A DNA stretch of 64,000 nucleotides from assembly GCA_963922205.1 (NCBI GenBank), contig CAWUHX010000029.1:1426001-1490000 (forward strand). Direction: 5' to 3'. Below are positions 1 to 64,000 of the stretch, piece after piece. The DNA comes from Romanomermis culicivorax. Taxonomy: Eukaryota > Nematoda > Enoplea > Mermithida > Mermithidae. Positions within the stretch are counted from its first letter, which is position 1. Every line of letters starts with the position of its first letter. The position numbers were made by a program, and so were the translations under genes. The notes beneath the pieces were generated by a model. The model saw nothing but the letters and a program-made list of their open reading frames with translations. It was not told the DNA's origin and did not search any database.

Positions 1-1579
1 AAAAGTACAGACGCGTATTGAGCGCTATACGAAGCACGTGTCTCCCTAGCAGCACAGCCTACGCACTAAACCAGGCGGGGATCCTACAGCATAATTCAAA
101 AATCTTTAGAAACCAAAACAAAATTCATCATTTTCGTTTTGTCAAAAATCATATTAACTATATGATTATATGTCCATCGGGAATCTGTATGCACAAGTAC
201 AGCTTTCGACACAATTTCACGTATACAAATCGTAGTGTATGTATTTGACGACAACAGAGAAGTGTCTTCCGGTGAAGTTATTGTACATAACAAGCACAAA
301 ATTGTAATCATTATCATGTTTAATCCGATAAGGTATTAAATGAATATAATAAATCCTAATGAGAAATGCAAGACGAAGATTGTTCGAAACGCTCACCGGG
401 TAAATTACAACTTTTCGAGAAATATAACACAAATAAAGCTTGAGACAGTAAAACTAAACACATTTCGAGAAAAAGACGTAGAAAAAAAATTTGCAATAAA
501 ATTATGAATTCGATCTCTCGCAGTAATTTCTCACATTAGACAACAAACTTTTGAAATGTTTTGGTTATTGGACGAGCTCGGCCGATCAGTGATGTTGTAG
601 CTTTTTCCCGAGGTGAACTTTTGCGAATTGCTCGATCCACAAAATAATTGATCTTCCAAAAGGCATGATTGACTAGAACGGTTGTGCTCAATAGTTGCGA
701 AGACTTTGCTACTCCTGAATCAAAAATTCTTCGAAATCATACAAAAATGGAACACGAACCCAACAGAAAATATGAAATAAAACGCCAAAAAGGTAAAAGA
801 AAATAGAAACAAATCTGTAAATAAGCTACACGCCAAAACATTGTAGCTAAACAAATAAAATCAAAGCAATGAAGAGCAAGAACGAATAAAATCCAGTGTT
901 TTTTGTGTACAAAGATCGGCAGAAAAATTCTTGTAGGTGCGAAGAAAATTTTTGTAATCTATACGCTATAAAAATCGCGAATTTAGCGTTATTTCAGCAC
1001 AAAACTTCTTCCACAATAAATTTTTTTCGCACAGCAAAAAGTATACGGTATTGGAAAATGCAGCTTTTGTTCTTATAGATTCTTATACAGAAGGCTAGTC
1101 TGCACTAAGCATAAATAAATAGATTAAAGAAGAGAGCAAACGGACACAATAGGAAGAAATGAAAGGAACGAAAACAAAATTAGAATAGCTGAAAGAATAA
1201 AAGAGAAATGTAAAGAAACGATAAAAATAGAGGAAGCAAAAAAGGAGGTTAGAGAACAAAAATGTACAATCATGAAGACATAGTATTAAGTAAAACAGAA
1301 ACATTCAATCCTGCTCAGAAAAACTCAATTAAAGCAAGTGAGTGGAGGATAAAAACTTATGAAAAGAGGGTGATACAAACCAGCAATTATTCTGGAGAAC
1401 TAAAGAAAAAATATGCATAACAACAAAATTGAAGTTAGACACAAAAACATTAGAATTCGAAGCATAAATATTGTATTAGGTGATGTGAAGAACGGGGCCA
1501 AAGCGTCATATAAATGGGACATTCAACTCCAAAACACATTGCTGTTAAGTGATCAGGCCATTAATACGAGCTTAAGCTG
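1..1579. other. Intergenic AT-rich DNA, no gene seen
   Basis: This stretch is AT-rich and has only short, low-complexity open frames. The segment around 1,090-1,300 is purine-rich on the plus strand. I see no domain, splice pattern or repeat boundary that would support a gene. It lies downstream of the last exon of the NACHT/WD40 gene. Confidence 0.5.
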
Positions 1580-1914
1580 TAGTTTACCTGCTTTCCGAGC
1601 GTTTATCAGCGAACGATGTAACTACAGACTTTTCAATCGACGGCGTCGTCAACGATTGTTGTCGTTTTTCGTCGTCTAACATTGTCGTCGTCGATAGAGG
1701 GGTCAAAGGAAATTTGGACGACGACGACGTCGTCGACGAATAAGTGGGCGGAACTACCGACGACGTCGCGGTCGACGGTGGACACGCGGCGGTCGCTATT
1801 CCTTTCAAGGTGACTAACGGCGATACGCAGCGGTTAATCGACGCTGTAATATTTGTGCTGGCCACCGAGTTCATCGAAGCGCACCCTTCAAAAATCAAAA
1901 GTAAAGAAGCCTAA
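1580..1914. repeat. GAC/GTC trinucleotide-rich block, open on both strands
   Basis: GC-rich island with imperfect GAC and GTC runs (about 1,636-1,790), so it is locally self-complementary. The minus strand is open from 1,898 to 1,584 and encodes a Ser/Thr-rich peptide. The plus strand has a second coding-like frame ending at the TAA at 1,912-1,914, interrupted by a TAA at 1,741-1,743; its last third includes TNGDTQRLIDAVIFVLATEF, which does not look like simple repeat translation. It may be a decayed exon or gene fragment, or the open frames may be a by-product of trinucleotide composition. I do not recognise a family. Confidence 0.35.
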
Positions 1915-1989
1915 AAATTTGGGATCGACTTCAAGTCTGAATATAGAATTTTTTCTATTTTCATTGATAGAAACAAAAAAAAAACGATT

Positions 1990-2145
1990 GGGCGTTGATT
2001 CAGCCAGAATGTATCATCAGTCACCGCGTTGTTTAAGCTACTGAATCGATTCAACCGTCATTTTTTTCACATTGAGTACCGATTCAGCCACCGTGTTGTT
2101 TCAGCCAACTGTACCACCTCAGCCGCTGAGTCGGATCAGCCACTC
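1990..2145. repeat. Degenerate short tandem repeat around TCAGCCA
   Basis: The motif TCAGCCA/TCAGCCG recurs several times between about 2,005 and 2,140 with variable spacing, including GATTCAGCCA twice. It looks like a degenerate minisatellite. No gene is evident in the flanking DNA to 3,280. Confidence 0.4.
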
Positions 2146-3373
2146 AGATGGACATGTAACTGTATGTACATGTACGTAGTAAATTAGGATCATATAAATA
2201 AGTTAACATGAGAGAATAAAGAAAGTAGCTATCAAGAATTTATCAGGATAAGCGTTGAAAATCTCGAAAAAAGGGGCAACGGTATTAATGAAATCCGGTG
2301 AACATGTTTATTTTTCACTAAAAATCATGGGTTTCTGATTTCAAAAAGCGTAGAAAAGTATAAATGATCACATTTGAAAATGTAGATGGAACCGGGTTCC
2401 GGAGGATCAGCTTGACCATTAACACCCGCATTTCGACAGTTCATACATTAACTGGTGCAACATGGAAGTGCGTCCAATAACTATGAATTGAATATTTTCG
2501 AAAAGCCGTAATTAAGTCAATGTTGACTGACCTTGCTTCAGGCCCTGAGAATTTTATATTTTCATCACCTGAAATTTTGTAAAATTGTAACAACTCAAAG
2601 TGCTATAACTCTTTGAGAAACACTGTTGCATTATTTTGCTCTCAACTTCTCTTATCTCATCTTAAAAAAAGAAACTTTTTGAGCTAGCCTAGAAAAAACG
2701 ATTTACGCATATTTCTCTAATCACCATAAAAGATCACCAGAAAATAACTCGAGAAACCCAGCACAAAAAACTCTATCCACAAAAACACTGTGCTAAACGA
2801 AATGCACGATTCATTCACTGCAACTCTACGTCTTTTCATAAGGAGAATTTTCTGGTGCCCTCTCCACTAGTATAAAACTGCATGTTTCTCTCAATTTTAG
2901 TCGGTTCGGGAATTCATCCAAACCTGCTTCTGCCTTATTGCCTGCGATTCCAATAAATAAATTTAATAACCCTATTGTAGCTACAGCTCCATTACAAAAT
3001 CTATGTTTTTATGTGTTCCACAGATCGAAAAAAACTGGTGAAGCCGTTTAGAACCTACATTTTTGGTTGAAAATATCGATTCTGATTCTGAAATGACTGG
3101 TTGAAATCACATCCGATACCGATAAACCGTTGCTTCTCTAATAAATATATGCATTTATGACGGAAAGAGCCTAAAAATTGACATTTATGATCGTTTTTCG
3201 TTCAAAAATAACCAATTTTCACCAAGAGATGACATTTTCAAGTTTTTTCGACTAAAAAGATGAAGTTCGTTTGGTTAGCCCATTTCAGCCATATGACTGG
3301 TAAATCTTGTGTCACCATATGGCTGGCCATATGACCGACGATTTCTGGGCGTTTATGACACTTTCCCTATTAC

Positions 3374-3555
3374 CAAGTGCGGATTCAGAGGGGGCGGGGG
3401 GTGGGGCGGCCGCTTCCCAGAAAGATGTAGGACGTCGAGAAATGTCGAAAAACAACGTTTTTATCACAGAAGGCATGTTTTTTGAGGCAAAAAAACAATT
3501 TTTTAAAACCGTCCCCTCAACCGCCTCCCCATGAGAAAATTTCTGGATCCGCCAC
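3374..3555. mobile_element. Short MITE-like element with GC-rich core
   Basis: The left end AGTGCGGATTC and the right end GGATCCGCCACTG are imperfect inverted repeats, and the interior has a G-run/GGCCGC core like other small elements here. It follows directly on a copy of the CCATATGGCTGGCCATATG-containing dispersed repeat (about 3,285-3,373). I could not find a clean target duplication. Confidence 0.4.
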
Positions 3556-3879
3556 TGCACACGTACTAATACATATGAAAAAGTGACCTCCCTTTCACTT
3601 TTAGCGATCTCCAACTTACTGTTACTTACATCTTATATTCTGATCTGAAACAAAAAATTTGCATTTTGTTCTCTTAGGTCTGAAGCGGATAGATCCGGAT
3701 ACATAGTATATTGTCCAGGTTATGTTGGTCAGTCTATAGTTGTGAGCGCTTTTCGCACTGGTAACAGCGCACATCGACAGACTTTTCTGTTTCTGCCAAA
3801 AACATAATCATATTCAATATGGTCAATTTGGATAAATTGGAAAAGTTGAAAATAAAGAATATTTTGTCAATTTGAATAA

Positions 3880-4163
3880 TCAAAAAGCGAAACGAATACC
3901 TTCACTACCGGCACTCGTTAAACTGAGCGCTCTCGAAGATCGTCTACGGCGTTTTACACCGTTGTTATCGACAAACACTTCACTTAATGTCGGACAATTG
4001 TGCAGGCAAACGACTGCTAATCTGGGACCCTGCGACAATCGCAAAATAATCCGGCTGCCTTCCCTGCCGTTCAAAATTTCCAAAATCGGCAAGTGAGCGT
4101 TAAAACCTGCGATTTCTTGACCCGTTTCGGTTGTAGAAGCGTGCAACCACCCGTTGCTGTAGC
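3880..4163 (-). CDS. NACHT/WD40 gene exon 24 (last exon, stop)
   Basis: The acceptor CTTATTCAAG|GCTACA has a good pyrimidine tract and joins in phase to exon 23 ([17 protein letters not shown]). It encodes a last blade and a basic tail with KRRRRSSRA, ending at the TGA (plus-strand TCA at 3,880-3,882). The open frame extends upstream of the acceptor to 4,212, but that part is probably intron. Confidence 0.75.
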
Positions 4164-7100
4164 CTTGAATAAGGAAGAACTGTGATTTATGGTCCCAATT
4201 TTTGATATTCATTTATAAATGAGATCTCACTTCAGTCACGTCGTGACACACGAAAAGTCACTATCTTCACTGTAACACCCAAAAACATAAGCCAACCGAT
4301 AAGATTAGAGTATAAAATAGATCAGAAATTGCCTACAGTAGTAAAGCTGACGACTTTAGATGCTCGTAATGAAAAAACAGATTAGATAAGTCAACACTTA
4401 TTGGCTTTATTTTGATGATTTTTGATATATAAAAATTATTTTTTAAAAATCATTTAAAATTCTCAGATAATAACTGCACTATGAAATGCATTTACAGTTA
4501 TTTTAACAAGAAAAAAATCTTTTCGTTCGTCGTTCGAAAAAATTGCAGCATACAGACAAATTTTACTTGCTCAAGAAAGGAACAAAAACCTTTTGCGAGT
4601 ATGAGTGGAATTGAATAGCGGTTCTAGGATTTCTCAAAGTGGCGGATTTTTTTCCAAATTTATGTATAAAAATTATTGATTTTGCTTACTTTTATCAAAA
4701 AAGGATTAAAAGTTAGTTGTCTTGTATTCATTTAATTTGAGTCAGTTTTAAACTTTCAGAACTGAATTTCATGAGTTTCAGAAAAAATACTAAGAAGGTT
4801 GGCAAGACTAACTTTTTCGGCGCGGAGCGCCAAAAAATTTGATTTTGAGGCATCTGAAACGTCGAAAATGCATTTTTTCATCTTAGTCTTCTGCAACTAT
4901 CGATGAACTTGGATTCTTTAACTCAAGCAGCAAAGAATTCTGTCCTATGCTGACAACGTTTCAACCATTTTCCGAGCGCAAAAAGTTCATGTTCAAAAAT
5001 GTTTCAAGACAACAAAAAATTTTGCGAAAATAATCGAGAAAAATATTGATTTTCGTCAGTTACATCAAAAATCAATATAAGATCGAATATTTAGCCCCGG
5101 GTTGTTGATGTTTAAATCTGTAAGCATAAGCTACGACGACATTTTTTAACTACGGACTAGAAATAAGACCGAGTGTTACAAATCATTTGAAATTCGGTTG
5201 AAACGCCGGAAACCATTTTGAAACACATAGTAAATACGCAGGAATGTCATGTTATCAACAAAAAATAAGTATATATGCGTTTTTCTCACAAAAAGAGGCA
5301 AAATTCTTTCGTGATCAACAGGGGACGGCCGCCCCCCGCCCGCTACAACCGTCAGTAGTGGAATTCATGGACGACACGCACCTGACAATACTATCAGTCC
5401 GTCATTGAATAACGCAACGGAATTGACCTCAACTTTTGGGTGATAATTGACTGTAGACATCGTCGAACCTGTTTCAACGTCCCAACTATAAACTGATCCA
5501 TCAACCGACCCGGATACAGCAACTTGGTTGTCATCATTCATACCACATGAAATTACCGGAGTTTCGTGACCAACAAATACCTGTTAATAAGATTCTCAAA
5601 GATGATGACGATGGGTTATTTAAAAGGTCATTTTGGAATGATAACTTGTCTCTTGGTGATGAAGAATTATGAAAAAATGTTTCAATGCGAGCAAAAATAA
5701 GTCATTTTACACTAAAATGCCTATACTTTCAGTTTAGTACAGTATTCTGAATCCTATTTTTATATAGTTACACTGCTAGTTTGAGGTTGTGTTGCCCAAA
5801 GTCCGGCCCGGGCTAGGTTTGCGTCGGTCCGCGGCAAGACTACTCAAGACCGGTGCTTTCGATATGTAAGCAAGCTCAATTTATAATTTAATTATAGCTT
5901 AGAATCTTTGAATCAAAGGATCTGATTTCTGTCAAAGAAATTTACGGTATTAGGCTAGAGCTTTTTATCATGGTTTGAGCTCAGAATTCGCAAAATTAAG
6001 AAAGTGTCAGGTACTATAAGTCATACTTTTTTATACCATTTGGTTAAAGATGTGCGTAATACAGTTTCTTCTGCAAAGAATAAGTTTTTCACAGTTAGTA
6101 ATCACAGGTTTACCAACAACTATAATACTCGAACGTTTTCTAATTTTATCAATCAAGGAAGTATAGTAGCTGACATAAAATGAAAAGAAAAAACATTCAT
6201 CCTCGAAATTTTTCGAGGAATTATAAATAAAGCACGAGTTTATAAAAGCATGAATTCTTTCAGGGTTTTTTCGCACGTCTTTATCCGCGCCGTGCGGAAA
6301 TGACCTAAAATTTTTTCCGCACAAGAAAATTTTTTCCGTTCCAAGTTGAAATCATTTGAAAAATGCGTAAGGTAAGTGAAAATCGTAAATCCGATTGACA
6401 AATGAGATGAGGAACAGTAAATCGTAAAAATAATACGATTAACTTGGAGAATTTCTGAACACAGATGCTTATCAAATGTCGGAAAATTTCTAGGTATTAA
6501 ATAAACGTATGAAGAAATGTGGGAAAAATTAACAAATTGATATTCATGGCGAAAATTCCAATTCTCAATACAGATTCATGGATGCCATCAAGGATAACTG
6601 AAAAGTGAAACTAAACTTCTTTTTGGCGGCGATTCAGCTTAATTCTAATGAATATTATAAATTATTACCATAGCAGGCGCGAATTTTGAGACTTTGACCT
6701 TCTAAATTGCAAAAAATGCACCTTTTCGTCAATTCCAACAGGAGAAACGCCCAATAAATTCAGTTCTATGCGGAAAAAAACCATGACTGGATTATCTCTA
6801 TCGGTTCATCTGGTATTAATAGTCCAACAGAAATATAATTGGTTTCCAAATCGTTTTATGGTTGCTAAGGCCAAATTAGTGAGTATGCTACAAAATACAA
6901 CATACTTCCTGGTAATCCTGCGCGAAAGATTTAATGTTTGAAGCAAGATGGAAAAACTTAAACTTTCAAGTTAGAAGGTCACAATTTTATTTACAATACT
7001 ACAGGGATATTTTTAGAAGGCTAAAGAATTATATAAATGCTAAAATTTAAATTTCTCACATAATGGAAATGTCTCTTCTGCATTAAATCTTTGTTAAAAA

Positions 7101-10100
7101 CAATGCCATAGCTTGCATTGCAAGTCAGGGATATTTCATATTCACTTCTTTCAAAGAATGACGTTTGATGCAAAATTTCTAACAGAAAGAATACATGAAG
7201 CTGTGTAAAATTTGATAAAAAATGTTTATTAAGAGAAAGGAGGAAGGCAAACAAATTTCCTGAAATGTAACTGTAGAGAACAAAGAAATATCTTCGAACA
7301 GTTACTGGTAAAACCATTTTTGGATGCGACAAACTGCCTGGAAAATTGATGTGTGGTTGAGAGACGTAAGGTTAGGCGAGAAACAATAATAACAGGTGTC
7401 TAAAGATCGTAAAAAATAAACTCATTTAGCCATTATTTTTTAGTCATACCAAAACTTGGATTACTTGTTTAAAATGTGATTAAATTCCCTAACTTTTCCA
7501 GTTTTAATAGGTTCACCGGAAATTCTACAATGAACAAAAAAAAATTTTGACCGAAAAAAATCTATGGAAACTGTCAAACTTCCATAGATTTTGGATACCT
7601 GAGTCAAGTATCCCGTCGAAACTTCCCATAATTTTATGGAATTATCCTTCGAGCCGGTCAACACGAATTTCCCATTTGATGACATCTTCAAACACGTTAT
7701 AGCGTCTTTGTGACCAAATTTAGCCCTGACGTAAGCTGCTGTATCATCCGAGCCGATATTCCACATTTTCAATCTAAAATTTTCAAAAAGTCTACTTGAT
7801 GAGCATTTCATGCACCACACAATTTTTCAAAAGCAATCAAAAAAATGACGATGTACACATTAGAATTCCATCTCTGAAAAATAGGTATACGTTCAACATA
7901 AATCTGCCAAAAATGTATTAAGTAAATTTTCGAAAAATATAAGAATTTTTTAATTTTGTGAATTAATGCTTTTTTTTGTCAAAACGCGTTTTTTGCACAG
8001 AAAAGTTGAAATGGCACAATATATTTAGGCGGTTGTGCCAAACGGAGCAGATTTTTGGCTATTTAACGATCAATTTCCAGCTTTTACGACTTTCTGCACT
8101 CAAAAATCTCAAAATTTCAGAACGGATTGAATTTAAGAATTTCCATATGAATGTTTGCGGCAAACTTCGTTACCAGTTTATTTTAAAAATTTTTTTATTT
8201 CAAAATTGGGATAAGATTGCAATTTTTCGAAACGTCGAACGACAATTATAGTCCATTTTAGAATGAGACTCAGAACGTAGGTTTTTTTCGCATTAAAAGC
8301 CAGAAATGCACGCGGACATCCTTTTTTCTCAAGCCATACCTAAAAATGTCGGCGTATGTAGGCTATTTTTCTCCACCTGAGGATACTTTTGCGGCTCAAG
8401 TCTCGTTTAGATACAAATGAAATTTAGCCAGTCCAGCTTAAGATTGATTATAGTTTCAACTAGCACAAATTTTTCGGATGATTATGGGACTTTGGGAATT
8501 TTTTGAACGAATCCAATTTCTATATTTAATCATAAAGTACAGTACAATTTTATATCTAAATTGGAAGAAATCTGTTCTGAAAAAACATAAATAAACAAAA
8601 AAGTCCTGCTGGGAAGTGCAATTTTGGAAATCCTCTGGATACCGAAGAATAATTCGAAAATTTTCACTCTTTGCTACTGTACGAAGTTGTAACGATGAGG
8701 TCTCGATCGTTTGCCAATTGTAATAAATCGCCACCGACATTTATTTCTTCTGCGTCTTTGCAATCGTCGTCGCTATCGACAGGGAAGGGGCGCCAAATTT
8801 TTACGATGCCCGTTGAATCGTGAGATAGTACGCGAGGTTTGTTTTGAAAAAATTGTATATTACGAATCATGGCGGTGTGATGCTAAATAAGAAAGTTAAA
8901 AAAGTCAAATATGAGACATATGTTGAAACGTTTTAAATTTATCTACACAATTTCTTTCTCTTTCTTTTGACTAAGGGCTTCAGGCATGAGTTCCAAATGT
9001 TCACGTGTTATAGTGCATTCGATAGCCCGTAGGCAAGGGTGTAGCTATGACTTTTTTGGAGAGGGAGAACATTTGTTAAATTTTTTTATTTTGACTGATC
9101 AGCTCACCATGATGCATTTTTGAAGTTTCAATTGAATAACAAAGAAATGATGGGTAAATTTGGCATTTCTAACCTTTAAAGCCCACCAAAATGCTATTCT
9201 TGATGCATTCAAAAGGTTATCGGCAGGTCAATCTTGAGCTGTAAAAGATCTGTGGAAATATGACCGGTGCACAGCGAGGTAAAAATTTGAAGTATGGACC
9301 TACGATTCAAAATAATGCTTCACTTTCATCTCGATACAGTTCGATGAGTCCATAAAAGATTATTTTATCCTGCATAGAAGTAGTGTAATTCTGCTTCATG
9401 AACACGTGCTAGAAAAATGCGGTATTTCTTGAAGAATATTTAAGACTTCCTGAAAGTAACTTCCGAGCCGTTTTGTAACAAATAAAGAAACCAACATACA
9501 TTATCGACGAGCCGCGACAAAAAGTTTGGACTCTTGACCCTCTGAAAAGCAGCAAAATTTACCTTCTGCATCTTGATGCGCTTTAGCCCGTCACGATCGT
9601 TTCCCCGCTCGTAGTTACGCCCTTACCCATGGGCATCCGCGTAATGTTACACTAATCTTTTCTAGGACACATTTACACTAGAATTTTCATAAATATGGCC
9701 TACAGCGGCATTTTCGACTACGCCCCATTTCAACAACGGGTAAATAACATTCCCAGACATGCATTAGGCAGATAATTGCGAGGACTCAATGATATACATA
9801 GGAAGAAGCGTTCATCTCTAACCCAAAAGAATCCACACATCAAAAATGCTGCCAGATTAGATTAACTTCCTAAGAGAAACTTTTCTTATGTCACCGAGCT
9901 TTTCCACTGTACATATCTGTATTTTCTGGTATGAATAAACTTTCGATTGTTTAGTATATCTGTGCAAATTTCAGTGTAAAGAAGGTCTATGGGAAAAATG
10001 GTCACTGTAACATTACCTGCGGGCTATCGAATGCACTAAAAACACCGCATGATCTCAGAATTTTCAATTGAAGACACTCCCTCGAGAGAATAAAAAAGAA

Positions 10101-13100
10101 AGAACTTTTTCTAACAAAAAGTAGACATATTTGAACTGAACTTCGCAAATTTTTTTGAAGGACTATATATGATGGGGAAGCGTTAAGCAACCTCTATCAA
10201 TCACTACATGAATCCACTGACATTTTATTATTTTACTCGAATGCTTTTTTTCAATCGACCGCCCAAAATCGACCATATGCAAATGAGGCCGTCGATCGAT
10301 CCAGAAAAGATAAGATCGTTGCCGTAATCGAAAGACAGGCATGTAACTTTGACTTTGAATTCGTAACTGACGGCCCACAAGTAACGGCATGATTCTAGAT
10401 CCCACAAAAAAACCGAACCAGTAGAGTTTCCTGCAAGCAAAACACGTTCAAAAATACAAATGATATGCCAACTTGCACAGCTTAGAGACAACTAACCAGA
10501 AAACTGAATTTAACGAAGCAGCCTAATACCTCGTAGAAAGTAAATTATGCAGGGTGTCAAGCAGTTTCCCAAAATAAAATTCCCTGATTTTTCCAGGTCA
10601 ATTTCCCAGGTTTTTTCACAGTGAAAACTAACAGTAATTCCTACATAAGATTGTAAAACACATATGTACCGGAGACAATAGACATGTATAAAGCACAATC
10701 GTAACAAAATTATACTAAGTTAACATTTTCACTTTTTTTACAGTTGTTGTGAAGGAAAATCTACTATCGTTTGTTATTTGTTACATGACCTATTTACACA
10801 TTTACAAACGGCAGCCAGTAGCTCATTTGTACATAGCAAGAATAGATATAAATTAAGTAACCTGTGTTCCTCTATGGTCTAAGTTTTTTATTTTCAACAG
10901 CTTTAGGGTGCGCTTTATTTGATTGATCATGATGCTTCAAACCACCATTTTTTTCCTCCAAGTTTTTCTCCACATGAGAACCGAACCCACAATTTTTTCC
11001 TTATTTTCTAAAAATTTTCCACATTTCTAAAAACGTTTATGTGGCATGCATTCTGATGTTTTTGTAGTCAGTAACCTATAAAAATGAAGAAAAAATTGAG
11101 AAAATTCTAGTCGGGTCAGTCAAATTGAGCTGACAAATAATGTATTGGCGTTCTACAAGAGCAGAAAGCATTTAAACGATAGAGTTCTCATGAATTTATC
11201 CGCTATTAACATTTCTGTAGTTCCGATTAGAACTATCTAATGTTATTCATTTCTAAGTCTGGCGCAGAGTGCCGGTGAAATTTTCGGATTTTCACTTCCT
11301 AAAACGCTGTAAAATGAAGCTTCACAATATTAAGAAATAAATTAGAATCGAACTGATTGAGTGTCATTTGTTCCTTCGAGTTTTAATATGCTCAAAAACG
11401 CTAGAAAATGAATTTCTGCAACAAATATTCCTGAATAGAAGTTCTAAAATTATATTTTAGAATGATGTGTTCAATTTTCATCGTCTATAAATCAAAAATT
11501 TTAAGTTGCGAACGTTTAAAAAATTCCAAGCCCCAGGAGAAAAATTTGAGAGAATTGACGAAAAATCTCAATTTTCGGCGAAATACTGACTGTTAACGAT
11601 TACAAAATGACATAACTTGATTGAAAGAAACGGTTGAACATTGATTAGTAAGTGGAAGTACATGTGCTAAAGGATGCGCCTAATGGAAAATAATGATTAT
11701 TTTGTACGGAAAACTGAGATTTTCACCTTCTAAAGTCCACCAAAATGCACCTTTTCGGTTTTGAAGTACAGTATAAAAATATGTCACAAAAAATACAAAA
11801 AGCAACTACATTCCAAAAATCCTAGGCAAAACTCCTTGACTTTTCCAGGTTCGCTTGACACCCTGATTATGAGAAAAGAAGTGACAATAGTGAATAGAAA
11901 AGGGAAGACGAGCAAAACGATAGAAAAAAATTGATAAAAACCACAACAAAAATTAACGGAAAGTCAAAATTTCTTTCTACATAGCTGCGCATTACACTTA
12001 CCAACTGCCAGATACTTGCAGTCTTTCGACATTGTGCAAACTGTGATCGTAGGGCTATTTTCCGATTTCCATGAATCGATGGGTCGATCTATATTCCAAA
12101 CTTGTATACTGTCACCGCCAGTTGACAGAAGAAATCTGTTTCCGTTGGTAATCTGGAAATAAGTAATACAACAGATCCAGATGATCATTTACAAAGATTA
12201 GTGATCGACAGCAACATAGCAGAAGCTTTCCGACCAGTGTTTTTTTAGCGGCACACCCATTAGCAGTGTCGCTAATGGCAGTTTTACTTCATTAGCACAA
12301 AAAAATTTCATTTGCGCACAGTAGATTATTTCTTTTTATAATAGTGATCAAGTTACTAGTGATTGTATTAAGCATTATTGGGAAATGTGTTATTGTAAAC
12401 TTATTTTTAGACAACCTATATTCACAGGGGCGTAACCACGCAAAAAAAATTTTCCGGCGCCGAGCGCCGGGAAAATTTTCAGGTTTTTACATTCTAAAAG
12501 GCTGGAAAATGAATCTTCATAACAATGAAAATAAATCGGAACGAAACTAATGCATCGTAATACCTTTCTAACGCATCGTAATACCGTAATACATTTTCGG
12601 ATTTTTGTGTTCCAAAATGCTGGAAAATGTATGTTCCCAATAATTATTCCTGGATAGAAGCTCTAATACAGTCTTGTAATGATGTATTTATCGTCTTTCA
12701 ATCGCAGATTGGGAAGATTCACGTTTCAAAACGTTGGAAAACTCGAAACGAAGCGAGAGAATAAAATTCTGAGAAGTGATGAAAAATCTCAATTATCAGC
12801 AAATCATTGACTCTTGACCAAATTAGTAAAAAAGAGATGAAGTCATTCAATTGATAGAAACCGATGAAGGTTATCAATAGCGCGGCCCATGTTTTATTAG
12901 CGCCGCGCTAAAAAAAACAGTGGTCTGCGTGCATGTGTTGAAGCGATGACGAACATCTGCACATTACCCGGGGTTTGTGTGTTGGAAAATCGGGTTATTT
13001 TGGTAAAAAAGGTTGTAGCATTATTTTGAAACCTGAAAGCTTCAAGAAACTTCAGTAACTCCGAGTAAACTTGGATTTTTATTGGCAAGAAATGATATCT

Positions 13101-16100
13101 CTGTCTTTTACTAAACAGGGGATCTAGACTAAAACTAGTTTTATTATTATTTCGATCACATTGGGGTACGTTATAATACCAATAAGGAATTTCCTCGAAA
13201 AGTATTACTTTCAGGCTGAAAATTGTGGTCGTAGCGCACTTTTGTGTCGCAACCATTTGACCAGTATGCAAATCATAGCAATAAATACTACCATCGGCTG
13301 AGCCAGCGAAAAGTTGGCAATCATCGGGTCCGATGATGAGCGAGACTATCTGAAATAAAAGAAGGAATATTTCATGAAATCCTCTGATAAGGCTCGAATT
13401 TCCACATAATTTCAGTCAACGAAGAACGGTTAGCATAAGAATAAGATCCAGTGAAACTTTGTTATTCGTGATTTTATCGTCTGGAATTCGAGCTAAAACT
13501 AGTTAAATATTGACAAATTAATTTCTAAGCTTACGTTGCCCTGATGACCGCGTAGTTCATGCAGCTCTTTGGCCAAACATAATGAGAAAACTCTCAAGGT
13601 TTCATCGGCACATGCTATAACTAAAAACGTGTCGTTCGACGTCAGGCAAAGACTAGAAACCGGAGCCATCATTCCGCCCAGTTTATAAACGACGTCTCCG
13701 CTGGCGACATGCCAAATAATGACTACAAAGTCGAACGAACCTAAATAAAAAATTTTTGAATATAAAATGATAATGGAACTGTTCGAACTTTTGGACACAT
13801 ACAGGCAACATATAACCAGGGCCATGCGCAGGATTTTTTCATGGGGGGGGGGGGGCGGACTAGATTTTTTCACTGAATAGCCCCAGAAAATGTTGATCTT
13901 ACGCGGATATACTGTGTGCATACTGCTCAATTGGGGGGGGGGCGCCCCCCCCCCGTCCCCCTTTGTGCACGGCCCTGTATATAACGGAGCTTTGAGGTCT
14001 GGGGGTGGAGATAATGCAACTTTTTTGTTTATGAGGCCATCGATTCCCCAAAATTTCAGGGAGGTCATCGAAGGAAAAAATGCAATTTTTAAAGACAAAA
14101 AGTCTGAAAATCGGTTTAAAAATAGTAATTTATGTCTAAAAAACCCTAAAAATATACATTTATGGCGTGAAACACCAAAAAATTAATTTTTTCGACCTTT
14201 TTTGATTAAAATAACAATTTTCTTCAGAAAATTCACATTTTCAGTCCTATTTCCACCGAAAAGATGGGGGTTCCCATGGCTAGCTCATTTCAGCCACATG
14301 ATTGACACATTTTGAGGAGGCCATCATACGAGCGAAGATTTCTGGGGTTCTTATGGGACTACTCTCGAATTACATCTCTGAATATATACCCTCCTAAAAC
14401 TGTTGCCTACCAATAACTAGAGGAGATCTAAGGTCCTGGACTTTCGCGTTCGATAGCAAACAACATATAATATACCTGGCCTCTGAATTTCATGTCCCCC
14501 CTCAGGAGTCAAAACGGTAAGAGCTAGAACCTTCGGGTTTTTTGCATAATATCGGGCATAGGGGCTAACTATGGGGTGCCTTTTGCCATTTCGCCTCTAT
14601 CTGCAAGTGGTGCTCGGTGGGGCCCCAAAAACATGCGAAAAACGCGCTTTTTGAGGTCACTCAGTTCCACCATACCCAGCAATGGGTGTGGCATATTCAA
14701 GCTTCATACTTCGGCCTGAGCATCTTGGGGGTGAAATCTCAAATGCGGTTTTTTATTTTTTTTAAAATGTGGCCCCAATTCGATTATATGGTGGTCCAAA
14801 GTCCCGAGGAACACGAAATTCCCCAATTTTGTTATATAATACATACGGCTTCAAAAAAAAATAATTTTTTGCAGCATGATGCACTACTAATTTTTTGCGG
14901 TTTCAATTGAACCGGAAACCTTATTGGGATTTTTGGGCAGTAAGGGTTTTCGACCATTGGGAATTCGATGGACGCGGTAACTTTACACAAAAAAATTATC
15001 TGGGGTGTAAACAAGCGTATTTCCGTGATTTTTTTAGCGGAAGGTGTTTTCGACCTCGGGGAATTCAATAGATGCGGTCACTTTACACAAAAAGATTATC
15101 CCGGTTGTAAACAAGCGTGTTTCCGTAATTTTTACGTGGAAGGGGTTTTCGACCACGGGGAATTGAATGAATGTGATCACTTTACACGCTAAATTATATT
15201 GTGTGTATTTCAAATGTATTTCTGCGATTTTTGAAGGTTTTTCATTTTTGATTTTATTCGCTTCTATTTAACTATTTAACAAAATATTCACAGTTTTTGG
15301 ATTTAAACTGAAATTAGCAGAAAGAGCGTTTTTTGTGGGATTGGAGACGGGAAGCAATTTTACCCATCTCTGTCGCTCTGGTCCTGCTTTAAAAAAAGTC
15401 GTACTGTTGGAGTGGGAGTGCGAGTAGAGTCGAGAAGAACCGGGTACGGGATTTGGGGCACGCTCCCAATAAAGGCACGACTGAATCAGGAGCATTTTTG
15501 TATGCTTTACCCTATTCTCCCATTTACAGATCGATGCCCTATGACTGTAACCAAGCCCCAGTTGCACTAAAGGGGTCTGAGCTCGAGCTCAAGATAATCT
15601 CGAACAAAAAAGCGTCTCGGTTTGATCTCAAGTTCGGTATAATTTGAATGTCATCAGGATCATGACGAGCTCAATGTCGAGATTATCGCCAACTCGAGCT
15701 GTCGGGTTGCACTAACATTTTCACATAATTTTCTTATCTCTAAAGCAAATAAATATAAAAATGTTTGCAATCCTCAAACTCGAACTTACACCTCAGTAGT
15801 AGTTAATCTTGAAGTGAGTATTGTTTGTGCACTGGAAGAGTAATTTGGACATTCCGATTAGCTCAAACTCAGGATCAGCAATTTAATCCCGATGTTGAGA
15901 TTATCCTCATGTTGGGTTAGTTCAACCAACCTCAGGTTTCTTTATAGTTCTGAAAATGACTATAATATGCCCACCTCACTATTGTTCAGCTAGTGTGAGA
16001 GGCAGCAGTTTTGAATCGGTTGTGAGTTAGAATGCTATTGGTTTACCATTTCTTTACATTTGAAGTCATGTGCATATAATTTTGATGTAGTTGATGCCAG

Positions 16101-19100
16101 GGAAGGACAAATTGCACGATGCTGCAGAATATACTTCTTCACAGACATGGAAAATTTTTTAAAGAAAGAATGAAAATCCAATATAACGACAAAAATTTTT
16201 TTCCAACTCCAACCCAAGTTCTCAAAAATCTAGTTCAATCCTTTTTCTAGCTTGGCAACTATCCAAGCAAGTCTTATTTTTTCTGCCCCATCGGGGCATT
16301 TTCTAATAAACTAGTCACAGTCTGGTTGGTATGGCATGAGGATAAACCATTCATTCTTATGTTTCTTCAAGTAATTATTTTCTGACAGATTCTCGAAAAA
16401 TCCATAAATTCAATCGAAAACACCGCTGAAGTTTGCAGATTCAAAAAACCCTGGCAGAGATATTTACCTTCGAAAATTTGCTCTCTGTTTGCTTTAAAAT
16501 CAATTTCGGATAGCTCTACAGCTTTCAATCAAAGAAAGTATTGAAAGCTTAAGAAAATTGCAATTTGTTCAGGAAACGGTACTTTTGTTAATGATTACAA
16601 ATTGACCGATGCAGCTAAAAACCAGACATAATAAAAATTGGACATTGAAGAACTCACCGGACACGAGATATTCATTTTCGTTGGTTAGCGCTAGAGCACT
16701 AACCGTGCCCGTATGGCCGACGAACGTTTTATGGATCGACCATGTTTCAAAAGCTAACATTTTTATGCTAGAATCGGACCAACCCGTAAAAATAAATTTG
16801 TTATCTTTAGTAAAAAGTGCGCATGAAGTTTTGTCTGTTCCGTTTTCGAAATTTTTTACGCAAGATCCTTGTTGCAAATTCCACAGGCGGAAAGTGCCGT
16901 CGTTAGACCCCGTTGCGAAATGGAGACCGTTGTTGCTCAATTGTAGGCAAAGCACTTTGTCCGTATGCCCTGAAAAATAGGAAAAATACAGCATTGGGAA
17001 TACTTGGGTAGAAATAAATAATTCATTACTAACGTAAAGTTAGAACTTTTTTTAATCCAATTATTATTTATTAAGGATGTCTCAGGAAGCACCAGGACCA
17101 CTGCCATGCCCATCTGACACTGGCATCTGCTATTCATTTTAGCATCGGTGATAAGTACCAATGCAAACACTGTAAAATACAATGGCGTGCGCTGTAAGTG
17201 AATTTTTCGTGGAAATAAGCAATCCAAAAATTATCCTGCATGAAAATAATAATTCAAGTACATACAACAGAATCAATTTTCAATGTTTTCATGATCAGCT
17301 TCAAATTTGACGTCTAATACATCGACATTCTGGAGCGTTGATTAACTTGATTTTGGTATCAAGACAAACTCTAGTGTCTACTCTATTACTGACTTAGTCA
17401 CTCGATTGGGTACATGAGAATTTCAAGTCTACTTCAGCAGGAAGTCTGTGCTTTTCTCTACATATGATTCAGCCGCGACTCCACATATTTTTAAAAAACA
17501 AGTCATAAAAAAGGTTTTCTGGTCATAGCTTCGGAAAAGTCTAGCATTATGACCAAGGCCGTATTTAGGGGGTGGCGGGGGGGGGGGCGGCCGCCACCCC
17601 CTTGGAACTTTGTCCAATGTCGATTTTGTGTCTATCACTGAGAAAAATCTCAAAATTTTCCGGCGCTTCGCGCTGGTCAATCAGTATAACAGTCATTATT
17701 TTCTATCAGGCACGGCCATTAGCATATTTACTCCGACTTACTAGTTAAATTTCAACAGTTTCAATCAACTGAATTACCTGATCTCTTTTTTTTTATCAGT
17801 TACAAGACAAAATGATGGGCATGTTTATCACTGTGGAAAAACTTTTTTTGATTTCCAAACCGAAATGATGCATTGTGGTGAACTTCAGAAGGTCAAACCC
17901 TCAAAATTTGCCGGCGCTTCGCGCCGGTCCCCAGTATAATAGTCATTGTTCCCTATCAAGCGCGGCCATTAACATATCTACTTCCACTTTACTACCTAAC
18001 TTTCATCAGTTTCTATCAACTGATTCACTTCATCTCTTCTTTTACTAATTAAGAGCCAATATTTTGCTGATAATTGAGGTTTTCGATCACTTCTTAAAAT
18101 TTTATTCCCTTACTTCGTTTGGAGTTTTCCATAGATATCGAAACGTGAGCCTTTGCAATTCGCATTGAAAACTGATAAAAACGTCATTTTAAGACTGTAA
18201 ATTTAGAGCTCCTATCTAGTAAATTGTTGTGAACATTCATTTTCCAGCATTTTGGAACGCAAAAATCAGAAATTTTTTCGGTGCTACGCACCGAAATAAG
18301 AAAGCTATTACAATATATTAGTTTAATTCCAATTTATTATCATTGTCATGAAAAGATTAATTTTCCACCTTTTAGAGTGTAAAAACCTAAAAATTTTCCC
18401 GGCGTTTTTTTCCCTCTGTCCGCCCCCCTAAAAAAATTCCTGGCTACGGCCCTGATTATGACTATACATATAACGGAGCCCCGAAACCTGGGTAGAGAGT
18501 CAATCGGCTTTTTTTGGAGCAGGTGGCCACCTATTCTCCAAAATTTTAGGGGTATCCTTGAAGGAAAAGAAATTGATTCTTTCACCAGTACGAAAAATAG
18601 TTCAAAAAGTGAACTTTTCATAAAAAAATTATTTTTCATTAAAAAGTTAACATTTTTTAGTATTTTTTGGACCCAACGTATGGGTTCCCATGACTACCAT
18701 ATGACTATCTATAGGATTGGCAAATCCTGCCAACGACTAGCCAAATGCCCGTCGATTTCCGGAGGGGGGTACCAAATGAGCCCCCTTAATTATATGTATG
18801 ATTATGCCTGCATTTTTAGCTAAAATTGAATAGATTTCACTAATAAGGTTTTCATCGCTTTCAAAATGGGCCATGATTTCGTTGGATTCAGCACTCCAGT
18901 ATATAATGTGACACTGTAAAAGAAAAAATAGTTTTTAGAATTTTTACATATACATATGTACAAGGCACCAGCACCGGTGAAGATGTCTGGCACCGGCGAA
19001 AAAGTCGGCACCGGGACACACCACTAACTATAATGTTTAAAGAACTTCGATGGTTTTTTCAGCTTAACGCAAAGTACGCTCCGCACCGACTACGAGTCAT

Positions 19101-22100
19101 AACTAAACTTCTTCAAAATAAGAAATTTCCATAACCTTACCAACGAAAGACTTCACAACCATGTTTGAAAGAATGTGGTACATAAGGATACGTCCGTCGG
19201 CGTAGCCAGCTAATAGTAAATGTTGATAATTGATGGTCGGCTGAATAATGGTGGCCATACCGGGCATGTAATCCAAAATCTTCAACGACGTAACGAGTGG
19301 ACAAAGAGGTGGCCTTATCCAGCTCGTCAACGGTACAATAATTGGATAAACGCAAACATTGTCTACCCAATACATTGCTTGATTGAGCAAATTATTTAAT
19401 ATTTCGGTGTTACGACCTAGAAACAAGGAAAAATCTTACGACTATTAGCAGGTATGAATCGATTGATACCGCACTCTGAGGTACTGGACTACCTTTCGGT
19501 TAACTAAAAATTTCGCAACTAGATTACGCATCCTGAAGACATATTAACTATATGCATACCCATAATCCACTATACAGTGGCGTCGAAAATATCAAAAAAA
19601 ATGAAATTCGTTTTGAACTTCAATTTAAATATGTTTTACCGTTAGAAAAATAAATCAGTGTGATTTAGCCGACCTGGATTTATTTCGATACAAATATTGG
19701 GAAAATCTGCCCTTTATCGATTTCATCTAGTACGGAACTTTCAGCTGTTTCCATCAGAACTTAACACAACTATTTTGAAACAATACAACTTACTTCGGGT
19801 GAAATTTAACCTGCCGATCAATTCTGCAGCAAAGTATTTCGTGGAATAAGCTAACGTATCGACTGACGGCCGAATTACCGTACCGTATAGAATATGCAAA
19901 TTGTGATCCAGGAGTTGACTCAATGATTCTTCGAATATGCTCAACATATGTAACAAATTTGTGACGTTGAGAATAGAGTCCAAGTAAGAGTAGTTGCATA
20001 AACTTTGTTCTTCGAAATCATTGACAGTTCCTTAAGGATATAATGAGGAAGAAGATGGATAATGATGAGAAAGAATCGAACGTCAGCTAATTTAGAAAAA
20101 ATTTGGTGAGTTTAAAAAAAACATGATAATTTTGAATTCTAACGTTTTTACACATACATGCACCGTATATACCTGCTTGAAATACGTGGTACCAGAAGTT
20201 GTGGGCAGCTCTACGGTCGTAGATAATTTTACCCGTACTAGGATGAAAATACTGCGGCGCCGAAAGTCGTGCCACCAAGGGCACTTTACCACCTACGTTG
20301 TCTTGCTCATCGGCGTTATTATACTCGCTCCATCTGTACATCTCAGAAATATTTCTGTGATAAGTCTAAAATAACGAATCGATCAAAAGATCGTAGATGC
20401 TCGGTAAATTCTGCCACGGCAGGATCTAAATTTTATCGTTCTCCCCAAGGTTTTCACAACAACTATGTGTTACTAGGACAAAAATAGATTTTAAATACGG
20501 CCCCTGGAGCGTAGGCATGGTAAAAATGGTTTATGAAGGGATTTCATGCTCTGTTTGGTTTTTTTTGTCTTAAAAAAGCCAATTTATTAGCACGTTACTC
20601 AACAGATCACAATATTAAGTTAATTTGTAGTTATTTTTGAAAGCAATTTTTGACAGCTCAACTATGCAATTCATAGTCCTTGTAAAAAATTACTAACCAG
20701 AGAGCTCTTAGATCGACAGAACGACATCCAATATTACAGATACAGTAATTTTTTGTGTGTTATTTCTGTCGAAGAAAATTTTTTTGAATTTTCTGCTACA
20801 AATCTTTATACGTTACCTTCAGCTCAGAATTGGTTCGTAGGAATTTGAAACGCACAGCGCTGTTTATCATACTATGGGTCCAATTTAGTATTATTTTTCC
20901 ATCGAAAGTCACCTCATCTACTAAACTGCCTAAAAGGTAAAAATAATTGAAGAACATAGAACAATCCTCGCTGAATAACTTACCAAACATATCTTTCAAT
21001 ATTAACCATGTTAAGCACGGTACAGTGTACCCATAGCCCAAAACATCTTTATTATGATCATTTTCTACGGAAACATTCATATCGGTAGCATTTTCGCCAA
21101 TTAACTCCCATAATTCGGTCTCGGTTAACCCTGAAGAGAAAAAAATGGAAAGAACATAGAAAGTTCTAATTCGAAATAATTTATAATTAATCAATTAAAG
21201 AATTGAAATAATTGTCCAGATACACTCAGAAAAACCGTGACACAATACTAAAAGATGACGTAAATTTACATATAACTAAAATTGAATTGAAATTTTATAG
21301 TTTCACGGTTTGGTTCATTTGTCGTCTTTAATTATTTTTTTACGATTCTTCTTAACATTGCGGTTTATTTTCATTAATATATTTAAATTCATGAAACAAA
21401 TTTTCGACTTATTTATTACTACTACTTAACTCACTTACTGAGATGACTTACCATATCTAGAACATTCCAAATAGCTACACCAAGCACCAATCAATGATTC
21501 AAAGGGCGCAACGACATGTGCATAGAGCTTTTCCAATTTCTCAATAACGCTGATAAAATACGTGGTCATTTTCGTAGATAAAAACTGACTGGGTGGTGAG
21601 AAATTGGAGTGCCACGTTGCACATTCGCGACCCAAAAACTTAGCCAATAATGGCGACGGGGTAGGCTCGAAAGAAAGAAATTTCATTACAGTTTGTTGCT
21701 GTTCTGACGATAAAGTACGCTTATTGGAAGATAAGTGAGCCTTGACAATTCCGAATAAGTCGTCCGCTGATATATTAGGTACCTATAACGAACATCATAT
21801 ATATGCATATGAGAATTCGTCAACAAGAGATTGATTTGGGACCAAAAACCTCGAAGAAGAGAACTTTATTGTGTTTGAATGAAATGTGTTCGAATCAAAA
21901 TAGATATCACCACATAATTCAACAACCTGAACAAGATTCACGTGACAACGTCCGCTCGAATCTGGCTTAATTGGAAGCATGTTCAAATTCAGAAACGATT
22001 TTGTTACAGTTGCAACGAAGATGACATTCATCGGCAATTCCCTGGGCACCCAAGGGCAAAAATTGAACGTTCGGCCAGACGCATAGGTGGCGTATTTCAA

Positions 22101-25100
22101 TTGATTCAAATCATCCAATAAAATTATTAAAGGCCTCCGCTGTTCGGCAGCTTTTTCGGACGCCCGGGCGCAAACCTGGTCAAAAAAACGGAAAACCTTG
22201 TCTGTCGTAAAAGCTGTTCCGAAATATTTCATCAAAGGGTACAATTCGTAGGTCAAACAAATTTGGATACACACGCCCCGTAAAAGTTCGTGGGCATATT
22301 TGGATGACGAACAAGAATTGATGAATCGAGACACGATTGTCACTTCCGAATTGAGCCATTTAGGAGCAAAAGTCGATACGCGACGTAGAATTGTACTTTT
22401 TCCCGATCCTTCGTCCCCCTGAATAATTATAGGGCAAGATGGAGCAACAAGAGCGCCGGAAAACCATTTGGAGATACTGCGGAGACATTCGGATTTGTCC
22501 CAAGTAACTAAAAATTAATGAAAAATATTACATTGAGTTGAACTCGAATGAGTTAAATCTAAAGATCCTTTCTTGACAATTATTTCACAGAAACCAGAAC
22601 TAGCGATCTTAGAATAGTGTGATAGCAAAAAATATTCATTTATGCTTGAAAAACTTCTTGATAAAATCGAAAGATGCATTTTTTAAGACGAATCATGCTG
22701 AATGCTGAACTTATAAATCTACCCATGTGTAATAAATTCAATTTTCTTACCATTACATTTTTCCGAGACAGCAGAAGAATGCAATTGAACGTTTGAGAAA
22801 CTTTTGGGTTGTTGCAGCGCGTTAGCGAAAGGATATAAGAGGTCGAAATGAAAACGTATTTGTTCGAAAAGCTGACCGATTTCAACCCGAGTGCAAAAAA
22901 AATATTCCACGTTCGGCTGATTTTGCAAGCTCGACCAATCGTAACCGTTTGCATAAGTTCGATCAATTAATTGTTTCATTTTGTAGGTCAATTCTTGAGC
23001 AAAATAACTAATAGAATCGTTTGACTGTTTTTTTAATGCTGAATTTTGTGCCTGATGTTGAGTTTTACTTTCACTTTGAAATTGAATCAGATTTGATTTT
23101 TCTAAACACGACAACAGTTTCTCATGGAGTTCGTTCATTTGAAAATCGCCGTCATCTAAATGCACAGAAGAAAATCAAAATATACAAGAATATCAACAAA
23201 AATCGATGAACGTTGCCATATCTATGCATGGTCAGTCAGTCTAGGAGGGAGGTAAAGTGAGATTTTGTCAAGATAGTAAATATATATTAACTGGGTTTTT
23301 CTAAGAAACCTCAAGCAGAAAAAGCTTGAACGGCCAAAATCTTTCAGTAATTGGGCTCCTGTCAACGAAAGCTACAAGTTAGAACAGCTTCAGAGTTGAA
23401 AAAGTAGTAGCAACTCGCATATGATTCAAAAAACCCAGACAGTGAATGCTTATCTGCTCAAAATCTATGCGTAGTGAATGAGCACCCGCCAGGCCTGCTA
23501 GGGATTATACCCCTACCATAAGCCCCAATGCGCAGGTATGAACGTCGCCAAAAAGGAGACCATGAAAGAGTATCGTGAAACTTTTCAGCCAACAAGTGGC
23601 AATGGTCAAAATGTCAATATAACTAAATTCAGACTAACGTCTTTTAGACATAACATTTTTATAAACAGAACATTCTCTAAAGAATTAATTTAGCAGATAG
23701 ATAATTGGATTGTAAATAAATAAATTATTCTGACATCAACAAGATTGTAGGTAAATCAATTAGTCTGAGTTGTCGTCAAAACAGATACGATAAAAATTAA
23801 CTTGTGCAAAAATCTATTTTAAGTTAATTGAATCCTCACACTGAAGTAAAGCTGTTATTAGATTTACACGTATTACCTGAATAATTTTTTAGGTAAAATA
23901 ATGAAGTTCCGAGGTCGCTGTTTCTATTCTTTCCATCATCCAATACGGCTTTCGATATCATTTGCTCTAAGCAAGGACGGTGGAAGAGGAGGTGCTAAAA
24001 ATGTTGATACTCAGACGTGAAAGTTAAAACGTGACATTTTTATTATAGATGTAATTGGGTACGATAGAAATCTCCACAGGAATTTTCAACTATATGGCCA
24101 GTCATATGAACACATCCCAAGATTCTGAAAGGCTATCACAGGCTAGGGTGTGGTTCCCCATCCTTTGGAATGTGGAAAATTTAAGAATTCTTTAATGGTA
24201 AATAGTCATTTCCGAACGAAAAACCGGAAAAATGTCAACTCTTTCGGCAGTTAGCTACATAAATGCGCATTTCTATGATATTTTAGACCATAAAACTATT
24301 TTTAAACCAATTTATGAGTTGTGAGGCAAAAAACTTTTTTCTTTCATTGCCCTGCCTTTGCACGTGACAAACATTTTCGCCTCCGCATAAAGCAGCACGT
24401 CAATAAACTGTATATCTTAATTGCGCATACTTCTCTGCTACAAACGACATAAATATAAACATACATGTAATTGGGGGGGGGGGGTGCTATGGGAATCTGT
24501 TGGGGTGGCTCCAGGTGCATGTGTTCAGCTTCCGGCGTCGGTGCGCAGGCGGTTGGACGCGGCGAAAAGTGGCGAGAAAAGAATGATAAATTTGCATAGA
24601 TTTATGCTGCCACTGTTTCGCGTGTTTTATGTCTTTTTGTCATTATTAAAAAAGATTGAGTTTATGGAGCGACGCCTCCATCGCCTTTCTTATAATATTT
24701 TGTTTATTATTATTTATTTGGCCTCGCCAGTCGTCACCCAATACACTTTGGACCTGTAAGTGTATTGTTTTGTGAGCGTAGGGGTTGGAGTTTTTAAGAT
24801 TAGGTTTGGAGACTTGGGTAGGATCTCCTGAGGTATGTGCCAAGGTGTTCTGCCTGAGGTTTAGTGAAAGTTCTGGCGAGTATCTGGTGAAACGTCTGGG
24901 AGAGTTTTTGGTTGGTTGTTGTTGTTAGCCTGTGGTCAGAACTGTTGCATCGTATTGACCCCACAGTAGCCTAACAAGTGGTGGACTCTTAACGCCTCTC
25001 ACGACGGATAACCGGAGAACCACCAGAAAAATAACTAAACCTCCTGGGTTTTATTTACAGGCACATACTGGAAAAATTAAGAAAATGAGTATTCTGGTAG

Positions 25101-28100
25101 GAAAAACGTTGAGGACTCCTCCTAGGTCACACGAACCTAGTGTTTTGAATCTCGACTCTGCTGAAGAACATGCAGCGGTAGAACAGGTTCAAGCACAGGC
25201 GCCTGAGACTGAAGGAAGGAGAGAGAGTAGAAATGCCCAAGTGGCAAGAATGGAAGAGGAGTTGAAGAGAAGTAGTTTTGAGATGGCTAGGCTAGCCGAG
25301 ATTGAAACTACGGTAAGTGGTAGTGTCAGAGGTCAGCAGACCTCTTAGAGAGAGAGACCGACGTCGCCCCCGAAGTTGGTCCATCCAATGGCCGAGACGC
25401 TGGAGAAGATTAGACGGAAGTCGAAACCGGCATGGAGGTCAAACATGGTGGACATGAATTACTACGAATATTACGAGGACGCGCCGGCCGATTTATACCA
25501 CGATAAATATTCGAGGCGATACGACCCCGAAATGGCGAATTTTATTCGACGAGAGGAGCAAAGGGATCGAGTTGATCCCAAGGACATACGAATTAACGCG
25601 CTGGAGAAAAAGGTGGAATTATTGATCAAAGTTATCGAAAGCGCACAAGTCAAGGAAAAGGAAACGGAAGAAGGTCAATGGAGGAAGATAGGTGAGTCTT
25701 CTTACCTTGAGAATAGAGTAGAGAGAGTAAGTGAACCTAAGAGAGAGGTTCATTCAGAGGTTTATATAAGGTCTCAAGAAGATAGAGACAAATATTTGGG
25801 TAGAAATAGAGGTTGGACTGAGGAGCCGCAGAGTTCGAGGAATGCTGAACAAGCACAATTGAATGCCTACGGTTACTCAGAGAATAGGAGGTCGAGGGAA
25901 AGGAAGGTGACTATTTGCGACGAATCATCCCAGGGAGAGGATAGGTTTTCTCGTCCTACTCCTTGGAGAGATACCGCAAATAGAGCTGACCTTAGCCCTG
26001 AGAGGAGGAAAAAGAGGAGGTCGAAGAGTCGAAAGAGATCTCACAGATCGAGAGCTAGGAGTAGACATTACTCAGATAGTGATAATAGCAGTTCATCTAG
26101 GTGGAACTCTAGCTCAAGTGTAGAAGTTGATGTGAGAGATGTGGTAAAGGCCTTGAAACATAGACCTTTACATGATAATATAAAGCCGACGGAGGCTTTG
26201 AAATTTTTTACTGATCTGGAAAGTGAATTTCTGGAGAATACTGCGGATAAGGTCAAGAAGGAGTGTTTGAGAAAGTTGTCTCAAAATATGGCTAGGAGGA
26301 TAGCAAGAACATTCTCAAGTTATACAGAAGCGCAGAGAAATATTTTAAAGTATCTCGCGCCGACTTATGATTTGATGATGCTCAAAAGAGTTGTTTAATA
26401 TGAAGCAGGAAGAAGGCGAGTCAGCCTTAGAGTTTTTAAAGAGGTTAAGTAATCATGTGGATCTGGTCTATGCAGATCAGAGTGATCAAGTAAGGCAAGA
26501 GAATATTATTAATGCCTTCATTTATAAAAGTAGTCCGTTATATCAGACGGAGTTGCAGGATGCATTGCCATCCATGAAAGCTTGGCAAGACCTTGCATAC
26601 GCTGTAACTCAGATTGATAAGAAGTATAAGAATGTGTTTACTACTTTTGGAGCCAAGGATAAACCAATTGTGGTGAATCAAGTTGTAGCTATGGAGGAGA
26701 AGTGCCCGGAAATTGCTTTTGTAGGGAATGCTCTGTATGGAAGTACTAAAATATATAACCAGACGAAGTCAAGACCACAAAATCAGTTGCAAAAGGCAGT
26801 GGAAGAGGAGAGAAATGAGGAGAATGCTGAAGAGATGCAACCTGGCCCGTCCCCTCGTGATGTCAAAAAGTCTAACGAGGAGCAGGCCAAGGAGTCTTTT
26901 TTAGCTATTCTCTCAAAGGAATGGCTACAATTGGTTCAAAAGGTGGATAAATTACAGGTTACTCAGAATGAAGCTTTAAAAGAGTTGACTACTGTGAAGA
27001 CTGCCTCTGGTGAAAAGCAGAAGCAGTTGAAGCAGCAGAGACCCTACTGCATACATCATAAGAACAATACTCATGCTACGGAGGAGTGTAAAACATCAGC
27101 ATACCGGCGTCAGCAACAGCAATGCGGTGGATTTAACTGTGGCATGTCTAATCAGTATTATGGTGGTGATAGAAACGCTTCATTTAGAGGAAGTTTCAGA
27201 GGTAGAGGTGGACCTCAATTTGGATTTAGAGGAAGAGGAAGAGGTGCCTATTATGTAGGATTCCCCGAAGAAGATCAAATGTACGGGTATGACCCAGAAT
27301 TTGAGAGATACAGGGAATTCTGCAGACTTAGAGAACAAGGCATCCAGTTGCAGAGGCAGCCTCAGTTGATGTTACCTGCGTCAACTAGTCAACCGGCTAT
27401 TCAGGCTAGTACTGTCCAGGATCAATCTGGATCATTTGTTTCGAACCAGTGGCAACCTGGTTCGCATAACGTAATGGTGACAAGCCATACGGATGTGGAT
27501 AATGAAAGCGAACAGAGTAGAAACAAATCTTCTAGTTTGGTTCTCGGAAGTATTATTCACCTGGATAAAGTGAAAACTCTAGAAAAAGTGAAAGAAAGAG
27601 ATTTGGCTCATGTGAAGTATGGAAGGAAAGCAACGGACATAGAGAAAAGATTGTTGGAAAATTATCTGAAAATGGTTCCGTTCTATATAAATGTAGTTAT
27701 TAAAGAAACGGCTACCAGAGCTTTGATTGATACAGGAGATCAGTGTACGGTCATGTCTTCTAAGCTCTTGAAAAGGGCATTAGACGTTCATTATACAGTG
27801 TATCCTCGTATTCTTGAAGTGACTGTAGCTGATGGAAAAATTGTGCATGCCTATGGGTATGTACCAGTTTGTATGAAGACGGAATTCCAAAATTTTCCAG
27901 TCAATGTTATAGTGTTGCCAGATGCAGGTGAGGACCTGATCTTGGGCACAGATTTTTTAGCACACCCAGATTTAGGTGTGGTGATTGATTTTAAAAGAAA
28001 TGCCATGACGATACAAGACATTGAGAAGAAGATTGACGTAGTTCAAGTTCCTTCTATAACTACTGTGCAAACGGTAATGGTAGAAGTGACTAAAGTCAGT

Positions 28101-31100
28101 GTGGCGTCGACTGATTGCATAAATCAAATTGTTTATCCAAAAGTTTGTCTGCTAAAGACAACTGTTGCAATTGTTGCATGTAGTAAAACCTACATTCCAT
28201 ATGGAACAGATGTTTTGATGAAGGCAAAACTTTGGGATCAACATGGAGATGCCACGTTGAACGGAATTATTGTCGAATCAAAAGATTCTGAAAGGAAGTT
28301 CAGAATGGAGAAAGTGGTTGTAGACGGATCACAAGAGGAGTTTGTAGTACTAATCTCCAATACCACAGGTTCTGATTGTCGGTTTGAGAGAGATCAAATC
28401 ATTGGCTATACAGAATCTATGTTAATTGAAGATGATGATACGTACAAGAAAGTGAAGGAAATGAAAAAAATAAAGGAGAAAAAGGAATATCAGACCTGTA
28501 TGGTAAAGGAAGGAATGCCTGCATTATCAAAAGCTGATTCTGTAGAGTTCTATACTTTACTGTGCAAGATGATATCAAAGGCGAAAATATCGGAAAAGCA
28601 GAAAACGGAAGCTATAGAGTCTTTGTCGAAGTACAGAGACCTCTTTAGTTTGCCTGGTGATCCAGCTACTACAACCCCAGCTCTGATGTGCAAGATAGAT
28701 ACAGGAGATGCAAGACCTGTAGCAAAGAGATATTCCAGAGCTTCAATTAATAGTCGGCCAGGAGTAAGGCGACATATAAAGGAGATGTTGGATCAGGGAG
28801 TGATCGAGCCCTCGAAGTCACCGTGGGCTGCACCTCTGTTCCTAGTTGGAAAGAAAGATGGAACTACGAGACCAGTAGTTGATTTTAGAGGTATAAACGA
28901 GGTGACCAAGGATGATAAATATCCCATCCTGAGAATGGATGACTATTTAGATTGCCTTGGAAGAGCTAAGTTTTATACGACTCTAGATTTGAAGTCAGGA
29001 TATTGGCAGGTCCCAATGGAGGAGGAGAGCAAGGAGAAAACGGCTTTCATATGCCAAGAGGGCTTGTTCCAGTTTAAAGTGATGCCGTTCGGATTGAAGA
29101 ATGCACCTGCTGAATTCCAAAGGATGATGGAGAGAATCCTTGGGGATTTAGTATGGAAAATTTGCCTAGTGTACATAGATGATATTATCATCTTCTCGAA
29201 TACGTTCGAGGAACACTTAGAGAATTTGAAAATGGTGCTAGAAGCGTTGAGGAAGGCGAAGTTGACTCTTAAACCAGAGAAATGTGAATTTCTTCCCGAG
29301 AAGGTGCACTTTTTAGGGCACATCTTGGATGCGAACCAAATTTCTCCGAATCCTAAGAAGGTCAAGGCGATAACGGAATTTCCATTCCCGGATTCTGTTA
29401 AGAAAATGCAAAGATTCCTAGGTATGCTACAATGGTGTAAGAAATTTATACCGGACCTAGCAGCACTAGCTGAACCTTTGTACAAATTAACAGGCAAGAA
29501 GGGAACATGGAATGTGACGGAGTTGCATTACACAACTTTTGAGAAGCTCAAAGTAGCATTGACCTCAGTACCTTTCTTAAGACATCCAATTCTAGATGGA
29601 TCTGCGCGATTCATTCTTCAAACGGATGCCAGTGGAATTGCATTGGGACCAGTGTTATGTCAAGAGACTGACTCGGAACGTTGGGTAATTGCCTACAATA
29701 GTCGGATATTGCGGGCGGAGGAAGAAAAATGGTGCGCCACTGAAAGGGAATGCTTAGCTGTGGTATACGGCCTTAAAATTTATAAACATTATCTTTTGGG
29801 CCAAAAGGTCACGATTCAAACGGACCACAAACCATTATTATCAATGAGGGTCAACACACAGACTAATGACAAACTCAAGAGGTGGTATGCATTCATTTGC
29901 CAGTTTAATCACAAGTTGGAGTACGTGCCTGGCAGACAAAATGCCATGGCTGATTTTCTCTCCAGGAAGGAGGAACCGGATGAGCAGAAAGAGAAGTTGC
30001 CACCAAAATGGGAGCTTATCTTTCAGAAAGGAGAAGTGAAATCTCTTGCTGAAGACGAAGTCATTAACCAAAACCATAAACTTTTAGTGAAACAACTTCG
30101 GGAACTCAGAGGAGATGAAGTGGATGAGGCTGTAGGAGTCTTCGCCCCGGTGAAGATGGCCACAGCTTCAGTGGCTTCAAAGTATGATGTTAGTGATGAG
30201 ACTCGACATAATTTTTCTCCAGAATTTGATAATTATCCAACGCTTGAGAAATATGAAATTGAGGCAGTAGTCACGAGACAAATGGCAAAAAACTTGCAAC
30301 AGGAGGAAAAAGGACATCCTCCTGGGCAAGCAGAACCTAAAGAGGAAGTGAAGAGAATTTTTGAACCGAAGGAGAAGGAGTTTGAAGAAGCCCCAGAAAT
30401 TGAAGATGGTAGACCGAAAGGGCTTATCTCAAACGCCTTGATGGCACAGTTGCAAGCAAAGGATAAAGATCTAAAAGTGATCTTCGAGAAACTAGGTGCT
30501 AATAGTAGCACTAAGTCTCAAAGTAACTTTTATATAGATCAAGGGATACTATATAGAGAGACTTCTGGCGAGGCAGAGGATCAAGTTGTTGTCCCCTCTG
30601 TTCTCAAAAAAGTTGTCCTACATCAGTATCATGGAGCAGTGATGATGACGCATCAAGGGTTTAAGAGAACCCTTGCTATTATTAAAAAGCGGTTCTGGTG
30701 GCTGAGCATCGAAAAGGATGTTCGGAGCTGGATCAGTTTTTGTCCGATATGTCAAATTGCGACTCCAGGAAAGGCTACTATACCGCCATTAAATCCAATT
30801 ATTCCTAGAGGACCATTTGACATAGTCTCTGGATATTGTGGGAATTTCTCCCATGAGTGAGAAGAGACCCTATGTGATAGTATTTGAAGATTACTTTACA
30901 AAATGGGTGGAAGCAGAAATGATTCCAGATCAATCTGCTGTAACCATTGTGGACAGTTTTCTTCGGAATATTGTGTTCAGGCATGGAACCCCAGTGAAAT
31001 TGTTGAGTGATAATGGTTCATGCTTCACAGCTGATCTGATGATGTCAGTGTGTAAATTATTGGAGTGTCAGAAGATTTTCACAACTGCCTACCATCCACA

Positions 31101-34100
31101 AGGAAATGGAATGGTTGAAAGGTTTAACCAAACCTTGATCAAGCAGTTGCGAAAGGTTGCTATAGAAGATTCAGATAAATGGGACAGATATTTGCAATCT
31201 GTCGTTTTTGCTTACAATGCCACACCTCATACCTCGACAAGATGTTCTCCATTTGCCTTATTGAGAGGTCATGAGGCTAATTTTGGCATTAGTATTGGTG
31301 TTGCTAGAAACATAGTTCTGCCAATGAACTATGAGGCTTATAAGCATATACTAACTGAAAGTTTAGTAGAAACTTATGAAGTCATTTCTGAGAATATCAA
31401 GAAAGCTGCGGAGATCAACAAAAAGTTTTTTGACCGTAAAGCAAAAGCTCATGATTATTCTGTCAATGATTGGGTTTTGCTGAAAGTCGATAAACAGAAA
31501 AAACTGGGTCTGCCGTGGCAAGGACCGTATGATCTTACTGATAATAGGAGATTATCAGAGAACGTGCTTGAAATCGCTCACAGGAGAGAGCCGCTGAAAA
31601 AGCAGGTGGTATCCGTGAGCAGGTTAAAGCATTTTTGCTACGAGACCGGCAGATGGCTGCAGTCTAACGACGTGTCATCTAAGGACACGCAGTTTACTGT
31701 AGATTCAAAAATCAGTAATTATCAACTGCCGTAGTGTGAAGCGCTGTGTTTTTGGTGTGTGTGTGTGTGCGTATGATTACCCCCCCCCCCCATATTTTTT
31801 TGTCCCAAATTTTGTAATTAGGTACAAATTGTATTTAATTGTATTTATTTATGTATTTATCATGTATTTTCAAATTTTTCTCGCGTAAATCTTAAAATTT
31901 TCAAAAATTTTTGGTAAAAAACCACTCTTCACAAAAAATCCAAATTCTTAAAATTTTTTCGCAACCAAAATTTTAAATTTCCCCGAGCCCGATTAATTTT
32001 TTCGGAGGAAAAAGTAGTTGTTGCCCACCAATTCTGTGAATATTGGAAGAATTGGGAAACCGCTGAAATTTTAGAGTGAAAATAGACAAAAAGTAGCGAA
32101 AGCGGAAACTTTGTCGATTTTTCAGCTCTTAAAAATTTTATTAAAAATTTTTTGAAAATTGATAGTGCCGAATTGCAAGAATTCGAGAAAGAAGCGGAAG
32201 AAATGTCCCGGCCCCCCAATGTACGCCAGACAAAACAATATTTGGTCACGGACCCCCACGTGACCTACGGTCAGCCGCAGGTGCGGCAAAACAATTGGTA
32301 TTTTTTAGTCGATGGTAAGCGACCTAAGTTTTTAAACTTAGTTAATCTTAAAATTTATTGGGCAAAGCAGGATGTTATAGCCCACGGGTGTCTAGACCAA
32401 GGCCTAGACAATTGTAAAAATTTAGTGGGAACAAATTTGTTCTGTCAACTTGAAAAAGTGTGGCAAAGCTGCCCGTTGCGCAAAAATTTGGACTTTTTGC
32501 GAAACTACATCATTCCTCTACACACATAGCGAGTTGAATAAATTCGTCTATGTGATGGGGAAGAAGTGGAGCGTAGCAACTAGTCGACTAGGGGTAGATA
32601 ATTTCAAATTTATTTAAATTTTTAAATTCCATCTTATCCTATTTTTCTACGAATTTTCTCATTTTGGGTAAACTAGTAAAAATATTTTAAAATTCTTCTT
32701 GGAAATTCTTAATTTATTAGTTGGATAGGCCGTTTTGGGCGTTGGATTGAGACGGCTAGCAGTCGAATGATGGAAGACGCAGGTGGTCTGTGCGTTTACT
32801 CCCGTATAAGGTAGAAGTCGGGGTCGCACTTGTGTTTAACTATCTGCCAACACTAACCCAATATATGTTTGGTACCTTATTGTCCCCTGCTTGCAATTTT
32901 TCTTTTTCCTTTTTTGTGCTTACTATCTGTGGTGAAGGTAGAATTTAACCGATGTTTGTCCGCTAAGAAAGATTTCCATTAAAAAGTTGTAAATATTCTG
33001 TATGAATTTTTTAGACTACAATGTCAAGCACATTGTCAGAGTCGGGGAATTAGAGCGATGGTTCGCCACAAACTTCGGAAGATTTCCCTTGGAATTAAGG
33101 GAACTGAAAATGGTCGAAATAGGTAAGGTGGCTGCATTGATTGAAACCTTGGAGGTGAGTAGGTTTCGAGGACAGCCAATTATCGGTTTCGATACCGAGA
33201 AAGTTACTCAAGAGTATGTGAGTAAGGTTTTCACGACTTCTGGGGTTGATAACCCAAAAGGGAAGGAGTTCGCGAGAGTCATTAGCTTCTCGATGGTGAC
33301 TGGAGACGCCTTTGTTGTAGATACTACGACAATCATGCCGAAGGAATGGACGCTCATTCATGAGCTCTTAGATTCGGACATGCTTCTTGTTGGATACAAC
33401 TTGGTTACAGATCTGGTCGCCATCTGGAACGTTAATGGCGCAGGCAGAAAGCACCAAGATGTTGATCTGACACCGGAGATCAAGCATAGAGTAACGTCTT
33501 CGTATGGCCGTTATTATGACGTAGCCAAGGTAGGAGACCAGTTGAACGGGAGATTTTTGGCAATGTCCAGGAAGTTGGGACTTTGCCCAGAGACTTTTAA
33601 GCTGAAGGGGTTGTTCATGGAGCTGTATCTGGCGGATATCGGTTATTTCCAAATCGATTTCCGTCAGAGAGCGCAACGTGAACGATTCTGTAGGCACACG
33701 TTAATGCAATTTGAAATACGGTATTCAGCACTGGACGCCTACTACTCATTGTTGGTCTTCCTAGCGTTTTTCCACTATGAGTTAGCTATGGAAGTCGAGG
33801 TCGGATTCCAGTACTTTCCGCATGATTTGATGAAAGCGGATCAAATTCAGATAATGGCTTTCAGGTTGTATAGGTTTTTCAATATGATACATGGTGAGAA
33901 CTTTCCGCAGACTTTTTGCGGAAGTCCAGAAGTAGAAAAGCCGCAGTCATCGGCTATTTATCACATGATGAGACAGGAAGTGTATGCCCGTATGGCTGCC
34001 CAAATGGATACCTCATTTGGAGGCTATACGGAGTACAGCTTCCCTCATTACGAGTCAAATCCGAAGAGAGGGAGAGAAGTAAGTATCCCTAAAGGTATTC

Positions 34101-37100
34101 ATCCCGATTATACCGTCAAGGAAAAAAGTAAGAATGCGGACGGGTATGATATGGTAAGTGAGGATGAAGAGTTTGAAGAAGCTTTGTCGGAAAAGCAGAT
34201 TAGAACTCGAATTACGAAAAAGGTGATAGATATGGTTAATCAAGGGAAGAGTTTCAGTAGACTTGATGAACCAGTGTCTATGGTTTTATACGAGAATTTC
34301 CTAAGGTATAGGAAAGAAACCAAGCAGTTGTTGGAGATAACATCTCTGGAAGTTGATTACCACGAGTATGAACCAGTCAGAGTTTCGAATGGTAAAGACT
34401 CGTACGTAAGACAACACTGGAGTATGGATATCGCTCCTTATTCTGAAATATTGATTGAGGACAATTTTAAGAATTTGGAGTCAGTGTGCAACAAAATTCC
34501 GCTTATGTTTCATTCATTTTGGCCAGCTTGTAGAGAGGAAGCGGAGGAGTACCTTACCTCTCTCCTTGACCATAACTATTTGAGATCTTTTAGCCCTGAG
34601 GGAAAGGAACAACTCTTGAAGATGTTGTGGAGGGGAGAAAGGTACGGTCAGTACTTATCATTTTTGAATAGTCTTCCAGTAACGGAGGTGCATACGCCAA
34701 CAAAGGGCGATGCGATTACATGTTGGGGAAATCGTTTCGGATTTTCGCCGATCCGATTTTGGCCCAAGACAAAATCATGGGAGCAAAGATCGGAAGATAA
34801 GAGGAAGCATTTGGCGGAGTGTCCGCAGTACAAAGATAATTCGTACTGCTTTCAGAGGTTTTAGTTCCGCCAAATAGCTGTCCGAGTTCCAGGTTTGCGA
34901 TACCCAATAGATATGAGTGAGGACGCTACAAAGGAGAATCAGAAGAAGAGCGTGTTAGCGTATCAACCGGAATAAGTTCCAGATTACGAGCCGCCATGTT
35001 TCGAGCCGATATTGCCGTCCGATGCTCCAGGTTTTCAAATTACGCATGTTGGCGACAAGGTTATAGTGACGCCGATAGGTAAGCAGCCAACAGTGCCGGT
35101 TACAGGCACTGAGGTAAGCACAACGGTGAGTCAGCAATCTGGAGTTGATATGAGTAGTATGGATCAGGTGCAGGGGATGCAGGCTGAGCCTGTTGCGGCG
35201 AAAGCACAGCAACAAGCGATACCTGCAGACCTCAACACCCCCATAGACTTGAATCAGGTAGGAGACGATTTAGAAGTGGACAAGGAGGTCACTGTTGAAT
35301 CGTTGATACAGCCTGATCAAGAAACACAGGTAACCTCTTTGGTAGATCAGACAGAAAGTTTACTTTCTGGAATGGATGTCAGGGCAGAGCAAATGCTGGA
35401 TGAAAGCAATCTGATAAGGATTGCTGCAAGTCCAACAATAGAAGAAATTGAAGTAAGGCTCAGGGAGCAAGCTGAGAAGGAAATCAAAAGGCAGAAAGAG
35501 ATTTTACAGCTTGCGGAGCAAAAAGCCAGATTAGATCAGCAGCAGAAGCAGCTGGAGCAGGTATTGGCTGGTTTTACGGCGCAGCCGACGCCTCTGGCAG
35601 CACCTACAGTCATGCAAGCTCCAACCAAGCCGCCTACTGCTTATCATATCCCAAAATTGCCGGCGCAGCCTGCTAGTACGCGGGCCATCCAACCTGCGGT
35701 CAGCAAGGTTACGCCGACAGTTCAGATAGCGCATAGAGATCAAGGTATAGATGGTGGTATACCAGGTATGTATACTGCTGAGGAGGTTAGAAAGTTCAGA
35801 GCGGAAGGTCGTATGGATGACCAAATTAAAAGATTAGGAAGGAGGAAGTTAGCCCGAAGGGCCAATAGAGCGAAAAGGAGAGATGACGAAGATGTTGTTG
35901 AAATTACTGATGATGAAGGAGAAAAGACAGGGAGTTCTACCTCTGTGGACTTGAAGTTTGCTGGATCTACTACTTTATTGACGGATTCAACCTAGTCCAA
36001 GACTGGAACTACGCCAATGAGCCTGACGCCTGGAACCACAAGTTCTACGAGTCAAGTGCAGTCGACGGTCGCTTCGGCTAAAGTACCTAGTAAATCAGCT
36101 GCATCTCAGGTAAGTGCAACGAGGAAAAGTACCTTGGCTAAGCCCATGTCTAAAGTGGATAGGACTTCTCAGCAGAACCAGAGCAGTTCCTCTGGGAAAA
36201 AAGTTATTTCTAAACCCTCTACATCGGAACCGACTAAATCGGTCAAGAGAAGTAGAGATAAGGAAGCAACTTTGGAGTACCTGAGTTCTGTTTTGAGAGA
36301 CTACTGGGATGTCCATAAGAAGTTTCTCATGGTGAAGGGAAGAATAGATTTTTGGACACCGGAGGTGATCGAATTCTTTGCTCAGGATATGCCAGATGAT
36401 AATAGGAATCAAATCATCTGGGCATTGGTGAATAATGGAGTAGAGGAGCTTTACGAGAACTATGGGGATCACTTTGATGTTCAGGGTGGTTTCCTGTATT
36501 ATCACGTAAACGTTCCTGAGCCCATTTGGGAGTATATTTGGCTCAAGTTCATGCCAAATTGGTTTCATCACTTTGATGCAGAAATAGTAATGGCAGCCGT
36601 GAGATACCTATGTACCATGGTGTTGCTAAAGTTAGAACAGCAGCAGTTGGGCCCAAGACATATTGGTGCAGATGATGCATGGGCCAAATCATTTGTTACG
36701 GAAAGGTATTATTCTATCTACCTGTGGGGAGAAGGTAGTACTGCATTCAGGGAAGCGTATGCCAACGGAATGCAGGAACACCAACAAACTGCAGTGGATA
36801 TGGCAGCGAAAAGAAGGTTGTCGGATATGGTTCAGAAATTTTCTGGTAAGTTCCAGAAGGCCGAGGATGAGGAGGGGCAACCCTTCAAGATTCCCATTTT
36901 AACGGAGAACATCCAGGTCCAGGAGCCAGCACTCGCGACAATCGTCTCACTCGCAGAGTCGGCACCAGCCTGGAGTATTCAAATTACCATATGCTAATCA
37001 ACAGAGTCAAGGAAGGTCCAGCACCTCAGCTTCTGGAGTATCTTCCGTAAGTTCCACTCAGGGCTCGTACCAGAGGGGAACTGGAGGGGGATATGGCTGA

Positions 37101-40100
37101 GGCCGAGGTCAGGGACAGGGTCAAGCAAGACCCTTTAGAATGGTTAATCCGCAACCGTATAGAGGACAGGCGATGGGCGGACCCCCTCGTGCGGCCCAGC
37201 CTCGAGGAGTTTTTGGGGGATTCCTCTGGGGTCGTGGAGCTCGGGGTGGTCCCTACCCTCGCCGTGGTAGCTTCCAATACGGCGGTTATGGTGGCCGCGG
37301 GCAACAATAATTTTATATAGCCGCATACTTTTTGGACCAAAATTCGTTATTTCCTACAAATTTTATTTTAAAAAACACAAAAATACAAAAACACAAATAA
37401 AATACAAAATACAAAAAAAATATATTATCTCGTTTTATTGTTGCTTTAAATTTTAAATTTTTTCTCGTTTCCAGTGCCCAAAAGTTGCCCGGCGAAATTC
37501 GTCTTTCCGTCCATCTTATTTCGGGCGTGTATATAGCCCTCGTATTTTTCTCGTTTACTTTCAGGGCCTGAAAAAGATGAAGACGTGAAAAATTTTATTT
37601 TGCATTTATAAAATTATTTCGTAAATTTGAAGTATTTTATAGAAAAATCTTTTTTACTGAGTAGATTTGTATTGGACGGAGCGACGTGGCGAGCAGCCGA
37701 CCATAGAGGAAGCCCACCTGGGGTACCTCATCACCAAAGTTGTAAAAACCAGTACACGGGAGAAGAGGAACGGCGACGCCCCGGATCTAGGCACAGATCG
37801 ACGTCAAAGTCCAGGCCAAACTACGTTTGTGATCGTTTCCGGTAGCCTGAAAAGGAGTGCCCTGCCGAATGAATTGGTCAAGGTCGCCGTCACCTGAAGG
37901 ACCTGGTAGGGGCTGGATCACATTTTGGAGGGGGTAGCCCCAAAAATTTGTTTTCCCAGGGGAAAACTGTTATGCAGTCGGGGCCTCAGTATGAGACTCA
38001 GGCTGCAGAAAGGTTTTCACCTCCCGTTGGTCGGTTTTGAGGGCCGAGGGATGTTGGGGTGGCTCCAGGTGCACGTGTTCAGCTTCCGGCCTCAGTGCGC
38101 AGGCGGTTGGACGCGGCAAAAAGTGGGGAGAAAAGAATGATAAATTTGCATAGATTTATGCTGCCACTGTTTCGCGTGTTTTATGTCTTTTTGTCATTGT
38201 TAAAAAAGATTGAGTTTATGGAGCGGCGCCTCCATCACCTTTCTTATAATATTTTGTTTATTATTATTTATTTAGCGTCACCAGTCGTCACCCAATACAC
38301 TTTGGACCTGTAAGTGTATTGTTTTGTGAGCATAGGGGTTGGAGTTTTTAAGATTAGGTTTGGAGACTTGGGTAGGATCTCCTGAGGTACGTGCCAAGGT
38401 GTTCTGCCTGAGGTTTAGTGAAAGTTCTGGCGAGTATCTGGTGAAACGTCTGGGAGAGTTTTTGGTTGGTTGTTGTTGTTAGCCTGTGGTCAGAACTGTT
38501 GCATCGTATTGACCCCACAGTAGCCTAACAAATCTGCCCCAGAAATCGTCGACCATATGGCTAGTCATTGGGCGACCGCCCCCCAGAATTTTTAAATCCA
38601 ATGGCTAGCCATATGGTAGTCGTAGGGACCCCATACTTTTGGTCGAAAAAAATACTTAAAAATGTCAATTTTTTGATGAAAAATGACAACTTTTGAACAA
38701 AAAATGGTAAAAAATGTGAATTTTCTTGGCGCTTCACACCACGAATACATTTTTTCAGTCTTTTTAGAAAAAAGTACTATTTTTTGAAATATTTTTCGAA
38801 CTTTTTTTGGGAAAAAATAGATTTTTTCCTTGAGAAACCCCTCCCCCAAAATTTTGGGAATTACTGACCCCCGGCTCCAAAAAAGTCGCCCAACCTCCCC
38901 AGACCTCGGAGCCCCGTTACATGTATGAAAATGCGAAAAAACTTCCTCTGTTGAGCAGGTCGAACTTCGCATTGCAAGTAGACTTCATGATCGCGAAAAT
39001 AGGCAGCAAAAGGGTGCCGGAGTAAAAAACTTCCCTCGCACAATGATTTTTTTGGTAGATTTAGTTCATGTACAAAGAGACTCTTGCAGAAAAGTATTGT
39101 TTCATTGGCCCTCTTAATACATTTTGGGCCATTTTTGACCTCCACCATTAAAAATTCTGCTGACTAATCTCCTTAGATATCCGATACATGTTACATGTAT
39201 GATTTTTACCCCTGATTTGTCTGGCTGATTATCGTTGTCGTATTTACTGAAAAGCGCCATTAATGCCTTCATATCGGATTCCGAAATAGATTTCCTAAAA
39301 AAGAACATTTAATATTGAATAGGATTAAAACTAGAAAGTACACACCAATGTATAAGATTGGTTGAATTGGATATATTTCTTATTGTTACGACAACAGTAA
39401 ACTCTGATTTAGGAGCGTCAAACTCCCGAAAAAAATTGACACAACATCATGCACACACATGTATAGGAGTTCAGAAGTCTGGAGGGGGTTAGGCGGAGTT
39501 TTTTAATGGGTGAGGTCAAGTCTGTAGCCAGAAATTTTTTTCGGGGGCCACACATTTTTTCATTCAATTTAGCGTAGGACTGACATTTCTGACTTGACTT
39601 GGAAAAAACCAAAGGTCACCTTCGCCTCTTTTTAACACTTCAAACATTTCGGGGGGACATGGCCCCAACCCCCCTGCCTACAGGCCTGGGTGAGGTCATA
39701 GGTTGTCCAGGATTTAGGGGTGCTGTCATTGAACGAAAAAAGTTCAAAAGTTTTGTTTGAGAAACATATCAAAAAATATTTCTCGCGGCTTTAAAGTATC
39801 TGAAAAATCATATTGGTGGCGCTAATGCATTGAAAAAATCTACATTTCTACATTTTTGAGTATTTTTTTGTTCAAAAGTCATCATTTTCTACCAAAAACT
39901 GATCAGTCTTTTTTCGTTCAAAGTTGATGATCCTTTAACGTAATTTATCCCCATGATTGGAAAATCTTGGAGTGGTCGCCATATGGCTGCCCAATGGTCG
40001 ACGATCCCTGGGAAGCGGATTTTTATAGTACTTCCCCTGCAATTACATGTAATGTCATGTATGCATGCACGAAGTCAAACGCCTCTAACTAGAATAAATA

Positions 40101-43100
40101 ATCACTCAATGGCACGGAATTCTCTAATCTCAGTACAAAAAAATTTACAAAAATTGAATCTCAAAACCTTAGAATGCAAAATTTTTTGAGAAGTATTTCC
40201 GTTATATGAAATCAGCGACGTTTAGTTGTTAAAACGGACTCAGAATTTCTAATAAACCAATTCAGGATATGAGCTTACTTGCTTCGGAAATTTTGCAATT
40301 CGAAACATGGCGGTATCGCATTTTTGTCCAGTTTATACAAAGTGTTGAATACTTTCATCTCTGAAAATAAAGAAAGAACATTACATCACATATTGATATA
40401 TCATACAGTTATTTAACTAGCATAAATCGCATTTTTGTTTTTCCAGGATGCCCAACAATTTTCCAAAATGAAATTCCCAGCTGTTTCCAAATTATGAAGG
40501 TCATTTATCCAGAACTTTTCAGGTTTTTTCAAAGCAAAAATCATCTTTAATTCATATATATAATGGTAAAAGTATTTACTAGAGGCTGAAAACACTATGG
40601 AGCCCATACGATCATGAAATTTTATCAAATTAATTTTAAAATATTTTCATTTTTTCAATTCTGCGATTCAGCAAATTTTTTTCCTTTCGAATTCAATTTG
40701 AACTCAGATTAATGCCAAAAATTATAATTGAGAAAAGCTAGAAAAATTCAGATTTTGAATTTTCTTTGAAGTTAATATTTTTTACGTCGAACTCGCAAAT
40801 GTTTTTCCTTTTTCGAAATTTTTTTTTCAGCAAACAGTATGATTTGGAGAAAAAATGTGTATGACCTAATCTAAGGCAGAGTGCCCCATGGGGAGGAGTA
40901 TGAGGGGGTATTCGTATTACCCCTACCTAAAAAAATATGGAACGAATTTGTATAGCTAATTTGTAATTAAACCGATTATACAGACTCATGTTTACAATAA
41001 CTATAGTCTGGTTTTCTTCCCCTCATTTTTCTTATTGTCCTTCTAGAAAATGAAATTAGAGTAAATAGACCAGTTTAGATTGTGGTAATTTTCTGCTAAA
41101 CGACATGTCATAGAGCTGCAAATGTTCCAGCCAACTCAACCAGCTTTGACAATCATTTGCGAAAAGATTATACAAAAAGTTTGTGTGGGTGTGCCCATTT
41201 AGATGCATTATATAGAAAGCAGGGGCCGTATTCGTAAAGGAGGCTAAAGTTTAAAGTCTATAGACCGGCCTACATGTAGACCAGACTGAAGTCTGTGTTC
41301 ATAAAAGATTTTTTTAGCTGTCTTAATATAGACCGGTCTATAGACTTTAGCCCGTTAGAAAAAGACTAGTAGAAACTGTGATATTACTAATAGAATCGAA
41401 TATTAGTAGCCATAACTCTATAAATAATTGAGATGAAACTTTTTGAGAGACGTTTTTGGGTTGGACTCAGGAAGATCTACAGATCGATGTCCAGTTTGCC
41501 GTATTCTGGAAAAAAAACTTGAATTTAAAAAAAAAAATTTCCAAACCGTAAATTTATACTCAAAGTGTTCAAATATATGATAGAAAAATACTAATAATTC
41601 CTAATTGCTCAATCAAATATTTTCCCGTCATTATTTCACCAAAAAACTTTTACATGAGATAGGATAGTCGCTGAAGCCTCTTGAGTGATGAATGTACATA
41701 ATAATGATGCTATTTGTAAAAAAATTCAAGTTCAATCAATGGACAGAAAAAATAGAATAAATTTGTTTGCCTTTCACATCTATAAATGAAGCATAGAAGT
41801 AAAAAAATACTCCAAAATATTATGTCGGATATCTCGAAAAAATCCTTCCCGCCTCAACACCATACATGCACGCGGCGGGGGTTTGGGGGGTTTGACCCCA
41901 AGCAGATTTTTATTGACCCCCAGCAGAATCTTGCTGACCCCCAGCAGATTTGACGCCCCCAGCAATAATTGAGAAATTGATGAAGAAAAATGAGCAAGAG
42001 AAAAGAGAAAGTCGTCATAAAAATGGAAATGATGCTGTAGTTTAACAATTTTTCTAAACAAGGCATACTTGATCCCAAAGGAGTAACATAACTTTAAAAA
42101 GTGCATTCTAAGATAATTATTCTACATATCTGACTAATATAGTTGTAAGAATATGCTGTTCGGGCGTTAGAATACCTTTCTTTTCGTTATCATGAACGAA
42201 AAAAAATTTTGTGTTCCACCCCCTGTTCTGGCTGACCCCCAGCAGAATTTCTATGCTGTGCATGTATGCTCAACACCCTTTATATTCAACCGTTAAATTT
42301 AAAAAAGCAGCCATTTCAATGAAAAATTTTGGTGTAAATACATTTAGCTAGAGCTAGAGTAGCAGGCTAATTTCTTTGTCCAAAAGTCGATCGATTTAGA
42401 CCGGCTTTTAGACTTTAAACTTTTTATGAACACCGTTTTTTCTCGATTTTGGTCTATAGACTTTAGCCTCTTTATGAATACGGCCCAGACTATTTAAAAG
42501 AACTTGATTTCGGTTTTACGTAATCAGGATTTCGAATCATATTCAGAATCATCTTGATAAAATAAAAATCTTTTGCAACCGCACCGCTCGAGCTCAGGTT
42601 CACGCCCGAGAGCTCGCGACATTTTGAGCTCGCGATAAATGAAATCATTCCGAGATTATTAAAACCGCTGATTGCGAGTCCGCGACTATTTTGCTGGAGA
42701 TAATCGCAAGCTCAGACTTGAACCTGAATATTGCAACTGGTCCCAGGTCTGTTAGTCACCCTGTTTTTCGTAAGATTTTGCGTCATTGACCAATTTTGAA
42801 AAAGAAGTTACGCTGCGAAAATTACCAGAGAAAATGACTCACCTTGTTCAACTGCGCTCTGATTCAGTTTCTCGTATGTTTCTTCACTAACGTATATAGG
42901 TACCGTTGACGAACCTTGGTTTTTCCCGAGGAAACACTACAATATAGAATCAAAATATTTTTACATCCTATGTCAGGAATTAAAATTGGACAAAAATTAC
43001 TGCAACGTTTCCAACATGCAGCATAAGTGCAGGTAGCAAAGGATTACATATCAACTCACAAAAACCCGAAACTATAAATGAAGATTTCAAAGCAACTACT

Positions 43101-46100
43101 TTTCCTAGCGGGATAACCTCTCTAGCAAGGTACCCATTGTCGAAACATAAGAGTACGAATCAAGATATTATAGTTGCGTAGGACTTTGTTAATTTTTTTG
43201 ATTTCTGACAATTCGTTATTTTTACGCAATGCAAGTTTTCACGGCTGTGTAAAACGTTTTGGTGCCTGTTTTTGCACGGTTCAAAGGCCGCACACCAGCT
43301 TTTGAAGCTGAAAATTGAGTTTCGAGGTGTCTAAAAAGCGTCAAAGCGCAGAGCTGAATAAATTTCAGACTTTAACGTGATTTCAATGAATGTTGCAAGA
43401 ATTTGTAAACTATACATTTTTTATCAAACAATTTATGATTTTTTTATTTTAAAAACGTCATGATTCGTTCCTTTTTCAAAAAAATAATCGAATTCACATC
43501 TTTTGGAGAAACTTCGTTTCATTAACTGTATCTGAAGCGTTTCATACAAGTTAAAGATTATACGGTTAGCTTCTCAGCTTTTTGCGCTGTAGTTAACGCT
43601 AATATTGGATGATGTTATAATACCTTTACATCAATGGGCTATTTCAAATATTAGCTGTTTTTTCTCAATTACTTGGGCACGAAAAAAAGCGCAAGAACCT
43701 TTTTGGACCTTTTATGCACAGTACAAAAAAAGTCGCACAGAAAAACACTCCTGACAATGACTGCATTGTCATTTGAGCATAACTTCCGCAGTATATAATC
43801 TTACTATCTCTGGATGTGCCTAAATGTAAATGATTAATTGGTGGCATATTTATCCATTTTATATACAAAAATTCATTCACGGGATTCATTTGGTAATACG
43901 TATTGCTGCTTTCAAGAATTATCAATTTATAAATCTCCTCTCGCTCCAGTATCGGGAGTTTTTTTGAAGACAATCGATTTAGTATTTTTCAGACATTAAG
44001 GCATTCAAAACATTTTAGCTCAAAGAAAAAAGCATTGTCGAAGGAATTTGTTCAGCTTATTTGTCGCCACCTCAAATATTCCAATTAAGCGGACAAAAAA
44101 GGCACTTAAAGGAGATCGGTCGCTTCTTTACGTATTCATGAACTAATTTGTTTTCCTTTTTGCACGAAAAGAACTCCCGAATCCTTCTTCTTGAACGCAT
44201 TGCTTCGCTAATAATTTCTGACAAAAAGAAAACATATTCCTCGGTCAAAAGCGGATTAGTTCCTTCTTCACATTAATCTGGTGTGTTTCGGGCGTGAGAT
44301 ACGTTTTCATCTAGTACTAATGACGAGAGTAGTTTGAAACCAGTGTTTTTTCTGCACCCGGCTTTCTCCACAGTGCAGAAAAGCCAAAAGAAGTTTCTGC
44401 ACTGCGGTTTTCTCCTGTTACCACTGTTTTTCCCCCGGGCCCATTTCCCAAGTGGGAAAAGGGTCAAAATTTTTTTCCCAAAGTCGTTTTTTGCTTAAAA
44501 ATGCTCATAGACGTCTTATTTATGAGTTTTTGAGCTTTCTCAAACCTTCTGGTATTTTTAGAGCCTTCAATTCATTAAAATTGAGAAAAAATTGAAATTT
44601 TCCAGTTTGATCGAAGTCTAGTCTACAAGCATTGTGGAAAAAAATTTTCCAGTAAACTATCCAAGAGCATAATGACCTTGAATTATATGAGAAATCGATG
44701 GTTAAGTCCTCTATGGTGACTAGTGAGGGCCCAAAAAAGATATTAAATTTATTTCCAGCGTGGGCAAAATTTTTCGAATATTGACATTATGCGACGCTGG
44801 AAAATCAATTTTAAGAACATTTATTTCAAGAATAAGATTCAACTTTGTGTTCAGAAGTCGTAATTTCTAGAATTTTATTATTTGAAAAATTTTAAAACCC
44901 GTAATTTATTTGTAAAGTCCCATGAACTTGGCCGAAAAGATATAAGTAAGAAGAGTAGAAATTTCGGGAAACTACTTCTATGAAACTTTTGAATTGATGT
45001 TACATTAAGAAGGGAATAATTGCTTCAAACTGTTTAGAGACTTGACGTATTGATCTTTCTTAAAAAAACGTCTCAAGAAAAAAATACGATTCATCATTAA
45101 ATAGCAACATAAAATATTGAAGATTGCCAATTAAAGCATGAAATAATACGTTTAAGAAGATGAAAACGATTATAGATTAAGTGATAAGTGAAGGTAGACA
45201 TGCTAAAAGCCGCGCTTGAGCTATGTAATACATAATAATGATTATAAATGTTTTTTGTGAGAAAAATTTTAAGATTGTGACCCTCAAAAATGCACTAAAA
45301 TGCATCTTTTCTGTATCCGATCCCCAAAATTTTCTTCCCCAAATAGCGAAAGAGCTCAAAATTTTTTCCCTTTCCTGAATTTTTTCAACGAGAGGCACGA
45401 CTTGGGGAAAAACAGTGTCTGTTACAACACAATAATAGTGAATATAGGAAAAAAGCAAATTAAATGTGTAATTCAATGTTAAATTTGAACGAATTTATAG
45501 TTTTTTGTTGAGACACTTTTAAGTTTGAATAATTGATTTTAAAAGTTCAGAATCAATGACTGACACATTATAGAAGAATATGTGATCAAACACATAACTC
45601 AAAAAAATTCTGCACCAGTGTAGAAATCACCAAAAAAGTTCTGCCCGAAGCCTAAAAAGTCTGCACTGTGCAGAAAAAAATACCGTTTGAAACCATCACA
45701 ATCATGCAGGAGGGTTGGGAAGACTTGACCCGCAGCAAATCTCAATATTTTTAGAGATGATCGAAATGAAAATGAAGCTATTTTCACACGACTTTTCTAA
45801 ATAGAGCATATTTGATTCCAACAGCAAAAATGACTGTCATTTATTATAAGGCAAAGTTGTACATTGGTTCATCTACACATGATTAGAAGATGACCAAACA
45901 CTCCGATCATGTTATTATCGAGAATAATTCAAAAACTAAACGGAATAGTTTTGGTGCAACCTTCTTTTTGACCAAGCTATAAGGACGAAGAAAAAGTTCG
46001 ACAGAAAAAGCTCACAGTTTACCATACCCTGACTAGCTGACTGTCCATATACGAAAAAGCTGGTCTGGAAAAACGTTTATAACATATTTTAACTCTTTCA

Positions 46101-47063
46101 ATCTATAAAAACACTTTAACGATTTTCCTTTAATTTATAAGAGGTCCGTAGGTTTAGTGGACGAGTCAACATAATCTTCGCAGTAGTCACATAAACGTGT
46201 CAAAAACAAAGATTATGTTCTAAAACAGTAAGTAGGTATAAATTATCCTTCCAAAAGTGACAATTTACCTAAATTATTAGACAGACGGTTTGAAGGCCAG
46301 TTTTAAAGTTTTACAAGGCGTGTGACAAACAATCTTACTAAAAAAAAAATTCCCTCGGATTCGTTGCGGCACTTTTGTATTTGCTTCAGACATTGATGAA
46401 AGTAGAAAGGTTGCGAAAGCGCAGTCGCACATTGTGCATCGTTTAAGCCTTGGTATGGGTCGAAAATGAGAATATCGGCTCCGTATTGCATACAATGTTG
46501 TTGAATATCTGGCAAAACGTCCGACCAAAATACTTCCCGCTCGTTTTTGAATTCTAAACATTACAAAAGCTGGAAATATGAATTATATGAAGGAATATGG
46601 CAATAAGATGGAAAATGAATGAAATTATTGAATGTGTGATTTGAGATATATGTATAAAATTTTGACCGTAATGTCACGAACGTAAAAATTGGAAAATTTT
46701 TGCGTAACTATGCGACAAGAATGGTCAAGATACTCCACAGCCGTATCATCTTCTAAGATAGCATCGCGTATGGCTGTTAAGGTATTCTGATTAGCCATAA
46801 TTGAGTGAAATTTTTGACTTCCTAAAACAAGAAATCATTCGAAAATATAATCGGATCTCACCATCATAATCGGAACACAAAAATAAACGAATTTGCTTCA
46901 ATTTGAGTCGTGGACCGCCGTCCAAAAAATTGTGGCCGTTGAAATTACCGGTCAATAAATTTTTTAGGCCGTCGTCGGCTTCTAAAATTTGTTTCAAAGT
47001 TGAAAAATCTTGTAAATCATCAATATTTTGCATAATCGTATGGTTATTCGGACTAGCCTCCAT
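3880..47063 (-). CDS. NACHT and WD40 repeat protein (NWD1/NWD2-like), complete 24-exon model
   Basis: A large signal-transduction NTPase (STAND class) of the NWD type: an N-terminal regulatory domain, a NACHT ATPase that binds and hydrolyses ATP, and a WD40 propeller array for partner binding; presumably cytoplasmic. Exons in transcript order: 47063-46862, 46553-46339, 42936-42843, 40360-40279, 39294-39210, 23994-23877, 23155-22751, 22507-21927, 21782-21452, 21130-20984, 20929-20817, 20365-20173, 20030-19794, 19416-19136, 18913-18841, 16969-16658, 13740-13535, 13349-13209, 12152-12002, 10430-10237, 8882-8683, 7773-7599, 5580-5382, 4163-3880. Every junction is GT-AG and the phase agrees throughout: 5,019 nt, 1,672 residues. 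That matches NWD-family lengths of roughly 1,550-1,750. The start is the first ATG after an in-frame upstream TGA. Intron 5 (39,209-23,995) holds a 14-kb retrotransposon on the other strand. Least certain joins: exons 14/15 and 15/16. The ligand and partner are unknown. Confidence 0.85.
5382..5580 (-). CDS. NACHT/WD40 gene exon 23, WD40 repeat
   Basis: Acceptor TAACAG|GTATTT, donor TTGTCAG|GTGCGT. It encodes [20 protein letters not shown] and [19 protein letters not shown], a complete WD40 repeat. There is no entry in a simple ATG-started ORF list because the exon lacks an internal Met-led frame. Confidence 0.85.
7599..7773 (-). CDS. NACHT/WD40 gene exon 22, WD40 repeat
   Basis: Acceptor ATTTTAG|ATTGAA, donor [32 protein letters not shown] followed by [16 protein letters not shown] is the most canonical WD40 repeat in the gene (GH dipeptide, central Asp, Trp). 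Confidence 0.9.
8683..8882 (-). CDS. NACHT/WD40 gene exon 21, WD40 repeat with acidic insert
   Basis: Acceptor TATTTAG|CATCAC, donor ACTTC|GTACAG. It encodes [20 protein letters not shown], then [20 protein letters not shown], a blade followed by an acidic insert. Confidence 0.8.
9034..9625. mobile_element. hAT-like non-autonomous element in intron 20
   Basis: The ends CAAGGGTGTAGCTA and TAGTTACGCCCTTA are inverted repeats. The flanking octamers CCCGTAGG and CCCATGGG match at 6 of 8 positions, suggesting a decayed 8-bp target duplication. The interior (for example 9,110-9,560) has no coding capacity. It lies between exons 20 and 21 of the NACHT/WD40 gene. Confidence 0.45.
10237..10430 (-). 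CDS. NACHT/WD40 gene exon 20, WD40 repeats
   Basis: Acceptor CTTGCAG|GAAACT, donor TTCGA|GTAAAA. It encodes [19 protein letters not shown] and [17 protein letters not shown], two WD40 blades. Confidence 0.85.
12002..12152 (-). CDS. NACHT/WD40 gene exon 19, WD40 repeat
   Basis: Acceptor TTTCCAG|ATTACC, donor CAGTTG|GTAAGT. It encodes [18 protein letters not shown], a WD40 blade, then the start of the next ([13 protein letters not shown]). Confidence 0.85.
12235..12922. mobile_element. Candidate TIR element in intron 18
   Basis: The left end CAGTGTTTTTTTAGCG and the right end CGCGCTAAAAAAAACAGTG are inverted repeats. A second transposon-like start, CAGGGGCGTAACCACG, occurs inside at about 12,427, and the palindrome CCGGCGCCGAGCGCCGG follows. 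No matching octamers flank it, so the boundaries are tentative. Confidence 0.35.
13209..13349 (-). CDS. NACHT/WD40 gene exon 18, WD40 repeat
   Basis: Acceptor TATTTCAG|ATAGTC, donor CTGAAA|GTAATA. 47 codons, phase 0 to phase 0, encoding [20 protein letters not shown], a typical WD40 blade. Confidence 0.85.
13535..13740 (-). CDS. NACHT/WD40 gene exon 17, WD40 repeats
   Basis: Acceptor ATTTAG|GTTCGT, donor GGCAAC|GTAAGC. It completes the exon 16 blade ([16 protein letters not shown]) and encodes a second blade ([20 protein letters not shown]) with the start of the next, RGHQGN. Confidence 0.85.
13817..13977. mobile_element. hAT-like MITE, family 1, copy A
   Basis: 161 bp starting CAGGGCCATGCGCAGG and ending GTGCACGGCCCTG, with long G and C runs inside. 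Flanked by CATATAAC (13,809-13,816) and TATATAAC (13,978-13,985), a 7/8 octamer duplication. The same element recurs at 62,388-62,553. The target is the terminal repeat of another dispersed element that continues to about 14,390. Confidence 0.75.
13978..14390. mobile_element. Dispersed CATACATGTAA-type repeat, copy near 14 kb
   Basis: It begins TATATAACGGAGC, runs through a region resembling the copies at 18.5, 38.6 and 39.5 kb (TGAGGTCTGGGGG, GGGTTCCCATGGCTAGC, CGAAGATTTCTGGGG) and fades near 14,390. The MITE at 13,817 sits inside its first bases. Confidence 0.5.
14941..15240. repeat. Tandem repeat, ~100-bp unit, about three copies
   Basis: The landmark GAATTCGATGG/GAATTCAATAG/GAATTGAATGA recurs at 14,961, 15,061 and 15,160, and ACTTTACACAAAAA and GTAAACAAGCGT recur at the same period. 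The third copy is decayed after 15,190. It lies in intron 16 of the NACHT/WD40 gene. Confidence 0.7.
16658..16969 (-). CDS. NACHT/WD40 gene exon 16, WD40 repeats
   Basis: Acceptor TTTTTCAG|GGCATA, donor GTCCG|GTGAGT. It encodes two clear WD40 repeats: [20 protein letters not shown] with [12 protein letters not shown], then [11 protein letters not shown] and the next GH-type start [12 protein letters not shown]. Confidence 0.85.
17554..18454. mobile_element. hAT-like non-autonomous element, 901 bp
   Basis: The ends CAAGGCCGTATTTAG and CTGGCTACGGCCCTG are inverted repeats. It is flanked by perfect octamers ATTATGAC at 17,546-17,553 and 18,455-18,462. The interior contains repeated CCGGCGCTTCGCGCCGG palindromes and no ORF. 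The next element starts immediately after the right octamer. Confidence 0.75.
18463..18800. mobile_element. Dispersed CATACATGTAA-type repeat, copy near 18.6 kb
   Basis: It starts TATACATATAACGGAGCC and ends TTATATGTATG, an imperfect inverted pair. It is flanked by ATTATGAC (18,455-18,462) and ATTATGCC (18,801-18,808), a 7/8 octamer match, so it is hAT-like. It abuts the 901-bp element and shares its target octamer. Confidence 0.65.
18841..18913 (-). CDS. NACHT/WD40 gene exon 15 (short)
   Basis: Acceptor TTTTACAG|TGTCAC, donor CTTATTA|GTGAAA. It encodes [19 protein letters not shown], a WD40-blade-like piece that links exons 14 and 16 in phase. It is the least certain exon of the model because it is only 73 nt. 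Confidence 0.5.
19136..19416 (-). CDS. NACHT/WD40 gene exon 14, first WD40-type blade
   Basis: Acceptor TTTCTAG|GTCGTA, donor GGTAAG|GTTATG. It ends with [20 protein letters not shown], a WD40-like 'GxxDGxIxxY' blade. The stronger-looking donor five bases upstream (GTTG|GTAAGG) breaks the next frame. Confidence 0.65.
19794..20030 (-). CDS. NACHT/WD40 gene exon 13, helical repeats
   Basis: Acceptor CCTTAAG|GAACTG, donor CCCGAA|GTAAGT. An alternative donor at 19,811 (GGCAG|GTTAAA) would put a stop in the next exon, so the downstream one is chosen. It encodes a helical segment ending [13 protein letters not shown]. Confidence 0.7.
20173..20365 (-). CDS. NACHT/WD40 gene exon 12, start of the TPR-like helices
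   Basis: Acceptor TATTTTAG|ACTTAT, donor [29 protein letters not shown] fits the 'xHxxLAxYFxGxW' helix, followed by [15 protein letters not shown], a helix typical of the repeats that precede the WD40 region. Confidence 0.75.
20817..20929 (-). CDS. NACHT/WD40 gene exon 11
   Basis: Acceptor TTTTAG|GCAGTT, donor [32 protein letters not shown] matches the family pattern 'xxLLxWxHRxFxxAVxxRY'. Confidence 0.8.
20984..21130 (-). CDS. NACHT/WD40 gene exon 10, winged-helix-like segment
   Basis: Acceptor TCTTCAG|GGTTAA, donor [26 protein letters not shown] matches the 'GLsExELxDLLSxDD' motif of the winged-helix part after NACHT; then [13 protein letters not shown]. Confidence 0.8.
21452..21782 (-). 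CDS. NACHT/WD40 gene exon 9, post-NACHT helical region
   Basis: Acceptor GTTATAG|GTACCT, donor GATATG|GTAAGT. It encodes [17 protein letters not shown] and later [20 protein letters not shown], corresponding to the 'LsxxEaxxIL' and 'PLYLKLLxxExxxW' segments of NWD/STAND proteins. Confidence 0.8.
21927..22507 (-). CDS. NACHT/WD40 gene exon 8, Walker A and Walker B
   Basis: Acceptor TTTTTAG|TTACTT, donor GTTCAG|GTTGTT. It carries the ATP-binding core. [19 protein letters not shown] is a canonical Walker A (GxxGxGKS, near residue 435). [14 protein letters not shown] (near residue 530) is the NACHT-type Walker B with paired acidic residues. [16 protein letters not shown] matches the family's 'WLPxxLPxxVxxIVS' strand that follows. 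This exon is the firmest evidence that the protein is a NACHT/STAND ATPase. The open frame continues past the donor to about 21,795, but using this donor gives the family-like join ...[12 protein letters not shown]. Confidence 0.85.
22751..23155 (-). CDS. NACHT/WD40 gene exon 7, linker before the ATPase
   Basis: Acceptor GCATTTAG|ATGACG, donor GTAATG|GTAAGA. A 135-residue helical, Gln/Lys-rich segment ([15 protein letters not shown] through SSAVSEKCN) that joins in frame to the Walker A exon. No motif beyond family position. Confidence 0.75.
23877..23994 (-). CDS. NACHT/WD40 gene exon 6
   Basis: Acceptor TTTTTAG|CACCTC, donor TCAG|GTAATA. It encodes [18 protein letters not shown] and ends near SLFYLKNYS, like the family's 'EQEI...FFRxI' segment that precedes the NACHT linker. 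It lies beyond the retrotransposon, so the gene depends on removal of a roughly 15.2-kb intron. Confidence 0.7.
24498..24976 (+). repeat. 5' LTR (479 bp)
   Basis: Starts TGTTGGGGTGGCTCC and ends CAGTAGCCTAACA; 479 bp, the same length as the 3' copy. It contains an AT-rich stretch (TATAATATTTTG, about 24,690) and a strong splice-donor-like ACCT|GTAAGTG at 24,756. Differences from the 3' LTR are nearly all single substitutions. Confidence 0.95.
24979..24997 (+). other. Probable primer binding site
   Basis: Two or three bases after the 5' LTR comes TGGTGGACTCTTAACG, which starts with the TGG complementary to a tRNA 3' CCA end. I cannot assign the tRNA. Position and TGG are the only evidence. 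Confidence 0.5.
25085..26398 (+). pseudogene. gag: Gag, N-terminal part, with in-frame stop
   Basis: Structural protein forming the particle. The first ATG is at 25,085 ([13 protein letters not shown]), 25 bases after a splice-acceptor-like TTTATTTACAG. The frame has a TAG at 25,346-25,348 and then stays open to 26,398 in the same frame. Visible: an acidic/Lys-rich N-terminus, a basic Arg/Ser block ([17 protein letters not shown]) followed by a Ser run, and the first half of the capsid domain (from about [16 protein letters not shown] to [11 protein letters not shown]). Capsid homology continues in the +1 frame after about 26,384, where pol-frame codons read [12 protein letters not shown], a typical second capsid half. 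The break falls mid-capsid, so I read it as a one-base frameshift mutation rather than programmed frameshifting. Confidence 0.8.
26385..30860 (+). CDS. pol: Gag C-terminus, protease, reverse transcriptase, RNase H, integrase N-terminus
   Basis: One open frame of 1,489 codons; the TTG at 26,391 is not a real start because the frame continues gag. Positions from that codon: second half of capsid (1-95); a zinc knuckle C220-x2-H-x4-H-x4-C233, where the usual second Cys is His; an RGG segment ([21 protein letters not shown]); retropepsin with LIDTGDQ (Asp447-Thr-Gly) and [10 protein letters not shown] with [30 protein letters not shown] and catalytic YIDD (928-931); RNase H with QTDASG (Asp1079), [14 protein letters not shown] and QTDHKPLL; then the integrase HHCC finger, ending CPIC (Cys1451, Cys1454). 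It makes cDNA from the element's RNA inside the particle. The frame runs out (TGA near 30,858) just before the integrase core, where a frameshift lies. Gag and pol share one frame, so no gag-pol frameshift is needed. Confidence 0.93.
30825..31734 (+). CDS. Integrase catalytic core and C-terminal domain (frameshifted from pol)
   Basis: Integrase inserts the cDNA into the host genome. The frame is offset from the upstream pol frame; the break lies in the short CT-repeat GTCTCTGG at about 30,824-30,831, just before the first catalytic Asp (codon at 30,832, LDIVGISPM). The remaining DDE triad is present: Asp in [10 protein letters not shown] (about 31,008) and Glu in GMVERFNQT (about 31,113). The tail carries a GPY/F-type motif, [11 protein letters not shown], and ends at the TAG at 31,732-31,734. 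No chromodomain is visible. A loss or gain of one CT unit in the repeat is the simplest cause. Confidence 0.9.
31735..32150 (+). other. AT-rich spacer after integrase
   Basis: Non-coding, with a GT-dinucleotide run and a C-run near 31,757-31,791 and then AT-rich DNA. It separates the canonical retrotransposon genes from the extra 3' ORFs. No envelope-like signal peptide or membrane segment is encoded here. Confidence 0.6.
32203..32529 (+). CDS. Small ORF of unknown function between integrase and exonuclease
   Basis: ATG at 32,203 to TAG at 32,529, 108 codons (the frame is open from about 32,152). The product starts [17 protein letters not shown] and contains [19 protein letters not shown] and four Cys residues (GCLDQG, NCKNL, FCQLE, SCPLR). 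I do not recognise the family. The Cys and Trp content and lack of low-complexity sequence argue for a real protein. There is no signal peptide or transmembrane helix. Confidence 0.5.
   Translation: MSRPPNVRQTKQYLVTDPHVTYGQPQVRQNNWYFLVDGKRPKFLNLVNLKIYWAKQDVIAHGCLDQGLDNCKNLVGTNLFCQLEKVWQSCPLRKNLDFLRNYIIPLHT
32530..33001 (+). other. Leader of the exonuclease ORF, possible splice acceptor
   Basis: Non-coding. A pyrimidine-rich run (TTTTTCTTTTTCCTTTTTTG, about 32,897-32,916) is followed by AG dinucleotides at about 32,938, 60 bases upstream of the exonuclease ATG. This resembles a splice acceptor for a subgenomic mRNA like those used for 3' genes of retroviruses and errantiviruses. The use is inferred. 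Confidence 0.35.
33002..34864 (+). CDS. DEDDy-type 3'-5' exonuclease encoded by the retrotransposon
   Basis: 620 codons, ATG at 33,002, TAG at 34,862-34,864, no internal stop or frameshift. Residues about 58-255 carry all exonuclease motifs of the RNase D/WRN/MUT-7 (DEDDy) class. Exo I is IIGFDTEK with Asp64 and Glu66; Exo II is [13 protein letters not shown] with Asn133 and Asp137; a [13 protein letters not shown] helix matches the usual SLKxLxxxxL segment; Exo III is [12 protein letters not shown] with Tyr241 and Asp245. These four acidic residues bind two metal ions and the Tyr positions the water in known members. Residues about 260-620 are acidic and helical, end in a Cys/His cluster ([14 protein letters not shown]), and match nothing I know. 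It is in the same orientation as pol, inside the LTRs, with retrotransposon-like codon use. It could trim RNA or DNA 3' ends for the element's own cycle, or attack host small RNAs. A recently captured host gene is possible, but there are no introns. Confidence 0.85.
   Translation: MNFLDYNVKHIVRVGELERWFATNFGRFPLELRELKMVEIGKVAALIETLEVSRFRGQPIIGFDTEKVTQEYVSKVFTTSGVDNPKGKEFARVISFSMVTGDAFVVDTTTIMPKEWTLIHELLDSDMLLVGYNLVTDLVAIWNVNGAGRKHQDVDLTPEIKHRVTSSYGRYYDVAKVGDQLNGRFLAMSRKLGLCPETFKLKGLFMELYLADIGYFQIDFRQRAQRERFCRHTLMQFEIRYSALDAYYSLLVFLAFFHYELAMEVEVGFQYFPHDLMKADQIQIMAFRLYRFFNMIHGENFPQTFCGSPEVEKPQSSAIYHMMRQEVYARMAAQMDTSFGGYTEYSFPHYESNPKRGREVSIPKGIHPDYTVKEKSKNADGYDMVSEDEEFEEALSEKQIRTRITKKVIDMVNQGKSFSRLDEPVSMVLYENFLRYRKETKQLLEITSLEVDYHEYEPVRVSNGKDSYVRQHWSMDIAPYSEILIEDNFKNLESVCNKIPLMFHSFWPACREEAEEYLTSLLDHNYLRSFSPEGKEQLLKMLWRGERYGQYLSFLNSLPVTEVHTPTKGDAITCWGNRFGFSPIRFWPKTKSWEQRSEDKRKHLAECPQYKDNSYCFQRF
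34913..37310 (+). pseudogene. Long 3' ORF: coiled coil, globular domain, RGG tail (broken)
   Basis: One ancestral reading frame, starting at ATG 34,913 ([13 protein letters not shown]) and ending at TAA 37,308-37,310. It is interrupted by TAA at 34,973-34,975, TAG at 35,993-35,995, a +1 frameshift near 36,895-36,905 and TGA at 37,098-37,100. The frame is otherwise continuous across the first two stops, in the same phase. N-terminal third: disordered, Gln/Pro/Val-rich, with a coiled coil ([20 protein letters not shown]) and a basic [18 protein letters not shown] block. Middle: Ser/Thr/Lys linker, then a helical globular domain of about 190 residues with many aromatics ([32 protein letters not shown]). 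C-terminus: RS-rich and then RGG/GYG-rich ([15 protein letters not shown]). The RGG tail suggests RNA binding, like the RGG segment of gag. No signal peptide or membrane anchor, so it is not an envelope. Function unknown. Confidence 0.7.
37311..38037 (+). other. 3' non-coding region with a possible small exon
   Basis: AT-rich to about 37,600, with two acceptor-like sites (TCTCGTTTCCAG at about 37,473 and TTTACTTTCAG at about 37,563). From 37,661 to 37,897 a GC-richer, 79-codon frame without an ATG is open ([34 protein letters not shown], ending TGA). It could be a spliced terminal exon of one of the 3' ORFs or a relic. No family recognised. Confidence 0.35.
38034..38051 (+). other. Polypurine tract candidate
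   Basis: The purine-rich GAGGGCCGAGGGA directly abuts the 3' LTR start at 38,052. It is interrupted by CC, so it is imperfect, but its position is where plus-strand DNA synthesis is primed in LTR elements. Confidence 0.5.
38052..38530 (+). repeat. 3' LTR (479 bp)
   Basis: TGTTGGGG...CCTAACA, followed by the target duplication AATC. Colinear with the 5' LTR with no gaps and about 13 substitutions. Confidence 0.95.
39210..39294 (-). CDS. NACHT/WD40 gene exon 5
   Basis: Acceptor TTTTTTAG|GAAATC, donor about TCAGGG|GTAAAA (the exact G is ambiguous by one or two bases). It encodes a polar helical stretch, [17 protein letters not shown]. It is the last exon before the retrotransposon-bearing intron. 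Confidence 0.65.
39456..40063. mobile_element. Dispersed CATACATGTAA-type repeat, copy near 39.7 kb, interrupted
   Basis: Begins CACATGTATAGG and ends AATGTCATGTATG; flanked by CATGCACA (39,448-39,455) and CATGCACG (40,064-40,071), a 7/8 octamer duplication. It contains the family block CATATGGCTGCCCAATGGTCGACG. A different MITE is inserted at 39,517-39,688. It lies in intron 4 of the NACHT/WD40 gene. Confidence 0.65.
39517..39688. mobile_element. hAT-like MITE, family 2, copy A
   Basis: 172 bp with ends CAAGTCTGTAGCC and CCTACAGGCCTG, flanked by perfect octamers GGTGAGGT at 39,509-39,516 and 39,689-39,696. The interior carries CTGACATTTCTGACTTGACT and CCAAAGGTCACC, shared with the copy at 62,562. 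No ORF. Confidence 0.8.
40279..40360 (-). CDS. NACHT/WD40 gene exon 4
   Basis: Acceptor TTTTCAG|AGATG, donor AGCAA|GTAAGC. It encodes [17 protein letters not shown], matching the family segment W(Y/F)xxDxNxxPxxYxLQ. Phase 1 in, phase 2 out. Confidence 0.75.
41223..42486. mobile_element. DNA transposon-like element with long inverted ends
   Basis: The left end GGGCCGTATTCGTAAAGGAG and the right end (reverse complement GGGCCGTATTCATAAAGAGG) are inverted repeats continuing through GCTAAAGT and TCTATAGACC motifs. The interior carries a tandem GACCCCCAGCAGAAT block (41,890-41,960, again at 42,232-42,250), possibly a nested element. No transposase ORF. No clear target duplication. It lies in intron 3 of the NACHT/WD40 gene. 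Confidence 0.55.
42575..42760. repeat. Self-complementary GAGCTCGCGA-rich repeat
   Basis: Repeated GCTCGAGCTCAGG, GAGAGCTCGCGA and TGAGCTCGCGA words, and the AACCTGAATATTGCAAC end, make this segment foldback-like. A related segment with GAGCTCGAGCTC and GAGATTATC words lies at about 15,557-15,930. Probably a MITE family with TTGCA-type ends. Confidence 0.4.
42843..42936 (-). CDS. NACHT/WD40 gene exon 3
   Basis: Acceptor ATTGTAG|TGTTTC, donor CAAG|GTGAGT. It encodes [20 protein letters not shown], which continues the FFL of exon 2 as the family motif for the end of the N-terminal domain (LLGxKYGxxPxPxxI). The join is phase 0 and the donor phase 1. Confidence 0.75.
44341..45685. mobile_element. 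hAT-like element, family 3, with a nested element
   Basis: Left end CAGTGTTTTTTCTGCACCC; right end GTGCAGAAAAAAATACCG. Flanked by perfect octamers TTTGAAAC at 44,333-44,340 and 45,686-45,693. An intact short copy of the same family at 60,670-61,076 shows that 44,422-45,417 is a later insertion. It lies in intron 2 of the NACHT/WD40 gene. Confidence 0.75.
44422..45417. mobile_element. hAT-like element nested inside the family 3 copy
   Basis: 996 bp with ends CACTGTTTTTCCCC and GGGGAAAAACAGTG. Flanked by CCTGTTAC and TCTGTTAC (7/8). The uninterrupted site CTCCTGTTACAATACAATAA is present in the 60.7-kb copy. No transposase ORF. Confidence 0.75.
46339..46553 (-). CDS. NACHT/WD40 gene exon 2, DUF4062-like region
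   Basis: Acceptor TGTTTAG|AATTC, donor TTTTTA|GTAAGA. It encodes [17 protein letters not shown], matching the family pattern of an ER pair followed by a Phe/Pro-rich helix, and later [19 protein letters not shown], matching the conserved CLxEIxxCxxxSxGxxF segment. Family resemblance is by pattern reading. Confidence 0.8.
46862..47063 (-). CDS. NACHT/WD40 gene exon 1 (start codon)
   Basis: Starts with ATG at 47,063-47,061 ([12 protein letters not shown]) and ends at GATG|GTGAGA. Its last residues [10 protein letters not shown] correspond to the RVFxSSTFxD strand that opens DUF4062-like domains of NWD proteins; the following ER motif is in exon 2. There is no signal peptide. Confidence 0.8.
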
Positions 47064-49178
47064 GTAGGAGAAGAATGAAAACGAAAATTCTTTTCCGATA
47101 ATCGAAGTTGGTGGGTAAAGAGTTTGTTGATTCGATTCGATTCAGAAACTTCTCTAATCGTAGGAGCAAAAACAATCATTCAAATCTCCGGGCCGATCCA
47201 TTCGAATATGTTCTGAAGTTATAATGAAACATGAGCTGAGACAAAAGGAATTATGAGAATAGATGAAGCCAAGAGAAAAAACAAAGCGGGAAATGGTAAA
47301 ACTTAAAGAATGACTAAGAGTAAAAAAACAAACACATACAGTTTTGAAAGCAAAATTTTAGAACAGATAAAAGAAGGCACTGATAAGGGCAGCTGTTCAA
47401 AACCATTTGACCAATACCTAGGTTGGAAATGGTAAATTTTGACCAAAATTGTGAACGTCAAATTTTTTTCAAGGCCCTTTAAGGGTGTCTAGGGACTTGA
47501 ACCAGGGTTTTTCCCGCACAGTGCGAACTTTTTTTGGGCTGTGGGGAAAATTTTTTGGGAATTTTTCGTACAGGACGGAAATTTTTTTGGGCGTCTCTAC
47601 TGCTGGCATTGATGAAAGATGCACTTTGGTGCAATCTAGAAGGTCAAAGCCTCAAAGTTTTTCGGCGCTCCGCGCCGGAAATCACAATTATTTATGATAT
47701 TCATTGCAAATAAGCTGAAGCGCAGCCAGAAAGAAGTTTAGTTTCATTTCCCAGTTATCTTTCACTGTTTCATTGAATCTGCTATCTACTAGAGTGAGTA
47801 AAACTCGACGCTTTCTTAGAAAATATTGTGACGATCGGGATTTCCGCGAATTTGTTGATTTTTAATAACTTTCTCCATACGTTTATTTAATACCGTCATT
47901 TTTCTCATTTTCCAGCGTTCTAGAACCTCAAAAAAATTTTTAATTAAAATCAATTGAAATCTATAAATCTCCAGCTTTAATCACAGAAATGACAGCAGCA
48001 ACTATTAATTTTGCTCAATCAATCGAAAATAATGTTCCTGACTCCTGAGCTAGAAAAACGAATGTGTCCAACTTGGCGTCCATCCTAACTTAGCGTCCGT
48101 CCTAACTTGGCGTCCGTCCTAACTTGCGTATTAGTCCCATGTTGGCGTCTATTTTATGTCCTAACTTGGCGTCCATCCTAACTTGGCGTCCGTCCTAACT
48201 TGGCGTCTAACTTGACGTTTGTCCTAACTTGGCGTCCGTCTTAACTTGGCGTATTATATGCTTTGGATCAAAATGAACCCAAATTCACTTTTAATTCATT
48301 ATTGAAAAACATGCATTTACGACTAATACACATGAATCATTACAGCTGTAGGAGTTATTCAATATACGTAAATTTTACTCATATTTTTCTATATATAGAA
48401 ATAGTTTTCCAATGAAGAAAGCACATAGTTCCACAAAGAAACATTGTGTTTTTGCACGCAAACTCGTAGGTTTCCAGAATTTCGAAAACTGAATAAATTA
48501 TCCATGTTCTCAAAATCTAACAGACTTCCCCTAAAAATGTTCATTTGAATTTGAGTTTTTAAATATAGTTAATCCATTGCGCTGTTCTCAAAAATACGGA
48601 TGATTTTGGAGAAGCAAAGAGAATCGAGAAAAGCAAAGAGATCGCCCGATAAATCGTTGCAGTCCATTCACATTTTCTTCTTACTTCTTTCTTAACCTCA
48701 TTTCTCACAATGCATTTTCATTAATTTTTTATTTATCCGTTTAAACTTGAGGCCCAAACAAGACAGAATACAGGACAGAATGAAGGAAGGGAGGAACACG
48801 ACTAAACAAAAAATTCAAAATAATTTCGTGATAAACTAGGGATCAACTCTCAGCTCCCCCGTTGCTCTGGCAGAGCAGCCATGGATAAAGGTGATCTGGA
48901 GCTCCGTACATTTTTGTCAGTCAGTTTACTGTAGTTTACATAGCTGAAAGGAAAGCGACAAATAAGTTCCTTGGTTAATTATGGTTGATTTTTTGACTCC
49001 TCTCTTGCTAATTCATTCCTGAACAAGCACTTCAGCCTTGCTCCAGCAATGAGTGCTATGTTTCGAACTTCGATTTACATATGCATGTTGAAAAAGATTC
49101 AATCATACACTTGAAAAGTCACCTTACTTAGATATTTTAAATAGTAAAAACAATGCCATTCACTATTTTTCTATTCCC

Positions 49179-50173
49179 TAAAGCCCGGTTCATACTTCTG
49201 CTTAGCGAGCAAAGTTACCCTGAGCATGCTGGCCGAGCATCTCCGAGCACAGCTCCGAGCATGTTCGGCGAGCATGCTCGGGGATGCTCGGCCAGCATCT
49301 TGCTCGGCGAGCATGCTCAGAGTTGGTTCATACTTCGCGAGCCAATTTTTCGCGGGGACAAATTTCATTTCTGCTTATCGATCGGTCAGTGAGTTTTGCG
49401 TTAAAATAAATAAAATAAAATGATCAATACCTTGAATATTTAGTTCCTCCTGAATTTCTTTGACGGCACGATGTTTTTTCCTGACGTCCTTGTAATCGAG
49501 TGATAATGTTCCACAAAAATTCTTTTTCACGAACAAGTTCAATAAGTTTAAATTTTTCATCTGATAATTTTTTCGAATAGACATGACAAAAAAATTTCCA
49601 CAACAAAAAAATCTACACGCAGAACGCACGCAGCTTATTTTAAACTATTTACAATGCAAACCGAGTCACAGTTTTACATAGTTTTGCCTTGCCTATAGGC
49701 AGTTTTTCATTGTCTACACTTATAACGTATGTTGCTTGACGAGCATGCTCGGAGGAGTAGAACATTTTTCTACATACCTGTACTTGGGGGGGGGGGGGTT
49801 GGAGGGGACCCCCCCCAACTTGGCCAACCCTGTACCCAAAATCATTTCCCCCCAACCCCCCTCCCCCAGTTTGGAAAAAATTAAAAAAATTTTCAAAAAA
49901 GTGTATGTTTTTTGGCCTTTTTTGGAAAAATTTCGACTTTTTTCTACCCCCCCCCCCCAACTGGTCGGAGGTCTTACAGGTATGTTTTTCTACTACCCCA
50001 AGCATGCTCGACGAGCAAATTTTTTGTGCTCGGGGTTCTGCTCGCCCAGCAAATATTTACGCGCCGAGCATGCTCGGCGAGCAGCTTGCTCGACGCTGTG
50101 CTCGCCAAACATCTCCCAGCACAGCGTCGAGCATGCTCGCCGAGCAACGAGCAGAAGCATGAACCGGGCTTTA
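49179..50173. mobile_element. Nested MITE with GAGCATGCTCGGCGAGC palindromic arrays
   Basis: The ends TAAAGCCCGGTTCATACTTC and (reverse complement) TAAAGCCCGGTTCATGCTTC are inverted repeats; TA at both outer ends could be a Tc1/mariner-type target duplication. Both flanks hold arrays of palindromic GCATGCTCGGCGAGC words (49,215-49,330 and 50,000-50,155). Open frames here on either strand are by-products of these repeats. Confidence 0.6.
49773..49984. mobile_element. Innermost nested MITE with G-run and C-run core
   Basis: 212 bp, ends CATACCTGTA and TACAGGTATG, flanked by perfect octamers TTTTTCTA at 49,765-49,772 and 49,985-49,992. Long G and C runs near both ends. It is third in a nest inside 49,179-50,173 and 48,063-52,124. 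Confidence 0.75.
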
Positions 50174-52124
50174 AGTATCCAGTCTAGGCCTTCTTGGCCT
50201 AGAGACTTGATATTATATGCTAAACCACATGCTTCAGGTCCCTGGCTCTGGCCGAAGCTAAATATACCCCTGGCTCCTGCCGAAGGTAAGATTTGACCTC
50301 CAGATGATAACTATCGGCAAGAACTAGTAACATTACCCAGCACAGACTTACACATAGAAAATCTTCAAAACAATAAACTGTAAATTGCTTCAATTTCACA
50401 AGTTGAGGACAGCGATTTTCATAACGGAATAAAAGAGATTTTCTCAGAAAATATAGCCGACTCTGAGCTCAATTGTACGAAAGTAATCACGTAAGAATCA
50501 TCGAGTGCCTCCACAGGCTCTACATTAATGCGCGCAAAACCCATTTCGCCAAACGCGGAGCATCTTAACGAAATTACTTGCCCCATTTGTCATATATTTG
50601 CTGAAAAGTCCGTTTTCTGTGCGGCGATAAGCAGCGAACAAGGATGATTCTAGGAGACAGGAAGGAACCTGTACACTAGCTGAGCGACTAACTGAACTTT
50701 TTGAAGGACAACGAAGCTTACGAAGGGGGAAAGAATGAGAAGGACTTCATTATGGCTGTATACGTATCCATCGCTGGGATGCAAGACGACCATGGATGCA
50801 TTTGCATTAAACACAATGAAAATCTAGATTTTCTTGGCTTTAAAAGAAAGCACATAACCTGGATGCATAAATAGCCTGACATGAGAGGGGAAGATGAAGG
50901 GAGATTCTTCTTCATTTTACAGATTCAGAAACGAGCCAACCGAACCCAAGTTTCGCTTTCGTTATCAAAATCGATCGCCAGCTACATAAACCAGCTCGGC
51001 TCCCACACACATTCGCAACATTTTTCCCGAGAAGGGAAGAAAAAAATAGAATAGTTTATCATCATTATTATCCTACTACTGTTATGTGGGCATAAAGTTG
51101 AGCTCGGAGCTTCATAGGACGGCCCAGAAAGATCCAATGCCATTACTATGCTCCTACACTGTGCACTATGCTCTTCGAAGCGTCTATCATTTTTCTTCAC
51201 TCCTGTTTCACACCAAACCCAGCTTTTGACTACTCGAAGAGTCTACTTGCAGCTGCAGTATCAACTCTAACGGAGAAGGAAAAAGCAAATGCAAGTAACG
51301 AAACGCGAAACTGGACAGATGAAACTTTTTCCATGAAGAATGAAAAGCATATTTAAGCTTCCGATCTGAATGCAACCAATTTAGGAAATACGGCTACAGT
51401 ATAACTATAATTTTATGCTGATTCAGATAAAACAAGACTTATTTGGATTGCGGGCGAAATAATTGTTGATTAAAGGAACTCAGAATCATACTTCAGTCCG
51501 AATATGTACACTTGTACGATATCAAGCACAATTATAAGATATTAAATAATTAAAAAATAGTAACTGCTATATTGGATATGCAACTCGCTTTTTAGGAACT
51601 CCTCATGAAATGGGCACCCTGATGCTGCCCATTATCGCAATCGGGAAGTCGAGATGAAAAGCGACGATCGGTGTTGAATTGGTGCAGGATAATCAGCATG
51701 GACCGGGGCGCCATAAAAAGAAAGTTTGATGGTGAAACAATCACTAGTTTTGCTATATTATTTTTGATGAATATTTGCCATACGACGTACAGTAAAATAT
51801 AATACTCGAACGTGTTTTGTGTTTTATATTTATTACTATTGATGCATCTATAATATTTATTGACTTGCATAAATTCCGGCGTACGGTAGCGTTCTATCCC
51901 ACAGTCCGTCCTAACTTGGCGTCTGTCCTAACTAGGCGTCCGTCCTAACTTGGCGTCCAATGCTACATTAAAGACTAAATACAGAAATCTCAACTTGGGG
52001 TCTGTTCTAACTTAGCGGGTCACAACTTGTCGTTCAATGCATTATAAAATGTTGTTAAGACGGGCGTCAAATTAGGACGGACGCCACGGACCCAAAATTA
52101 GGATGGACGCCAAGTTCGGTCACA

Positions 52125-53310
52125 ATCTAGGGTAGTGCAGTGTGAAGGGGAGCCTTGCCCTAGCGTGAGTGTAGTGCTGACGCCAGATCGGAGACAGACC
52201 TCAACAGAGGTTCTTCTCTTTCAAGCCAGTAGATTTCGATTTTCTTCTTGGAATCTGTGTGGACAGCTCTGTGAGGGCCCTTTTAGTTAGAGTATTTTGT
52301 TTTCAGGTCTGGGTTCCATTCTTTCCTTTCATCAAAAGCAAACCGAAGACCTGCACAATAATGTAACACAAACAATATTCTCAGAGAGCAGCGAAGATTC
52401 TCTAAACTCATCGGTTAGCTTTTCTAAACCTGCAAAATGGTCATGAAAGAAACAGCATAAATTGAAAAATGACAGCTGTTATTTAATTAGTTCAAATTAT
52501 TGTGACATTTTAGATCGGAAGCAAGGTACAGTCGATAATTACAATTGATGCAGAAATAAAACACGTTTTCGGCGTGCTGCATGCACCAATTTAGCTATGA
52601 AACAAATAGAACACGAATAGAAACTGATCTTGATTTGGTAAATGAGTGCGAAGAAAAAGGATGAGAGTACGCGGTTACCAGGCAACCGCGGGGCACACTA
52701 AAATTCTAACTTCAAAGTAGAGCAACCGATCTTTACAGGTTGGCTGCTAGAAGAATGACGAGAATAGCTAAAGCGGTCAAGGAAATCGGGCATGATAACC
52801 TATAAAGAGCAGTATAGAATGGGTTTATCAAAGCCTGGTCAGTTTTGCTAAGATTGCACAGTTTGAGCTGAGATCGATCTTAGCAATACCTGTCTGACTC
52901 CTCGAAAATGTGAAATAATAACTATGATAAATAAAAACTTTTCCATTAGTCGGAAATCCGGAAAACATTTTTTACTCTAGACCATACCTGAAAAGCCTCT
53001 ATCGGTTCATCTGGTGACCACCAGCCCAAAAAACAGGTTGGTTCCCGAATCGTTTTGGTGGTTATAAAGCCAAATAAGGGTAGGGAACCAGATTTATAGT
53101 GCATTTATCTTATAGAGGATAGACAAAGTTGATTTTCAAGCTTATTTCAGTGTCTTGTGCCTACAAACTTTTTAGGACATACCAGTGTATTCAGCGAATC
53201 TGGAAAACGTGGGGAGTCAGTCGTAGAAATTACGTCTGGAAAACCCGGGGAAGTCAGAGAATTTGAAAAAAGTACATTTTGATGCGTTTTCGAAGGTCAA
53301 ATTATTCGCA
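52125..53310. other. Intergenic DNA, no gene seen
   Basis: Mixed-composition DNA between the foldback-like element and the minisatellite. A short GC-rich patch lies near 52,665-52,695 (GCGGTTACCAGGCAACCGCG, a palindromic stem). I see no coding evidence. Confidence 0.4.
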
Positions 53311-53311
53311 T

Positions 53312-53890
53312 TAATTGATTCCCTGATTTGTTGGTTGATTCACAGATCGCCTGGTTGATTTCCTGATTAGTGGGTTAATTGACTGGTTAGATTGGATCCT
53401 TGGTTGATTTGCTGGTCAGTTGGTGCATTGATTTCGTGATTAGTTGGTTGATTCTCTGATCGGTGAGTTGGCTTCCTGATTGACTGGCTGACTCCAAGAT
53501 TCAGTTGGTTGGTTGGTTGATTCCCAGATTGGCTGGTTAATTCCCTGTTTGGCTAGTTGGCTCCCTGTTTGGCAGTTTGATATCCTGATTCAATGATCGA
53601 TTGGTTGATTCCCTGGTTGTTAGCTTCCCTTATTTCCCGATTGGTGGTTCGCTAATTCCCTTCTTAGTGGGTTGATTTCCTGATTCAATGGTTGGTTGGC
53701 AGAATAGCCTATTGCCTGGTTAATTGTAGGTTGATTGATTCCCTGACTAGCTGGCTGATTTTCTGGTTGATTGATTTACTGGTTAGTTCATTGAAGCAAC
53801 CAGTGCTTGTTAGACTTCCTGATTTGCTGGTTAATCTCCTGTAGGTCATTTCCTAGGTGGTAATCATCTGGTTCGTAGTGGTTGATAGTC
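53312..53890. repeat. Minisatellite, degenerate ~16-20-bp unit
   Basis: About 580 bp of variants of TTGATTCCCTGATTGGTTGG. The words GGTTGATT, TTCCCTGATT and CTGGTTGATT recur more than twenty times with variable spacing. No open frame. Confidence 0.8.
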
Positions 53891-54409
53891 TACCTCTCGT
53901 CATTTTTTATTGCAACTGAAAGTGACGAGCTCGGAGTAAAAAGGCGATACTGCAACCGAACCTGGGGCAATAGATGTCGGAGAAAAATTACTTAATGGCA
54001 GGGCAAATTTCGGCAAGTGTGGCATGCCAAACCGATCATTCTAAAGAAAATGAGTCAATGGGTACTCAATTTTTGGAAAAAATGATTATCATTGAGTAAC
54101 TGATTTTTGGGAAAGGTCAGTTTGAGAAAAATTATCTCTGCTGGGTGTCCACATTTTTGAAAATGTACTGCCTAGTCGATTTTGGAGAAAATGTTACGCA
54201 AGTCGTGGAAAAACTCAACAACTGTTCAGAAGAATCGATGAACCAAACACCACGCCTCCTGTGACGTGACACAGCAATCAAAAAAGGTAGTTTGTGGCAA
54301 AAAAGGTAACTGCACCGTAAAGATAGAGATTTTACCAATACCTAAATTTTATACCTTGACGTTGTCTAGTGTAAGAGGAGCAAATGTTCAACATCAGATC
54401 ATACTAACT

Positions 54410-54649
54410 ATGGAGAGCAAAGCAGCTAACCAGACAGTGAACCAATGGGAACCAAAAAATAAAAAAAGAATTAGACAGTTTAATCCCACTGGATACCAAA
54501 CAGACAATGACCCAATGAGAAACCCATGGGAAAAGCGACGAGAATCTTCTAGCGAAGGGTCATCAAACAGCATGGTATCCGCGACTCGAATTCCATCTAG
54601 AAGAATGATTACAGAGCCAAACAGTTACGAATCGACAACACAATACAAG
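54410..54649 (+). CDS. Possible small exon or ORF of unknown function
   Basis: The ATG at 54,410 begins a basic, Asn/Ser-rich frame (MESKAANQTVNQWEPKNKKR, later NPWEKRRESSSEGSSNSM) that reaches a good donor, TACAAG|GTACCT, at 54,649/54,650; without splicing the frame runs to 54,784. The following 800 bp contain scattered coding-like pieces with stops. It could be the first exon of an unrecognised gene or the 5' part of a decayed mobile-element ORF. The function is unknown and the call is weak. Confidence 0.3.
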
Positions 54650-54784
54650 GTACCTACCTATTTTAGTTTTATAATCCTTAGTTCAAAACACTTTACTCAC
54701 TGTGCCATTGGCTATGGCAAAAGAAGGATCACTTATTCTCTTAAAAGTAACGGTAGACTGATGAATCATCTACAGGTACTGTAA

Positions 54785-57700
54785 GTGTTGAAAATCGAAT
54801 TTACTAGTATCATGTAGCTTCAAAGAAAAACATGCTCAATATAGTCGTTCAAGTTAGAGATCATTTAATCGAGTTTTAGAGAAAACCCTACAATTGGTTG
54901 AACATACCCGTCTGCAATTCAAGACTGTGTTACAGAAACAGGAAAATAGGGCACATTAGCACAAAATCGGAACGTATACCTAGTGCATCTGATACAAAAT
55001 CCTACATCACTCTATTTCTCTGGCAAAACGGAATCCAAAGAAGCTTCTTTCGAAATAAATGTTTTTGAAAGGTACCTATTTAAGCTTCATGCGGCTCCAA
55101 TCGATTGGTATGCAAACCTTTTTTGAAAAAGCCTGTTGCATTGCACATAGAGTTCTAAAGAGCTGCCAAGGAAAAGGAAGGAATTAAAATTGAATTCAAC
55201 GCAGAAAAATGAGTCTAAATGGGAGAATCCTGGAAAAAGAAAAATGCCGCAAATAAAACGACGATTGAGAGGAATACATAATTTTGATGCACGACTTATA
55301 TAAAGACATCGGAAAAGGAAATTAAAGTCTGAAAAAGTCGCACAAACGAATCCGAATCTGAATCTTCTGAAAGATCAATGAAAAGAAATGAAGCTTTTTC
55401 AGTTAGAGGTTTATCGAAAAATACAAAAAATACGATATTTTTTCCGATTTCGTTATTTATCGTACGACAATTTTGAGAAAAACAAACTTTTTCTAAACGA
55501 ACTCAATTGTTTCAGGTAATTGTTTTTCCTAATTTGCATGGAACTCGTGGACGCGAATGAATTTTTCTACAAGGATCTTCCGTTAGAAAGTTCAATATTT
55601 CATTGCATATTTCCAAGCCTACCACTTTTCTTACTTTGCCCAAGATACACTACTATGCGGAAATACGTTATAAATCATCAGACAAAAAATTAAAGTGGAC
55701 AGGTTATTGACTTTGAAACTAATTTCTGAAAGCCTTTTCTCTGTTTGTATAATTTTTTGCTCAAAGAATTGTCAGCTATTGATAATAAACTTCTTGATTT
55801 TTGAATGATGAGAATCAATACAGCAGTATGAAATGAACCTCCGAATTAAGGTTTGATCTACCGAGAAGTCATTTTCTTGATATTAATCGAATTATTTTCA
55901 TACTTGGAGTGATACTTTCAAATTACAGTGCCAGTTTTGATTAAGAAAAGGGAAAATACCGAACGATAAGATTTCTATAAAGCAATTATTAGTGGAAAAT
56001 CAAGAATGGTAACTTTTGTCATATTTTAATCTATCAACGACAAGACATAAACGATACGTTAGTACTCACCGGACCCGGGCCACTTTTGAAGAACGCCCCG
56101 CCCGGAACCTGGGTCGAAACTGGCCGTTCCCTAACGAGTACTAGCTTCTAAGTTTAACACTCTGGAGAGAACCGATGTCCGCGGGTAAAAAATAAAGTGC
56201 GAAAAATGAATTTCAATGCATAATGCCACTCATTCGAAATTTCTTTTGATTCAAAAACAATTATTAAAAACAAATTAATGTTCGGTTCATCATGGAATGA
56301 GAAACCCTAATTTTATATCTACCATTTCAAAGTTCCCAAAATAGCTATTTGTATAAAGCCGTGGAATAAGTAAAGACAGAAATTTTACCAGGATTATTCA
56401 TGGAGTGCTTCCTTTATTGTTGGATGAGCGCGGAAAAAATTTCTCTAATAGCGGGAACTCGACTTGACGAGACACATAGAGGTGCAGCCCAATAAAAATA
56501 GTCAAAAAGACCGTAAGTACATCATTTGCTGTTATAAAATTTTCTTATTGCTATAAAGACAACTCACTTTTAGAATGATCCCGAGTTTAATATGTAATCA
56601 AGACAAATTTAAGTTCATCGTCGCTTTTACGTTGTTATTCGATTTGCTCTGAAAAAAGCATAGAAAGATAATTCAATCGGCGGTGAGTGAATAAAATAAA
56701 ACGACACGTTCCAAATTCTTAGCCAAAAAAGTCAGTCAATTTTGAAAAAAAAACTAGTGAAAAGAAATATGCAATTTATAACCTTTCTTTTGAATGAGAG
56801 AACAGTAATCACGAAATCGAATTTGAATAAACGATCAAGAAGGAAGCGGAATAAAATTGTTCAATCACGCACCTTGATGTTTTTGCACTGTCGCGGTTTT
56901 ACGAAATGTGTCGATCTTCCGATCTTTAGACGAATTAGTTGAGCTTTCATTGCTGGACGCAACCAAGAAATTAGTTTCCTTCGAGAAGACATAGTAAAAG
57001 GTTACTAGATATCAGGGAAAACAACTTCCGTGTATAACAAAAAATTCATCCAAGAATTAGAATGTGCAGGAAAAATCGGTCAAAAGTTGATTTGTTATGA
57101 GAATTGAGAAGGTCGTGAAAGAATCCCGACCATACCATAATATAGGAAAAAGGATAATTCGATGACGAAGTCTTGAAACTTTGTAAAAGAGACGCGTAAT
57201 GCTCAAAAATGGCGATGAGCAAAATACGAGCCAAACAAACAAAAAAATGTTCAACTCAAATAAAAATTCTCTTTTGAAACATCCCGTCGTTTTTGGATAA
57301 GCTAAACACTAAGAAGAGTAATCTCATGCGATGTTTTAAATCGGATTTGCAAATATTCAATGAAAACTAGTCTTACAATTTTTATTTGTGGGACAATTTA
57401 CCTCAAGTCCACTTCCGATCGTTCGATCACTCGTAAAAAGCCAACCCAAGGCGCGAAATGCATCACGAAATACTAAATAAGAAACGAGCCTGAAAAATAT
57501 TATGAAAATCAAGTATTGCGAACATGACATAATAATATAAGGCTCCAGCATATATAGATTTTGAATATAAGATGAGCTGAAAACGGTCTTTTGTCTTCAA
57601 CACTAGAAAGCTTTCGAAAAAAAACTTTATTCATAAAATTAAAGCTATTTTCAGCACACAATACAATAACTTCAAAGCTTGACTAGTGTTTGATGCCTCG

Positions 57701-58322
57701 GATTAAAACAGTTAAAAATATGCATGTACAAGAATCATAGTAGGTAAAACTTGAATAACGTTCATCTGATAAGAATGTAAATGCAAAATACAAATGCTGA
57801 AACGGTACTGTATCTTAAAAACACGACTTGATATAATAGAGTTTGACAAGGATTCTGACCTGAAGGCCGAGATTGTTATACGGACTAGAATGCAATTATT
57901 TTTTAAATAACGAATATTCAAAAACGACCACAGCATAAACATATTTCCCCCGAAGAGAATATATTTTTTTCAATATACTGTATGTACTAGAAACGGTGGA
58001 TGAATATACTAATGCCCACAGGTTTAGCTCTCAAACATAGTGAAATAAGGCTTATCCAAAAAATGACTTATCCATGAGTTAATTTCATCATATTTAAATT
58101 TTGAATGATTCCGAAGATTGACGTTCTTGCGTCAAAATCTCAACTCATGGGATAACGTCAAAACAAAAATTTTCATTTCCGGAAATTCGGCTCAGAACAC
58201 GCAAAGTTCACGAGAAATCGTTTTTTTAGTAACTCCTTCACCTGTTTCCCAATTTTTTCGCTTTACTGTTTGTCAAAAAACATTTCTGAGCCCAGTTGGT
58301 GGTTACGGATTGCAAAACTTGC
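54785..58322. other. Intergenic AT-rich DNA, no gene seen
   Basis: Mostly AT-rich. A compact GC-rich patch at about 56,068-56,145 (CACCGGACCCGGGCC to GGCCGTTCCCTAACG) is the only compositional outlier. No convincing exon, repeat boundary or RNA gene was found. Confidence 0.4.
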
Positions 58323-58652
58323 TTAGCCGTCCAGCTCAATATTACGCCGACGGAGTCCATTGTTCGTATGAACGCCACTACAATTCTCATCACCCAATAA
58401 AGCTTCTTCAAACTCTTCGTTATCAAAATGATTTACATCCGCGAAACTTTCATCTTTTCCACTTAAACTTCGACCTTTGTCTTTCAAATAAGCATCGGTG
58501 AAATGTCGGAAATCAGCGAAAGCCTTATCAAGGTCGCGAATATAGAGTTCATCGCTGGATATTGCATCGTCAACAGAAGCGTTTTTCTCGAAAAAATCCG
58601 TGTCACAAGTTTTCTCGTCCTTCAAAGTATTTTCAAATTTTCGTAATGTGTC
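58323..58652 (-). CDS. RIC-3-like gene, last exon
   Basis: Acceptor AATTTCAG|GACACA (phase 0), stop TAA at plus-strand 58,323-58,325; 109 codons. Acidic (DKAFADFRHFTDAYLKDKG, EEFEEALLGDENC), ending in GLRRRNIELDG. Confidence 0.75.
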   Translation of the reverse strand, partial: DTLRKFENTLKDEKTCDTDFFEKNASVDDAISSDELYIRDLDKAFADFRHFTDAYLKDKGRSLSGKDESFADVNHFDNEEFEEALLGDENCSGVHTNNGLRRRNIELDG

Positions 58653-61600
58653 CTGAAATTAAAAAAACAAACGTTATTTGCGTCGTGATACCTTACTTTA
58701 GTTTTCTAGCGAGTTGACGACACTCATGTAGTTGATTGAAAATATCCGCACCAGTAATTGGGATGGCTTCACAAGGCCCGGACCGCCCGAGTACGGTAGA
58801 AAAATGGCCGGAGCTTTTCTGATCATTAAGATGTAATCACATAAGGCAATATACATAGTATACACTATTAATACCTTCTGATCTATTGAAGCAGTAAAGC
58901 AGCAATTAAAAACGTCAACAGAATACAAATCTCCACTATACAATTTCGAAAAGTCATTAATGTCAGGAGTTTGATTGAGTTTGAACACATTCGGTTGTAC
59001 AGAAAATTTTATTTGTTCATCTTGAAATGAGAAGGAAATTTATAAAAAAATTTATGAATTTGTGAACTAAGAATCAGCAAATGATTACGGATGATTTTAG
59101 TATGTCTCGCAATCTTCATAGAATAAGTATGATTTCTTACATATTGCGCAAGACGTTAATGTTTCTCATGAAACTTAGACTAGTAAGTCGCACTATGCTC
59201 ACAGAGAACTACTATTCGTTCATCATGATAAATGGTTAGAGTTCGCAGTCGCATTAATTTTAAAAGAATCCGGCCAAAAAACAAAAACCAAATATCAATA
59301 AATGTCAGAGGAAATAAGTCAACAACGCACAAGCAAAGCCTACCCGTTACATTAGTCAAAGGATCTGTACGCTGGATCACGCGATTACGCAGTGTTTTAG
59401 TGGGAGTACATATTTTTCCTACAGAATTCGAGATCAAGTTTCGAAATCTATAGCAATAATTCGCACATGTAAAAATGCAAACCTTGAGATAATTCTCAAC
59501 GTTAGTCGAGAATCATCTGATCGTAGGAACCAATCAATGATCGATTCTGAAGAATGTAGGCCCACAGACTGATCATTTATGCCACAAAAAAGCGTGATAA
59601 ATCCTCACCTCTGTGTCCCGTTTTAGCGTTTCGGCCTTCGAAGTGTCAAAATTTTGTGACAAAGTGTCCAATTGAGACAAGATCTTTTGCATAGCACTTT
59701 CAGTTTCGAGAAGTCGCTTTTGAAGACGCTCCATTTCGGCGTTTGCTAGAATAACAAAAAGTATCAAAAAGTGTGGTGATTAACCTTATTTGGCTTAATT
59801 CTTTCGTGGAGGAAGATGAACCAATTTTTCAAAGCAATCTTCATTTTCTTGAAGAAAAATTCGATAATATGACATAATGTCAACTAATAAGAGCTTTCAT
59901 TTCCAACCATTTTCACGATTTCAAAAATTCAAAATAGCGAACTGAACAATACGCACTGCTGTTTGAATTACTCCGTTCCCAGACGTACTTGCAGTAGCAT
60001 TTGGTCTAACATTATCGCATTGGGCCAAGTCTTCCATCGTTTTGTTCAATAAGTCGTTAGTACCGTTAACTTCAAAGCATTCCCTGGCTATATCGTATCG
60101 AAAATTGTATTGACGCCTGTTTTTAGATGACTGCTTGAAGATGATCTCAAAGATAAAGGAACCCCTTTTATAGTCCCACTATATTTCATGAAACTACTGA
60201 GAAGTCCGGACAACAATAAATATAAATTATCTAGGTCTAGCATTTAAGACCATGAGTTCTACGATTTCCTAACACAACATCAATAAATTTAATGTTCTTA
60301 TGATAAGGCGTTCTCATATATAAGTGAGTTGCCTTTTAAGTCAGGTTTTGTGAAATAAAATTACTTGGCATCAGAGGCACTGTTTTTTCGCAGAGACCCT
60401 TCCGCCATTTGGCAAAAGAGGACAAAATTTTTTAGTTAAAAATGCCACCATATGCTTTATTTATGCATTTTTTGAGCTTTTCTGAACATATTCATGTTCT
60501 GCAGTCAGTAATTTATTAAAAATGGAGAAAAAACAAAATTTTTTAACTTTTGGGATAGATTGTCATAAGAATTTATCGAAATTCATAATAAACAAAAGGT
60601 TAACAAATAACCAATACGAGAAAAACCTGATTTGCATACACATTCGACGGCTGACATATCTGTGCTTAGCAGTGTTTTTTCTGCACCCGACTTTCTGCAC
60701 AGTGCACAAGAGTCAAAAAATGTTTTTGCACCGCTGTTTTCTCCTGTTACAATACAATAATACTGAATATGGGAAAAAACAAATTAAATGTGCAATTCAT
60801 TGATATCAGAAGTGCGTACACAATCATCAAAATTTTATTCATTCTCATAAAATGAATTTCAAAATAAACTCGCAAAATATTTTCACCAAAATCCGGCAGC
60901 TTTCTACGTGTCAGTTATTGATTCTGACGCATTTAAAAGTTCAGAATCAATGACTGACACATTATAGAAGAATAGATGTGACCAAACACATGAAAAAAAT
61001 TCTGCAACAGTGCAGAAATCACCAAAAAAATTCTGCACGAAGCCCAAAAAGTCAGTACTGTGCAGAAAAAACACTGGTGCTTAGGCAAAATGAAGAATCG
61101 TACACTGCACTTCCTTCCGGCGCGAAGTGCCGGTAAAATTTTATTATTCCGATACTCTAGAACGTTGGAAGATGAATCTTTTCAAGACTGATTTCATGAT
61201 TAAAATTTGATTTTTTCGGCCTAATGATGTTCATGCTTAAACAATGTGCCGATGTTTTCAATCTGCTAACCACCTAAAAAATCAACTCGAAGTCAACGAT
61301 GTTTCATAAATTTGGGCTAAAAAACAAAATTCTTAAATAGACTTACCGTGAGGAGCGCCAAATTTTTTTGGAGTTTTGATACTAGGAAGCTAGAAAATGA
61401 ATTGTTTCGACATTTATTTCCTCGATAAATAGTCTAATTTTGCATTCAATTCAATCATTTTTTACAGTGACAAAATGCAAAAAATCATATTGAAAGCATG
61501 CCACTTAACTTTTAAAATCAGAAAAGCCATCAAAAATCTGAATTTTTTCATCAGCAACATTTGTCACTGTTCCAAACTGATGGTTTTTCAATCACTTGCC

Positions 61601-62349
61601 AAATGCAAAAAATTATGTGCACAAGGTTCGAAAATTTGTAAAAAGCGCGGAAAAATTTTGTGGAAAAAATTTAAAAAATCTTCATTTTCTTCAAATACTA
61701 AGACGCAATATCAAAGATAAACTGATTAAACCACGAGATAGACACTCTAAGTGTAACAACTATTGAATGTCAACTATTGAATAAAGTAGAGATATTTACG
61801 GGCGCGCCTGAGTTAGATTATAGCAAACAATGATCAAAATAATCAAAAATTTTGGGGTTTTGACCTTCTAAAATGTACCAGAACGCACTTTTCCAACTTA
61901 TCCTAATTTTTTGGCCATTTGGCGAAAGAGCCCACATTTTTATCGCATTTCTAGATTTTTTCGCCAAAAATACCGATTTCGCGAAAAACAGTGATCAGGG
62001 AAATCGTTGCAAGAAGTCTGTTAATACATGAACAACTTTTAGGTTCGCTCACTTTCCCAAGCGTGTAAAGCAGAAAGACGACAACACCTATCGTATAAAA
62101 CGGGAGTATCCAGTGCCAATTTGCTCTTGTCGAAGTCACTTGCTGATGTGCGTGAATGTCCATCTGTGAACCCGGATATGGTGCAAATGGCTGGCGCCCA
62201 TTAGTCGGTGGTATATTCTGAGCGATAGAAATTTGCAACAGAAATTGGGACACTCAAAAAATTATAACATACCGTGAATCGATCAGAATTGGCAACAGAT
62301 CGTCCTGGCGGTACACCTATTGGTCTAGGAGCGTTATGTGTAAAGCTAT
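58323..62349 (-). CDS. RIC-3-like acetylcholine-receptor chaperone, last five exons
   Basis: RIC-3 proteins are ER-membrane chaperones that help nicotinic acetylcholine receptors fold and assemble. Exons in order: 62349-62273, 62217-62053, 60130-59989, 59745-59609, 58652-58323; all GT-AG and in phase (851 nt; with one carried base, 283 residues plus stop). Visible: a Pro-rich segment (NAPRPIGVPPGRSVANS), one transmembrane helix (WHWILPFYTIGVVVFLLYTLGK) matching the conserved second TM of the family, a coiled coil (AEMERLQKRLLETESAMQKI) as in RIC-3, an acidic tail, and a C-terminus GLRRRNIELDG resembling the LRxRN end of animal RIC-3. The first exon(s), expected to encode the N-terminal hydrophobic segment, were not found in 62,350-64,000 and may lie outside. 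Intron 2 of the visible part carries nested hAT-like elements. Confidence 0.75.
59609..59745 (-). CDS. RIC-3-like gene, coiled-coil exon
   Basis: Acceptor TATTCTAG|CAAACG, donor CAGAG|GTGAGG. Encodes AEMERLQKRLLETESAMQKI followed by LSQLDTLSQNF, a strong coiled-coil heptad pattern. Confidence 0.8.
59989..60130 (-). CDS. RIC-3-like gene, exon after the membrane helix
   Basis: Acceptor TTCAAGCAG|TCATCT (an AG three bases earlier is also in phase), donor CTGCAA|GTACGT. It encodes SSKNRRQYNFRYDIARECFE, a basic cytoplasmic stretch just after the membrane. Confidence 0.65.
60378..61993. mobile_element. hAT-like element in a RIC-3 intron, containing a family 3 copy
   Basis: The ends CACTGTTTTTTCGC and GCGAAAAACAGTG are inverted repeats. 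The flanks ATCAGAGG and ATCAGGGA are similar octamers (imperfect duplication). A complete family 3 element lies inside at 60,670-61,076. The interior at 61,469-61,720 has a Lys-rich open frame that I do not consider coding. Confidence 0.55.
60670..61076. mobile_element. hAT-like element, family 3, short intact copy
   Basis: 407 bp with ends CAGTGTTTTTTCTGCACC and GTGCAGAAAAAACACTG, flanked by perfect octamers GTGCTTAG at 60,662-60,669 and 61,077-61,084. It shares CAAATTAAATGTGCAATTCA-type sequence with the 44.3-45.7-kb copy and serves as its empty-site reference. Confidence 0.85.
62053..62217 (-). CDS. RIC-3-like gene, transmembrane exon
   Basis: Acceptor CGCTCAG|AATATA, donor GGGAAA|GTGAGC; 55 codons, phase 0 on both sides. 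It encodes the conserved LPFYTIGVVVFLLYTLGK helix. This exon is the main basis for the RIC-3 call. Confidence 0.8.
62273..62349 (-). CDS. RIC-3-like gene, first visible exon
   Basis: Acceptor ATTTTTAG|ATAGCT (phase 1), donor TTCACG|GTATGT. It encodes SFTHNAPRPIGVPPGRSVAN, a Pro-rich luminal or N-terminal segment. Confidence 0.65.
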
Positions 62350-62387
62350 CTAAAAATCGAAATTATAAATGAAGCTATGCTTATATT

Positions 62388-62553
62388 CAGGGCCGTGCGC
62401 AGGATTTTTTCATGGGGAGGGCGGACTAGATTTTTTTACTGAATAGCCCCAGAAAATGTTGATCTTACGCGGATATACTGTGTGCATACTGCCTCAATGG
62501 GGGGGAGAGGAGGCGGCCGCACCCCCGCCCCCCCCCCCTTGTGCACGGCCCTG
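62388..62553. mobile_element. hAT-like MITE, family 1, copy B
   Basis: 166 bp from CAGGGCCGTGCGCAGG to GTGCACGGCCCTG, nearly the same as 13,817-13,977. Perfect octamers CTTATATT at 62,380-62,387 and 62,554-62,561. Confidence 0.85.
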
Positions 62554-62561
62554 CTTATATT

Positions 62562-62749
62562 CAAGCGCGTAGCCAGGAATTTTTTTCGGGGGGGGGGCAC
62601 ACATTTTTTTCACTCAATTTACCGTAAAATTGACATTTCTGACTTGACTTTCCTTTTTCTGACTTGACTTGAAAAAAACCAAAGGTCACCTTTGCCTTTT
62701 TTCAACACTTCAAACATTTTGGCCATGGCCCCCCAACCCCTCTGGCCTG
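62562..62749. mobile_element. hAT-like MITE, family 2, copy B
   Basis: 188 bp beginning CAAGCGCGTAGCCAGG and ending CCTCTGGCCTG, related to 39,517-39,688. It starts directly after the CTTATATT at 62,554-62,561 and is followed by another CTTATATT at 62,750-62,757. Confidence 0.8.
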
Positions 62750-62757
62750 CTTATATT

Positions 62758-64000
62758 CCTCCTTGAGTACCGAACAGGACTATAATGAATATATGCATCA
62801 TATTCAGAGCACCTCATGGGGGGGGGGTATTACCCCCTCTTAGATTTGGAAATTCATTTACTACCCCCATAAAAACAGCTCACTATAGCAAAAAATTTTG
62901 GTAGACTTCATCCTCTCCCCAGTAGGTTATACTAATTCGAGAAAAACTGCAGAATGTGTGATTCTGAGGAATTACTCACTGCTCTTTTTGACACATTTAC
63001 TGAGCAAATGATAATGGGAAAGTATGCAACTTCTGTGCCATATAGCGATTTTTAGGAAAGGATATCAGCACATTAATATATACTACTTGTAGGAAATCAT
63101 TATAAATATAATTGGGAGATGAAATAATGCGTTATGTATATGTGATAAATCAAAAAATCGCCCCTTGGGAAGAAAAACATTATGTTCTTAAAAATCTGCC
63201 TCTTCATGCTCTCCTTCCCTTTTCCCCGCTTCTGCGTTGGGTCTTCTGTGCGCATATGGTTACCCAAGCTGTGGCATACTTTCCTGCTATGAGTTGAGAC
63301 ATGTGAGGTCTGTTGACGTGGATCAGGAGTGGTACTTGGTTTCAAACTCGTAGTTCATAGTGTAATGGGATTAATAATACTAAAGCCACATTCAGCATCA
63401 GGACTCTCAATTAGAAGCACTGTTCCAAGCCTAATCAGTGATGGGATAAGCCCATACTGCTGAAAATGCTGGTTGAAACAATGTTTCCAAACGTATGTTG
63501 TGCCCGTCTTGAAATGTGCAGAAATCAGTTGGCACAACAGTCTTCAAAGTGTGACTATTCTGTACGTATAATTAGTGCATTAAAGTTGCATGATTGGGAG
63601 CTCGAAAATGGAGTTGAAATAGTAAATGTTTTTTGACTGTCAAAAGCATAAAGTAGGGGCATTAACCAGTTTTGTAAGGTCGAGAAACTACAACTCCTCC
63701 CTCCTTAGCAAAAAGTTGAGAGCAAAAAAAAAGGTCACGGCATATTTGAAGTACTACCCTTAAAATTTAAGATTTTACCCCTACCTAAATTTTCGACCTT
63801 GGGGACCTCTGATCATATTCAACTCTTGATGTTTCTATCACTACGTAATAGATTTTGGTAAAGTTTACGAGAAAATAACAAGAAACCATGGGCATTATTG
63901 AACGAAAGAAACTTGATGTGGTCAGAATACATGTTTTCCAGTTGGAGAAGAATCGCAACGAATATTTTTTAGAATTAGAATTTTTTTATTTTGCTAGAAA
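62758..64000. other. Flanking DNA, no exon recognised
   Basis: A G-run/C-rich MITE-like scrap lies near 62,805-62,840. I looked on the minus strand for the missing first exon of the RIC-3-like gene (a Met-led hydrophobic segment ending in phase 1) and saw no good candidate. Confidence 0.4.

What the first reader, a model, noticed from the sequence alone, without database searches (positions are those of the whole stretch)
33002..34864. LTR retrotransposon that carries its own DEDDy 3'-5' exonuclease
Seen: a 620-codon, uninterrupted ORF inside the LTRs, same strand as pol, with Exo I Asp64-Thr-Glu66, Exo II Asn133-x3-Asp137 and Exo III Tyr241-x3-Asp245, plus the connecting Leu-Lys-x-Leu helix. 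Known: this set defines the DEDDy class (RNase D, WRN exonuclease, MUT-7/Nibbler, EXD2). Ty3/Gypsy elements normally add envelope or chromodomain modules, not an exonuclease. Inferred roles: trimming or proofreading of the element's nucleic acids, or degrading/remodelling host piRNA/siRNA or their precursors (Nibbler-type enzymes act on small-RNA 3' ends; arenavirus NP shows that a DEDD exonuclease can serve immune evasion).
Basis: partly seen in the sequence, partly recalled or inferred. Interest (0 to 1): 0.92.

Follow-up and report, generated by a model that had tools for sequence, protein, structure and literature searches.

The report
Exonuclease gene carried by Gypsy retrotransposons
A family of jumping genes in an unnamed invertebrate carries its own RNA/DNA-trimming enzyme, and the copies show that natural selection has kept it intact; a similar enzyme was reported before in rotifer jumping genes, so this is a new variant, not a new kind.

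Summary

First, the 620-aa ORF is a truncated allele: in 16 of 31 fetched copies the frame runs about 1,442 codons, so the exonuclease is the N-terminal domain of a larger ORF3 with an RG-rich tail. Second, at least 71 copies exist. Across 30 of them dN/dS is 0.09, and D64, D137, Y241 and D245 never vary. A sister Gypsy family and a distant one also carry DEDDy ORFs behind pol.

Precedent: bdelloid Juno/Vesta LTR elements carry DEDDy ORF3s (2017). New here are the fusion architecture and the strong purifying selection. Activity, substrate and host taxon remain unknown.

The parts
24494..24497 (.). target-site duplication AATC, left
   Evidence: read
24498..24976 (+). 5' LTR, TG...CA, 479 bp
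   Evidence: 97.3% identical to the 3' LTR over 480 aligned bases
25376..26398 (+). gag-like ORF; no Pfam family found; gag is broken across frames in this copy
26391..30860 (+). pol: aspartic protease (residues 433-525), reverse transcriptase (820-979), RNase H (1071-1172), integrase zinc finger (1401-1457)
   Evidence: RVT_1 2.4e-39, RT_RNaseH 4e-29, Integrase_H2C2 2.9e-16, gag-asp_proteas 3e-8
30838..31734 (+). integrase core and C-terminal part, in another frame than the rest of pol in this copy
   Evidence: rve 9.2e-11
32152..32529 (+). small ORF (125 aa) between pol and ORF3; no family found; status unknown
33007..33014 (+). TTTTTTAG, splice-acceptor-like, present at this point in 31 of 31 copies; function inferred only
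   Evidence: read by eye
33002..34864 (+). first 620 codons of ORF3, N-terminal DEDDy exonuclease domain about residues 57-266
33191..33199 (+). Exo I, D64-T65-E66
   Evidence: D64 in 30 of 30 copies, E66 in 28 of 30
33392..33412 (+). Exo II, GYNLVTD, N133 and D137
   Evidence: N133 and D137 in 30 of 30 copies
33602..33613 (+). connecting helix motif LKGL, residues 201-204
   Evidence: L201 and G203 in 30 of 30 copies
33722..33736 (+). Exo III, Y241-S-A-L-D245
   Evidence: Y241 and D245 in 30 of 30 copies
34865..37315 (+). rest of ORF3 (open in intact copies, interrupted by stops and a frame change in this copy): low-complexity Q-rich stretch, basic patch, S/T-rich linker, a folded-looking part and an RG-rich tail; end approximate
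38052..38530 (+). 3' LTR, 479 bp
38531..38534 (.). target-site duplication AATC, right
   Evidence: read

Best explanation
Shown: a multi-copy Ty3/Gypsy family of about 14 kb carries, behind pol, an ORF3 of about 1,442 codons whose N-terminal 270 residues or so form a DEDDy (DnaQ-like) exonuclease domain with an intact active-site set under strong purifying selection; this copy of ORF3 is truncated. Inferred: ORF3 is made late from the element, binds the element's nucleic acid through its basic and RG-rich C-terminal part, and uses two metal ions at D64/E66/D137/D245, with Y241, to remove nucleotides from 3' ends. Most likely the substrate is RNA in the element's ribonucleoprotein: trimming 3' ends of element RNA or its primer, or of host small RNAs bound to it, as its nearest folds Nibbler and WRN/RNase D trim 3' ends. 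How likely: DEDDy domain about 0.95; catalysis is what selection keeps about 0.8; RNA rather than cDNA as main substrate about 0.5. The confidence given is for the whole chain.
Against: The window protein alone is below Pfam's cut-off, the full ORF3 of one copy scores lower still (E 0.13), and phmmer against the PDB finds nothing up to E 10. The family-1 profile alone is weak against RNase D/NrnC (probability 13%, P 0.0022). The single-sequence model was useless (pLDDT 31); the good one was steered by an alignment to known DEDDy proteins, and Foldseek gave no match at E 0.001 or better (best 2.1e-3). Two of 30 copies have E66K. No activity, substrate, expression or localisation data. The C-terminal part matched no solved structure significantly, so nucleic-acid binding rests on composition.
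Confidence: 0.42

Rival explanations
1. cDNA proofreading or end-cleaning: the exonuclease removes mismatched or extra 3' nucleotides during reverse transcription of an unusually long (14 kb) element, or tidies cDNA ends before integration.
For: WRN and Pol I exonuclease domains, which act on DNA, score about as well as Nibbler in the fold comparison (rows less than 1 apart are tied). Length 14,033 bp. Dada DNA transposons with a DEDDy domain were suggested to process cleaved 3' ends (PMC3706591, passages seen).
Against: The domain is in a separate ORF behind pol, not fused to RT. The RG-rich tail suggests RNA, by composition only. No fidelity data.
Confidence: 0.2
2. Counter-silencing: ORF3 degrades or shortens host piRNAs or siRNAs, or their precursors.
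For: Best fold match is Nibbler, a small-RNA 3' trimmer; the mut-7 homologue is the top PDB profile hit. Between the window family and its sister the exonuclease part diverges faster (35.8% identity) than the integrase (66.6%), as expected of a host-interaction gene.
Against: Among the copies the domain evolves under strong constraint (dN/dS 0.092), tighter than the integrase tail (0.269 in the same 20 copies), which does not look like an arms race. No small-RNA data. Nibbler-type trimming can also mature piRNAs (recalled), so the direction of effect is open.
Confidence: 0.15
3. RNA-binding only: a DEDD-fold module kept for binding or transport, like EXD1 or Egalitarian.
Against: All four acidic residues and the Tyr are kept: D64, D137, Y241, D245 in 30 of 30 copies, E66 in 28 of 30, and all five in the sister family L122, which a binding-only role would not need.
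Confidence: 0.1
4. A host gene fragment carried as a passenger, without a role for the element.
For: The window copy is truncated and its gag-pol is broken; 20 of 71 rows have a stop inside the match.
Against: At least 71 copies, dN/dS 0.092, no stop on internal branches, the same gene order in a sister family.
Confidence: 0.03
5. An envelope-like ORF3 that only resembles an exonuclease.
For: Position behind pol, where env lies in errantiviruses; a possible splice acceptor at its start.
Against: No transmembrane-like stretch (highest 19-residue Kyte-Doolittle mean 1.58, one copy) and DEDDy homology.
Confidence: 0.01

Closest known systems
DEDDy-like ORF3 of bdelloid rotifer LTR retrotransposons (Juno and Vesta clades), Rodriguez, Kenefick and Arkhipova 2017, PMC5408684 (abstract, passages and the whole Discussion seen)
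   Same: DEDDy exonuclease ORF downstream of pol in LTR retrotransposons; found in more than one retroelement lineage of one genome; as in that paper, related ORF3s are shared between distant elements.
   Different: [quoted passage not shown] Here DEDD is intact, the domain heads an ORF3 of about 1,442 codons with an RG-rich tail, copies are many, selection is strong, and no dUTPase was found in pol. Direct sequence comparison was not possible: those sequences are not held here.
DEDDy ORFs of bdelloid Terminons/Athena Penelope-like elements (PMC5408684; PMC6431247, passages seen)
   Same: Retroelement-borne DEDDy exonuclease among several accessory ORFs.
   Different: Penelope-like RT and telomeric; the present elements are LTR, Gypsy-type with integrase.
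Dada DNA transposons with DEDDy domain (PMC3706591, passages seen)
   Same: Mobile element that encodes a DEDDy DnaQ-like exonuclease with all four catalytic residues.
   Different: DNA transposon; the domain sits inside the transposase.
Nibbler / MUT-7 and WRN exonuclease domains
   Same: Fold and active-site order; best fold and profile matches.
   Different: About 14-18% identity in the fold alignments to Nibbler and 11-14% to WRN. No MUT7-C or helicase domain was found in the ORF; N-terminal FGR-x-PL stretch and long C-terminal part are peculiar to the element ORFs.
Giant Gypsy elements with accessory domains, such as planarian Burro (PMC6431247, passages seen)
   Same: Large Gypsy-like elements with extra coding content.
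   Different: The passages list other domains (BIR, BCL2, MATH and so on), not an exonuclease, for Burro.

Membership tests
DEDDy exonuclease superfamily | Exo I D-x-E, Exo II D, Exo III Y-x3-D in order | tested here: met
DEDDy exonuclease superfamily | PF01612 above the curated cut-off (23.6 bits) | tested here: not met
   window: 15.3 bits whole, 18.2 bits residues 1-300; sister L122 18.7, L126 21.8; distant relative L121 41.8 (above). The profile comparison that joins them is strong, so the cut-off failure is read as divergence
DEDDy exonuclease superfamily | DnaQ-like fold | tested here: met
   [not shown]
DEDDy exonuclease superfamily | metal-dependent 3'-5' exonuclease activity | not testable with these tools
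   needs purified protein
Ty3/Gypsy (Metaviridae-type) LTR retrotransposon | protease, RT, RNase H, integrase in that order between LTRs | tested here: met
   LTRs
Ty3/Gypsy (Metaviridae-type) LTR retrotransposon | TG...CA LTR ends with short target-site duplication | tested here: met
   AATC on both sides, read; one copy only
Bdelloid Juno/Vesta DEDDy-bearing lineage | dUTPase domain between protease and RT | tested here: not met
   Pfam scan of pol to E = 1 lists none
Bdelloid Juno/Vesta DEDDy-bearing lineage | DEDDy ORF behind pol | tested here: met
Bdelloid Juno/Vesta DEDDy-bearing lineage | closer sequence kinship to those ORFs than to cellular DEDDy proteins | not testable with these tools
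Nibbler / MUT-7 | MUT7-C domain behind the exonuclease | tested here: not met
   no such Pfam match in the ORF or in the full ORF3 of copy L092
env-bearing Gypsy (errantivirus-type) | transmembrane envelope protein as ORF3 | tested here: not met
   no TM-like stretch in ORF3 of copy L092

The most novel reading that the evidence does not exclude
ORF3 is an old, dedicated retroelement gene: an active, Nibbler-like 3'-5' exonuclease fused to an RNA-binding scaffold, carried by Gypsy lineages whose integrases are only 28% identical, where it serves as the element's own RNA 3'-end processor, small-RNA antagonist or reverse-transcription proofreader. That would be a retroelement counterpart to the nidovirus and arenavirus exonucleases.
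Probability: 0.3. Interest if true: 0.85.

Novelty: new variant of a known kind. Interest (0 to 1): 0.55.

Why it matters
The 2017 rotifer report left open whether DEDDy ORFs help the elements that carry them. Dozens of copies with dN/dS near 0.09 and an invariant DEDD/Y set say that selection has kept a working enzyme in this family, which makes the question testable. If the activity is confirmed, it adds a nuclease to the toolkit of LTR retrotransposons and offers a natural case for asking whether retroelements proofread, process 3' ends or interfere with small RNAs. It also warns that a single copy misleads: the apparent 620-aa gene is a broken piece of a gene more than twice as long.

Tried and rejected
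Single-sequence AlphaFold2 of the 620-aa protein: pLDDT 31, unusable. phmmer of it against the PDB: nothing up to E 10. tblastn against phages and plasmids: no match. Pattern scans of viral contigs and genome contigs with it: no relative. PHROGs and NCBIfam: nothing convincing. Rfam and tRNA scans of the window: none. RNA folding of the pol-ORF3 interval: no more structure than shuffles (z 0.44). C-terminal part of ORF3 against the element's own gag: no similarity; against the PDB: two matches, E 0.14 and 0.59. Splicing into ORF3: GTAAGT at 25313 is kept in copy L129 but L130 does not align there, and by my arithmetic joining it to the TTTTTTAG site does not give the exonuclease frame; left open. 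Passenger and envelope readings rejected as stated under rivals.

Caveats on counts: 71 scored copies are the best of 3,726 candidates, so 71 is a lower bound; I fetched 31 of 71, the top 20 and the bottom 11 of the score list. Choosing by protein score favours well-kept copies and may lower dN/dS. One copy (L107) was dropped from the dN/dS and residue counts because of a register change. Stop codons were skipped in the counts. The integrase tail used the 20 copies with a gap-free match. For the distant ORFs I fetched 7 of 116 PF01612 matches, and upstream DNA for two; their LTRs were not examined.

Papers: PMC5408684 abstract, passages, whole Discussion; PMC6431247, PMC3706591, PMC6338049 passages; PMC5348765 abstract only (RNase H and chromodomain, no exonuclease in the abstract); the rest search listings only. 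Searches that ran. I make no claim that the fusion architecture is unpublished beyond these.
Full report
What is there. An LTR retrotransposon spans 24498-38530: two LTRs of 479 bp (13 differences in 480 aligned bases), TG...CA ends, and AATC on both sides. Between them come a gag-like stretch, pol with protease, RT, RNase H and integrase in Ty3/Gypsy order, then the ORF of the finding at 33002-34864 on the same strand. In this copy gag and integrase are split over frames.

The observation. Pfam's only match is PF01612, below its cut-off (E 0.017 whole, 0.0024 for residues 1-300). My own HMM of 37 DEDDy domains (32 from viral contigs, E. coli RNase D, four) ranks residues 1-300 above 2,000 of 2,000 shuffles, but only by 8.9 to 6.8 bits; it places D64/E66 on Exo I and N133/D137 on Exo II. 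MAFFT with 28 phage domains puts all five catalytic residues in the right columns.

Relatives in the same genome settle the class. PF01612 finds 116 matches at E up to 1 in G000, the best 50.1 bits. Seven were fetched. L122, in a frame of about 1,396 residues, is 35.8% identical to the window ORF over 441 aa and keeps D64, E66, D137, Y241 and D245 (N133 is A). L121 and L123-L127 are distant; L121 scores 41.8 bits on PF01612, and L126, also below the cut-off at 21.8 bits, lacks the Exo III Tyr. A profile of all these (A6) matches RNase D/NrnC with hhalign probability 97.1 and P 5e-11, and in the PDB mut-7 homologue (4.8e-6), WRN (7.4e-6) and EXD2 (0.0016). The window family alone is weak (13%, P 0.0022), the distant set alone is strong (92.7%, P 4.1e-7), and the two match each other (75%, P 2.5e-5), in part through an N-terminal FGR-x-PL stretch ahead of Exo I.

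Other copies change the picture. At least 71 full-length matches (92-95% identity apart from the window's own; a lower bound, 3,726 candidates) lie in the genome, 51 without a stop in the match. Of the 71 I fetched 31. All 31 have the 3' LTR at the expected side and 29 have the integrase end upstream; L107 instead has an LTR about 1.3 kb upstream, so gag-pol is missing there, and in L114 no integrase match was found. In 16 of 31 the frame runs without a stop to about codon 1,443; 30 of 71 rows list a 1,445-aa frame, 8 of them with a stop inside the match. So the 620-aa ORF is a truncated allele. The full ORF3 has the exonuclease at its N-terminus, a conserved part to 620, then a Q-rich stretch with heptad-like repeats (by eye), a basic patch at 949, an S/T-rich linker, a folded-looking part around 1091-1310 and a tail of 72 residues with 46% G+R and no acidic residue (copy L092). 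No TM-like stretch (highest mean 1.58) and, for the part from about codon 1,034 on, no significant match in the PDB.

Selection. In 30 copies the mean dN is 0.0170 and dS 0.1846 over 620 codons, ratio 0.092 (0.087 for residues 1-300). In 15 full copies the later parts give 0.145, 0.128 and 0.078. On a tree of the 30 copies, internal branches carry 42 nonsynonymous to 206 synonymous changes and no stop; terminal branches 171 to 376 with 5 stops; the expectation without selection is 2.55 to 1. The last 130 codons of integrase give 0.269 in the 20 copies with a gap-free match, where the exonuclease part gives 0.092. D64, N133, D137, Y241 and D245 are in 30 of 30 copies, E66 in 28 of 30 (K in 2). 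Choosing copies by protein score may lower these ratios, but hardly from 1 to 0.09 or to zero stops on internal branches.

Other Gypsy families carry it too. 2.1 kb upstream of L122 holds an integrase 66.6% identical to the window's: same order, sister family, with the exonuclease part diverging faster than integrase. Upstream of L121 a 960-aa open frame holds RNase H (2.1e-16) and an integrase zinc finger (24.8 bits against a cut-off of 25.5) and is 28.3% identical to the window's integrase over 159 aa; it ends about 0.24 kb before the DEDDy frame. The LTRs of these two were not examined. Shared ORF3 features over such distant pol genes fit an old association or repeated exchange from one pool; a tree was not made.

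Start of ORF3. Codon 1 is CTG in 24 of 31 copies and ATG in 6, and a TTTTTTAG motif sits there in 31 of 31. A spliced message is possible but the one donor tested does not fit in frame; unsolved.

Known background. Rodriguez et al. 2017 (PMC5408684; abstract, passages and the Discussion seen) described DEDDy-type ORF3s in Juno and Vesta LTR retrotransposons of bdelloid rotifers and in Athena elements, with DEDD changed to DEED, no CC or TM domains, and no significant departure from neutrality. Arkhipova's review (PMC6431247, passages) repeats this for Terminons; Morozov et al. (PMC6338049, passage) call the DnaQ-like domain a well-known accessory of LTR elements; Dada DNA transposons have one too (PMC3706591, passages). 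So the kind is known. The host here is not named. A COX1-like stretch in the genome fits the invertebrate mitochondrial code 5 rather than 9 or 13; many invertebrate groups share code 5, so a bdelloid is not excluded by that. Pol lacks the dUTPase that the paper reports for Juno and Vesta.

How it most likely works. Shown: domain, residues, copies, constraint, order. Inferred from the families: a two-metal 3'-5' exonuclease, held on the element's RNA by the basic and RG-rich part, trimming RNA 3' ends (most likely), or proofreading cDNA, or acting on host small RNAs; the data do not decide. Strong constraint with intact acids argues against a binding-only role.

Verdict.

Noticed in passing
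G000:C117:992573-993922 (L132): COX1-like stretch inside a 1.03-Mb contig (nuclear copy of mitochondrial DNA or assembly join); 11 in-frame TGA, codon use fits mitochondrial code 5.
   Followed up: partly
L107: A copy with an LTR about 1.3 kb upstream of the exonuclease and no integrase match: gag-pol missing but ORF3 and the 3' LTR kept.
   Followed up: partly
L126: A further DEDDy ORF (32% to the L121 group) in which the Exo III Tyr is replaced by Ser.
   Followed up: no
window 13499-14098 (-) and 21795-22343 (-): Likely exons of host genes: WD40 repeats (WDR3-like model 3.5e-8) and a weak AAA match (E 0.073).
   Followed up: no
window 48053-48270 and about 51904-51958: 17-bp tandem repeat (AACTTGGCGTCCGTCCT-like) with a further copy near 51.9 kb.
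   Followed up: no
window 32152-32529: A 125-aa ORF between pol and ORF3 without any family match; whether other copies keep it was not tested.
   Followed up: no
L090-L120, exonuclease part against integrase tail: Synonymous divergence is about twice as high in the exonuclease part (0.18) as in the integrase tail (0.08) in the same 20 copies, which could mean exchange of the ORF3 cassette between subfamilies; sliding distances are only mildly raised there.
   Followed up: partly
G000:C158:182213-193990: Three PF01612 pieces with equal scores at exactly 5,778-bp spacing, a probable tandem repeat.
   Followed up: no
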